Origin: Asterochloris sp. CNOR1
Taxonomy: Eukaryota; Chlorophyta; Trebouxiophyceae; Trebouxiales; Trebouxiaceae
Length of the DNA stretch: 64,000 nt
Reading direction: 5' to 3'
NCBI GenBank assembly: GCA_963969365.1
Contig: OZ017748.1
Span: 1,364,001-1,428,000, forward strand
Below the pieces are notes generated by a model, which was not told the DNA's origin, did no database searches, and saw only the letters and a list, made by a program, of their open reading frames with translations. Numbering within the stretch: position 1 is the stretch's first letter; the number at the start of each line of letters is the position of its first letter. Of this stretch, positions 1 through 64,000 are shown piece after piece. Both the position numbers and the translations under genes were made by a program.

Positions 1-359
1 CATGTGCCTGGTGCTGCCACTCAAACAGCAGTGCCTCTGAAAGCAAGCTGTGGGTCACTGAAACCATGGAGGCAGTGGGGTAGCAGGCGTGTGAGCCCAG
101 TGGTGCTGTTCTGGGTATAGACACTGTGGTGAGCAGCATGACCGGCAATGCTGTGCGCTATCGTGTCCTGGGGCGTGCTGCAATCAGAGCTCCCGTGCCT
201 GGGGGCTGCCTGTGCCTGAGAAGTGGCAGGCTGTCTGGCACTCCATGCAGCTGCTCCCAGCGCTGCCCACCGCCTGCATCATTGGGCCCTGTCAGAGTCC
301 GGCTGCAGCCGTGAGAGCCTGGAAGGCTGCTTAGTGCATGTGCTGTGCCCGTCCTGCAG
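1..359. other. Left edge, probable intron of the polymerase gene
   Basis: No exon can be assigned with confidence. The first recognisable polymerase exon begins after a TGCAG acceptor ending at 359 and needs one base from an upstream exon. The N-terminal part of the protein therefore lies in this stretch or left of the window. Short open frames here show no family resemblance. Confidence 0.4.
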
Positions 360-3300
360 GCGCCTGGCTGCACCTCGCTGCCGACCGTGAGGGGGCCCGT
401 GGCCTGAGCAGCCCAGCAGTGCGAGGCGGCACCACTGTAAGGGATGGCCCCAGTGGCTATGAGCTGGTGGAGCCCCAGCGGCAGGTCTCCACCTGCGCTG
501 TCGAAGTGGATGCACCCTGGCGCAGCATTCAGGTGCAGTGGGGCACGCGAACACCGCTGCTCCTGGACGTGCTGTGAGCTAATGTGCTATGACCTGCAGA
601 GACATGGCAGGGCTGCTGCAGGGCAGCCCTGCTCTGCTGTGCCCAGGCCTGGCAAATGCTGCTTTGCCTGATGGGGGCTGATGCTTTGCTTGAGCTCGGC
701 CAGCAGCTGGTGCCTTTCTGTGAGGCATCGTCCACTAGCGGCGCTCAGCTGACAGGCAGTCAGAGAGAAAAGGCTTTGTGCGCATGAAGGCTGCTATCAA
801 GATCCCATTGACATCATCAACTGTTTGTGGGGCTGACGGCTGGATATGGGAACCTGGCTGTGTCTGGCGCATGTTTTGACGCATCTGTCTGGCGCAGGTG
901 CTGACGCCAGATGCCACACAGCTGGCAGACCCCGATTGGCGGCCCCAGCCGTGTGCACTGCCCAGCTCTGCAGCGCAGGGCCGGTGGGAGGACGCAGCGG
1001 CGGCTGCCCGGGAGGGACACATCAATGAGCTGTGCCTGATGACAGTGGATGTGCTGGCAGCTCCTGCTGACGGCAAGGAGAGGTGGGCAGTCTGTTGAAG
1101 GGCATTGCACAGGCACTTCTGCTCACGCTCTTCTCGTGCTAAGGTGCGAGTCCTCCGGTGATCTGTATGCTGGCACGCCCTGCTGACGGCTGACCGGCCC
1201 ACCTGTTCTGAGGGCTGTGCTCTGCTCAGGCCACCACCATGTCACAGCTGTACTTCTGCACTGCAGACAGGTCAGGTCAACAAGGCTGTCCATCGATTAC
1301 TTGTTCACAGGCTGTGCAGCAGATGCTGCTTGTGTGTGATTCAACAGGCGGTCTTGTGCTGGGAGGATAGCCTGCCCTGTTGCGCTGCAGCATGATATGG
1401 GTCCTCTGCTGTGCCTGCAGGGTGCCAGTCACCACAAAGTTGGATCCCATCATCGCCATCACCTGCGTCGCACACAGCTCCGTGGACATCACAGCCAAGC
1501 CTTCTGCAGGTGGTGTTGCCCCAGAGCTGGGGGACATACAGGCCCTAGACAGCCAAGGGGAGGAGGAGGGCATGGACGAGGGGCTGGGCGGCATTTCCCC
1601 GGGTGAGCAAAGAGCAGTGGTCTTTGCCTGCGGCAGCCTGGGGGTGGTTGGCCTGCTGACAGTATATTGCAAGTCTCTGCTGCTCAACTTCATTCATTCA
1701 AAGGGCCTGTGTCAGCAACATGCCTGCGTGTGCCTGTCATGCATTCAACGTTTCAAAGGCCTGGAGAGCAGAGCTGTTTGCTTGTAGTGAGCAGGCAGAC
1801 AGTGGGCTGCAGGTGCAATGCAAACCAGATGCAGGGATCCTGGCTTGGATGCCTGTGCCTCTGGCTCCAAAAGAAGATGTGGCACCCCTTGTTGAAGCCC
1901 AAGCTGCATGTGCATACATCCGCATGTTGGTGACGCTAGCCAGCCACATCAGGCTCGCAAGCACATCCCTTCTTTGCTGAATGTCAGCTGCAAGGCTAAG
2001 CATTGTCTGCCTGACAGTGTTGTTCTTGCCATGCAGGATTGCAGGATGTGTCTGATGCGGCAGCAGGCGGCCATCAGCCAGACACGCGGGACAATGCTGG
2101 AGGCTCTCAGCAGACAAAGATCATGTTTTGCTGGCAGGCTGGCGCTGCAGAGGAGGTGCTGCACGAGAGGGTGACAAGCACTGAAGTGCGCAGGTGAAAT
2201 GAAGCTGCATCAAATGCTGGAATTCAGGAAACAAGTTGGCGTTACTAGCTGCAGTGCTGCCATTGGGCTACGCAGGCAGCCCCTACAGCAGGGCAGCACT
2301 GCATTCATCAGCAGTAGCTGGATTGGGGTGCTCTGGGTTGCTGCAGAACAACCCCTGGAGGTTTCTGCAGTCTCTGCAGCAGTGGCATCATTTCACTGGG
2401 TCTGTCTTGCCAGCCGTTTGCTCATTTCGGCAAGCATCAGCCGAGTATGTCCCGTACAGGTTCGGGACTGAGCAGGCTATGCTGCTGGCGTGGCAGAAGT
2501 GCTTCTTGGAGCTGGACCCTGATGCCATCTACATGTTTGAGGTGCACTCGCACCAGCCCTGCCAGCAGTGCCCAGCTTTTCAGCTCTGTGGTGTGCTGCT
2601 GATGCATCTCTTAGCATACATGTCTAATCGCATAGTAGACCTGCATCATGACTCACTGCTGCACAGGGCCTGCTTGACTTGTGTGACATTCTGCTCAGCA
2701 TGACATCTTGCGCCGAAGCTGGCGTCCTCTCCTGCTCTGCCCTGCATCCCACTCCACTGCAGCCAGAGCTCGCAGAACAATGCTATCTGCAGGTTGAGAC
2801 ACTGCAGTTGCCCCGTCCCACCCCTTTCAAGGCTCTGCCCCACGTTCGTGACATGCCCTGCCCTGCTCCTAGGGTCATGCAGCAACCCTGGTGCCGCTGC
2901 AGATCTGAAGGTTGTCAGGGACCTGTCCACGCCACCTCTCCTGCGCCTGGGCCATGGCCTGTCTTTCTGCTGGACACTTGACAGTCGCTGCTGCAGCTAG
3001 AGCTGCAACGGCGCTGCTGTGCGTTGCAGGTGAAGGACGTCCTGGGGGCCCTCGCCAACCGCTTCAAAGTCCTGCGCCTCGGCGGCGGCGGCCTGTTCCT
3101 CAGCAGGCTAGTGCGAGCAACAGCACGGCCCATAGTGATCCGCAGCGTGGTCAAGTACAGCCAGAACTGGGTGAAAAGCCAGAGCCGCATGGCCTCCAAC
3201 TCCAACCAGGAGACTTTTCGATGTGACAACATGGACGGGCGTGTCGTCTTTGACATCCTGCGGCAGGTCTGTGATCTGAGGCGGATGGTTGTGAGCCCTG

Positions 3301-6300
3301 TCAGCATGCATGACGGGCTGAGCCGCAGAGTTGTGCAGCCTGCCTGCCCTGCGTGGCCACCAACCCTTGACATGTTACGTTGGGCATGTGTGGTTGACAG
3401 GACATGTCCAGCATGCACAGCGTGGATGTGAAGCAGACTCTGGCAGGGCACAGGCCACTTATCATGATGATTGTCGCTGCAGCTGTGCTCATCTGCATCA
3501 GGCTCTGCATCACATTGACCCACATGTGCAGCAACAAACACCCTGCCCGGCGATTGTGCATGATTGCTGGCAACTCTGCTGTCTCACCACCTCATCTGTT
3601 CTGGAACCCTGAGCCGCTGAGCCAGACAGCCCTCATGCTACTGACAGGGCAAGCATGTTTTGATGCTTTCAGGTGCTGAATGGGGTCAATCTGGCCAGCT
3701 TCTCCCTGGTGGACTGTGTGCAAACCCTGCTGGGGCAGCGCCTGGAGGTTCTGCCCTGGCGCCATCTGGCTGAGCTCGCGCAGCTGCATGCCCTGCCGGA
3801 AAGTGACAGCGTGCATGCATCAGGAGCCCTGCAGGTGGGCAGTGCACTCTTGTACCTCTTGTACTCTGCTCTCTGCACTGCGCGGCAACTGAGCCTGCAT
3901 GCTGTCAGGAAGTGACAACAGGCATGCCTCAGGAGTGCTGCTGGCAGCCGTGGGGGCAGCTCTGTCCGGCAGCACTGGCTGCTTCTGGTGTCATGGCAAG
4001 ATGCAGAGCCAGTGCCTCAGCTCTGTGTCTTGTTTAGCAGTGAAGCTGCATTGAGGGGGTTAGAGCATTTGTAAGTCTCCTGTTACCATGTTCAGGCCCC
4101 TCAATGCTCCCCCAGTATGCAGGGCCAAGAGAGCGCTGAAGTGGCTGATGCAGACTGTCGGCACTGCCCTTCAGAGCTGCATTGATGTGTACATTGTCCA
4201 CTGCTGCAGGGCCAGACTGGGTTACATCATCCACTGCTGCAGGGCCAGAGAGAGCCTGCATGAAGCCACAGACTGCCTGGGCACTGGCCCTCATGGCTGC
4301 CTTTGAGATGTGGCCCTTCCCGCTGCAGGGTCAGGCAGGCGCTCACGTGGCAGATGCAGACTGCCTGCGCCTGGCCCGCCACAGTGCAGCCCGTGCCCGC
4401 GTTCTGCGCGCCCTGCTGCAGCGCCTGGCCACCATCCCTGAGACGGTGGAGCTGGCACGGGCCACAGGGCTGACGCTGGGCAACATCCTGTACAACGCGC
4501 AGATGATCCGCACCTGGAGCCTGCTGCTGCGCAATGCACAGCGCCGCGGGTGGGTGGGGGCAAGTCGGCTGCTCTTGGGGGCAGCCCACCCGGGCGGTTG
4601 CATTTGTTGCTTGAGTAGGAGCTTTTGGCATGGGCTGTGAGCCCATCATGGGAAGCACTGCTGGTGGCTGCAGTGTGGCTTTCTGCCCGCAGCTTGGGCA
4701 CTGGCCTGCACAAGCCTTGCTGGTGTGTGTTTGGGAAGGCAGCCTAGGTAGTTGTTGCTAAGCAACCACGCTGCTGTGTTGGGCCTCAACAATCTTCTCT
4801 TTTCTGCCCAACAAGTGGCATCTGGTCAGACCCTTCCTGACCTTGGCCAGGCAGCTGTCCTCAACCCCCAAGCAGCAGCACTGCCTGTCTTGCCATGCAG
4901 GTACATAGTGCCAGGCAGGCAGGAGCCTGTGCAGCTGCAGGAGTCGCCGTACCTGATGCACCCAGTAGAGCTCAACACTGTGGGCCTCTACAGGGAGCCG
5001 GTGGCCGTGCTGGACTTTGCATCGCTGTACCCCTCCCTTTATCGGGCCTACAACCTGTGCTACAGCACCCTCATCCACCCTGAGGATGCAGCCATCATCA
5101 CACAGGATGACACCACTGAGGTGTGCCTGCTGCAACACGTGCTCTGGCTTTGAGGTGCTCAATGCCTCTGTTGTGTGCACTTTGCAGTGCACGCACGGCT
5201 TTGCAGATGGGTCATGAGCACTGCAGCCATCATCGCACATGACTGCAGCCGTGAGGTGGGCCTGGTGGGGCATGTCTCTAAGCTGGTGTGGTGATATTGC
5301 TGCATTGCATGCCAGGCAAGGTGTTCCTGCAGTGTGTGGCCTTGAGTGTGTCGTGCTGCATGCGCACAGGCTGTGCACGCTTGTGGCCCACCATTGGTAA
5401 ATCAGATTTCACATGAGCAGGCGCTGTGGAAGCATGGCAGCATTCCATGCAGCATGCTGCAACCCGCAGGTCCAGCGACCCAAGGCCAATGCCAAGTCCC
5501 TGTTTGTGAAGCCCTCCCTGCGCAAGGGCATCCTGCCATCCATCCTTGGGGCTCTGATTGAGGCGCGCAAGGCCACACGAGCTGCCCTCAAGGTCGCACA
5601 GGAGCCCACCACACGGGCTATCTTGGACTCCCGCCAGAAGGCCCTCAAGCTGACTGCAAGTGAGCTGTGCTCCCGCTGCTGCATCATTATTTGTTTCTCC
5701 CTGAGGGCAACACACAAGCTTCTGCAGGCCTTGCAGCATATGGCAGCGTGCTGCAGTGCTAAGCAGAGGCAGCAACCCTGCAACACAGGGCTGCCTCCCT
5801 CTTCCTGCCATATGAGGCGGCATGGTGCCAAAGCTGCAGGAACTGCCCGCTGTGCTGCTGCAGACGCACTGTATGGCTTCACTGGTGCCCAGGCCTCCAA
5901 CTTGCAGAGCGTGGCGCTGGCAGACTCTTGCCTAGCCTTGGGAGCTAAGGTGGGGCCCTGCACTGAAGCACACAGAACGGTCTCCTCTGCTGGCTGGTTG
6001 AATCTCGCAATACCTTCTGCAGCACCGTGTGTGACTTGTGGCTGGGCATGTCAGCACACGCCCCTTCCTGCCTGCAGTCCACGCACCATGCACGGCAGAA
6101 GCTGGAGGCTGTAGCTGCCTCAGGCGCGCTGGGGCCGGCTGCTGAGGGTGCCAGGGTCATCTATGCACAGGTGAGTGTGGAGATATCCTTACACATATCT
6201 TCCACCAGCTTTTGGCTAAGGATACCAGCGCTACAGTGACACGTTGAACATCAGTGCGCAGTGCCAGGCTGATCTCTTCTGCTTGTTGACACACTTCCTG

Positions 6301-9300
6301 TTAAGAGGTGTGTGCTTTGCCTGAACCATCTCATTTTGCTGTGTTGCAGACGGACTCCCTGTTCGCCCACTTCCCAAATGCCTCTGTGGAGGATGCCATT
6401 GCTGCGGGCAACAGGGCAGGGGAGCTTGTCAGCGAGTCGCTGCCCGACCCGCTGGACCTCAAGTTTGAGCGCGTCTGCTGGCCCTTCATGATGCTGCATG
6501 TGAACAGGTGGGCCGACTGCGCACCTGAAGCATGCTGCATCTGTGTCAGCATGCTAGCCCGCCGGCAGTGACTGATGTTCGCCTTCATTGATCACGGTCG
6601 TCAGCCTGGGTCAGGCGCTCTGTGATGTGCAGCGGTGTTGGCCAGAAATTGCTTTCTCAGGTGCCTGCCGCAAAGTTGTATGGCATGGCTGCATGCAGAG
6701 CACCTGTCCAGCCGTCCTGTGACGTGGGTATTCTGGTTTCATGAGAGTGCCTACACCTCTGCCTGTGAACTGCCGTCATCTTCTGCTGCGTGAGTCGTCT
6801 GCCAGATGCAGCTGCCTCTGTGCAGGTACGCTGGGCGCGGATTTGAGCGCCCAGAGGACCAGAAGGGGCCAGGCACCCTGGTTGTCAAGGGTCTGAAGAG
6901 CATGTGGCGCCAGGCAGCCCCCATTGTGCGCAGCACGCTGCAGGGCTCTCTCAAACGCATCATCATGCAGGCAAGCCTGGCAATTCAGGCAGTGAAGTGC
7001 AGCCAATGAGGCTCTCTGCCCAAAGGGCCTCGCTGTCCTGACTGCCATGCTGGGTTGACCCGCACAGTTCTGAGTGGCATGCTCATGCTGCTGGACCAGG
7101 GAAGGTGATGCTCATGCTGCCCTTGTAGCTTGTGTGGTGTACAACTTCAGGTGGGCAGCAGACAGCTGCAGGTAAGCAGGCGCTGCATCTTCATGATATT
7201 GCGGCACCACTGTCAATGCACGGGCTTCTGGACAAGCTCCTCTGACCATTATGTCAGCACTGGCACCGCTCCACTGAGGCCATGCTTCTCTTTGTTGGCT
7301 GCAGAACGACGTTTCCTCAGCGATTAGTTTTGTGGAGGGGGAGGTGCGGCGCCTGCTGTCAGGGCATGTGGAGTCGTGGGAGACTGTGATGACAGGTGAG
7401 GGGTTGAACATGCTCTGCAGTTCACTTCATGCCGGTGTCCTGACCTTGTCAACCTGAGTCACAGACACCTGAGTCCAGTAACCCGCCACATTCCCCTGCA
7501 GGGCAGGCCAGCAAGCACTCACACACAAGCAAGGAGCGCTGCATGTTAGGGGGTCAGCACTGCCTACTGAGTCAAAATGCCGCTGCCACAGTGCAGATTA
7601 TACTGGTGCCCGAGCCATCAGGGAGGCTCAGCCGAAAGCCCTGACCTTGTCAACCTGAGTCCAGACACCATTCAGGGCTTTCGGCTGAGCCTCCCTGATG
7701 GCTCGGGCACCAGTATAATCTGCACTGTGGCAGCGGCATTTTGACTCAGTAGGCAGTGCTGACCCCCTAACATGCAGCGCTCCTTGCTTGTGTGTGAGTG
7801 CTTGCTGGCCTGCCCTGCAGGGGAATGTGGCGGGTTACTGGGTAGTCCTTTGCAGCTGCTGAGGCTGATGAGTGTGCTGCAACATCACTGTTGGCTGGGC
7901 TGCAGGGTGCTGCCGGCAGGTCATGGGTAGCGATCTGCAGGCATGGTAGCTGCCGGCATGCCTGAGTATTGGTTCTGTTGGCATGCCTGCAGGTGGCCTG
8001 TGGCGGGTGACGGGGCAGCAGATCGCAGGGGTGGCAGCTGCTGAGGCTGAGGCTGATGAAGATGCCCCTCCAGCCCCTACCCCTGGCAAGGCAGGTGCCA
8101 AGGGAGTCAGCAAGGGGACCGGTAAGGGGGCTGATGCCAACCCGCCTGAGGATGTGAGGGGGCCTCATGCCTCCCTGGCAGTGCGCCTGACGGTGAGTGC
8201 TGCTCATGCAGCAGGTCTGCCTGCAGGGCTGTGCCCACAAGGGTCGCAGGCCGACAGCAAGCTGAGCAGAACACATGGAGTATCAGAGCCACGGCAATGC
8301 GCTGACACGTATAGAAAGGACAGCAGGGGCATGGAGGCTGCACGTGAGGGAGGCATCAGCAATGCTGAGCAATCATTTCAGACAAATTGCAGCACGCCTG
8401 GAGCTGGCATGTCTCATTGGGTCAGGATGCCGCTGCAAGCCTTGCAGCAGCAGCACACCCAGACAAAGTCGCTGTGCCTGTAGACACGCGACCCTGGGCG
8501 GGCATTTGTGCTGGGGGAGCGCCTCAACTATGTGCTCCTCCCCGGGCAGCGCACTCAGGACGATGCAGCTGAGGACCCCCTGACGGCAGTGAAGGCGCTG
8601 GCCCAGCCCGACTATGAGTTGTACTGGAAGAACAAGCTGCAGCGCCCACTGAAGGAGATGTTTGCCGTCTGCGTCAGCCCCACGCAGCTGAATTCTCTGC
8701 TACAAGGTGAGCGGCCTGAGGTGGCTGGGAGCTATGCTTTGCTGCGGAAGTATGACGCAGCTGACAACCAGTTGGCGGGTGGGCAGCTGCCTTGCAGCAG
8801 GTGGGCGCTGTTCAGAGCGGGCCTTGAAACGCTCCAGCATATCGGGTCTGTCTGTGCTGCAGCTGTCTCAGGTGCCTTGTGCACGCACAGCTGCTCTTCG
8901 CATGAAAAGCCTGCTGGTCTCAAGTTCCAGCTTGCTCAACCGCTGTGCGCTGTGTCTCTCAGCATGCAGCTCTGAGGTGGTGTCATGTTGTTGCAGGGAT
9001 GCACACCAGTGTGCATGTGGACCTGAGCACTGCTCCAGCTGCTGCCAACTGCAGCGAGGTCAACAAGCGCAAGGGAAAGCGCCAGCTGGGGATGCAGGCC
9101 TTCTACAAGAGCACGCTGCGCTGCCTGGGGTGCCGGCGCTCCATGCCAGGCAGCCGGCAGCCAGGGATGCCTGCAGATGTAGAAGGGCCAGGTGGGTGCT
9201 TGGGGATGTGCTCCCTCCATGCTGCCTGCTGCTCTGGGGCAGCCTGTCTGCTGTAGGTGTTGCTTTGCACACTGTGCCCCACAGACACGGCTGGGGGATT

Positions 9301-9769
9301 GCATCCACGCACAGGGTAGCCCACTGAGCGGATTTGCCAGGAGGCGGCCGCGGCCTGATGTGCCCCTTGCTGCCTGACTTCTGTGTCCCGGCCACTTTGC
9401 CATGACTAAGCCATTGCTGCACAGCAGCTGTACGCTGCTGCAGGGCTGCACAAGGCTTGCGCAGCCAGCCCTGACAGCTACCTGCAGCGAATTGAGCTGA
9501 GCCTGCTGTTGTTGCATGCAGGGCTGTGCGAGGCCTGTGCAGCCATCCCCGACAAGCTGCCGGAGGTCTACTTGGAGTTCCAGAAGCATGTTAACGAATT
9601 TGAGACCCACCGGGCCCAAGCGCTGAGCTACTGCGCCAGGTGCCACAGCGGAGGCCTTGGCCAGCCAGTGGTCTGTGAGAATGGGGAGTGCCCTGTCCTG
9701 TATGCCCGCATTGAATCTGCAGCACGCCTGAGCACAGTGAGCCAGTCGCTCGCCAGGCTAGACTGGTAA
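360..9769 (+). CDS. DNA polymerase delta-like B-family protein, predicted inactive (5' partial)
   Basis: Seen: exons at 360-532, 898-1082, 1421-1602, ~2459-2541, 3030-3266, 3673-3834, 4329-4549, 4901-5120, 5470-5659, 5864-5949, 6078-6170, 6350-6507, 6826-6970, 7305-7395, 7993-8192, 8484-8706, 8997-9191 and 9522-9769. From 3030 onward every junction keeps phase; the ~2459 acceptor does not fit the preceding phase. About 1030 residues are visible, near POLD1 length. Palm motif A reads [18 protein letters not shown], motif [20 protein letters not shown], and motif C YAQTDS instead of YGDTDS. The exonuclease I position reads TVDVL (family FDIE), the exoII FD pair is absent, and the exoIII aspartate is absent. 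The KKRY and KGIE-RRD positions read VNRY and KGLKSMWRQ. The C-terminus keeps both cysteine pairs of CysA (CLGC, CEAC) and CysB (CARC, C-x4-C), which in Pol delta bind zinc, an Fe-S cluster and the B-subunit. GFTGAQ and the C-terminus favour delta over zeta (REV3). Inference: a structural or regulatory paralogue without polymerase or proofreading activity. Confidence 0.88.
3905..3947 (+). repeat. Exon-edge echo, polymerase exon ending at 3834
   Basis: This intronic stretch is a diverged copy of 3795-3840, the last ~40 bases of the upstream exon plus its donor. Shared words include GGAAAGTGACA / GGAAGTGACA and CATCAGGAG / CTCAGGAG. It lies about 110 bp downstream of the original. Confidence 0.6.
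5217..5262 (+). repeat. Exon-edge echo, polymerase exon ending at 5120
   Basis: Diverged copy of 5083-5130, the end of the motif A exon and its donor. Both carry GCAGCCATCATC-CACA, then a GAGGTG splice-site-like word followed by GCCTG. The copy is about 137 bp downstream and encodes a degraded version of the same peptide end. Confidence 0.7.
7475..7841. repeat. Perfect 170-bp inverted repeat with 27-bp loop
   Basis: Left arm 7475-7644 and right arm 7672-7841 are reverse complements with no mismatch found by reading; the loop is 7645-7671. The repeat lies inside the intron 7396-7992 of the polymerase gene, so the pre-mRNA could fold into a 170-bp duplex. The loop repeats the sequence just left of the left arm (7441-7470, beginning TGACCTTGTCAACCTGAGT). 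No terminal repeats or transposase were seen, so it does not look like a typical transposon. Template switching, a recent inverted duplication or an assembly chimera are all possible. Confidence 0.92.
7811..7875 (+). repeat. Exon-edge echo overlapping the right arm of the inverted repeat
   Basis: This stretch resembles the acceptor and start of the next exon (7984-8060). Both run CCTGC..GCAGG, then TGTGGCGGGT-AC-GGG, then GCAGCTGCTGAGGCTGATGA. The copy begins about 174 bp upstream of the original. It continues beyond the palindrome end at 7841, so the exon copy probably existed before the inverted duplication. Confidence 0.6.
9435..9486 (+). repeat. Exon-edge echo, last polymerase exon
   Basis: Diverged copy of the acceptor and first ~40 bases of the final exon (9514-9560). 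Both read GCAGGGCTG, then a CAAGGC/CGAGGC word, then GCAGCCA, then CC-GACA. It lies about 80 bp upstream. The copy would encode a degraded version of the CysA peptide [11 protein letters not shown]. Confidence 0.75.
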
Positions 9770-10101
9770 AGCTAGCTCTGTCTGTTGCTGTTCAGCATAT
9801 GCATGATTTCAACAGGTCTTTGCAGCATGACTGGTTGCTGTGCCACCACCCCAGTTGTCTTGACATTTCATCCATCTGAGTCAGTCCAAATTGCAGTGCT
9901 TGCTGCACCTATCGTGCAAGACATTGTGTGACACAATCTTAGATGCTGCCCCTAGTTTCTCCAATGAATGAAATCAGTAATTCAGCAGCAGGCGAACATC
10001 AGTGCGCAGCCAGTGCCGCTGCACTTCCCTAAAGCAAGAAAAGAAAGAGGGCAAAGGGATGGGGGGTTCACAAGCAGTTGAGTAGCAACTTTGGTCAGGC
10101 T
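9770..10101. other. Intergenic between convergent genes
   Basis: The polymerase (+) and the membrane protein gene (-) converge here. The stretch should hold both 3' untranslated regions. No open frame, repeat or RNA gene is recognised. Confidence 0.6.
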
Positions 10102-11051
10102 CTACATTTCGTGCGGTGTCCTGAGTGCCATCTCTGTGTCCCTCAGGTTTGAGTATTGCCTTGCACGGCGTCTGCGCCAGATCACTGCCCCAGCACTGCC
10201 CGCCACAAGGGCCACAACAACTAGAATGGAGGCTGCTATTGCTGGTGCGTGTGAAGTGCTGACAGCAGCGCCTGCCACGGGGGATGCCATGGTGTCAGAG
10301 ACAGTTGTCACAGCCGACACTGGTGGGCTGTTCTGCTGGGCATCTGACTCTGGGGTGGCAGAGTGGATGTCAGGAGACTCATCGGCAGCGCTGGGAGTGG
10401 CAGGGGACTGGCCACCCACAGCAGCTGCAGTTGCGGGGCCATGCTGTGAGGTGGCAGCGTCGCTGTTGATCGTGCTCCGTGCCCGCGCTGGGTCCAGAGC
10501 TCCAGACAGGCCCTCAGACAGCTGCTGGGAGGGCGCGCTTGCAGGCACAGGGACGACCTGGGCAGGCGTTGGAGCATCTGCTGCACCTGCACAGGTAGCA
10601 GCATAGCTTGAGGGGCATCAATGGCACCGCCCTGCATCAAGCCTGTGCAGTATGCATCAAAGCTGGCTGGCTCCTCAGCCTGGGGCATATGCAACAGCTG
10701 ACTGCACCATGTTTGCACGCTAGAGCTGTGGTGCAGGCCTGGGCAAGGCTGCCATGCCTCACCTGATGGTTGCGCAGCCATGAGTACGGCAGTTGTTGTT
10801 GCAGGGGCTGGTGCAGGGCCCCTGACCCTGACACCCATCGCCTGTGCCTCATCAGAATCCATTGAGACCGCCGTGACAAGAGGTGCAGGTATTGGACTTG
10901 CTGTCAGGTTGGTGCGCTCCTTGGTGGTGTGGAAGGTGAATGTCGCAGCCTCAGCCTCATGGGCAATGCCGTTGTGAACTGGTGCAGACGTGTTCTGTGC
11001 TGAGCATGTGACCGCCAGCCCAACAAGGGCAGCCAGGAGCAGCGTCTGCAT
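10102..11051 (-). CDS. Secreted-type single-pass membrane protein, unknown function
   Basis: Two exons, 11051-10763 and 10586-10102, joined by a GT-AG intron (donor CATCAG|GTGAGG, acceptor GTGCAG), give 774 nt or 257 residues in frame. The start is chosen because the first ~19 residues form a signal peptide (MQTLLLAALVGLAVTCSAQ). The ectodomain, about residues 20-205, is rich in Ala, Pro, Ser and Thr, with N-glycosylation sequons NTS and NLT near the N-terminus. One hydrophobic helix (AIAASILVVVALVAGSAGAV) is followed by a stop-transfer cluster RRRRAR and a ~20-residue cytosolic tail. Topology is type I. No family is recognised. Candidates include a cell-surface or wall-associated mucin-like protein, which is inference from composition only. 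Confidence 0.65.
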
Positions 11052-11337
11052 TCTGACAACGATTGCCCACCCCTGCAGGCACCACCATCAACAACAGATG
11101 AGCCGGTGAAGAGGAGGTGAGTCAGCAAACTTGCCACCAGCAAGACGGATGCGGCACCTGAGAAGTTTGATACCCCGCCGCGTGGCGGGGCGCAACCAGT
11201 CCTGTTCACTGGTCGATGGGCAGGTGTGCTATTGCCTAGCTTGTGATTTTAGACTGCTCATTACAACAGCTGGGATCAGCTGCGTGACACAAAGGCTGTC
11301 GAGGCGGTTGAACGGGGTTTGTGACCTACAATCTAAA

Positions 11338-11390
11338 GCTTGGCAGTGCTCATCATCATCATCATCATCATAGCTTGGCAGTGCTTGGCA
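11338..11390. repeat. (ATC)n microsatellite between short direct repeats
   Basis: A pure CAT/ATC triplet run at about 11351-11371 is flanked on both sides by the 14-bp word AGCTTGGCAGTGCT. The right copy is followed by further partial GCTTGGCAG units. This pattern fits replication slippage. Confidence 0.85.
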
Positions 11391-11900
11391 GTTGGCAGCC
11401 ATGGCATGCAAAGGGCTCACCTGCTTTCTGCAGGCTGGCAACAGCTCTATCAATGGTGTCATGCTCTGCTGCATCCTTTGCTGCGCACGCGGTAGCCTGC
11501 ACGGCAGCTTGGCCTTCAGTGAAAGGTGACACATCTGCGCTGGATGCTCTATCAACAGAGGCTTGTGTCAAATGTGTGCCAGCCCACTGTTTGAAATCAG
11601 AAGGATTAGAATAGCACTCAGAACAGACTGGGTCTGTCAGTGCCAAGAGCTGTCCAGCAGGAGCGGGGGCAAAGTAGTGCCAGAAGCTGCCCTGCATCGT
11701 CAGGTTGGTGAGCTGGTCCAGGTGAAACCACCCTCAGCCGGTCGATGTGCAGCTTGATTGAAGCCAAGCTGCCCTGCAACGGCCGATCGCCACTCTCAAG
11801 GGCAAACCTGACATTGCCCAGCTCGCATTTTGCCATGGACCAGCGCCTCCCTGAGGTTTCCCAACATGAAATTGAATGATGGATGATGAACACCACCACG
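11380..11900 (-). CDS. Possible minus-strand exon(s), unrecognised
   Basis: Two overlapping minus-strand frames look coding in composition. One, near 11840-11700, contains LGNVRFALESGDRPLQGS and a following helix-like stretch. The other, near 11697-11380, contains GSFWHYFAPAPAGQLLAL, a Cys-x2-Cys (CSEC) and a Glu/Ala-rich end. The two frames differ, and no credible intron separates them. This may be a broken gene, a frame error or chance. Neither piece matches a family I know. Confidence 0.25.
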
Positions 11901-12980
11901 ACCCCACTCACGGCCTAGCCCAGGAAGGGGGGCTTGCACCCCTGCTCCAGGCCCAGCATGCGAAATGCTCAAGGGGCGACCAGCCAGCCCTGCTCAAGTG
12001 TGTTGGCAGCCAGCCAGGCGCTGGGTGGGCACGACAAAAGTGTGGCAGCTGTGTTGCCCCTTCATAAGGTCTGCAGGGCTCATTTGCTTGCCGTCTTTGC
12101 CTGGCAGCAGGTATAGGCAATCCAGCACTGGCAGCAGAGCATGAGCGCCACATGGAGGGACCTGTTCCACAGCAGGGGTTGATCAAGCAGCTGCAGCTGG
12201 CAGGCAGGTGTCTGAAGCTGCTGGGGAAGTCATTGGACATCCACAGGAGTCTCAGCAATGTTGCCCCTTCTGAATCAGGTCCCTCATACCTTTCTCATCC
12301 CCATATAGGACAGTTCTTTGAACTAGAGACCGCAGACTTTGGCAGCAGCAGTGCTGCAATGTGCGCAGCGATTTGACTCATCATGAGCCATCGTACCCAG
12401 CACTGCATGGCCTCAGCAGAAGCTGACCTTGGATTCCTCTCATTGCTGTAATGCTGGCAGGCCTGTCGATCACCGTCATCTGACTTGTAATAGGGCAACG
12501 ACCCAGCATTGCCAGGTTCAGGTTGTTTGCATGATGGTCAGCAGGCAGTGAAGCTGAGCGGGATGGCATCGGGCAGACTTGCCAACAACATCTGTGAGTT
12601 GACTTTTCCTGCCGTTTGCAAAGACAGCTCAAATGAGTGCAATCACACAGCGCCAAACATGCAGACACAGGACCGCGCATGCAACTGAGGCTGCATCCAG
12701 CAGGTACGTCATCGCGCCAGACCTGCCTTCAACCTGGTTGAGGCCTGCATGGTTGTCCGGCCTCAGGTAGCTGTTGAGGGCACAGCTGGCTGCTTGCATG
12801 AGCAGAACCCTGTCCTGTTGGGCGCAAAAGTGTACATGTCAAGCTGTGCCAGCCATCTTGCCACAGTGCTCTGCATTGCAAAGAGATGCCAAGCAACTTT
12901 GCTGCCTGCACCCCTACCATCTGCGCAGGATCTGTCGGCCCCAGCGCCAAAGCCTTGCTACATGCCTCCAGTCCCTGATG
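11900..12980. other. No confident gene
   Basis: Only short frames on both strands are visible, none with family resemblance or consistent splice structure. It lies between the divergent starts of the membrane protein gene (-) and the large + strand gene, so it may hold promoters or leader exons. No motif is clear enough to name. Confidence 0.4.
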
Positions 12981-12989
12981 GCCTTGCTT

Positions 12990-15900
12990 GCCCTGCAGGC
13001 CCAGGGTGGGAGGCGGCATTGGAGGGACTGGCCGTCAAATGGACCGTGCAGGGGGCACCTGCTGCCAGCGCCCTGAAAAGGTGATGTCATGTCTGCATCG
13101 TGCCATGACCACATTGAGCAGAAGCTCATCATTGTGCCAATCATGCATTGCCCACAACTTCCATCTCTTGCACCAGACCAGTACACAATTGATACAGCCC
13201 TATGCCTGAACACAAAACATGCATCTGCCACACTGCAGTCATCACATTCAGCTCACACACCCCACAGGCAACAGGCTACTCACCACAGATGCACACCATC
13301 TTTCTCTCCGTGTGCACTGGCTGCAGCCTGTTGTCGCCTGCTGCAGGGAGCATTATTCCCCGCAACCCTGACCATGGCAGCCTCACAAACTGTAAGCAAT
13401 CTGGTGGTGCAGGGCTTGAGCGGACAGCTCCATCAGCGCAACTGGTAGCAGGCCAGCCTTGCACTATCTCTCTCTTTCTTGTGCGTTTCACTGTTGCTCT
13501 TTCACCCCGGGTGCAGGAAGATCTGGACACAGTCAGTGCCTGCCAGCTACACAAACGAGCAGCCCTCCATAGCCATCTTGTGCCCAGCGATCCTGTCTGC
13601 TTGTTGCACTGTTGGTTGCCCAACACTCTCTGCAGCAGAACCCAGTTCTGGAGGCAGCCCGAGGGGCCCAAGGTGGAGCACACGCCCACCACCATCCCCA
13701 ATGAGCTGCAGAATCTCCCAGTCTGCCCAGTCCACAATTTCTCAGCCTTGCCCCTCATGCAGCAGGGAGGGCGAGGGCTGGGAGGTGCCTGAAGGCCCTT
13801 GTGAGGAGCACAAGCCAATCATAAGGAACCTGTATCTCAGCGAGGCCAAGCGGCGGAGGTGGCGTGAGCCGGACGGCGCCAAGCAGCGTCGGAGAGAGGA
13901 AAGGGAGTGTGGTGCTGAGTGGGACGAAATTGCGATGGCCTGCGATGAGGCAGGGTTCTGGCCTGCCGTGGAGGTCAGCCGCGACGGGGTAGACCAGCGG
14001 CAGCAGGAGCAGCGCGGACCCCAGGAGCCACTGTTTGACCTCAACTCATTTGAGGTGAGAAGAGGCTGCAGTGCACCTTTGGCCAGCCAGACTGTAGGCC
14101 CAGACACTCGGCCTGCCTGGCTAAGGTGTCAATTTCATGCAGCGCCGCTCCTTGCTGCCTTCCTGCCTGCCATCGGCAGCAGAACCTGGGCTTTGCTTTC
14201 ACCTCCCTGCCTGCCTGCCTGGCAACAGTTTGAACATGTTCTCTCAAGCCTGTGCCCTGCCTGCAGGCATTCCCAGTGCCAAGCCAGGGACACGTGCAGC
14301 TGCCTGCGCGCCAGGCCCCAGAGGGTGAGCGTCCCAGCAGCTGCCACAAGTCCCACTCCTACCTCAGCAAGATCGTGTGCAGCAATGCCTCCTCTGCAAT
14401 CTTGGCACCAGAAGTTGCCTTGAAGCAGTCTGCCTTGGGCTGGATTGCTTCACTCAATAAATTGCTCCATCCACCGATAGCCTGACTGGTGGTCATGTAC
14501 TGCATTGCCGTCCCCTTTTCATAGCCAGCACTTGCCCAGCGCTTAGGGCGCGGCAGCCTGAGCGCTTCACTCACGTCTGCAGGTGCCGTGCCCAAGAGCT
14601 TTGCTGAGGCGGCCAAGCAGCACCGGCCTGGCCCCATGCCACGTCAGCAGGCACCCCGCCAGCTGGCAGCACAGGTGGCAGAGGCTCCTGCTGCGTCCTC
14701 TGGGCAGCAGCAGAAAGGAGAGGGGGGTGGATGGGTGGCCCGCGCAGAGGCTGAGCGGCGCCGGCAGCAGGACGTGGCTGCCAGGGCTGCCGCTGCAAAG
14801 CAGCAGCGTGAGGCAGCGGAAAAGTCTGCATCACAGGGTGCAGAGGTGCTCGTGGCTGCAGAGACAGCTGCTGCTGAGACGACAGCAGAGCCGCAGGCAG
14901 CAGCAGAGCCGGCTGCTGCAGAGCCAGTGGAGCTGCAGGCGGCAGTCAAGCCGGCGGCAGCAGAGCCAGCTGCTGCAGAGCCAGCTGCTGCAGAGCCAGC
15001 GGAGCTGCAGGCGGCAGTCAAGCCGGCGACAGCAGAGCCAGCTGCTGCTGAGGCGTTACAGGACGCCCATCAGGCAGGAGCCTGCCCAGTCAGCTGCAGT
15101 TCTTGAACAGCAGGGGAAGCCGGGTGCTGCTGGCAGGAGTGCGGCAGGCAGCCCTGAACCCCGCAAGACGAATTTGAGCAAGCATCAGCTTAGGGGAACA
15201 AGAAGGAGGCCTCCCGCAAGAAAAAGGCAGGGAGCAAGAAGCGTGGCAAGGAAGCTTGCCGCTCTGCCGGCACCTGCAGCGCTCCTGACGCTGAGCCTGC
15301 TGCTGCTGAGGCAGCCACCAAGGAGGGCGAGCTGGTGAGGGGGCAGTCAATGATGGCCGAGCTGCCAGTGGAGCAGGCTGCCTGCATGGCTGCTCCAATG
15401 GAGGCTGCAAAGCCCGCCAGAGATGCTGTGCAGGCTGCCGCTCCTGCAGCGGGCAGCGCCCTGCTGCCACAGGATCTGCCCCCTGCCACTGGCTGGCCAG
15501 TTGCACAGGAGGCAGCTGGCATGTGTGCAGTCCTGGCGCCAGCAGCAGCCACGAACCTCCCCGAGCCTGCAGCACTAGTGCCAGCTGTAGCCGGCAACCA
15601 GGCGTCCCAGCAAGCCGTTGAAGATAAAGCTCCGTCCTGCCAGCTGCAGGAGGCCGGCCAAGCAGCCCTGGCCAGGCCCCTACAGGCAGGGCGAGACTCA
15701 AGTGGGACGGGAGCAGAAGCTGAGGGGCCCGACCTAGTCGCGCCACCAGGGCCACCCTTGAGAAAGGCGCAGCGGCAGCCGGCAGCCATGCCCCACAGCT
15801 GGCTGCTGATGCGTCTTTGGCCTGGCAGCTGTAGCCGGAGGGCGCTTCAGACGGTGAGGGGGCCGCACCAGCCGCAGGCAGCGCCCCCTCCGAGTCAGAG

Positions 15901-18900
15901 GCACAGGCAGCAGTGGGGCTGCCAGGCTGGCCTCCCTGCAAGGCAGCGGCAATGAGGTCGTGGCTAAGCGGCATGACCAGACTGTCGGGGACTTGAGCAT
16001 GGCCAGCCAGCTGCAGCAGGAAGTGGACCCTCGCGGTTCAGGTGTGTGTCATGACGCTGGACAGGTGCTTGTGGGGGGAACTAAAAGGGCTACTCATGGC
16101 CAGCAGAATGTGCATGTGCTATATGCTGCCTCATGTTGTGCATCACCGACAGCCCACCTTGAGGGATCCTGTGCTTGACAGCTTGCTGAGGTGTCCGCTC
16201 CACAGTCTGCTGCAGCCATCTGCTTCTGTGCACATCTGGGGTTCAGTTGCAACGTGCCTGCCCTGCGGGTGGCGCAGCTCAGGCGGAGCCCTCTGGCAGC
16301 ACTGGGTAGCGGGGACAAGCTCGCCCCTCCGGTGCACCTCCCCGCTGGTGAGCCTTACTGCAGTTCCATGCACTACCACAAGGAGACAGCCTACATCTGG
16401 GTACCCTGGCTTGCATCTGGGTAGCGTCGCACAGACAGAGCCAGCGAGGCGGGCTGGCCAGAGTGGGATCGTGCCCACACCTATGGGTCACTGGTTGGTG
16501 GCTGAATGATCTTCTAGCAGTGAGTGTTACCTCCTGCAGGCAAGGGGCCCACCCAAGCCACCACCTCTGATCAGAGCGTGTAGCAGCCCAGGAGGAGAAG
16601 GAGGCGCCGCCATCCATGATGGGGACAGCCTCGGGACTGGAGGCCATAGAGGGCACCAACACCAGTGCTCAGGCGTCCTCAAGGTGAGTACCTGGGCTGC
16701 GCTGCCTGTTAAAACCTGTGGCTGGTCCCTGGCTCTGTGTTGACTGCACCATGCCACTCAAGCAGGATATTGCAGTCTGCAAAGCACATATAGGACAACA
16801 ACAGCACCCTGATTGGCCCTGCTGTACTGCACTGATCGGAGAGCATCTCCTGAGAGCCATGCAATGCTGCTGTGCAGGCTTCCACAGCAGATCAGCCAGG
16901 ACACTGGTGTCTTTGAGGCCAACACAGTCTGCGCAGGGGACACACCGGCCGCTGCCAGGCTTGCCCCGCCGGAGGGTGGGCAGGTGGTCAGTACCAGGCA
17001 GGAGCATGGAGTGGTTGCAGGTGAGGGCTGATGAGCTGCCCTTTGAGTCTGCTCCTGAAGTGCTTGCAATGCAGTCTACTTGTGCAGGGATCAGGCAGCA
17101 CCAGCCATGGGTGCCGCTCAAGCTGCAAATGCCCCATCTGATGAGCCTGGTGAATCATTTTCAACAGCTGTCCTCAGAGGCCAGACGCTGCTCAGCCTGA
17201 GCCCAGCGCGACTTGTCCTCTGCCAGCTTCTTTCCCTGTCGACAACGTGCTCATTCCTGCAGATGAGGCTGCTCTTGCGCCTCCTGCTGTGGTCCAGCAG
17301 ACACACCTGCCCATGTTCGGCAACCTGACCGCCGACGAGATATGGGAGGTGGCGGGGCCATTGCCCCCAGTCAGGACCAGGCAGCGAGCATATAAGGATG
17401 GCGCCAGCACCCTCACATCGACTGCCCCACGGTGAGCCAGCTGCGGTTGAGCATAAGTTCTGTGATGTCTGAGTGGGTCACCCCTGCACCCCCCTGGTTC
17501 AGCTTAAACTGGCACATTAGCCTGTTGCTGTTAGCGCACAGCTTTTGCTTTCCACACTGCTGTCCTTGATATCCACAGTGGATAAGGGCAGCTGCTGAGA
17601 GCTCCCTTTCTCCTTTGCTTGCTGGACAGCACCTCTCTGACGTGGCGTTGACTCTGCCCTGCAGTGCAACGGACTGCCGGGATGAGGGGTCTGCTGGCGT
17701 TGCCGAGGCACAGGGCAGTGTCACCCTCAGCCCGCAGGAGGCAGGGCAGGAAGTTGCCCGTCTGCAGCAGTCACCAGGTGAGGGCACAGCTCATGTCAGG
17801 CAAGGGAGGGAGCACAGCATGTGTTGCTCCTCACACATTGAAAGTGTGTGGGGTTGTGGCACCCAGTATCGGGGAACTCCCCTGCAAAGCCGAATGTATT
17901 CAGAGGCATCTTCTGCAGGGCCTGGTTCAGCCATGCTGCCGCTGCTGCTCCTGTGCCAAAATTCCTCCTGCAAGGTGGACTGGTGCAGATCCCTGCTGAC
18001 ATCAGCAGCCCAGTCACACTGCCTGTTGCAGGCCTGTGCCGGCAACTGGCCACCCACGCTTGCACTTGTGCAGGTTCACTGGCGGCACGCTGCTGGTGAT
18101 GGGATGTCCTACACACTGCAGACCTGCTCACCCCAAGAGCTGAACTCTCCTGGCCTGCAGGCGATGCTGCTGCAAGCGTGAGCGATCTCGAGCCTGGAGC
18201 TGCCCAGGGGCAGGCTGCCTGCAAGGAGCCCCCCACGCTCAACATGGACCGCCTGCCCAGCGAAGTCAACCCAGCGGTGTTCGACAATGCGCTCGCTGTC
18301 CAGGAGAAGTGCCAAGGGTTTGCAATTGGCTCCATGCTGGGTGCCTCGGCAGAGGCCAGAACCCTGACTGAGCAAAATAGGTGGGGCCAAGTTGGCAAGA
18401 TCATGCATGCAATCAGTGATCTGCAGACAGCTCAGCTGTGCCTGCCGCACAATGGAATGCTGCCAGGAGGTAGTTTGCGCTCCTTGCAGCAAAGAGACGA
18501 CAATGCCATGGCTTATGCTGCCAGCAGGCCGGATGGTCCCTCTGTGTTGCTCACATTGCCCTCAGATTGACGGCATCTAATCCCATGTGTCTTGCTGACC
18601 ACCTGCAGGACAGAGGAGCACGGAAAGGTGGTCCCTGGGCCCCCTGCCTCTGTCACTGGCCCAGAGGGGCGGGTGAAGGAGCCAGCAACGCCCGGACAGG
18701 GGGTTGCAGCGCTGATGGGCAGCAGCCTGAACAGCATGAGCCAGGGCAGTGAGTCAGGTGTGTCTCCTGCCTTCCTCAGGGATGGCTTAGGTCTTGCCAG
18801 CAGACAGGCCTGTCCCGCTCAGGAACCTGCCAGGATGGGCTGCAAGGGCAACAACTACTGACAAGGTGAGGCTTGATTCCATTTGACCTGAGCTGGACAG

Positions 18901-21900
18901 GGTTGACTTGCCTGACAGTGCAACGGCTGCTTTTGGGGCTTAAGATGCGTGCACAGCCGTTGGGCTGGGGACCCCTGGTTGGTCCAGACAGGGTGAGGCT
19001 GTCTGCCGAATGCTGGTGGCGCTGAGCTGGTCAAGCAGCAGGCACATCTGACACAAACTGGGTTCGTGGAGCCCCAAAGCCAAGGCTGCCACAGCGCCAC
19101 AGGCGTGGCCGTGTTGGGCACAGACAGGAGGAGAGTCGGGCTGTGCTGCACCTGTGGCCAGATCGTGCACTGTTTCATGCTGGTATGGTGGCCGTTTCAA
19201 CAGCCAGGACCAGCTGCAAGGCTTAGCACATCGAGTCACGAACTTTGTGACTGACTGGCATTCCCTTCCTGTGCAGGGGCCACGTCACGAGAGGGATCCC
19301 CCGAAACGACAACATTCCGTGCAGGGCCTGAGCAGGCAGCTGCCGGCACCCAGCCTGTGGTGGAGGTGGGTGACGGGCTCGGAACACTGCTCAAGCCTTG
19401 AAGTGGCTCTGGTGGACTTGCTGCTGCTGCCCCAGCACCTGTTAGCTGCAGGTTGTGCAGGTGACAATGCTTTGATCTGATTTGTGAGAGGCCTGCCGGC
19501 TGCTCAGCAGAGCTGTCTGCCGGAGTCAGGACGCCACCTCTGCCAACAACGGCCTGCGCACTGGTGCTGCCGCCTGTTGTGAGATAGCTGGGTATGCGGT
19601 GCAGGCCTCAGCATGCCTGTCAGGAGAGGCGCCTGCCTGCTGGCTGTCAGCCCAAAGCATGCGAGTGTGGCTGGCAGGCTGCCGAAGGGCTGCTGGTTGG
19701 TGTCCGCAGGTGGACAGAGGTGCTCAGAGGAAGCAGGACCGGCAGGCCCGCGCTTGCTACTGGTGCCACAAGGCTGGGCACAAGGCGGCAGGTGGGCAGT
19801 GCGTGACAATCTTGCAGGTGCAAAGACATGGTCCTTCCCCATGCAGTCTCGACCTCACTTGGGGCACGCTGTAGCAAGCTTGTTGCCAGCGGGCTGCCAA
19901 ACCTAAGAGCCCAATAGCAACCCTGCTGGCTGGCACACTTGTCTGGGCAGATGCAATTGACCCGCCCTTTTCCACCTGCAGCATGCCCATTGCGCTCGGA
20001 GAGCCTAGGGCAGTCGGGCCTGCCAGAGCAGGGGCAGCGCTCTGGTGAGGCCTCAGGGTCAGATGGCTGCCTGTGCGCAATTGCTGCAAACCTTTTGGTC
20101 CCCTTCTGCCCTCCATGCTGCTGCAAGCTGCTTCAGCTGTGGCTGCTGCTGGAGGGCATTGGCATGCCTGATGTGGACTCTGCTTCCTGTCGGTGCAAGA
20201 ACAACTGCCAGTGGCAGCAATATGCCTGCTGTATGCTCTGCTGCATGCTGCTGACTTGTCAAAGCCTGTCCTGGTCGCTCACACTCAGGGCATCAGGATG
20301 GATCACCGCATTCCCAGCTCCTGCAGGGGGACTTGCCAGCACCGACATCACCACAGCACACGTGGAGGTTACAGGCCAGCCTGCAGCCACGACTTCACAT
20401 GCGTCACAGGCTGGCCTGGCTACGGTGGCAGATGGACAGCACACAACGACCCTGGCGTGCACCAACGAGCTGCGACCAGCACAGCTGCCCTTCCCAGGCT
20501 TCCCTGAGCCTGCACAGGCATCGCCTGCTGAGGCAGTGCCCATCCGGAGCAAAGTGCCAGCGGCCTCTGCTGTGCCCAGCCCTGTGCACACCTGCGACCA
20601 GAGCAAGCCGGTGGACAGTCATGCGCTGACGCACAGGCAGGCGCACCCAGAGAGCACTGTTTCAACTCCCAGCCTGCCTTGGCAGCAGCAGCATGAGTGC
20701 ATCACCAGGACAGCATCACGCGTGCAGACGGCCACAGCGCAGACGGGGAGCACCCCCAGGGACAGGCTGGCGCTGTGCCCTGGTTCAGGCATGGCCTGCC
20801 CATGCTGGTCGTCGAGGGGCAGTGGGTGCAGCCAAAGTGGCCCGCACCTCCCTCCCAGCCCCGCCTCAAGTTGCCAAGCAGCCTGTGGCGGCAGCAGCTC
20901 AGCGGCCTCATGGCTGCCCACCCCGAGTGGGGTCACTCGCAGGAGTGCAGGCAGCAGGCGGTGACTGCCCTGCAGCAGAGGCACGTTGCAGATGCAACGA
21001 AAGCATTTGGGCAGCCTGGGGGCAGCCAGCTGCAGCAGCCCCAGGCCAGGGTGCACCAGCCAGCCGCGCAGGCAGGCCACTCCGTGCAGGGGCCCAGCGG
21101 CCGGTGGTACCACATCATGCAGCTCAAGCCTGAGCCACAGCCCTGGTGCACCTTCTGCCAGGAGCACGGGCACTGCACCACGGCCTGCACCCCCTTCGCC
21201 TTCTCCACTCTGCTGGGGGACGACGGTCGGGACCCGGTCACTGGCGAGAAGGTGAGCAGCACCAGCACATGCCCACCTGCTCATCTGGGTGCAAGGGCCA
21301 GCTGTGCATGCGGTCTGCACAACCTCCTTGGGTTCCGCGGACACAGGACGTTCCAAGTGGCAGCCAGGGAGGCCAGGTGAGACACATCAAGCAAACGGTC
21401 CCTGCATGTCGCAGTCAAGACCTGAAGTGCTGCTCGTGCGCTCCCCACTTGGGCAGCTGTCCAGTTGCCGCTGTTGGCTGTGCAAGTGCCCAGTGTGAGG
21501 CCTTGGGCAGAGGAGCCAGCAAGGGGCAACAGGGATCAGCAGCAGCTGGCCTCAGGCAGGGTGCTCTCTGCGGAGCGGGTGGCCATTGGAGCAGTGTCCC
21601 CACAGCAGGAGACAAGCCATGCTGCGGTGAGCAGCAGCTGCCTGCCTGCACACCCACCTGCTGGAGATGGCTGCTGTGCCCATTGCATGACTGCTTGGCC
21701 CTCTTGAGGACTTGAACATTGCAGGGCAGCATGTGACCCCTTGCAGTGCAGCAGCATTGCAGCACAGGTGCATGTGCTCCTCTCGCCTGCGCGGCCTCTC
21801 TCATCAGCTTATGCACCATGCCCTGCAGGCTGCAGGCTGCAGGCAGCACTGTGCAGCTGCACGCCTTTGGCGCCGGCCCGTCAGCAGAATCAAGCCACGT

Positions 21901-22015
21901 GCCAACAAGCGGCAGGGCAGGGCGCCAGCGTCAGCGCGGCAACAGGGGCCGTGGCAGGTGCAGACCTGGCGGCAGGGCCAACCGCCGCAACCAGCAGCGG
22001 CAACAAGGTGAGGCC
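12990..22015 (+). CDS. Large low-complexity protein with CCHC zinc knuckles, unknown
   Basis: Boundaries are approximate. Coding-like blocks are ~12990-13081, ~13510-14054 (basic/acidic, EAKRRRWREPDGAKQRRR), 14584-15100 and 15197-15950 (Ala/Glu/Pro-rich, with a Lys-rich KKEASRKKKAGSKKRGK patch), ~16600-16682, ~16880-17020, ~17240-17432, ~17665-17778, ~18165-18380, ~18608-18755, ~19277-19365, ~19700-19800, ~20320-21252 and ~21845-22012. A near-canonical knuckle (CYWCHKAGHKAAGGQC) lies near 19760. A canonical C-x2-C-x4-H-x4-C knuckle (CTFCQEHGHCTTAC) lies near 21145-21190. The last block is Arg/Gly/Gln-rich (GRGRCRPGGRANRRNQQRQQ). CCHC knuckles and RG-rich tails commonly bind RNA, so nucleic-acid binding is inferred. 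The catalytic domains of known CCHC enzymes and retroelement pol domains were not seen. It could be more than one gene. Confidence 0.45.
14880..15060 (+). repeat. In-frame minisatellite (AAAEPAAAEP/ELQAAVKPA units)
   Basis: Two near-identical units of roughly 70 bp, each with GAGCTGCAGGCGGCAGTCAAGCC followed by short GCAGAGCCAGCTGCT repeats, lie in the coding frame of the low-complexity gene. They give alternating Ala/Glu/Pro peptides and one shared ELQAAVKPA block per unit. Confidence 0.85.
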
Positions 22016-22019
22016 TGTG

Positions 22020-22755
22020 CAGCTGCAACCATGCATCACTGCAAGGATGTGCAATCAAGGCCAGCACCAGCAGGGCCTCGATTGTTGCATGCTGTGTCGG
22101 AAGCAGGCCTCCCGCAAATGCCTCACAGCACCTGCTGCCATGCCTGCTCACTGCTCAGGGCTTTCACAGGGGTTTTCTGCTGCAGGATCTCAGAGAAAGC
22201 ACTACAGTAAATGAAGGAATGATGAAACGCCACCAGCATTCAGTCACCCATCCCAGATGTGCCCGTTCATGCTCTTTATGTGCGCATATGGCACATCACT
22301 GATGTAGCTGAGCTTGCTCGCTTTCCCAGTGACAAGATCTTTCCACTGTGTGCCTCATGTCAGCAGCAGATTGTGCCATGGTTTCCACTGAATGCTGTTG
22401 CTGAGCTGTCGTGTAATGTGTCAGTCTGGCCAGGCCCAACAGGCTGCCTCATTGACTTCCCTCTGGGAGTATGTCTGACAGGCCCTGGTGCCGCAGCAGC
22501 CGTAAGCAGCAGATTACTGTCGCTTCATTACTTTGTATACACCACAGTCAGCAAGGCATGCTGCAGAGCTTCTGAAGCAAGCAAGAATCATGCAAAGAGG
22601 GGGGAGTTCATTGGTGAAACAGGCACATTTCATTCAGCTGATGCAATGCAAGCATCTGGTCTGCGTTTCATTGAGTCTCTGTCGCAGGCAGCATGTTGAG
22701 CTGCATGGAAGTCTGGCTTTGGTGGGCTGCATGCGTTGGCATTGTCTTTGTAAGA
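22020..22755. other. Intergenic between convergent genes
   Basis: It lies between the end of the CCHC gene (+) and the stop of NAGS (-). A 146-codon open frame (22259-22699, +) has no recognisable domain and an irregular composition, so I regard it as chance. No RNA gene or repeat is seen. Confidence 0.45.
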
Positions 22756-25700
22756 TCAATCTTTCACTTTTCTGTGGCTGTACATTGGCGAAGGCTCATC
22801 TTCCTCAAGCTCATCTAAGCTCTTAGCATACAATCGAGAGTTTCTGGCTGGATTGACCTGTGCGCACCACAATAAGTGCCTGGAATTTTGCTGTGAAATG
22901 TGGGGCTGTTCCACATGACTGCCCAGCAGTGAGGTGGGATTGTGTGCATCCCTGGGGGCAGACAGGTGTGTCCAGGCAGTGCTGGCATGAGTGCCACGAT
23001 GCTGCATGGGCTGTTCTGCTGCATGTATACCAACCCCCCAGTCAGAGGCCTAAACCGGTACACATACAAGCCTGTCAGGTGTGCAGGCTGGCAACACGAC
23101 AACCATAGGACGATCTGACCTTGTCACGCCGGCTGTCTGGGAGAATGGCACTCTCGTGTGCTGCGCCTGCTGACTTGAAGCCACGCTGCTCAAACCAATC
23201 AGCGGTGCGCGTCGTGAGCAGAACTAGCCTGTCAACGCCATTGTGCTTGGCCTCATGCTCTGCAAAGTAAGCAATCAATAGTGCTCGGCAATGCTAGAAT
23301 GCAAACACTGGGACCTGCCGCCTGCAGCATGCTCCGCAACATGTCAGCCAGCAGGTGACAGCAGGACTACAAACTGCCACAGGGGGGGCCAGTGCAGGGC
23401 GTGCTCGGGGAGACAGCAGATGCCGTGCAAGCTGTCTCTGTTCAGCAAGACATGCAGCGCTGTGCAGTCCACTGCGGAGGCAGAGGCAGATGCCTGCGTG
23501 CAACGGGTCACCAGTACTGAGTCAGCAGGCAGGCCGGTACACCTCACAGCAGAGGCATGCTACAAGACTGCACAGCCCTGCAGATGGGCAGTTTGGAGGG
23601 TACCCAGGTAGTCCAGCATGCTGTCCCCGCGCCCGGAGCCTCGGTAGCTGGGGTGTATGCAGAAGGCGGCAAGCTCGCTGACTTTGTTGCCCTCCCCATC
23701 CCGCCCCAGGGGCTTCACCATAGCGCATCCTAGCACCTGCAAAAGTCACTGGCAGCCGGTGCGAGTGGCCATGAACGTGCGCTGGGTGGGCTTTGGAGGC
23801 GCCGGCACTCTGAGCCTATGGCCCACTTCTTCTCCCAGACACACCAAGGCTACCCTCCAGGTCACAAGCAGTGCACAATTCACGAGCAAAGAGGGAGGGA
23901 GGGTCTGCAAGGGACCCCCCCCCCCCCCCCCCCCCACCCCTCTCACCTTGCCGTCCCGTTCAGCCACCCTGAAGTGCGGGAGGTCCTGAATGAGTTGTGG
24001 CCGTGAGCGTGGGGCCAGGATGCCCTTCTCCTCCAGCGGCTTCAGAAGAGCCTCAATGGACCGCAGATCCTGCGGCAGGGCGCCTCTGATGCCCTGCGGC
24101 CAGCCAGGCAGGTCGAGCGTGAGGCTCTTCATGTCACAGGGGCCTGAAACAGTTGCTAGTCTTGCGGCAGGGCACTGGAAGACCCTGAGCACAGCCAGGC
24201 AAGCTGGTGCACATGCAGGGCATGGCTTGCAGCGCCTGCTGCAGGGCACAGATGGCCTGCGGCCAGGCAGGCGACTCTCTTAGGCTCCTCATCATTCGAT
24301 TGCAGAGAGGTGCAAGTGGTACATGGACAAGCACATCAAAACTGACTTTGGACATGCATTGCACCTTACCAGTGCACACACATGACAGGGCCCAGAAGCC
24401 AGTTACTACTCACCGGCAGTGGCATGCTCAGCATCAGCGCTGCATCACTGCCCTAGAGTCCCTGCTCTTAGCACTCCTCTTGCAAACAGCAAGCTGCTGT
24501 GCCCACCTCGTAGAAGTCTGCCGACAGCATGACCCCGACCCCATCCCGCGAGTACAGCTCCAGCAGGAGGGAGCCATCCATCTGGGCATCCACCAGGTGG
24601 GCACGCTTAACCCCATTCTGGCAGGCCGCGCAGGCCGCAATCAGGGGCAGGGGAATGCCTGTCGACTGCCACTTGTCAAAATCAATGTCCACAGGCCCAC
24701 TGACAGACTCGCTGCTGGAGCTGCTGTCTGAGGTGGGGGTGCGGATAGTTGTGTAGCTGCCTGCTGAGGTGTGGCCATTTGCTGGGACGGGGGCAGAGGC
24801 CGGGCTGTCGCCCAAGCTGACGTGCCCGTTGCCGTTGCTGTGCCCGTTGCTGAGCCCCAGGCTGCTGCCAAGTGCGGCTGCAGGGAGGCAGGGCAGCACA
24901 GCCAGCACTGAGCAGCATGCCTCCATTGCTGTGCGCCAATCAACGCAGTCAGCCAGCATTTTGCACACTGTTGCAGGCTGGCCCTGCTTGTTTGTCTTGC
25001 TGCAAGTCTGCCCCACAATGCGCATGCATTGCAGCATCCTGCAAGGTGTGCGTCATGCCCTTACTGGGCAACACCATGCTGCCATAGTCCCTTCAACAGG
25101 GAGGGCCCACCCCCACAGCACCCCGCTAGGTGCCTCTGTGCAGGGATCAACAAGTTAGCCCCTGCCCAAGCCTGGCTGCAGGCTGAGCTTTGTTGCCAGG
25201 AACAACATCTGAAGGGGCACCTGACCCTCCATGTGCAGGTACGTCTGCCCCGGGGGCAGGTGTCTGCTCGAGCAGCGACTTCAGCAGAGCCTCAGAGTCG
25301 TGGAGGGGCACCCAGTGCGGCAGCTCGTACGGCTGTAGGCTGGGCGTGGTGATGCAGAACAGCTTGTCTGCCTGCATCGGCAGAGGGCACCTTGCAGCTA
25401 CTACTACTGAGGACAGCAAACCAGTAGACGTGTGCCACAAGCAGTGTCTAGCCCTGTAGCATGTCATGCCAAGCATGCCTTGCATCAAAGACACCGCAGA
25501 TCTCGCTTGGACAGACGGCTTGGCTCCAAGACGCTTGCTTGAATTGGACAGCATGGGGAAATGGAGTGCCTCAGCTTGGTGCCACCTGCTTTAACCCTCC
25601 TGCTGTAGCAGCGCGGCACTAAAGCTGACATGTCAGGTCAGGGCAGCCAGCAGCCTGGCATTGGATCCTTGTGATGCAGGCAGCCTGGCATGAGAGACTT

Positions 25701-28120
25701 TGATGTCAAGGCAGCAGCGCGCCAGAGGCTCTTGTCTCTCCATGAGACAGCATTGGGCAGGACTCACCTGCAGGTCCACAGCTGTGGCAACTGCATGTGC
25801 AAACAGGTAAATCCGTCCAGGCCTGAAGGCAGGCACCTATGCTTATGTAGTGACAGCACCCCCGCTGTGCATGCCTGCAGTGGCAACAGGGCGCACAACC
25901 CTTGCGCAGGCTCCTTGTGCCCCTGCTTGGGCTCCTGGAGTTCTCTCTCCCAGTCAGGCAGCACAGCTCCAGGGCTTACCTGCAGGTCCACAGCCGCGCG
26001 GGTGGCCACACTGTAGATGTCGCAGTTCAGAACCTCCCCGGCCGCTGAGTAGGCCAGGTTGCTAAGCAGGACGATGTGATTGGCGTCCAGCTGGCGCTTG
26101 ATGGCCTCCACCTGGACAAAGCGTACCTGCACAGCGTGAGGCAGTTAGCTTTGGTGGGTTTGTGTCACCTCGGCATGCAGGGGGTTCTTTCAACAGCACA
26201 ATGACCGTGCAGGCCCCTGAGCCGCTTGCACAGCAAGTCACAGCTTGTGAAACTAGGGAGCTAAGGTCGTATTGCATCAGCCGGGCAGGTTGAGAGCCCA
26301 GGCTAAGGGCCCCTTCTGCAACACTGCAGCTGTGCACAGCTGCCATCTGGTCCACAGCTGGAGTGGTTGGGCACCCTGTTGCAGGCCATTGCCCCACAAG
26401 GACTGCCTCGGTGGCAGCTAAGGATGAATTTCACCCAGGACATCTGTGTCCCTGGTCTGCTGCAGGTCCTGCAGTTGGATGTCAGGCGCGTCGCTCACCG
26501 TCCCAGTGAGGCCGAAATCGATGCCGTCGATGACGCCCCGTCGCTTGCCAGCCACCCAGTTGCCGCTCACGGTCTGCAGGGCGGGGCCAAAGTGGAAGGC
26601 ATCTGTGCTGCGGGAGTGGCGTCGCACCATCTGGATTGCAGGCCCCTGCAGGGCAGGCAGAGCCTCCTTCCTCAGAACAGCGACCTGCTACAGCAGCAAT
26701 ACCAGAGAGGAGGCGTTGACGCAGAAGGGTGGCGCAACATCATCTGGATTGCAGGCTGCTGCAGGACAGCCACCCAATTGACCAGCAGGTCAAGCACCTG
26801 CTTCAGCAGCTTTGCCTGCAGGCTATCGAGTCTGTGGTTTGGCCAGCAAGAGTGCAGGCATGATGCAGCGCTGTCTGCTAAAGCAAGTGCTGGGTGAGGA
26901 TTGTCCCATCCTTAGCCCAAGGCGTGACCACTTGACTGCACATGACTCCCACTTTGGCAAGGTGGGCTTCGACCTCCATGCAGCTGCTGCCAAGCCCCTA
27001 CACCGCTGACCGCTCTGCCTGCATGACCTCTGCACACCTCGATGGACCCCAGATCTTACCTTGCTGAGGCGGGCTTCAACCTCCATGCGGCTGCTGCCCG
27101 CTGCCTGCACCACCGCCTGCATGGCTACTGCGTCAGTGACTCGGTACCCGCAGGCATGCTGGGCATGCACCCCCTGTTCCTCCAACAACTCGTTGACCTG
27201 CTGGCGGCAGCCCACCACCACCACCAGGCGCACCCCTAAGCCTGCAAAAGCATCCAGTTGAGTGGGGCCACAAGAGTGGCACTTTGGATGCAGGAGAGGG
27301 GCACCAGAAGGCATGGGCGAACTCATTGCAGGCAGCCATCCAAAAGGGTTCCACTACACCCAACGAGGACATGGACTGGCAAGCGGTCATTAAGGTGTCC
27401 TGAAGTCATTCAGCAAATGAGCATCGGCCAGAGCCAACCTCAGCTGGCTTGCAGGAGCTGCCTTGAATTGCTGCAGTGCATGTCAACGCAGGGTCCATGT
27501 GCTGACTGAGGCCTGGAGCGCTGGCTTGCTGGAAAGCAGGATGCTCACCATGTAGTAAGGCAATGTCGGCCATCTGCCTTTCCAGCAGGTCATGCTCGTC
27601 AACAACCTGCATGGAGGTGGGGCAGGCTGGCACTGGCTGCACAGGCTGCCTGCATTACTGCATGCATCTAGCTGCTCTGTGGGGTGCCTGAGCGCAGCTG
27701 TGCCCTCAGCTGCTCCAGCTGCTCTGTCATGCAGCCTGCGGGGTGGCTACAGGCTGCAGCGGCACTGCGTCAAGCAGCTGCAACCAGCTGCCACTGCGTG
27801 ATGCAGCATGTGATGATCACCTCGCCAGGTACCACGATGACAAAGGTCCTGCCTCTATGGCCCTCAATGTAGCTGGAAGCCTGCCTGAAGAACTGGACAA
27901 ACTTGGAAAAGTCTGCAGACTTCAGAGGCCCAGGCGCAATGCTGTTCCAGAAGGGGCTCGTGTCTGTGTTGGGCAAGGCAGGAGTATCTGTGGCAGCTGT
28001 AGCTGCTCTACTATCTGCAATGGGCAGGCGCTGGGGCCTGGCTCCAGCCCGCCTGAGCGCCTTGCAAGAGCAAAGCTGTCCCTCACAGGCTGGCAGACGC
28101 AGTCCCTGCGTGCGATACAT
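22756..28120 (-). CDS. NAGS: N-acetylglutamate synthase (amino-acid N-acetyltransferase), chloroplast type
   Basis: It transfers acetyl from acetyl-CoA to glutamate, the first step of arginine synthesis. Exons read leftward: 28120-27821, 27606-27549, 27241-27060, 26630-26499, 26126-25980, 25371-25243, 24877-24508, 24143-23947, 23736-23604, 23259-23120, 22857-22756. The start at MYRTQG gives a basic, Ser/Ala-rich leader like a plastid transit peptide. The kinase-like domain carries SKFVQFFRQASSYIEGHRG, DIALLHGLGVRLVVVVG, YRVTDAVAMQAV and HIVLLSNLAYSAAGEVLNC. The GNAT domain carries CIHPSYRGSGRGD (acetyl-CoA loop) and LLTTRTADWFEQRGF. A Ser/Asn/Gly-rich insert of about 60 residues precedes AACQNGVKRAHLVD. 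Phases do not match at two joins (exons 6/7 and 7/8), so short exons may be missing near 24880-25240 and 24144-24507. Plant homologues are feedback-controlled by arginine; nothing here shows regulation directly. Confidence 0.92.
23915..23935 (+). repeat. C21 homopolymer (G21 in the NAGS transcript)
   Basis: A run of 21 C on the + strand. The NAGS donor (AAG|GTGAGA, intron beginning at 23946) lies immediately to its right, so the pre-mRNA has G21 starting about 11 nt inside the intron. Such a tract can form G-quadruplexes and is prone to length change. Confidence 0.9.
25728..25793 (-). repeat. Exon-edge echo, NAGS exon 26126-25980
   Basis: Diverged copy of 25940-26010, the exon's last bases (GCTGTGGACCTGCAG) with its GT donor and ~40 bases of intron. 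It lies about 212 bp away on the downstream side. Used as a 23-nt mini-exon it would break the frame, so it is probably not spliced in. Confidence 0.7.
26721..26766 (-). repeat. Exon-edge echo, NAGS exon 26630-26499
   Basis: Diverged copy of 26608-26655, the acceptor CTGCAATCCAG and the exon start ATGGTGCGACGCCA. The copy reads CTGCAATCCAG then ATGATGTTGCGCCA on the minus strand, about 113 bp upstream in transcript terms. Confidence 0.75.
26945..27000 (-). repeat. Exon-edge echo, NAGS exon 27241-27060
   Basis: Diverged copy of the exon's 3' end and donor (27050-27112). On the + strand both contain GGCGGGCTTCAACCTCCATG / GGTGGGCTTCGACCTCCATG followed by CGGCTGCTGCC / CAGCTGCTGCC. The spacing is about 103 bp. 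Confidence 0.8.
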
Positions 28121-28279
28121 GCCCTTCAACGGATTGAAGCATTGGCTAACATGCCCAACCACATCTTAACCCATAGTAGGCCATGTTACACCCTGCAACA
28201 CAGCGTGAAGCTTAGAGGCCTGCTCCGCGGCAGAGCCTTGTCATGGTGCTTATGCCCACCGAAGACTTCTTGCTGAAGG

Positions 28280-28860
28280 TTTGAGGTTTCGTATGAGAAA
28301 TCAATGAGCTTGGGACTAAGTGCTACTCAGAGCTTTTCAGTCATAGGAAAGTTGGCTAGAATGAAGTTTGAGCCAAGCAGCGGCAAGAGGCAGAAGCAAA
28401 ACTCTGAAGTTGTTGTCGATCACATTACCAACAAGGAAGACCAGCTGCCTCAGGTGTTGCGGAAGAGCGTGACGGCTCTCAAGGTTATCATTGGACCAAT
28501 CTTAAAGAAGTACTGAGGCACCTTTCTCCACAAGCCGGGCAATGACCATGTACACTTTTTTGTGATGTCTGAGGCTCCCAAGACCGAGAGCGCTGTCAGA
28601 GCCCGTATTGCTGCGACCATGGCACCCATCTTTGGCACAGAGACAGGATTGGTGGAGGTCAAGATGTTCCATGAGTTGAAAGCAGATGCTGCACTGGCTC
28701 ACGGCAGCACCATTTTGCTGCACTGCCTCATCTACAAGCCACATCGAGAACTCGAAATTCTTGGCCTGAGACCTGATGTCGCCAACAGGGCACCGGTGCG
28801 CCTCTTGCTCACAGCATCTCTGCAAAACCGCGTGTGTGTGAGTGACATGGCCTGAGAGTT
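28280..28860 (+). pseudogene. Decayed coding fragment, unrecognised
   Basis: Two coding-like stretches in different frames. One, 28304-28516, includes NSEVVVDHITNKEDQLPQVL; the other, 28562-28855, includes SEAPKTESAVRARIAATMAP and a GSTILLHCLIYKPHRELEI segment. A stop separates them and no splice sites join them well. Composition differs from the flanking GC-rich sequence. They may be the N-terminal remains of the kinase gene further right, which is inferred from strand and order only. Confidence 0.35.
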
Positions 28861-29587
28861 ATAGGAGCGCCATAAGAACAGGAGTAAAGGCCATGCGGTG
28901 CCTACCTTCCAGAGCTTGGCAGCTGACATATCAGCCTGGACTGTGTTCTGTGGCTTAGCCGCAACATGACAGGCACGGATGAGCTGGGTGCACCAAAAAA
29001 TACGTTTTTTCCCCCAGGAGTGTTAGGCATGGCTGCTGCCAAGCCAAATGCTGCGTCTGGGACTGGTGCTCCATTCTGCTGGCCTAAAGTCTCTAAACTG
29101 TGCACACCAGGGGGCAGAGGCTGGCACTGGCTGGAGATCATCCACCACTCCAGACAGGTGTCTGCAGGCTTGATCAATGACCGCTGTGAGGGAAGGGGGG
29201 TTGTCTGGGGAGCCACTGCCATGCAGTTGTGCTATGTTGTCCCCAGCCAACCCCAGGCTGATGACCTGGTTGATGTAGCTGCTGTACTCAGCAGATGGTA
29301 CTTGGTACTGTAGCATGAAGGTGGGAGGTGGATCTAGGGCACTTTTTGGGCGCGCTAGGGTTTCTGACCTAGTGCTTAAGGCTGCCCTTGCATTGCATGA
29401 CCGATGGAGCGGACAAAGGCAGACTGCCCATGCAGCTGCCGGACACATCGCAGCCTGAAGCCATCTGCCGCCGGTGAGAGCAGTGGCATCACAGGTAGGA
29501 GTGGGACTGCAGCAGCGAGGACACATCGCTGCTGGCTGAAGCAGTTGGGGAAGCCTGGATTCACCAGATGGCTTCATTGCCTGCAGA

Positions 29588-29790
29588 TGGCGGGCACTCC
29601 AGGCGTCGCAGCTGAGGTCGCGGAGCTGGTCAAGGTCAGTGAGGAGATTGAGGAAATAGAGGGGGTGTCTGAGGAGCTGTAAGGACGCCCAGGAGCTGGA
29701 TGAGCTGCGCAAGCACATGACCGCGCTGCAGGAGGACAGGAAAGCGCTGCTGGAGAAGGAGGCCCGCCTGGCAGGGACGGCAGCAAGTGA
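29588..29790 (+). pseudogene. Broken coiled-coil fragment
   Basis: A heptad-patterned Glu/Lys/Leu-rich stretch, first as VAAEVAELVKVSEEIEEIEG and then, after one extra T near 29681 that creates a stop, as DELRKHMTALQEDRKALLEK. Removing that base would make one continuous helix of roughly 60 residues. A donor-like GTGAGT follows near 29790. It may belong to the same decayed gene as the kinase at 30834. Confidence 0.45.
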
Positions 29791-30833
29791 GTGGGGGTGC
29801 ACAGGGCTGCAGGTGATGTCCTGCGTTGCATGTGGCAGCAGGGATCACATGCTGGGCTTGCATGCAGTAAGGCAACATATGGGGGTGAGCATGGTTTGTT
29901 GGTGTTTAATTGCATGCAATGTGCGGGAGGTGCTCTTCAGGTCCCTGCCAGCAGGACTCTGGGATGCTTGCCCACCAGTGACATCTGCTGGTGCTCTGGT
30001 TGCTCTGCGTGGCTTGCCTGCAGCAGCAGGATGTGAGGGCAGCATGAGGAGGTACACAGATCTCCTGGGCCTCCTTGCTGGGTCTGAATGAGGACGGAGC
30101 ATGGGCTCAATCTGGAGCTGCAGATTTCATGAATGGCAGCTGGCGGCTGCTGCAGATGGCCTGCAGATGGCTTCACTGGTCTGGATCTGGCATGTGCCAC
30201 AGGCAGCCACTGCAGGCAATGTATGGCCTGCAGGGCCATGGGACATCTGCTGAGAAGGTTGCTTTGCAAAATTCTGCGGGGCTTGTCTAGCATGGTGCGC
30301 TGCAGCGGGCAGCATGCCTTGTGAGGGGCATTGTCCAGGGTGGCCATGTGCTCATTTCGGATGTTGAATCCAGGGTGAGAGCTGCACTCTGTCTGCTGGG
30401 CTGATCCGCATCAGCAGAACAGAGGGCAATGGGCCGCCTGCTGGTTGCGCAGCAGCTTTTAGAAGTGTGTGCCATGGCTGTCTGGTGTTTTTGCACAGTG
30501 TAGGGCAGCAGTTGGGTGCCCTGCTCTGACCTTGTCAAAATCACATGGGCCCTCTGAGGCACAGGCTTGAGCGCGCAGGTGAGAGTGTCACCTTGCAGAA
30601 TATGGTGCTCAGGTTGTCCATCCGCCACCGTTGAGTGCATTCCTGCGTGTGGGCAACTATTTATGTCTGAAGCAGCAGAGCTGACGTGACTTTGTCTTCG
30701 AGCACCAAGAAGCCATCTGCGACTACTCGATGAACATGTGCCGTTGCCAGATCTGTAGACCCGGAGCCAACAAATGTGACTCCGCCATCTTGAGACACTG
30801 CTGCCACTCAGGCTGTCTGCTGGCCTGTGCATG

Positions 30834-31995
30834 CTGGCGCGCGTTTTGGCTGCCCCGCGGGCTCAGCTGGGCTTTGTGGCTGCGCTTCTGCCAGAGGGCC
30901 GGCTTCAAGCCTATACATTCAAGTGCACCAGGCGCCTGGCACTTCGCACTGTGTCAACAAGCACCCCTTCCAGGCACAGCAGCTATGTCTTTGAGGCAAA
31001 GCTGCCAGAGCATGGCGACAGTCAGGCAGTGCTGAAGCTGGCTTTCAATGACAAGGAGGTGGGATTCGCATTCATGGGTTACTGCTGGCATGACATTGTC
31101 CTGGGTAGGGACCAGCTCTTCCTCATGCCAGTTGTGTACATGCCTTTGTGCAGCCCAGAAATTGCACTGCTGTCATCATACAGCAGGAGCCTTGTTTCTG
31201 GCTGATGTTCAAAGCCACCACCAATTCAGGGCTGTGCTGTTTGAAATGTTTGCATCATGGTCAGGGACCGGCACTGAGTCTTGATTTGCCCTGTGTTTGC
31301 GTCTGTGCAGGCCAAAATGTAGTACAGCTGCTACCACCAAATGCCAACTGTGTCCGCCTCCTGGCAGCTGGGCGGTTCAACCACAGCCGGACCCTCTGGC
31401 AGGCTGTGCTGGTGGAGCCAGTAGTCAAACCGCTTAAAGCAAGCCTGTCTGTGCAGCAGATCGCGCAGGTCACCTCTGACATTGCTGATGCCATGGAACA
31501 GCTGGCCGAGCTTGATTGCACATCGGGACACCTCGCCAAACAACGTCGGCTACCTGGTGGGCATGGCTGCCACGGCTGGCTCTATGATTTGGTGCTGCAA
31601 AGGTGGGTTTGGGACGGGCCTGACCTTGGGCATTATGTGGTTAGTCCAGAGGACCTCTTGTGCACTGATCTGCAGACATATGAAGCAGGCACATATGTGG
31701 AAAGCTGGCCTGACACACACCCCCTCCAAGCCCGGTCCGGAAGCTCACGGGCACCCCCATGTACATGGCCATTGATGTGTTGAGGGGCAGCAGCCACAGT
31801 CCCAGCACCGACATGGAGTCCCTGTTCTACACCATCCTGGCAGTTTGCACGAATGGACGTCTCAGCGATCGTGGTGCCAGATTTGCTGAAGACCCACGCA
31901 TGGCAGCCAAATCGCGGCGTGGAAGCATGACTGAACCTGAGCTAGAAGAATGGCAGCATGCGCCACAGGACAAACACCACTTTTGCAGACCCTGC
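30834..31995 (+). pseudogene. FunK1-like protein kinase, frameshifted in the catalytic loop
   Basis: Blocks at ~30834-31104, 31311-31602 and ~31730-31995 read as a kinase domain: beta3 lysine in AVLKLAF, alphaC-like region, catalytic loop AHRDTSPNNVGYLVG, a YDxGAAK-like metal loop, and GTPMYMAIDVL with DMESLFYTILAVCTNGRL. HRD-SPNN with GTP-MAI-VL-LESLFY is typical of the FunK1 (fungal-type) kinases, which I recall also from trebouxiophyte algae. Between about 31511 and 31592 the reading frame changes three times, around the HRD motif, after GYLVG, and inside the DFG-equivalent. No intact kinase is made as the sequence stands. Recent inactivation or sequence error are the options. Confidence 0.65.
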
Positions 31996-31999
31996 ATGT

Positions 32000-33497
32000 T
32001 TTGTTTTCCCCTGGGTGGAGGGACAGGCCAACATACTTGCACATCGCAGTGTCCGGAACAATGTCTCGCCTGCGGCTGTGAAGCTGGCTTGCAAGAAGTT
32101 CATCACTCCAAGTGTGTAATTCTGGTTGTTCATCATCCATGCCGCAGCAGAGACATGCTTCATGAGGGCAGACTTGTGCGCCTGTGCACAAGCTGACCAG
32201 GTTGATTTCCAAGATCAACCCCTGTTGAGCAGAAAGTCACACTTTGTGGGATGCTGTTTGATTGCCTTGAGCTCACCTTTGCCCTCTGGACACCTTTCCA
32301 ACATGTTTGCGAGGTGGGATACTGAGATCATTCCTTGGTTTCACCACAAAGTTTCACCTCAGTCTGAGTGCCAAAACCTGGGCCAGCTCTTGCTGCCAGC
32401 AAGCACGGGATGCGACACTACTGGCAGTGGGGTTGAACCAGACAGACCTGGCATTCAAGGCTGCGCTCCTGAGCGAAAGAGGCTGTTTTGTTAAGTGGTG
32501 CATCTGCACATGTCAGCCAGAGGGTTTCCTGATAGACGCCTAGGCTGCATTCACCAAAGAAAGCTCCCGCCTGGCAATCTACGGATTGCTTGTCGCTGAT
32601 GTGCGAGCCTGCGGCGGCTAGGCAGAAGATGTCTTGCTGGCTGCAAGGAGGGGCCTGGCAGCTGGTGGGAAAGCATGACTTGGACTTGAGCCCAGCTATC
32701 TGGATGCCTTCCCTGCTTTGTGTCAGTTCTCTGCAAGGACACTGTCTGCGACTTTTTGCAACTCCTTTGAGATGGTGGAGGCACAGCCAATGGAGCTGAA
32801 ATGGCAAGGTGCCCTGACAGCCTGGAGTCATGATTAGACTTGCTGCACCGGTACACACTTGCCCGTGGTGTGCCAGTCTGAGGACAAACACCGTGACACG
32901 AACAGCATGCATTCTTTTCTGGAGCTTGAGTGGATTCAGTCAATTGTGGTTTGAATGAGAGCGGCTGAGAGATCCCAATTGGGGGTGCCAAGCTGCTGAG
33001 AGGGCACCTGCATAGCACATGCATATTATTGCTGCTGCAATGCTACATGCAGCTGCGCAGTGATGTCTGAGATGGCTAGGCATCATGCTAGTTGTTGAGG
33101 CCATCAATCAAGACCAAATTAAGTGCCATCCTGCAGTGAACCTCTGATGATCACACCAGATGGCTCTCTCCTGCTGACCATGATGTGGCTGCACAGTGTG
33201 CCTCAGAGGCACAAAGCTTCCAGCTGAATGACAAAATTCCTGTGAGTCAACTCTATGAGCACAAGGTTTCTCAGGGAAAACGGCAGAATCGCCTGCGCCT
33301 GTCAGGTCGCGCAGTGCAGCAGGGAACCTTGCTCCCACATCAAGACCCTGAACTGCTGCAGTTCTGACAGCTGGGCCCGCTTGGGCAGTGCTAACAGCAT
33401 CTGGCACTGGGCTGGTTTGGAGATCAGCCAGTCAGAGGCCAGAGCACCACCTGTAGGCATCCCCCCTCCAGCTGTTGGGAGGGCGTGAGCAGCCAAC
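32000..33497. other. Intergenic, upstream of clathrin heavy chain
   Basis: Only short unrelated frames are present on both strands. The left part may include the tail of the decayed kinase. The right part must contain the clathrin promoter and 5' leader, but no element is clear enough to name. Confidence 0.4.
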
Positions 33498-36400
33498 ATG
33501 GCAGCAGCAGCGCCTATTGCTCTCAAGGAGAGCTTGCAGGTAAGTGCATGCAGCATCAGAGCATCTCTGCGTTCTCACCATAAGCTCAGGGTGTGATGCA
33601 ATGAGGAGCTCTCCCCCATGCCTTGGGCTGGATCTGGTCCGGCCTCAGCAGACCACGGCAGTCGCCTCCTTGAAGGCACGATGGCTGCTGGGTCGCACAG
33701 CAGGACTCGGCTCGGTCCCCAGCCCATTACGATGGCAAGAGGGGGGGCCTGGCCTATGACCCACCTCAGGCCAATGTTAATGCTGGCATGATGCCAGAGG
33801 AGGCACCTGAAGACGCTAGCTGAGCTGCGCAAGGCCCTCAGAGCGGCTTTGGGCAGGCCACACGGGAGCGCTCCCAGGCAGCCTAGGCTTTAAGCACAAT
33901 TTTCAGTGCTGCTGCGCCTGTGCCCTGCAGCTCACCAGCATCGGGATTCAGCCCCAGCACATCTCGTTCACCAATGTCACGATGGAGAGCGACAAGTTTG
34001 TTTGCATCCGGGAGACAGGGGCGGCCAACAGGTGGGGCACCACCTCTGCATTTGCTGTGCAGCAAATCAGCAGCAGTCCTCACTTATCCCTGGGTTAGCC
34101 CCAGGCAGAAGCGCAGCGGCTCAGCCAAAGACTCAGCTGCTCATCAGGCAAACTACTGTCCTGCAGTGTGTTTGCAGTTAGCCCAAAATTCTGCTTCAGC
34201 TTTGCTGCGCGGCAGCACTCGTTCTCCAGCACTTGTGTATGATCTTGGCGGCTGCAAGATGCCACCAGTCAACAAGGCTGTGAGCCATTTTTGCTGCATA
34301 CTGCCAAATTTCTCATCAATGCTGCCCTCTGCGCGAGCCATGCTGCTGCATCCAAATACATGTTGTGAACATAGCTGTCTGTCATGCTACAGCGTGGTCA
34401 TTGTGGACATGGCCTCACCCATGACTCCCATGAAGAGGCCCATCACCGCGGACTCTGCGTTGATGAACCCTGTCAGCAAGGTCATTGCCCTCAAGGCTGG
34501 GGTGGCAGGTGCCGTAGGCGACAATCTGCAGGTGTGTAGGGCTGCCTGCAGAGGCACCAGGCAGTGTGCACTAAGATTCGGTGCTGGGTGCGCCAGATGG
34601 GAGTTGTGGGCAGCATCTTTGATCGCTGAAGGGCTTGAGATCTTCACGATGCAAAGCTTCTGGCATGTTGCCGTGCTGCAACACCTCTGTCATTAGCTTC
34701 CCTGCCTGCGGCACCTGTGCCCATATGAGCACTGCGTCTCAGCCACACATCGGCTGCTATGCTGCAGCAGTTCCCTGACAAGCCAGCCTGCCTGCAGATC
34801 TTCAACCTGGAGATGAAGAGCAAGATGAAGTCATTCCAGATCCAGCAGCCTGTGGTGTTTTGGAAGTGGATCAGTCCCAGCAAGTTAGGCCTGGTCACCG
34901 CCAGCAGTGTTTACCACTGGGACATGAACGTGAGGGCTGCAGCTCTCGCTTCCTACCGGCACCAGGCAGCATGTGCAGCATGCATGACCGCTGCAAGCTG
35001 TACTGCATGAGAGGTGGTCATTGCCCATCCACAGCCCAAAGCAGCTGGGCTGTGGCAGCAGCAGGCTGGTAGCGACCTAACAGGAAGTGCTGCACTGCTG
35101 ATGGAATCGTTTCTGCTTCAACACAAGCCTCTTGTGCCAGCACCAAGCTGGTTCTGCCTGCACGTTGGATGCCTGCGCTCCCCAGAGCAATCAGGCTTAA
35201 GGTCTGTCGTCCCCATCAAGTTTGTACTGCAATGCTGCAAATCAGTGTCTACCATCATAGTGGAGAGTCCCAGACAAGGTGCACAGTATTGCAGCAGCCA
35301 GAGCAACATTGCAAACGACGTCCTCCTGCTGCTGAGGAGCCCACTGCTGGCTGCTGCAGGGCACATCAGACCCTGAGAAGGTGTTTGACAGAACGGCTAA
35401 CCTGGAGAACACCCAGATCATCAATTATAGGGTGGACACTGCTGAGAAGTGGTGTGTCCTAGTCGGCATTGCGCCTGGCGCCCCGGAAAGGTGCGACTAT
35501 ACTGTCTAATTGGTGGAGCATGCCTGGATGGTACTGGGCTCGATGCACATGTTGTTGGCTAGTGCTCCCTGATGCACGGCGGTGCTGCCTGCACATGCTA
35601 CATGGCTGAGGCTGGAACATGGCTGCGCTCCCAGCCCATGCTGCATGAGTCCTGCTGGTGCCTTGGTGTACGCACCAGCAATTGAAGGCTAGCAATCTCA
35701 TCCGAGGGCTGGGGGCCCATGGGCTGCTGCTGGCTGTTTCATGCAGCTGCCAGTCGCCAGGCGTGCAGGTCCTGCAAGGCTCTGCTCACATCTGATGATC
35801 TGCACACCTCTCCTGCAGACCGGCATCTGGTGGGGTGTTGAAGTTTGACGCTGAATGGTGTCCTGTCCTGCAGGCCTGCTCTGGTGAAGGGTTTCATGCA
35901 GCTGTACTCTGTGGACCAGAAGCGAAGCCAGGCCCTGGAGGCGCATGCAGCAGCCTTCTCGACCATCAAGGTGTGCTGCCTGCACACCATAAATGTCCAC
36001 TGAGCCAGCACCAGCTGGCTAAGTTTGCCTTAAGAGCTGCAAGCCAGGCCCATGTTTGGGGCTCTACTGCCTGCATGTGCGCATAAGTATGGAGGCCTCT
36101 TGAAGGCTTGTGGTGCTGCAGAAGGGCGGACTTGCCAGCACTGTGATCAGCTTCGCCCAGAAGACGTACGCGAACGGCGTGCTGACGTCCAAGCTGCACG
36201 TGATTGAGCTGGGCGCCCAAGCAGGTATCTGCAAGGGAATGCACCCAGACAACCATTCAGAGGCCGCCAAGTCTAATGTACAGATGCTTGTGCCTTCGCG
36301 GACTGCTGCGTCAGCCTGTCCAACTCCAGCAGCCTATCAATTGACTCCTCGCCCTTCCTGGTAGCTGCAGCATTGCTGATGCCCTCAGCCTGCACTGGCT

Positions 36401-39400
36401 GCTCCCTGGCACTTGTTGTCTCGGCCCTTGTGCCAGCGCTGTGTATTGCCAGCCAGCTGCTTTTGGTATGCACTCCTCCACACGCTCCCCCAAGCCCTGC
36501 CCTCTGCCCTGCAGGCCAGCCGCCGCTCAAGCGCCAGGCAGAGCTTTTTTTCCCCCAGGAGTTTGCAGATGACTTCCCAGTAGCCATGCAGATAAGCGAC
36601 AAGTATGGGCTGGTGTACGTGATCACCAAACTGGGCTTGCTGTTTGTCTACGACCTGGAGACCGCGACAGCGGTGTACCGCAACAGGATCAGCCCAGACC
36701 CCATCTTTCTCACTGCCAATGCGCCGGAATCTGGGGGCTTTTACAGCATCAACAGGTGGGCAGACAGGCAGAGCTCTTGCAGCCCCACAGACTGCAGCAT
36801 GCTGTGCTGTCTGCGGCAGCGCGAGCAGTCCTGCACGATGTGCCTGCTTTGCTGCACGCTGCCTGCAGCGGCCGTGGCACTGCTGTGGACTGCTCAGCTT
36901 CTGCAGCACGCTCCCAGCAGCATCCTGCATGAGATACTCTGTTGTGGGCTGCAGCAGCACTGGCAATGTGGTGTCCTGCATGGTCATGGCTGCCAACAAA
37001 CATCCTGCTTGCTGGATTGCCATCGCACTGTGCTACCTGCAGCTGCGTGGCAGGACAGCATGGCAGGGCGCGGTGGCCCCTTGCAGGGCACCTTTTTGTA
37101 TCCCCAACGCCTGTCAACAAGTTGAGAGGGCTGCTGTTGCAGGCGGGGGCAAGTGATGTTGGCCACAGTGAATGAGCAGACGATGGTGCCCTTCGTCAGC
37201 CAGCAGCTGAACAATCTGGAGCTTGCGCTTGCACTGGCCAAGAGGGGAAACCTGCCAGGGGCAGAGGCCCTGGTCGGGCAAAACTTTGACCGCCTGTTCA
37301 GCATGGGCCAGTTCAAGGAGGCGGCTGAGGCTGCTGCAGAGTCCCCACAGGTGGGCAGGGTGCACATGTGCAGGAGTCTTTGTCTATGCAGTGGGGCAGC
37401 TGCGGAGCATTTCTGCGGCAGGACATCAACAAGAGTTGCAGCCTGGCCTGTGACCCTGCAGAAGGCAGCGGGAATGTTCTGGCTTTGAGGCCCCACTGTT
37501 GGTGTTGCTGGCCAGCCAAACTTCATGTGGTGACCTTACCTGTGACCCCAGCAGTGATCTGGTACTAGCCGTGTGCATTCTGGGAGCCTGCACTGCTTCT
37601 GGCACCCCTGCTGTCCAAGCTTGTGAGGCACACCTGTGTTTGGACTGCATCTGCTGAGAAATCTATTGGTGCCCCCTGGGCTGGGTTGCCCCATGCAATT
37701 AAGACATTGCAGAGGGCGCTTAGGAGCCATCAGCTGTGTCATCAAGAAGATTTGCTGCTGAGCAGAAGGAATGGGTGTTGTGCTGGGCAGGAGCAGTCCT
37801 CTATTGGGCAAGGCTGAGCTTTGCTGGGAGCTCTTAGGAACCAGTAGACGTTTGAGTTTGCTGAGTAGGGCTCTTTGCTGACTGGCACTAGGTTCAGCTA
37901 TCATGCCCTCCTGCAGGGGGCTCTGCGGACTCGGGAGACAATCGAGAAGTTCAAGCGTGTGCCTCCCCAGCCAGGGCAGACCTCCCCCCTGCTGGTGTAC
38001 TTTGGGACGCTGCTGACCAAGGGCAAGCTCAATGCTTACGAAAGTGTGGAGCTTAGCCAGCTGGTCATCAGCCAAAACAAGAAGCACCTGCTGGATGCTT
38101 GGTTCAAGGTGGGACCCAGGCAGTCATCCTGTTTGTGGGAAGCGCGCTGGTCATTGCGTCTGATGCCTGGCTGTAGTGTGGCCAGGCTGTGAGCGCCACG
38201 TGGATTTCAGAGGGAGAAGCCCGCAAGGCGCACAGATCTGTGGCGTAGCCTAATGATGGAGCCCCACAGCACTTTGCCAACACAGACCTGCTGTGAGCAC
38301 GTCTCATGCTCTGCCTGGCAGTTGGCTGGGAGAGCCATTGGAATCTGGAGTGACTGATTGTGCTTGGGTAGTGGTGTGGGCTTGACTCTGCCGGCACGCC
38401 TGGCTGTTTAAGGTGGTCAGCACCTTTGCGCCATGTGCAGCTACCTAATGCCATGGTTCACACATGTGCTGTGTCACACTGCAGGAGGGCAAGTTGGAGC
38501 CCAGCGAGCAGCTCGGAGACCTTCTCAAGCAAAGCGGGGACGCTGATGCAGCACTTTCCTGCTACAGATCTGCAGGGGCCACCACCAAGGTCATTGAGGG
38601 TAAGACGCTGGTACCCTGCATGCTGATGCAGTCATGCGCGCAGGACGGCTGGCTTGCGGGCATGGTCTGGCATCACCAGGGGTCTCTGGCTCAGACAACA
38701 GAGTGAAAGCTAGGCGGGTCCAGCAGACGCCTGTGGCACCTGCATTGTTGCATACATGTGGCTCCCATGAGGGCCTTCTGCAGTGAGGTAGGAGAGGCGC
38801 TGGGTGGTCTGTGTTGAGCTGCCTGACTTGACTGATGCTGCTCCTGTTCAATCCACTGAGCAGCTACTGTGCTCTCTGCATGGCAACTGCATTCACTTCC
38901 TGCAGGCTTGGCTGGAAAGGGGGACTTCCAGGAGCTCATGCGCTTCAGCGGACAGGCAGGCTACAAGCCCGACTACCTGTACCTGATGCAGCGCCTGATG
39001 ATGGACAACCCAGAGGCTGCCGTGAATTTGGCCAAGATGATTGCCAAGCAGCCAGGGCCGCCCATCGACCTCAACACCCTGGCCGACCTGTTCCTGCAGC
39101 GCAATGCTGTCAGGGAGGCCACTGCCTTCCTGCTGGATGTGCTGCAGGAGAACAAGCCGGAGCATGACAAGCTGCAGACGAAGGTGGGCTGTGCAACAGC
39201 AACATGCCGCGGGCCAACGCGGGCAGTGCACTGCTTCCACATGGGAGGGTCTCAAGCCCCATTCTGCAGTCCAGCTGAGCTCTGTCGAAGCTCCTGTCTG
39301 AGCATGACAAGTTGTGTAGCAAGTGTGGGCTGGGGGCTGGTGGCACATTGGAGAGACCTAGGGCTGCCTGCTGCAGTCTTGCAGGAGAGTCAGCCTAAAA

Positions 39401-42400
39401 TTGAGAATCTGCAGAACAAAGGGGCACTGCTGCATGCAGCCGCAGTGTGCCACTCCGTGCATACTCCCGCCAGGGTGCCGCATTGCCGCTCAGCTAATGT
39501 GGTCAACTTGAGCAAGAGCTTGAGCTGCTGCACCCTGCTCCAGCATGCAATTGCAGCCCAGCTTCCCTTCCCTCTGGGACAGGCAGCCCCTGATTGCTGT
39601 ACCTTCAAGCGTGGCATGCCTGCCTGCAGCTGCTGGAGATCAACCTGGTCACCAACCCCCAGGTGGCAGACGCCATTCTGGCAAATGGCACGCTGACCTA
39701 CTATGACCGGCCCCGCATTGCACAGGTGGGTACCAAATGCATAGAACTTTGTCCTGCCTATCTGCCTGATGGAATGAATGCTTTGCTCCCCATGCACCCA
39801 GTGAGGCTTTTGACTGTCTGCCCCTTCTGATCTGCTGCACCTGGTGCAGACCTGCTAGCTTCGCACCTCTGCAGCAAAGGTGCTGTCGCAGGCTCCTCGG
39901 CACCTCTAATTGGCCACATGGGTTGCCTGTTAGATTTTCATGAATGCAACATGTCCTCAGCCTCACCCCAGCATGGCTGTCCTCAAGGCTGCCCTGACAC
40001 TATTGTCACTGCCACCTGCAGCTGTGCGAGAAGGCTGGGCTGTACATGCGCGCCCTGCAGCACTACACGGATCTGGTGGACATCAAGCGTGTCATTGTGA
40101 ACACGCATGCCATCGATCCCCAGGCGTTGACGGAGTTCTTTGGCTCGCTCAGCGCTGAGTGGGCCCTGGACTGCCTGAAGGTGCGTGGTATATGCTGCTG
40201 CTCTCTTCACCAGAGAAGTTGCGGGGTGTATGCTTTTGCTATCTTCACCATGGACAGGCAGAGACTGCCTGAAGCAGCAAGGTCTGTGCTGCCAAGCAGC
40301 TTGTCTCAGCACACGGAGGTGTTGTTGGCAAGCCCGATGCCTAGGTCGTGCAAAGTCGCGCCTGCAGGGCGTGCACCCGCCTGTCAGTAAGGTGCCTCAG
40401 CTAACGCCACGTGCTGCATAGGGCTGCCGCGTCACCTATGGCCTGCTGTTCCAAGTGAGGGAGCTGTCGGCAACGGTTGCTGGCCCGCCCACCTTGCACC
40501 CCTCCTCACAACATCTCCCTGCCTGCAGGAGCTGCTGACTAGCAACATGCAGCAGAACCTGCAGCTCGTGGTGCAAGTGGCCAAAGAGTACACCGAGCAG
40601 CTGGGGGCTGGCAAGATCATTGAGCTCCTGGAGGGCCACAAGAGCTACCACGGGCTTTACTACTACCTGGGCTCCTACATTGCCTTCTCTGAGGACCCTG
40701 AGGTGCACTACAAGTGAGTAGGCCCATCAGGGAACACTGGGATGAGGGCTGGTCTGATTCACAAGAGCAACAAGTTGCCAGTGCTGATGGACTGGGCAGC
40801 ACAAGCACGCCGGGCAGAGCTTATCTGTTCAAGTGAATTTTCAGGTGTGCACCAGGAGTATTGTTGGGTGAACTGACATCGATGTTGTCACAGGGACACA
40901 TAATTGAAGGCACCTACAGCGCTGCCCTGCCTGATCGTGCTGCAGGTCAGTGGGTCTTCACATGAAGGCTCATCATGTTGTTTGCTGCCTGAAGGTACAT
41001 TGAGGCTGCCAGCAAGACGGGACAGCTGAAGGAGGTGGAGCGTGTCACACGGGAAAGCAACTTCTATCCGGCGGAGCGCACCAAGCAGTTCCTCATGGAG
41101 AGCAAGCTGCCTGATGCCAGGTGGGATCCTGTACAACCTCTCAACCTCTGAGCCCGCAGCATGCATCGCGCAGCCTGTGACGGCCAGCAAGCTGCCTGAC
41201 GCCAGGTCAAGGTGGAAAACAGGCTGCCAGCCCTGGGTCGGTGCTTGACAGAAAGCAGACTCTGATGCCGGATTTGGCACCCTGAGACCCACCAGGCTCC
41301 TTATCTAGTTGTATTACTGGTTCTAATGTCAGATAAGCCAAGGTGTGCCTCGGTTATGACCTGTGAGCTGCCCAGGATGCCTGCAAGCTGTCATGTATGA
41401 TGTGCTGCTGCATGCCTTGGCTAGAGTTTCCACTCTGCCTGCAGGCCACTGATCAATGTGTGCGACCGCTATGACATGGTTGGCGACCTGACCCACTACC
41501 TGTACACCAACAACATGCTGCGGTACATTGAGGGCTATGTGCAGAAGGTCAACCCTGCCAAGGCTCCTCAGGTACACCGCACAGAGCTGTCAAATGCAGA
41601 CTGCTGTGCAGGCTATTGAGAGCTGTAGCTGCAGCCGGGCAGGCACCTCTGCAGAGTACTTGTTTGAAGCAGTGCCCGTTGAGAGCAAGCTTTGCCAAGG
41701 CTGTGATCTTACAGGCATGTGCCTTGTGATCAAGCTCTTGACACCTGCTCAGCGGAGGACTTGCAGCTCAAGTTCCAAAGGGCTGGTCGTCACCTGTCAG
41801 CCTTGGACTGCCTGCAGGTGGTGGGTGCGCTGCTGGATGCTGAGGCTGCAGACGAGTTTGTGAACAACCTCATCCTCAGCGTGCGCAGCCTGATCCCTGT
41901 GGAGCAGCTGTGCGCAGAGGTGGAGAAGCGAAACAGGTGGGCCAGCGAGGTTGTGGGCTGCTGCGCTGAAGCACGGCTGTGCGCAGAGGGGCAGGATCAA
42001 GTTTGCACCCGCTCACTGTGCTTGATGCAAGTGTGGGTGAAGCGGCACGACATGTCCGGCAGCAAGCTACCAGGTCAGGATCAGTCTCTCTCAAGGCACA
42101 TTGTGGCTGGCAGACAGCACGTGCTGGCCATGCCCTTGGCACAGCAGGGCTGCCTGTGTAGGCCAAGTGGGGTCTTGAGGGGCGCTCACAGGTGGCTTGG
42201 AACAGGTCTCCTCATAGATCCTTTGAGGCCTGCTTTGTGGGTTGGGCACCCGCAGCCGCTTGCATTGAGGCACGAAGGGAGCCAAAGACTGAGCTGCACA
42301 GGTTAAGGTGCACATGCGCGTTCAGGAAATGCCAAGACATGCTCCATGCCGCTCAAGTTGCAGGCTGAATGAAGCTGCTGAACCACTTGTGGGACACATG

Positions 42401-45400
42401 CCGCTTCAGAGCATTTGGCACAGGCATGCAGCTGAAGCTGCCGAACCTCTGTAGGAATGCAATGCCGTGTGTGCTATCCAGCCTCATGTGAGCTCTCGCC
42501 TGCTTCCCACTCCTGCAGGTTGAAGCTGCTCAATCCCTTCCTGGAGCACCTGGTCAGCGAGGGCAGCCACGATCCCCATGTGCACAATGCCCTGGGCAAG
42601 ATCATCATTGACAGTAACAACAACCCTGAGCACTTCCTCACCACCAACCCCTACTATGACTCGCTGGTCGTGGGCAAGTACTGCGAGAAGCGGGACCCCA
42701 ACCTGGCCTGCGTGGCCTACAAGCGGGGTAGCTGCGACGATGCACTGGTGGATTGCACCAACAGGCACAGGTGGGTGCAGTTGCCAGTCTGCAGCACCAC
42801 AGGCCTTTGCGCATGGGTGCTGTGGTGCCAGGCACAGCTGGGTGTGAGGGGCCACCTGCAAGTCCCAGAGGCATGCATGGTGTCGTAGATACACTGGCAG
42901 GCAAAGGTGGGGGACAAGTGGATGCAGTCCCGTGGCATGCACTGGCCTCAGCTGCCAACCTGCATGGCCAATTTTCACTGCTCAGTCTGAAGTGGCACCT
43001 CCATGCTCCTATTACCCACATTGCCTCTTCCTTCCTGCAGTTTGTTCAAGGTGCAGGCTCGTTACATTGCTGAGCGCATGGACTCTGACCTGTGGACCAA
43101 GGTGCTGGACGAGAACAACCAGTTCAGGCGGCAGCTTATTGACCAGGCACGCTGCAGTGGTGGTCTCCAGTGTGTGCTTTGTGTTCACTAAACAAGTCAT
43201 TTGGCAGGCTTTGTCTGCTGTACGCGTTTTTTGTTTGTCACAAGCCTGACACGCTTTCTCACATCGGGGCCTTTCAACGGTCTGCTCTCAGGGCCTGGGG
43301 CTGAGAGCAAGCTGAGCTGCCACTTGCCTATGCTAATGCCCTGCTCCTTGCCTGGTGCATATGAATTACAGGGCACAGCCAGCAAGCAGTAATGACAAGT
43401 TGCATGCCAGCTCTTTCAAATGTTGTCAAATGGTCATTGTCAATAGATCAAGGCCCTTTTATCTGCCCACCCTGCAGGTGGTGTCCACAGCGCTGCCAGA
43501 GAGCAGGAACCCGGAGCAGGTGTCAGTGGCGGTGAAGTCGTTCATGGGCGCAGGGCTGCAGGCTGAGCTCATCGAGCTGCTGGAGAAGATTGTTCTCCAG
43601 AACAGCTCCTTCAGCAACAACCACAACCTGCAGAACCTGTTGATCATCACTGCCATCAAGGTGGTGCTGCTGCAGGGGCATTGCAAGCCTGCTGTGCTTG
43701 CCACGTGCAGATGCAGACGTGACTCGCTCCTGCCAGACCCGTAGGCCGGCACCTTCTTTCCCAAGCTGGTGCAGTGCCGGGCACACACACTTGCTTTGTT
43801 GCAGTGCTTCCCACCTGGGTGCCTGCTGATTGCCCAGCCTTAATATGCTTCGCAGCTCTGAAAATCATCAGGCCCTGCTGCTTAACTCACCTCCCCAGCT
43901 AAGGATGAGACGCACCCAAGCCCCATAGCTTGCATCCTCTGAGCTAGGCTTTCCCTGCACCTACTGCACTCAACGCATGATTGTCTGGCGCCTCTGAGGT
44001 GTCCCTGCTTGCCGCGCTGCAGGCAGACAAGAGCCGTGTGAAGGATTACATCAACCGCCTCGACAACTTCGACGGCCCAGCTGTGGGAGAAATTGCTGTT
44101 GGGTATGAGATGTACGAGGAGGCATTTGAGATCTACAAGAAGTTCGGGCTTAAGGCACAGGCCATCAAGGTCCTGCTGGACCACATGGAGGACCTCAACA
44201 GAGCGTTTGAGTACGCCTCCAAGGTGAGAAGGCTGTGTGTTGCAGGTGAACAGAGATGTGTCAGTGTCTGCTCATGTGTGTGACATGGGTCCAACAAGGT
44301 GCTGGAGCCTGCCTCCAGACTGTAATTATTGTGCTGCAGCTGTGCTGACATGCAGGAGCATTGTTCACAATCTGATTGGCAGGGCAACATGTCAAGTACA
44401 GCGCGCCACGCCTGGTTGGTGTCATTCTGCATCTTTGCCTAACCAGGCACGGCTACTGCATGCTGTGCCATCTGCAGGGCTCTGCTTCTGGGAGGGTGCC
44501 CATCCAAAATGTTAGCAGGCCTTGGCTGAGATCGGATGCATGCTGAGCTGCTGCTGCAGGTGGATGAGCCCTCGGTGTGGTCAGAGCTGGGGCATGCCCA
44601 GCTTGAGGCAGGCCTGGTTGGCGAGGCGATTGCGTCCTACCTGCGCAGCAATGATAGCAGCCGTCACGTGGATGTGGTGGAGCGGTGCAAGGAGGTGAGA
44701 TGGAGCTTTGGCCTGCTGGCAGTTGTCAATGGAAGTGCACCTGAATGACTTCCCTTGGCTGTGAACTGCAAGGCACAGTACTATTCTGACCGCCCCGGAG
44801 CACATCAAGTGGTGCTACAAACCTGTGCAGCAAAGCTCCTGTGGTGGCATTGGAGAAGGAAAGTGTTGTCACTGGTGTCTGTGCTGATGGCATGGCTCCT
44901 CTGCTCTCATTGCAGAAGCTCCAGGCTGCTTCCTGCTCTCAAGTCCGGCCAAACCTATAGAGCTCCGCAAAACATGGGAGCTCAAAGATCTGATCCTTGA
45001 GGGGCTGGTCAACCACCTGTTGATGGCTTGTGATGCACCTTAAAGTGCCAATGCCTCACATGTCACCTCCCAAGTGGCGCTGCAGGCTGGGTCATACGAG
45101 GAGCTTGTCAAGTACCTGCTGATGGTGCGCAAGAAGCACAAGGACAGCAAGGTGGACACAGAGCTGGTGTATGCCTACGGGAAGACCAAGCAGCTGGGCC
45201 CACTGGAGGAGTTCATCTCATCCCCCCACCAGGCCAACCTGCAGGTCAGTCAGACAGATCCATGGAGCTTCTGGGCATGGGGGCAAGCAGGCCAATGTGC
45301 TTGTGCAGCAGGCAGGTGGGGTGAGGGAGAATCAGCTACCCGCAGTGTTCATTTTGGCCACCTAGTCGTACCATTGCTTGAATGACGCCTGAGGGGCCTG

Positions 45401-48400
45401 CCCAGGCTCTGTGGCATGCGATGAGGTCAGTCAGTGGCAGCGTATGGCTTGCTACATTCAAAATGGTAGCAAAGGCCATGCTCATCACCCTACCAACCTC
45501 TGCATCTGTGCCTGGAGGGCTTCCCATTTGTGCAGCCCTTTTCCTTGAGGCTGCTATGTGCTGCCACCAGGGCAGAACTGCAGGTCTGGAAAGGCCATGC
45601 TCCTGAGTAGCCCATCTGTGTGGGTTGCTCTGTGCTGCCACCATGGCATTGTTCAGGCCAGCCAGGCGAGCCATGCACAATCCCTGGCGCTGTATCGACT
45701 GGCTATGCGGCTGTGCCCCCCCTTTGTACCACCTGTGACACACAGGTGCAACTTACAGATTGCTTCAGTCTGTGCATCTACTGTGCTTCCGTGCACTGGC
45801 CCATTCAGCACAGGTTGTGGTTTCACTGCTCCAGATGTTGGAGAGTGCAGCCCAGGTCAGCTCCTGCTCCTGGCACCCCACTCAACACTGGGGGACAGAA
45901 GTGCGGTCTCTTGCTGCCCTAACCAAACACTATGCCCTGCCTGCCTCCAGGGTGTGGACGCCTGCTCCAGCAAGGTGCTGCACATGGCTGAACTCAGCCC
46001 TGGTCTCACACTGTCCCAATCACACACTGCATTCTTTCTGCTTGCAGTCTGTTGGCGACCGCTTCTTTGATGAGGCGCTGTATGAGGCAGCCAGGATCAT
46101 TTTTGCCCATATCCCCAACTACGGGCGCCTGGCCAGCACCCTGGTGCGGCTGCACCTCTTCCAGCCGGCCGTGGAGGCGGCGCGCAAGGCCAACAGTCCC
46201 CGGACCTGGAAGGAGGTGGGTGCACCCCTGGAGAATGAGCTGTGAACCGTCAGATAGGTTTCTGCCTCAGATGCGCAGCTGGGCAACATGCCTGCGCATG
46301 CTTTGAATGCAGCGCCTGTGCCAGCCATCCAGTGTGTCAATGCCACCACTATCAGTCCTTTGATGCTGTGTCTGTGCCAAAGGGCTGCCCGCCTATAGCT
46401 TCTTTGGCTTGTGTCTTGTGAGCTCCTGCTGCATGTCTCCTGGCCATCCCACTACCACTCCTGCCGTGAGGCTGTTGCATCAAGTGCTGATGATGCTCTA
46501 CTGTTGGCTGCATTGCTGCCTGTATGGCAGCGTGACCGGTGCCTGAGCCTGCAAGGCACTCCTGTGGTCTGCAGGTGTGCTATGCCTGTGTGGAGGAGGG
46601 TGAGTTCAGGCTGGCGCAGCTGTGTGGCCTGAACATCATCATCAACGCAGATGATCTGGAGGAGGTGAGCTCGATCCCGGCAGTAGAGCTGGAATTGTGC
46701 GGCGTCCGGCAGCACTGACCAACTGTGACAATGGTGCTGGGTCCTGCATGCTGACGCCCTCTTCAGCAGCTCATGCCAACATCTGATGGCATGCGCTGCC
46801 ATCACTGTACAACTGAGCTGTGTGCAGTGGGCCCCTCATGGGCTTTCCAGCCGCAGCCAGTAGGCAGTCTGCTGTTGAGGGTTGCACAGTAACAGCAGAT
46901 GCCAGGCTGTGCCTTTGTGCGGCAGAAGTTCCTCTTGCTGGCTGCATGCATGGAGTTCGCGCTGATACCTTGCCATTGCTGCACATGTGGGATACTGCTG
47001 TCAGCCTTGGCTGGTGCCGCTGACAAGCAATGCCTGCGCTAAGCCCTCCAAGGAGCATGTTGTGATGTCAGTGGTGTTTGCTGCCCTGCAGGTCAGCGAC
47101 TACTACCAGAAGAGGGCCTTCTTTGATGAGCTCATCGCGCTGATGGAGAGCGGCATCGGCTTGGAGCGGGCCCACATGGGCATCTTTACTGAACTGGGCA
47201 TCCTGTATGCCAAGTAGGTGGCCCCATCTGCTCTTGGCTGCTGCTAAGTCATGAACTGGGCATCTTCCCTGATGTGTGCCTCCTGTATGCTGAATGAGGC
47301 TTCCTCCGCCGGCTGCCACAAGGTGATGCAGGTGCTCTTGCTCATGGGAGCCGTGTCATCAGCCTGAGCCTGCTGCTGCTGCCTGCACGCCATGCATGCA
47401 AACTGTGACAAGAGGTCCTAAGCTCCCTCCTGGGCGCAACTTGAGAGGCTCAGCCGCTCATGACCAAGAAGCTTGAGCAAGCAAAATGTCAGTCGTGACC
47501 TGGTGGGGGCTACTGAAGGCTCTGCTTGCAATGACAGGCCTGCCCTTGTTGGCCACAGCGGCCCAGCTCATGCTTCTCCCTGGCCCCCTAGGTACAAGAG
47601 TGAGAAGCTGATGGAGCACCTCAAGCTCTTCTCCACTCGCATCAACATCCCCCGCCTGATCCGTGTGTGCGAGGAGCATCACCACTGGAAGGAGCTCGTC
47701 TTCCTGTACGTCCAGTATGACGAGTACGACAATGCGGTGAGTAGGTCAGGCCATTTCGGGGACGGGCTAGTGGCCTCTTTTAGCTGTGGTCTGCTGTCAG
47801 CCAGGCCATCATGAGCGACAATAGCAACAGCTCCAGGTATCTAGACTGAGAATCCAGGCATCTAAATTGAATCCTCAGATCTCCTGCTCCTGCACTTGGA
47901 GTGAACTCCAGGCACCAGTTGTCGCCCCTCCCTGGTGGCTTTACCCCTGAGGTGTGGACCGGGAGGTGCATAAAGCACCTTGGATCCTGGTGCTGTGCTA
48001 GATATTCATGACGTGACACAGCAGCCTGTCAGGCTGCAAGGCGTGGCCAGCCCTACTGCGAGCTTCCTCAGAGACAGGGCCTTGGCCCCTTTGTGAGCTT
48101 CCAGCAGTGGGTGTTGCTGCAGTGCACTGGCAAATTGTGCTGTCATCTGCGTGGGAGGGGCACTTGCAAGACCCCTGTCCCCTGCACGGCAGCAACAGCG
48201 CCATACAGGATACCAAGGGCACCCTCGGCAGAGGCACTGCAGCTGTTTGCCCTGCATCATTGCTTGTCTGCCTGAGCTTAGCAGATAATGTCTCACAGTT
48301 GCAGCGTTTGGCAGCCTGCTCTCAACTGCCCTGCTGCGTGTTCTGCAGGCGCTGGTGATGATGAACCACAGCGGCGTGGCCTGGGAGCACGTGCACTTCA

Positions 48401-51400
48401 AGGACGTGGCGGTCAAAGTCAGCAACGTGGAGGTCTACTACAAGGCCATCTCCTTCTACCTGGAGGAGCACCCCGACCTGCTCAATGACCTACTCAAGGT
48501 GGGCACCGTGTGCAGTCACACTGCATGCATCAGGCTGCAGGTCGTGAAAGTTTGGCAGCCTTGAGAGGCCGGGCCTCTCAGCTCAATTTGCAGCTCATCA
48601 GTCCAGGCTGCTGCATCAAGGCCGCTTCACCAAGGCGCGGCAGCGCTTATGCAGTCCAAGTCAGCTTGTGCCTGTGGGCGGCCTGCGAGCTCAAGGGGCT
48701 TTCTGTCTGCTTCTGTATCCCTCTTCACTTACTGTCCTCAGTCCCTGCTGCCACCCTCCTCCTGACAGGCATTTCTGCTGCCCTGCTACAAACCGAGCTC
48801 TCCAAGGCAAAACCCCCAACAGAGCCCCATCGCTTCCATCGGTCTGACATCCCCTGCTCACCCTGCAGGTGCTGAAGGAGTGTCCTCACACCAGGCTTGC
48901 CATTGTGACCAGGCCTGAACCCTGTCGCAATCTCTCAGATCTTCTGCATGCTGCAGGTGCTGGAGGCGCGCATCGATCACGCACGGGTGGTGTCCATCTT
49001 GCGCAAGGCTGACCACCTGCCCCTGGTCAAGGACTACCTTTTGGCCGTCCAGAAGAGCAACCTCCTGGCCGTCAACGACGCTGTCAACGAGCTGCTCATT
49101 GAGGAGGAAGACTTCAAGGTGTTTGGGGATGCCTGCTGGGTTCACTCAGTTCAGATTGTGGCCTGTGTGGCGGTCACTGTCCTTGAAAAATAGATTGCCC
49201 ACCCTTCCGCCAAATTGGGGCATAAGGACACATTTGTGCACCTTCCACATACTCTCTTGTGGCAGACTGTGGAAGCACAACATCCAGGTAACCCTGAGTT
49301 GAGCGGGGCAGGCAGCATCCCTGTGTGCTCAGCGGTCCTAAAGCTGCTATGGCCAAAGCGTCTGCTACCAGACCTTTGTGGCGGACCAACAGTATTCGAT
49401 GTAGGCGACAAATGCAGAGCAGGGCCTTTGTCTGCCCGTCTGCCTCTGCTGGTTCACAGCGAATTTTGGCGCGTCTGCAGTGTCCCGTGCAAAACTGGTC
49501 ATGCTGCCCTTCTGCCCCCTCGCGCTGCAGAGGCACACGACGCAGCTGCCCTTGGCTGCATCATGCCAAGTCAAGCCACATTGCAGGTGTAGTGGCAAAC
49601 AATCTGGCGCAGTGCTTGCAGGGACCTCTTTTGCTCAGCTCAGGCTCGTGCTATCATTGTGCAGGAGCTGCAGGAGACTGTCACGACCTATGACAGCTGT
49701 AGCCAGCTATCTCTGGCGGCCAAGGATCCCTGCTAAACGCCTTTCTCACCCTCCTCTGCTGCCTGCAGGCACTGCGGGAGAGCATCACGACCTACGACAA
49801 CTTCGACCAGCTGTCCCTGGCAGCTCGCCTGGAGTCCCATGAGCTCATGGAGTTCCGCCGCATCAGCGCATTCATCTACAAGAAGGCGCTGCGCTGGCGC
49901 AAGGCGGTTGCCCTGGCCAAGCAGGACAAGCTGTACAAGGTGAGAGGGGTTTCGGTGGCCACACTCTGCATGTCCTGTACTTGCAGAAGGTCTGCACAAG
50001 CAAAGGCATGGGTATGGCTAGTACTGACTGGCATCATGCTTGCTGTGGCAGCGGCGTCTCCAGGGGCATTGAGGTGCCATTGTCGCCACTGTTCTGTGAC
50101 AGGCCACCATAAAAAGCATTGCTGGGGACGGCTGGATGAGGCCGCCGTGCATAGGAAAGGCACCATGCAGCACCGTCTTGGCCCTTTCAGGCTCCTGGTG
50201 CAGCAGTCCAAAGCAGGGTGCTCATCTGCTGCTGCTGCTGCGTCACATTACCAGCAATGCCCACTTGCTGGACTGGCCATCCTGCAGGACGCGATGGAGA
50301 CGGCGGCCCAGAGTGGGGACGTGGAGATTGCCAGCGAGCTGCTGCACTTCTTTGTGGACAACAAAGAAAAGGAGTGCTTTGCAGCCACGCTGTACACCTG
50401 CTACGACCTCATCAAGCCAGATGTGGCCCTGGAGGTGGGTCAGTGAAGTGCAGTAGTCTGTCTGCTGCAGGCCGCTGCGATGGCTGCTGCTCGTCATTAG
50501 CTACGAGCTGTGATACTTGACAGTGGCTGAGGTGCTCTGCTGCTTGCTGGTAGTTAGGATTCAGGTGGCGGGATGGGTTGTTGCAGGGTAGCAGCAGATG
50601 TGAACACCCTCTGGGGAGCCGGACCTGTGCAGCCTGGCTGCTGTGCACCTGCTGTGACCCCCTCTCTTCAAGCCCTGGAGGTTTGCAGGCTTTGTCATGT
50701 TTTCTGGAGGGGTTGTATGCTTGTTGACAGCTGGGAGCTGTGCTGCTTGAGCGGTGATGCACTCCATGTGTCTGCACCAGCCTATCTGCTGGATGTAGAC
50801 TTTCTTGCATCATGAGGGCAGCATCCTCTCTGAGAGGCCGTGTTGAGATGTGGCAGTGAGCTGCTGGCAATCAGCAGTCAGGTGTGCTATTCTGACGCTG
50901 CTTCTGCCTGCTACAGGTGGCGTGGGCAAATGGTCTCATAGACCTGGCGATGCCCTATATGATCCAGACAATGAGGGATTACGTGGGCAGGGTGGACATC
51001 CTCATGCAGGAGCGCAAGGACAGCCGAGAGGACAAGAAGGTGAGTGGCCCATGTCAATCGTGCAACAGTCTCAGGTGTTAGTAACGATGCTGTTGCAATT
51101 GTGGTTTTGACTTATGCATATTGTGCAGGCTGCCATGTCCTGCCCAGGTCTGCAGGGCATGCAGGCTGGCACCTGCCTGACTGTGCTGCTTCTCAGGATA
51201 TGGGCTACATGCTGGGACAGCTTGCCGCGGGGTTTCTGCGGCTCATTCCCCTCAAATGCATGCTGGGATAGCATGCCAGAACTATTGCAGCTCACAGATC
51301 AGCTGTCCTTGGTGACTGCAGAACGAGGAGAGCTTGCAGAAGGAGCAGCAGGCGCAAAACAATGCCTACCTGAGCCTCATGCCCCTAGCCCTCCCCGCCC

Positions 51401-51552
51401 CGCCCGTTGCTGGAGAAGCATCTGGCGGGTTTGGAGGGGGTTACGGCCAGCAGTCCTTTGGCGCTGGCCAGCAAGGCTTTGGAGCGCAGGGCAGCTTTGG
51501 TCAGCCAGCAGGCTTCCAGCAGGGCTCTGGGGCTGGGTACGGGCAGTTCTGA
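33498..51552 (+). CDS. CHC: Clathrin heavy chain
   Basis: It forms the legs of the clathrin triskelion that coats vesicles at the trans-Golgi and plasma membrane. Thirty-four exons all keep phase and give about 1711 residues (plant CHC ~1705): 33498-33539, 33931-34031, 34393-34531, 34798-34929, 35360-35490, 35874-35970, 36122-36224, 36515-36755, 37143-37350, 37917-38108, 38485-38599, 38906-39183, 39630-39725, 40022-40180, 40529-40713, 40995-41120, 41445-41571, 41818-41936, 42519-42770, 43041-43146, 43478-43660, 44023-44223, 44560-44694, 45086-45244, 46048-46215, 46575-46664, 47092-47213, 47592-47736, 48349-48498, 48957-49118, 49769-49939, 50288-50434, 50917-51039, 51322-51552. The N-terminal propeller carries [14 protein letters not shown] and [20 protein letters not shown]. 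The leg carries [20 protein letters not shown] and [12 protein letters not shown]. The tail is Gly/Gln/Phe-rich and ends GAGYGQF. One intron (after 43146) is GC-AG. The start [11 protein letters not shown] matches plant CHC. Confidence 0.98.
41183..41210 (+). repeat. Exon-edge echo, clathrin exon 40995-41120
   Basis: AGCAAGCTGCCTGACGCCAG|GTCAAG copies the exon end and donor AGCAAGCTGCCTGATGCCAG|GTGGGA at 41101-41126 with one change in the exonic 20 bases. It lies 87 bp downstream. It is a near-perfect decoy 5' splice site that would keep the same codon phase up to the junction. Confidence 0.9.
47253..47300 (+). repeat. Exon-edge echo, clathrin exon 47092-47213
   Basis: GAACTGGGCATC, then after a short gap CTCCTGTATGCTGAATGAGG, copies GAACTGGGCATCCTGTATGCCAAGTAGG at 47191-47218. 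The original exon end and donor are echoed about 65 bp downstream with a small insertion. Confidence 0.7.
48862..48895 (+). repeat. Exon-edge echo, clathrin exon 48957-49118
   Basis: CCTGCAGGTGCTGAAGGAGTG resembles the acceptor and exon start GCTGCAGGTGCTGGAGGCGCG at 48949-48969. It lies about 88 bp upstream. It is short, so weaker than the other echoes. Confidence 0.45.
49661..49726 (+). repeat. Exon-edge echo, clathrin exon 49769-49939
   Basis: Copy of the acceptor and first ~60 bases of the exon (49764-49832), 103 bp upstream. Both share GCAGG, CTGC-GGAGA, TCACGACCTA-GACA, CCAGCT and CTGGC. The copy translates as [19 protein letters not shown] against the real [20 protein letters not shown], then meets a stop. 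This is one of the clearest examples. Confidence 0.88.
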
Positions 51553-52344
51553 CTGCCTCTGCTGACGCCCAGCACTGTTTCAGCCGTCTGACGCCCGTTT
51601 AGGGCTGCCTGTGAATGCACAGCCCGCCCTCATGTGAGGACAATGTCTGGTCCCATCGCAGCCATAGCCTGTTCAATTGTAGTCTTTACAGTCTCAGGTC
51701 AAGACGTACACGCTTATCACCAGGTGCTTTGTCCGACCAGTTATCAAAATGTAGATTGTGAGACCAGGCTTTCTTACATCATGAGCCACAAGTGGGCAGC
51801 GCTGAAGGGGGCTGCATGAAAGGCAGCATGATAAGTAAGGGGGTAGTTGGGGAGGTATGCAGGGGGTGAGGAGGGGCAGGGGGCATACTGTCATTCAAAG
51901 CTGATCATCACCCTCACAAGCTGGATTTGAAGTGATGAGTGCCAGAGTCATTGGCTGTCTCTACCCCTGGTGGAGCTGGTGGGCTCATGCAGCTGGTGCC
52001 AAGCCTTGAGGCACTCTCTTGTCCAGTCAAAGCCTTGAGTGTCTATCACGACTGCTGGAATCTGGGCCCACCAACGTCTTACCTGCACACAGCCAGAATT
52101 CCTTTGCAGCCGCATGGGAGTACTTGGGCAGAGGATGAGTATCCAAGCATGCAGTGCTGGCAGCTGTACTGAGCACAGCTGCTTCTGCATAACATCTCAG
52201 TCTTCAAACTCATACCATTTTCTGCTTCCCAAAACGTGGGGCATCTCGCAGTTCTCCAGAGCAGGCCTACTGGTTCATGAGTGGTGGCTTTGAAGTCTGT
52301 GACATGAACAGTGTTTGAGAAAATTCAATATTACTCTGTCATAA
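51553..52344. other. Intergenic between convergent genes
   Basis: The clathrin (+) and RTEL1 (-) genes converge here, so both 3' untranslated regions lie in this stretch. No coding frame, RNA gene or repeat is recognised. Confidence 0.6.
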
Positions 52345-55300
52345 TCATGCAAAGAAGAATCTGCTGAGCTGCTGCTTGCGTGTGGGTCTAGAGCAAACAG
52401 GACACTTGAAGTGACATGGCAGGTACTGCATCCAGCACATGTAGCAGGCTGCGTGGCCGCAGGTGGCCTGCCAGGGATTGTCAAATTCAGGTTTATGACA
52501 CACAGGGCATGCTGCTCTAGCACCTGCTACGACAGGGTGGCGGCCAGCAGCAGCAGGGCCTGCAGCTGTTCTGTGGCCCTTCTGCTGTCGTTCTGCAGCA
52601 CTGAGACTGGATGTCTGCCCAGGGTTGGAGTGCCTTTCTGAGTCTGTACGCCTGCAGCCTGTCGCAGCCCCTCGCGCCCCATTGCCGCTGCCTGACAGGG
52701 TCCTGCCACTGAGCACACCAGGCAGCAGTTGGGCTGCAATGCCTCCCCGGGCAGCAACCCTGCTCTGGAGGGGAGGAGCGCTGTCCGGCGAGGCAGCAGG
52801 GCTCTGCTGCAGCCCTGCCAAAAGGCCTGAGCGCTGGCGCTTGGCAGGCCGTGCTGGCAGTTGCACAGGCTGAGCCTCAGGTTCTGATCGCTTGCCAGGC
52901 GGTAAGGGGTGCCTAGATAATGCAGCAGTCCCCCTGCCTGTGCCAGACATCGCCTGCTCCTGCCTTGCAAAGGCCCCTGCTGCAGACTGCTGCTTCCTAG
53001 AGGATGGCTGTTGTTCCTTGCTGGCTGCCGCTTTCCCGCTTGCCACCTGTGTCAGCTGTCTGCACACAGCAGCACTGTGTGTCACTCTTGTGTCACCTCT
53101 ACAAGGGCTCTGACCATGCCCTGGGTTTGCTTTGGCAGCACACAATGTGCGTTGTGGCTGAAGTGAAGGGTCTGGTCTTCACCTGATACACTTCTTGAGT
53201 CATGCCAGGAAGGCAGACAAAGGCTGCACAGCCCGTGCGGCACAGCACTCAGGCAGTTTCATGTAACCCAGGGGCCAGCCTGCTCAGGGGCAGGGGCAAT
53301 GTGCAAAGGCTTTACAGCATACGGTGGTGACCTCTGCACACTGCATGCACCAGGCCTGCGGGGGGGACAGAGGAACAGGCTGCCACATCTGCCCAGCACA
53401 GCATGCGATGCAGCCCTTGAGCAGCCATCTCACCTGATGCATTGGCTGAACCATGCCTGCTGGGGAGCAGACACAAAAGTCGCAAACCCTTGGAGCAGGT
53501 GGCGGCGCTTCTGCGGGTGCATGACCTCTGCTATACCATCAAAGAGGGCAATCTGGTCTCTGTCTGCCTTGTAGGCCCGCAGCAGGCGCATGACCTGTAG
53601 AGGAGTACAACACATATGTTGATGGCATGCGACAGCATCATCAGGCAAAGTCTGAGAAGACACTAAGGTCTGGTGAAGCTGCCGGCGGGGCAAGGTGCTT
53701 CCTGTCAACCTTGCGGGCGAATGGCATGAGCTGACCTGCAGCGGGCATGAAATGGCACCGCTCAAGCTCTGCAGGACTTGCTGGCAGTGGCCCGCAGCCA
53801 GCTGGCTGCGCAAAGCGTGCCTGCATGCATGTGATCGAGCTCGTGGCCTCTATTGCTGAAGGCAGCCGCATGCACCAGCCCGTGTGCTGCAAACCTGTGG
53901 GCACTACACTTCACACAATGCGGCAGCAGCCACATCACCGGGTGATTGCGATGCAATCCCTGCAGGTGCCTACACACCCGGCAGGCACCCTCACACCTTC
54001 CCTAGTGTGGTGCCAGCTCACCTGGTCATGCCACCACACACTGCAGCTGCTGCCATCAGCCCTGCTCACCTGCTTGTGCTCCGGCTCAGGCAGCTCTGCC
54101 TGCAGCTGCTGCAGGAACCTTTGCACCGTCTCAGCCCTCTGAGCTGCCTTAGCCTCCTTGCTCTGACCCAATGGCTGGGCCTGTAAGGCAACCCCTGCCC
54201 CTTCTGGTTCTGCATCACCATATTCAGCAGCAGCAGCACTGCCTGCTGCTGCTGCAGCTACCTCTGGTTGAGCGGACTGCATGGGAGGTCTGCCCAGTCC
54301 ATGTGTTCCTGCAGTCAGGCGCACAAGTGAAGCCCCGCAGTGTGCTGCACGCTGTGTGCCCTGTTAGAGGTCATGTTCTGTGGCAGCGACCACACTGGTG
54401 CGTCCTTCTGCCGACTACAAGCCGTCTGATGCTGGCTTCTGTGCAGGGTGATGACAAGGCGGGACAGATGCAGTAGCTGACATGGTGCGCCTCCGATGCA
54501 AGCCCACCTCGTTTCTGTTGCTGGCGCATGTGCAGGGTGACCAGGTGGGATGGACCCACTGCCTGGCTCCTGACCTGCTGCTCGGGCGGGCGATGCACTG
54601 AGGCACCCCTCCCAGCGGCAGCTGAGGCTGGCCGCTGCCTGCTCCTGGATGGCAGGGCAGACTGCTGCTCCTCAGTGCCCACTGTCAGTGACATGGTGAT
54701 GCAGCCTGCAATGTGCACCTCACAGCGCCAGGGGTTGTGCATTGTGAGTGATCAGAGAGCTTCAGTGAAGGCTGCTCTGCAGGCTCTGAACAGTAGCACA
54801 GCACCTGGTGTTGACAGGCCCAATGTCAGCGCAGAACGAAGTCCAGTGCAGCACAAACCCTTGGTTGGCATTCCAGCCACCACACTAGAAGCGACAGTCC
54901 CGATGTAGCACGCACTGCACTGGCATGTAAGGACAGCACAAGAAGCAGCAGGCTCACCCCATTGCAGCCTGTGCAGGTGCAGCAACAGGCGCTGTCTGGT
55001 CCAGGGACGATAACAGGTCCTCCAACCCCACATTCTCAGCCCCTGGTGCGGCGCCTGCATGGCTTCCATTGGCCTTGCTCTGTGCGAGAGCCCCGAAGAG
55101 TCCTGGGCCGCGTCCTGCAAGCACCCCAGATGAGATGAAAGGGTCTGCACACAGATGTCTCAGGTCAACCTCTGCGCTGCACCGCAGTGTGCATCAGCCC
55201 AGCTGCTGTCCCCAGCAGTCTGTACCAGCACGCCCAGTGCATGCTGTACATGCTCACTGCGCGGGCAGCCAAGCAGACGCCGGCCATCTCTGCAAGGCAC

Positions 55301-58300
55301 TTCCATCTGCACCTGGTGGCGCGCCAGGGCATGCCCCGCTGCTGTCGCAGGCGGTGGGGATGGCCATGCTGCGCATCAGGTGCTGCAGGGTCCTCCCTGA
55401 GGGTTTAGAGGCCCCACGGCCAGGGTTGAGCAAGGCGCTGCGCACGCTGGGCACAGCTGCAAAGGCATCCGATCCTGGGATGTGGGCGACCTTCACTGCG
55501 TCTGGCCCGCGCCGCTGTGCTACAGCCGCCTGCTCCTGCAGGGGTGCAGATGTCAGCCTCAAAGCCTTGTGTGGCTTGGCTGGCGGCCACAGCATAAAAT
55601 TATCAGGCTCGAGGCTGGCGGTTGATACCTGTCACTGTATTTTGGGCCCAGCCACCGTGACACAGCCACCGGGTTCTGCAGGGGAGGTATGTCGTCCTCA
55701 GTGCCTGCACATGACCTGTGGGCATGCTGGTGCCAGGTGGGCACAACCACACAGGTGGGGAGCACAGTTGTTGAGGCAAGCTGTGCTGGGCCTGGTCTCC
55801 GCTTCTGTGCCAGCGGCCGCACCTGCACTATATGTTGCTGCACTATCTAATTGTTTGGCAAGCTGATGCTCTTGCCCATCTGAGCCAACAGAGCAGCTTG
55901 CTTGCTGCTGCAGCATCGTGAGCTCCAGACCTGCAGCGGTAAGAGCCTGACATCTACCAGAAAGCCACAAATCGGCCATTGGCATGAACACAATGCAGCA
56001 CGATAAGATGGCTTATAGCGACAATGGTTGCTACAGCTGCGGCTGGTGACGTGTGTGTGTCCAACTGCCTGAGGGGCTCATCTTGGAACAGGCTCAGTCC
56101 AGGAGCCCAAGATGCACTTAGTTGGGAGCCCGAGGTGGGCACACGTGGACGCACCTGCAGCCCCGCTGGGCAGCAGAGAAGCAGCAGCACCACCCAAGAG
56201 ACTGCCCACATTGAACAAACAACTGCAAATGAGCCAAAAAAACACCTGCTTCAGCCCTCGCAGCCAGCATGGCACCACAAATGCAGCAACACTACTGCAG
56301 AGACTGCCCACCTTGAAGAATTTGGTGAGGGAGCCAGAGGCCTGCCCAAAGTTGGGATACACCTGCACCAGCCCCCGCAGCCAGCAGGACAGCTGCCGCC
56401 GTGCAGCCTCTGGCCTGAAGCGCTCGTCGCACAGGATGATGGCCCCATAGTCACGACGGTGGCGGATGACTCGCCCCATTGCCTGATTGACCGCTCTGCA
56501 AGCCAGGCAGGACGGTAAGCAAGGGGAAGCAGAGGTCACTCCAGGAGCTTGAGGTAGCCTACTACACAGGGCATGCACGGTGCAGGCCCATCGCAGCTGC
56601 AAGGGAGCACAGCTGGTGGTGCAGGCCGCCTGGTTGGGTGCATGGCACAAGGTAGGTCTCTGCATGTTAAGAAGTGTTTCAGGCTTGCCAGCTGGACATC
56701 GGTTTTTCGGAGGTACACCATGATGCTGCCAGCAGATCACCAGACAGGATCGGAGCCTGCAGAGCTTGCAAGCAGGCCTCAGCATGAGGGCATGCGGCGG
56801 GCAGTGTTCGCCATTAATCCAGGTCTTGCTGGATGGCTGCGGGTGTGTCTCAGCACCTCATGTCACACAGCATGCCTGCGCGGCCAGCATGCATGCAGAG
56901 GCTGGCGTGCCCTGCACAGGCACCTTCTTGCCTGCAGCCACGCACCTGGAGGCCTGCTGCTTGTACCACTCGTCCCCACCTAGCAGGCTGAGCTGGGCCC
57001 CACGCTGCCGGCTGATGCGCTTGGCAGAGTCCAGCACATCTTTTTTCAGCACCACCTGCGCAGGTGGGCAGCAGGTCTGCTGGCCTGGCTCGCTATGTGC
57101 AACTGGAGCGCAGTACAACTCGCTCAACAAGTCACCAGCGACTTGCAACACCGTTTGTGCAGCACCATGCTTCTCATCTGCACAAGTAAGCAGAGGTTTC
57201 CCTTGTGCTGGCTCGGCTGGCCTCATGTGCGGAGACATCGTGCCTGACAAGTCACCAGCGGCTGCAAAGCCATTTGTGCATGGTCATGCTTCTCCAGGGA
57301 GACGGCCACCGGCATGACGGGGTGAATGTACCAGGGCTGGCCAACCTGTCCAAGCTCATTGCCATGCTGGCACACAGGCAGGGAGGCCACAGACTGAATG
57401 CACTTGGATCTGCGACTGACCTTTGGGTCCTTATACATCGCGTAGGGAATGCCTGTGATGACCACAGCCCTGCCAGCTCGGTCTGAGAAGTCGAGCCCCT
57501 CGCTCACCTTGCCCCTGCAAAGGGTATTGCAGAGCTGCTGCTGCCAGATCGTTCACATTGGCGCACAGCCTTGCAAGTGGTGGACTCATGTAGTCACTCT
57601 GGCTGCTCCACAGGCAGTGCAAGCATTGATCACATAAGGGGCCTGCCTGACTCAGAAGGCTGTGCCTATCCACAGCAGTTACTCAGTAGCTGCATCAGAC
57701 AAGGGCTTGACCTTGCTGGACAGCAAGCTTGCACCTGCAAACTGCAAAGAAAACAGCGCCGGAAGCTGTTGGGTCGGCCAGCTTGGACTTAAAGTCCTCA
57801 GCAGCCTGAGGGAACAGGGCACTCTCCCCAGGCTCCACCACTGGTAACTTGTGGCGAGTGATGCGCTCCCAGATGGTGCCACCTGCAGACATGAATGAAC
57901 AGCGGCTGTGGGCCGGCGTGCCTAGAACTTGCAGCAGCACAGCACCTGTGCCAACTGAAATGCTCCTGTGTGGTGCCACCTTCAGCCGCAGGCCATGAGA
58001 AGTCAGTCAGCCAGGAGGGCTCGAACATAGCGCTGGCTCGGGTCGTGCTGGTGCTGCAGCGCTCAGAGTACCACCACTGGGAGCGGCTCAAAGCCACCAC
58101 CAAAAGTGAACTTTGCTGGATGAAGCAGCTCTGGCAGTTTGCTGAGCAACACACTGCTAACAGTGCCATCTGCAGCCACACGCCACCACCAGTTGGTCAG
58201 ACAGGGCCATTCAAGTCAGGGGTCCCTGGGCCCCTTCCCTGCTGCTGAGACACAAATGGCTGCACCACTGGCAGCCTGAACGCACAACCTGCTCTCACAT

Positions 58301-61300
58301 GCATAGATGGAACATGCGCAGATAATCATCAAGCCTGCTGCACAGTCACTCAGCGTCAGAGGCTGCTATACACATCTGCAGGAGGCTGCCAACAACCGCT
58401 GCTCACCTGGGCCGCCTGTGCTGGCAGCCTTCCAGTGGTCAATGCAGCTCTTCATGACGCCATACGCTGGAAAGAAGACCAGCAGCCCATCCGGCACCAC
58501 GCGGCTGCAGTTGACAATTGCATTGCCCAGGTCTTCTTTGTAGTCATTGGTGTTACGGGTCTGGTAGCTGCTGTTCAGGGTGTGGCCCTTGGGCCCCACA
58601 GGCACCACGCCCACCCACACCTGCAAGGCGAAGCTTTGCGGCAGAGAGCTGAGGGGATGGCACCTGCTGTTTGGCGTGTGGGCCCTTTCCACATGCATCA
58701 AACCTGCGTGGCAAGCGCCCAGGTTGAGATACAGAGACACATGGGGTCTCAAGAGGCCTGGCTGGGAGGCCACACCTGGCAGATCAGCAGCTGCATGACT
58801 ACAGCACTGCATGCAGGGCTGTTGGCAAAGCAAAAGTGGCTGATTCCAAGAGCCGTCATCACTCAGCCACTGCTTTGTAACATATGTCGCCGCTGAAGGT
58901 CACGCGCCGCTTCGCACAGGATCAGAACAAGCATGAAGGGGAGGGAGATTGCCGACTTTTGTAAGGAGATCGCAGATTGTGTGCAGCAGTGGTCTCAGCA
59001 TAGGATCATCAGGTGTGGCAGGGGCACTCATATGCGCCTGCTGCTCCTTCTTAGCACAGATTGTGGCACGTCCTGTTTGCTGCTCCCTGAAACCCCTGAG
59101 AGCAGTCAATGACATGTTGGCTCTCAAGAGGAAGGGAGTATGAACAGAAGCGCACTGTGCAGGCACAACCATGCAGCTTGTGGTGTGGCGCCCACAAGCC
59201 CCCAAGATCCACTCACACCTCGGAGCAATCAATGATGTAAGCAGTCTGCACCGTGATGGTAAGGGCAGCTGCAGCTGCACCGCCTGGCACCATTCGACCA
59301 CTGGCATGTGCTGTGGACCAGCTCCATTGCACTGGAGCTCACCCGCACCTGGGAGCGATCAATCACGTGGGGGTTCTCCAGGGTGATGGGGAAGGGCAGC
59401 TGCAGCTCGTTGGCAAAGGAGTCGAGGGGCGACAGGGTTCCGCTGGTGAGAAGCACGCTTCGCACTCGGAGCGTCTGCAGGGCACGCATGCTGATGCCGC
59501 TGGAGAAGCACCAGTAGCTCAGCGTGGGGTGGGGCATGCCACTCTGCAGTCACAGGGGAGCGCATTCAGCACACAAAACATGGTCTCTGGAAGCTGCTGG
59601 GGAAGCACCAGCAGCTCATCGTGGGTGGGGACACGGCGCACTGCCGCGAGAATGAGCCCCTCTCTTGCCAGAAGTTGCAGTATAGGGAACACTGCACAAG
59701 ATGCTGGCTGGGGTTCCGCAGGGGCAGCACTGCTGTCAGCCCACTATGGGGAAGGGCATGCCGATGTGTAGCCACAGGCAGCAGACTTGTGGCGCCAAGA
59801 TATAGGACCATGCCCCAAGAGTCGCTGCCGAGGAGGACATCGGTAGCTCTTCCTGGGGCAAAGCATGCCAACTAAGCAGACAGAGGCAGGTGCTTGGTGA
59901 TGTGTGGGGCATTAGCACACAGCCCTGCAGCAGTGGAGAACACTATAACTGGCACAACAGGACATGCTGGGTCAGCGATGCGGAGGTACTGCAAGCCCAC
60001 AGTAAGACCTGATCACCGCACCTTGAGACATGTGACCCAGCAGGCACTGCCCCTCAAGTGTTTTCAGGACTGTGCTGGGCTGCATCTTGCTTCCCCGCTG
60101 CATTGTGCCTGAGCTGGTGCAGACGCATGAGTATACAGTTGGCAGCATCCAGCTGGCAGCGCTCCCATGCAAGAGACAACCTGCCTTGTTTTTCTCCATG
60201 TGCACGTGCACCCTGTAGCCCAGGTGAGCAGGTGCCAACTGGGGTGCAGCGCTCTGGCTGGTGTTGAACACTGTGCGGATGAAGTCCGCGAGCGCTGTCA
60301 TTTTGTAGCTGCTGCTGCGACTGCCAGACCTGCAGGATAGGGGCTTGGCTGCAAAGCAGCATGTGCACTGCAGAGCCTTAAGCGGCACAAAAGCACGGGG
60401 CAGGAGTGGCCGTCGGGCAGCAGTCAGCCTAACATCCCTCAGCAAGTCTGTTTATGTAGCTGCTGCTGCAGTTGCCAGACCTGCATGGCAGGGCAAGCGA
60501 CCAGCAGCACAGCGCAGTCACTGCAGCAGCACATCTGGGCTTGGCCAACGGTGTCTTGCTATGCTTAGGGTCATCGCCCACACGCCACAGCCTACCATTG
60601 AGCAGCCAGACCTACTGGCGCCCCTGCTCCATGAATTACATCTGCCAGCAGCTCCATGCCCTCATCTAGCTGCAGCACAAGGTGTCACCTAAGCACCACG
60701 AGGTACACCGTGCAGCCGCCACAATTGACCTCTTTGCGCCCGTGCCACAGCATGCTGCCTGCCACCACTGAGGCTCAGGCCAGGACATTGGTCAGGTGCA
60801 TCGCAATCACTGCTGGAGCAAATGGCCCGCCTACCTGCAGTCGCCCTCACTTTGAAGCACAGAGGCCTCTGCAGCTGCAAAGCTACTCATGTCCCCGCAC
60901 AAGGCCTCGTCTGCCAGCCAACCCACAGCACTGTCCAGATGCAGCAACAAGAGACGTCGTTCTGTTGCCACTGCAGCAGACCTACTTGCGCCCCTGGTCC
61001 AGCGCCTCGTCTGCCAGCAGGCCTACAGCCTCTTCCAGCTGCAGCACGAGGGCACCAAAGGAGCCCTCTGTGATGTTGACCTTGGCAAGGAGCTGGAATA
61101 TGAAGGCGCCCGGGGCCGTGAAGCCCTCAAGCCCCAAGGGGGGCTGCGGCCCCTGGGGCAGCGCAGCAATCTCACCCTCAAGCCTGATCAACACCTCCTG
61201 CAGTCCTAGAAACAGCAGAGTCTCTGCAGGCCTGCTGGGGTCACATGAACACCACTCAACCCTTCACAGGTCGGCCAGCTGTCCAGTCTCCACCCCAGTC

Positions 61301-63797
61301 CCTTGGACGCTTCCTGCAAATCCCACGAGACATGCGTCTCTGCGGTCTGCAACGTCTGTTTGGATGTTGCCCAGCGCTGCAAAGCATGCTGGCCCTGCAG
61401 GTAGCTGTGGCGTGCAGGCATAGCATCTCCACTCCTAGCCAGCACTTGCTATCGCCACAAGCCAACGCAGCATCACGAGAACAATGCGCAGCAATTTCAC
61501 ATGCATGTCACTGAGCTGCTGGCTGTGAGGCCCTCAGCCCCTTGAGGCAGCTGTGCAACCTCCCGCTGCAACCTGTACAGTGTTTCCTGCATTCAAAGCA
61601 ACTCTACACTGATTGCAACATGCCCTTGAAATTGATTGGTGATCGTGCCCTGTAGCCAGATGAGCACCTCCCTGTAGCCCATCCAAAGTGATGTGATGTC
61701 AAGGCCACATGGCTGCCCAGTTGTGCTGAATGAAGAATGACCCGCTGAGCGCAGCCAGCAGAGGTGGTGGTGCAATATCTGCAAGTTGTACTGCTTTTTC
61801 ACGAATGATCAGCAACAGTGCAGCACTGCAGTGCACTTCAAAGCAATGATGGGGCAGGTGCTAAGAGTTGCATCACTGCAGTGCCATGCTGCCCAGTCTG
61901 CCCGCAGCGGCTTGCTGCACGGGCAGCAGCAGCGACACTGACAAGTGCAGACTGGGCAGCGATGAGCTGATGAGAAGAATGCAATGCACGGTAGGCCGCG
62001 CCACTTGCCTTCAGCAGACGTAGATTTGCAGCGACATCATAGTACTTGTTTTTAGGGGGCGGCTCTGCACCAGAAGCAGCCAGCTGTGAGGGCTGGCACT
62101 CTGCCTACCACTTTAACAGGACACTGGGGATTAATTTCAAGGCCCACAGCTTAGCCAGTCAGGCGCTCCATTGTAACATGCTGCATGCATGCAGTTTGAA
62201 GCAAGGCACTCAACACCATCTCACCTGGTCACAGTCTTGTCCCATGGCGCAGCAGGTGCGCACCAGGCAGGCAGGCAGTGACCATCCTGCCGTGGCTGTG
62301 GCGTGCCAGGGGTCAAGGTGCAAGCTGAAGGCCTTTGTAAGGCAGGCAGGTATGCAGGAGACCATCCATGCCAGCCATTGTCCACAGTGAAGCTCTGACA
62401 GGTCGCGCTCATCAAGTGCGTGCTTGATGAGGAGGCATGCAGGGGCCATCGCATGTTTGCAGCAGCCAACTAGCCACAGTCTGACGTGTGCAGGCTGGGC
62501 CCACCAGTAGGCATGCCCCACCTACTGCCAAGGCCAGCCATCACCCACTGTGCAAGCTTGACAGGTGGCGCGCCGACCAACCAGGCAGGCAGGCCCTCCC
62601 TCCTTGTGGACAGCTAAGGCCCACAGTTTCATTCTGCACAGGTGCTGCTCATCAAACAGGCACCAGGGACATGGCAGCTTGCTGGCAGCCAGCCATCTGA
62701 AACACAGGGGGCAGCCAGGGCTCTGGCAGAAGTGAGTCACCTTGCCCGCGGCCAGCCATGACCACAATCTCGTCCTGGCGCCCCACAGAGCTCTCCTGTC
62801 GTGCCAATGCCGCCTCAAGTGCGCGCTGCACCTCCTCGATGGATGTGGCCAGCACCACAGCTGTCAGGTCGCATGACGCTGTCTCTGCACACACGCTCTG
62901 CACCAAACGCCAACACTTCGCACCGTGTGCAAGCAACTTACAGGAAAAGCAGCAGCAGGTCCACACCTGGTGGCAGCCTTGGACACAGTGTTTCCTTTTG
63001 ATCTCTGAGCAAACAGAGGCACACACTCTGTGGATAGCTTGTCCCCGCAAGCACAGCAGCATGCCTCAGACGCCGCCACACTAGGCCTACCTCAAGGTTG
63101 TGTGCCTCATCAAAGATAAGGATTGCGTCCTCCCAGGTTATGTTGTCCAGCCCAATGCGCGTCTTGGCATCAATCAGGTACTGGTAGGGCATGAATACAA
63201 GCTCTGCGCCGCCAGCCATCTCGCGGGATAAGAAGTAGGGGCAGGGTCCCTGCACCTGCCCAATTTTGACTAAGTCTTCAATGTCCAGGGGCTCTGTGTT
63301 GGCCTCTGGGTGCTTTTTCATGAAGGGCTCCAGCTCTGTGTGCCTGGATTCACACAGAACATTGTTTGAAGAGCAGTCAGCCATGCCATGCTCCCTCAGC
63401 GTGCACAGCTTCAGTTTGAAGGTGCCTCATTTGAGGGATCAGTCAGCAGTGGTTGCTTTCCTGCAGGAAGCTCCACCTCAGTGTGCCTGCAGCAGTTCGA
63501 GCTGTTTGATCACCAGTCCACGAGCATGGTCATGGCTGCTGTGCATAGCTGCAAAGATCGGCGTGCTGCCCCACTGATGGCGCTGCATTTTCTTCTTCCT
63601 CAAGGCTGTGAATTGCAGGCGCCGTGCAGGGGATGCAGAGACAAGGAGGACAGGCCGCTGCTTCAGGAGCTCACCACTTGCAGGAGCGCGTCTGCGTTAG
63701 GGCTCTGCAGGCCATGTTGGCGGCCGCTCCGCTCAGTGACGACACTTGAGGGTGCAGACACATCTGGCTGCGAGAGCCAAGCACTGACGTGCGCGGC
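52345..63797 (-). CDS. RTEL1: RTEL1-type DEAH helicase with harmonin-like and RING domains (5' partial)
   Basis: RTEL1 helicases unwind D-loops, T-loops and R-loops, guarding telomeres and limiting recombination. Exons read leftward: 63797-63675, 63343-63091, 62897-62741, 61205-60986, 60329-60185 (GC donor), 59543-59343, 58620-58407, 57882-57735, 57514-57421, 57055-56946, 56495-56312; linker pieces ~55145-54958 and ~54695-54541; 54308-54070, 53594-53434, 53059-52345. Phases fit through 56312 and again from 54070. All four Fe-S cysteines are seen (MCLHPQV, MACRAL, RSCKW, GPCPYF), as are DEAH (IFDEAHN), [21 protein letters not shown] and [17 protein letters not shown] harmonin-N-like domain ([24 protein letters not shown]) is followed by a C3HC4 RING ([29 protein letters not shown]) and the end [12 protein letters not shown], like the C-terminal zinc domain of long animal RTEL1. 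The Walker A exon lies right of the window. Exons between 55146 and 56311 are unresolved. Confidence 0.95.
56110..56290 (-). repeat. Double exon-edge echo, RTEL1 exon 56495-56312
   Basis: The end of the exon and its donor (56300-56400) are repeated in the intron. One copy has GAGACTGCCCACATTGAACAA (56194) and CACCTGCTTCAGCCCTCGCAGCC (56247) against the originals GAGACTGCCCACCTTGAAGAA and CACCTGCACCAGCCCCCGCAGCC. A weaker third unit (CACCTGCAGCCCCGCTGGGCAGC) starts near 56151. In translation the CWLRGL-Q-V block and the following VGSL recur. Confidence 0.85.
57132..57296. repeat. Intronic tandem duplication in RTEL1
   Basis: 57137-57175 (CAAGTCACCAGCGACTTGCA... then TTTGTGCA and CATGCTTCTC) recurs at 57247-57293 (CAAGTCACCAGCGGCTGCA... 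then TTTGTGCA and CATGCTTCTC). The spacing is about 110 bp, like the echoes, but no exon lies in either copy. Confidence 0.85.
59208..59285 (-). repeat. Exon-edge echo, RTEL1 exon 59543-59343 (3' end)
   Basis: Copies the exon end and donor at 59334-59412, about 126 bp away. Shared + strand words are CTCAC, GGAGC-ATCAAT, then GTGATGG-AAGGGCAGCTGCAGCT. It would encode a degraded [12 protein letters not shown] peptide. Confidence 0.8.
59590..59645 (-). repeat. Exon-edge echo, RTEL1 exon 59543-59343 (5' end)
   Basis: Copies the exon start and acceptor at 59495-59549, about 95 bp away: GAAGCACCAG-AGCTCA-CGTGGG-TGGGG. This exon therefore has an echo on each side. Confidence 0.8.
60450..60500 (-). 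repeat. Exon-edge echo, RTEL1 exon 60329-60185 (5' end)
   Basis: TTATGTAGCTGCTGCTGCAGTTGCCAGACCTGCATGGCAGGG copies TTTTGTAGCTGCTGCTGCGACTGCCAGACCTGCAGGATAGGG at 60300-60341, the acceptor plus exon start, about 155 bp upstream in transcript terms. Confidence 0.85.
60605..60960 (-). repeat. Two exon-edge echoes, RTEL1 exon 61205-60986 (3' end)
   Basis: The exon end and donor (60978-61060) read on the + strand GCAGACCTACTTGCGCCCCTGGTCCA, TCTGCCAGCAG, CAGCTGCAGCACGAGG. At 60605-60690 the related text is CAGACCTACTGGCGCCCCTGCTCCA, TCTGCCAGCAG, TAGCTGCAGCACAAGG. A shorter relative (CTCGTCTGCCAGCCAACCCACAGC) lies near 60907. The far copy is about 380 bp away, so the spacing is not fixed. Confidence 0.8.
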
Positions 63798-63904
63798 CTG
63801 CACACCAGGAAGCCTATCCTGGGTCAGCAGCACGCCCTGTCAGCTTGATCCAAGAGAACAGGCCACCTTCCTGCTAGCTGTCAATCAGGCAGGCCTGCTC
63901 TGGC

Positions 63905-63990
63905 AGGCCACACCCCATGTCCAGCATGCCTGGATACTTGTAGGCTGTGTTGCAGAAGGCACACATGATCTGCACCAGCTAGCTGTGCTT
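63905..63990 (-). repeat. Degenerate copy of an RTEL1 exon whose original is outside the window
   Basis: The minus strand reads HS-stop-LVQIM, then CNTAYKYPGM, where RTEL1 proteins have the HSQL.QV...KNTAYRP segment just before the exon at 63797. It holds an in-frame TAG and substitutions at conserved positions. The working exon is presumably right of 64000, and this is its echo. Confidence 0.55.
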
Positions 63991-64000
63991 CTGCAAAGAG

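Follow-up and report, generated by a model that had tools for sequence, protein, structure and literature searches.

The window, the whole 64,000-nucleotide stretch of DNA analysed here, contains a gene for a divergent B-family DNA polymerase with a Pol delta-type architecture, a predicted dead exonuclease and an altered motif C. We tentatively favour a model in which this gene codes for a PCNA-tethered polymerase without proofreading over one in which the product is a pseudo-polymerase. The protein may thus be a special-purpose enzyme rather than a dead one.

The gene is real. Its spliced frame stays open and in phase on the forward strand from position 360 as far as the stop codon (9767-9769), comprising 19 exons, 18 introns and 1081 open codons (1081 aa). 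Seventeen of the introns are GT-AG and one, after exon 14, is GC-AG. The GC3 of the gene is 74%, compared with an intron GC of 58%, and is of the coding type. A chance open frame is excluded because 1081 random codons would be expected to hold about 19 stops given the positional composition of the gene, or about 37 given that of the introns. The gene seems to start upstream of the window and to lack its 5' end here. An earlier note on this DNA had described eighteen exons; the open, in-phase frame stands, and the exon count is one higher. Table 1 lists the features of the gene. An 18-residue stretch within exons 1-4 aligns weakly (~1 bit) to yeast Pol3, and the low-complexity insert in the thumb spans 54 residues, compared with 9 in L081 and 8 in L082.

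Table 1. Features of the polymerase gene in the window (residue numbers are those of the equivalent Pol delta positions).
Feature	Position	Strand	Basis
Exons 1-4: pre-exonuclease region and first part of degenerate exonuclease domain	360-532, 898-1082, 1421-1602, 2037-2193	+	gene model
Remnant of exo I, TVDVL (FDIE-type in its canonical form): D321 (Asp) retained, E323 to Leu	1042..1056	+	alignment
Exo II remnant across exons 5/6: Asn replaced, Asp D407 an alignment gap	2515..3065	+	alignment
Exo III remnant HSAARARVL: catalytic Asp (D520) to Arg	4380..4406	+	alignment
Palm motif A DFASLYPS: D608 (metal-binding Asp) and Y613 (steric-gate Tyr) unchanged	5013..5036	+	alignment
Fingers: residue-674 equivalent intact	5560..5589	+	alignment
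Motif B across exons 10/11: K701, N705 and Y708 equivalents intact	5632..5877	+	alignment
Motif C YAQ/TDS, split by intron 6171-6349: first Asp D762 to Gln, second D764 intact	6162..6358	+	alignment, splice enumeration
KFERV: E802 equivalent intact	6461..6475	+	alignment
KKRY box to VNRY(AG), split between exons 13 and 14: Arg-Tyr kept without either lysine	6500..6835	+	alignment, splice enumeration
KGLKSMWRQ in place of KGLxxVRRD: second minor-groove sensor pair changed (R839 to Trp, D841 to Gln)	6887..6913	+	alignment
Exons 16-17: thumb with low-complexity insert	7993..8706	+	gene model, alignment
QLGMQAFY, fits consensus PCNA box Qxxhxxaa	9083..9106	+	alignment
CysA cluster CxxC...CxxC, across exons 18/19	9122..9538	+	zf-C4pol 1.8e-10, alignment
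CysB cluster CxxC...CxxxxC	9632..9691	+	profile match, alignment
Stop codon TAA	9767..9769	+	gene model

Judged by its sequence, the protein belongs to the Pol delta/zeta clade of eukaryotes and has a delta-type architecture. It matches the B-family polymerase domain (PF00136, 2.1e-74) and the C4 Zn-finger (PF14260, 1.8e-10), both above the curated cut-offs. Its best PDB match is human POLD1 (1e-74), with yeast Rev3 at 2.4e-35, and it keeps 78 of the 114 columns that are invariant in delta and zeta. The analysis supports the earlier description of a Pol delta-type protein with docking clusters, much conserved sequence and a dead exonuclease. Over the polymerase domain, the window protein is 35% identical to human POLD1, compared with 63% for yeast. 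The eukaryotic delta/zeta clade that includes the window protein has support of 100/99 in a tree built without any PolB2 row.

Should the protein instead be REV3, the catalytic subunit of the host's Pol zeta, or branch deeply on the zeta side, loss of the exonuclease would be ordinary and only motif C and the KKRY box would be unusual. The polymerase-domain tree pairs the window protein with yeast Rev3 (92/84, both on long branches), and the AU test does not reject a clade uniting it with zeta (p 0.348). Of 75 columns in which delta and zeta differ, 20 show the delta state in the window protein and 17 the zeta state, a count that leaves its delta identity less than firm. Against a REV3 identity, region scores favour delta in the exonuclease (7-16 bits for delta rows, 0-2 for Rev3 rows), in the thumb (27-40 against -1.4 for Rev3, yeast Rev3 not being among the rows) and in the C-terminal domain (22-36 against 4-14). 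REV3 is not the best match along the length and draws level only in the palm after motif B, where the scores do not separate (45-62 bits for delta, 50-54 for Rev3). The single residue that zeta has inserted after motif B (SA-x-FSGRM) is absent, as in the delta and archaeal rows that were compared with two REV3 rows. The thumb sequence PHAxLAxR...EDPL and the Phe-to-Cys spacing are delta-type, diagnostic residues are matched at 42 of 149 delta and 24 of 128 zeta positions, and a tree from a longer alignment groups the window protein with L082 and delta (79/91). The regional scores, the indel, the longer-alignment tree and the diagnostic residues make a REV3 identity quite improbable.

The C-terminal region appears suited to docking. 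QLGMQAFY sits where human p125 and yeast Pol3 carry a non-consensus PIP, and a seven-residue step leads from its Phe to the first CysA cysteine, as in both of those proteins; this register was read directly from the alignment. CysA and CysB each have four cysteines, and both clusters are intact, as the earlier note had reported. In Pol delta, CysB serves 4Fe-4S binding and B-subunit docking (excerpt of PMC7720213). By sequence, the predicted protein has the Pol delta arrangement, in which a PCNA-binding motif lies just upstream of CysA and is followed by CysB.

Proofreading residues are lost at three of four positions. The active 3'-5' exonuclease set of Pol delta, D321, E323, D407 and the exo III Asp D520, reads D, L, gap and R in the window protein, which bears out the earlier observation that the exo I Glu, the exo II Asp and the exo III Asp are gone. 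No single-intron splice alternative restored exo II among 1372 enumerated combinations or exo III among 180. We conclude from these residues that the exonuclease is, by prediction, dead.

The palm is altered at a single one of its three conserved aspartates. D762 is replaced, and D608 and D764 are kept, as is E802 (yeast numbering). In the yeast Pol delta-PCNA-DNA structure, the Mg ions are coordinated by D608 and D764 out of D608, D762 and D764 (excerpt of PMC7720213). This contradicts the earlier statement that both DTD aspartates hold catalytic metals, since D762 is not a metal ligand in the yeast enzyme as that excerpt describes it. The broader claim that catalytic and proofreading carboxylates had been replaced holds for three of the four proofreading residues and is not confirmed for the catalytic ones, so that it overstates the loss. 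The same note had correctly read conserved motifs A and B (D608, Y613, K701, N705 and Y708 equivalents), a motif C of YAQTDS split at 6170/6350 and the loss of the KKRY lysines; where Pol delta has YGDTDS and KKRY, the window protein reads YAQTDS and VNRY. Pairing donors in 6081-6359 with acceptors in 6100-6419 gave 462 single-intron combinations, none with [GASC]DTD; of 19,779 combinations with one micro-exon (up to ~90 bases), none had an open YxDTDS in which x is G, A or S. No restoring form of KKRY was found among 989 single-intron combinations. A single sequencing error is an unlikely cause of YAQ, because GCACAG, read directly, is at least three base changes from any GGNGAY.

The replaced residues correspond to minor-groove sensor positions. 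In Pfu polymerase, whose motif C spans residues 539-544, the first Asp of that motif (Asp541) holds K593 in its minor-groove orientation, and D615 positions R613 (excerpt of PMC3733885); we checked the numbering of Asp541/K593 and the register of R613/D615 against the sequence. Asp541 salt-bridges the second KKRY lysine, and the window protein lacks both partners. All eight dNTP- and metal-binding positions tested are kept, including the seven that are invariant in delta and zeta (hypergeometric 0.064), and none of five minor-groove positions is (0.0026, for a set assembled after the losses were noticed). As far as the alignment can tell, the losses are concentrated in one network, with the D762-K814 and R839-D841 pairs both shed.

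Archaeal PolB2 shows a similar pattern. Among 30 PolB2-type loci, 26 were readable and 4 were unread; these are related sequences and not independent events. All 22 readable HxxxD loci lack a Lys before RY/KY, often reading NRY as the window protein does, while all four YGD[TV]DS (DxD) loci retain both the motif C Asp and the Lys. In losing both the first motif C Asp and the Lys before RY, the window protein matches the 22 HxxxD loci. Archaeal PolB2 was earlier called inactivated on the same argument (excerpt of PMC2527604), and it is an active, exonuclease-free extender (PMC8764526). Loss of catalysis in the window protein is not established by that argument.

By analogy, this nuclear gene would code for a catalytic subunit of the Pol delta type that has diverged and functions in the manner of archaeal PolB2. 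Once expressed and folded, the protein would use its consensus PIP box to hold on to PCNA and CysA/CysB to dock a POLD2-type B-subunit, and its metal- and dNTP-binding residues would support polymerisation. Without the two salt-bridged pairs by which B-family replicases inspect the minor groove behind the primer terminus, it would be expected to extend distorted or mismatched ends unchecked. The host would presumably also have a separate canonical POLD1. Pol zeta, the known eukaryotic extender, retains YGDTDS, KKRY and RRD, which counts against an extender role.

The earlier note had instead proposed that catalysis was lost and that the protein is a non-catalytic competitor or scaffold occupying PCNA and POLD2/POLD3-type subunits. 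We regard this as possible, if doubtful, and as a serious rival because, at the KOD residues that correspond to D762, K813 and K814 (D540, K591 and K592), nearly all substitutions were inactive in PCR (excerpt of PMC5568139), a result that also speaks against extension. KOD R606 variants discriminated mismatches more strongly in the same excerpt, so loss of a DNA contact need not promote mismatch extension. A scaffold would agree with the dead exonuclease, the retained docking clusters and the consensus PIP box, and it has a precedent in the inactivated C-terminal half of Pol epsilon. In that half, however, both domains have disrupted catalytic motifs apart from DIE (excerpt of PMC2669801), and a scaffold would not need the full set of metal and dNTP residues kept here, although the hypergeometric value for the invariant seven makes this a weak point. 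PolB2 refuted the same inference. It is very improbable that the gene is a decaying POLD1 duplicate without present function: the low identity to human POLD1 and the long branch fit decay, but the open codons, in-phase exons, coding-type GC3, kept invariant columns and concentration of losses in one network do not.

We compared the favoured PCNA-tethered polymerase with another exonuclease-dead Pol delta-type protein, encoded by L082 on a contaminant-like pond contig (JAIYDP010000272.1). Both lack the exo I-III residues and have a gap at the exo II Asp, and they cluster in one of two trees (85/95). L082 differs in its intact YGDTDS, KKRY and RRE, its single reading frame and its non-consensus PIP. 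The two could belong to a so far unnoticed lineage of eukaryotic polymerases that resemble Pol delta but have no exonuclease; its window member would then have converged on the PolB2 active site by losing both minor-groove sensor salt bridges and become a PCNA-tethered extender beside Pol zeta. We consider this unlikely, and it is weakened because the polymerase-domain tree places L082 with delta and the window protein apart (98/91). Peptide patterns and tblastn found no close relatives of the window polymerase domain in GTDB contigs or IMG/VR; IMG/VR yielded none of L082 either. A Pol delta Zn-finger sweep of 387 genomes of the phylum in which G002 is filed, aimed at further contaminants of eukaryotic origin, matched G002 alone, below the cut-off. 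No such eukaryotic protein was found in the titles and abstract openings of the open PMC literature, a scope that leaves subscription papers mostly outside.

A Pol delta-type subunit without proofreading or a primer-end check would, if the favoured model is true, be a new polymerase of the translesion type, potentially sharing subunits with Pol delta; the alternative would make it a natural competitor of Pol delta. The paired loss in the window protein and the PolB2-type loci suggests a rule for 'inactivated' B-family polymerases, namely that the Asp/Lys pair may vanish together in enzymes that still work.

The window protein resembles POLD1/Pol3 in domain order, best match, CysA and CysB, PCNA-box position and metal and dNTP residues, and differs in its dead exonuclease, YAQTDS, VNRY, WRQ for RRD, consensus PIP box and reduced identity. 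With REV3 it shares the delta/zeta clade, replaced exonuclease residues and, as a functional analogy, the extender role, but REV3 has YGDTDS, KKRY, RRD and the insertion after motif B, and its thumb barely matches. Like the C-terminal half of Pol epsilon, it is a B-family module without proofreading that adjoins a metal-cluster domain; that half is fused to an active polymerase and, as defined in the excerpt of PMC2669801, has both its exonuclease and polymerase motifs disrupted, whereas the window gene stands alone with motifs A and B intact. PolB2 (Dpo2) belongs to a separate archaeal and bacterial group in which HxxxD is found and motif B is degenerate (15 loci aligned), and CysA/CysB, both present in the window protein, are not visible in PolB2 locus L170. 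The window protein reads YAQTD, lies in the eukaryotic delta/zeta clade and keeps the motif C Tyr; PolB2 has a His at this place, which has been proposed to compensate, and the difference counts against the PolB2-like model. In how it may work, it is nonetheless comparable to PolB2: both have lost the exonuclease, the first motif C Asp and the Lys before RY, and both keep the second Asp.

The window holds the 3' part of an intron-rich plus-strand polymerase gene, and its 5' end is taken to lie outside the window because exon 1 of the model (360-532) begins mid-codon. The gene model contains 19 exons, rather than the eighteen counted in the earlier note, and 18 introns (17 GT-AG and one GC-AG). 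It encodes 1081 amino acids plus a stop with no internal stops; 1081 random codons would contain about 19 stops at the gene's positional composition and about 37 at that of the introns. GC3 is 74%, versus an intron GC of 57.6%. The GC-AG intron lies at 6971-7304 (CAG/GCAAGC). Intron 15 carries a 22-bp direct repeat and a perfect 170-bp inverted repeat (7475-7644 and 7672-7841, 27-bp spacer), which could mark a palindrome of recent origin, the remains of a mobile element or an error of assembly. A Pfam scan of 10 neighbouring frames gave four clathrin matches and one DEAD_2 match, and the other five had no match. A frame near the DEAD_2 frame may resemble RTEL1.

Positions of neighbouring genes and of Pol delta-type loci on database contigs
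Feature	Location	Strand	Remarks
Clathrin heavy chain-like gene, parts	window ~36277-50443	+	clathrin or propeller repeats, 4/10 frames scanned
DEAD_2 helicase frame	window 62941-63426	-	Pfam 7.9e-26
L082, 1140-aa single-frame Pol delta-type protein	JAIYDP010000272.1, 1420-4842	+	pond MAG filed as Verrucomicrobiaceae
L081, canonical eukaryotic POLD1, two overlapping frames	NYXK01000071.1, 1858-4856	+	65% identity to human, best segment

The unusual polymerase described in the earlier note is real, but to say that its catalytic carboxylates are replaced, as that note does, goes too far. In yeast Pol delta on PCNA, three conserved acids are reported, of which D608 and D764 coordinate the two Mg ions and D762 is the remaining one (PMC7720213); the window protein keeps both ligands, and only D762 of these three palm acids is changed. 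Among the exonuclease residues, D321 is kept, E323L and D520R are substituted and D407 is missing. We scored 30 palm columns in which the remaining 17 rows of the alignment do not vary, tolerating a single gap. The window protein has lost five (R732A, D762Q, K813V, K814N and R839W, yeast numbering), and D841Q is a further loss when judged against five delta/zeta rows. Applied to the other 17 rows, this leave-one-out scoring gave no losses in seven, one in four, two in three, three in one and four in two, the last being L082 and a REV3 row. D608, Y613, R674, K701, N705, Y708, D764 and E802 are intact, and we take Y613, R674, K701, N705, Y708 and E802 to be metal or dNTP residues. Seven of these eight do not vary among the five delta/zeta rows, and all seven are kept (hypergeometric 0.064; 78/114 kept overall).

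None of five minor-groove residues is kept (hypergeometric 0.0026, a descriptive value, as the set was chosen after the losses were known). A published account of Pfu polymerase places K593, the second lysine of the KKRY box (VNRY in the window protein), at the primer terminus within the minor groove, where a salt bridge to Asp541 orients it; R613, which D615 holds, also reads the minor groove, and a tyrosine is named as a third reader (PMC3733885). Motif C spans residues 539-544 in that source, which makes Asp541 its first aspartate, and we checked the Pfu register on PDB 2jgu. Both partners of both pairs are jointly lost from the window protein, and the tyrosine, presumably that of motif B, would still be present.

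Pfam matches to the window protein were DNA_pol_B (2.1e-74), zf-C4pol (1.8e-10) and the exonuclease domain (3.5e-5), and PDB matches included human POLD1 (1e-74), yeast Pol3 (1.9e-65) and yeast Rev3 (2.4e-35). Its polymerase domain is 35% identical to that of human POLD1, versus 63% between yeast and human. Regional scores (bits, delta versus Rev3 rows) were 7-16 versus 0-2 for the exo region, 111-137 versus 73-86 for palm and fingers, 45-62 versus 50-54 for the palm past motif B, 27-40 versus -1.4 for the thumb (yeast Rev3 unlisted) and 22-36 versus 4-14 for the CTD; such scores tilt toward delta, since delta evolves more slowly than zeta. The zeta-type insertion past motif B is not present in the aligned window protein. 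Diagnostic residues are delta-type at 42/149 and zeta-type at 24/128 positions, and at 75 columns fixed differently in delta and zeta the window protein matches delta in 20 and zeta in 17, and L082 does so in 30 and 8. Both trees place the window protein firmly in the eukaryotic delta/zeta clade (100/99 each). The 39-row polymerase-domain tree joins two long branches, the window protein and yeast Rev3 (92/84), and puts L082 with delta (98/91); window and L082 pair in 0/200 of its bootstrap trees. An 18-row tree from a longer alignment pairs the two (85/95) and places both with delta (79/91), and window plus zeta was not rejected on that alignment (AU p 0.348). From these scores, the indel, the diagnostic residues and the disagreeing trees, we class the protein as delta-type by architecture, with a position inside the clade that differs between the two trees.

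L082 has also lost its exonuclease residues (D321A, E323Y, D407 missing, D520A), and its YGDTDS and KKRY motifs are intact. It looks like eukaryotic contamination in the MAG, because it is Pol delta-type with both Cys clusters (C4 match weak, 22.2 bits versus a cut-off of 28.9) and its neighbour carries a fungal-type Zn(2)-Cys(6) domain. L081, on a contig assigned to Deltaproteobacteria, appears to be a contaminant as well. L082 and the window protein have 41 otherwise private residues in common, versus 10-30 for the window protein with any other of five rows. Common descent is a possibility, with both on long branches and the two trees in disagreement. If they form one lineage, the loss of proofreading would have come first, while the polymerase still worked, and the window member would have shed its minor-groove network afterward.

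CysA and CysB are both complete in the window protein. Human p125 and yeast Pol3 are reported to bind PCNA through the non-consensus motifs GLLAFA and GGLMSFI directly before CysA (PMC7048817, PMC7720213, PMC7189476). In our alignment, the window protein has QLGMQAFY in the same place and at the same distance from CysA, a step of seven residues. This motif fits the strict consensus Qxxhxxaa, which was found at that site in 0/4 other delta-type rows (human, yeast, L081, L082). We infer that the window protein would bind PCNA.

We compared these losses with PolB2 (Dpo2), a separate prokaryotic B-family group. With the PolB2-type protein L170 of a Sulfolobales genome as seed, we searched 151 genomes and fetched the best 30 loci (L172-L201), of which 26 were readable by the patterns used and four were not read. 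HxxxD occurs in 22/26, with Lys before RY or KY in 0/22 (N, M, Q or G stands there); NRY is common among them, as in the VNRY of the window protein. The other four have YGD[TV]DS, and all keep the lysine. The first motif C aspartate and this lysine are jointly lost or jointly kept in 22 and 4 of the 26 readable loci; the 22 are related and so are not independent losses, and the four were counted by pattern and are PolB2-type by search. Under a permissive pattern, 152 of 160 other B-family loci combine Asp with Lys or Arg before RY/KY; four, all viral, have Asp without either, three have no box within reach, and in one the Asp position is masked. The viral scan seed contained motif C, and the bias-free part is the 80 GTDB loci only (best 80 of 147), with Asp in 79 and masked in one.

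The earlier note's reading of the window protein as a pseudo-polymerase is possible, although it was built on a wrong premise, that both DTD aspartates hold catalytic metals; the Mg ligands are D608 and D764, and both are kept. In its favor, almost all substitutions at KOD D540, K591, K592, T541 and G607 are reported to give a PCR-inactive enzyme, and R606 variants to give higher mismatch discrimination (PMC5568139). The T541 and G607 equivalents are kept in the window protein. KOD D540, K591 and K592 were matched to D762, K813 and K814 through the one-residue offset from Pfu seen in the register check, on entries taken to be KOD. PolB2 differs from the window protein in having His where the latter has Tyr, which also favors inactivity. 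Because of the KOD results and this His/Tyr difference, we hold only tentatively to the better supported reading of this one genomic sequence, a Pol delta-type polymerase that resembles PolB2, has lost proofreading and may be active, and consider a pseudo-polymerase somewhat less probable. For the PolB2-like reading the known family offers a precedent. PolB2 was earlier described as apparently inactivated (PMC2527604), yet Sulfolobus Dpo2 is reported as an active extender polymerase without exonuclease (PMC8764526), and according to a 2025 study the first Asp of DxD is missing from most PolB2 members, which misled earlier predictions, and some retain DxD (PMC11791011).
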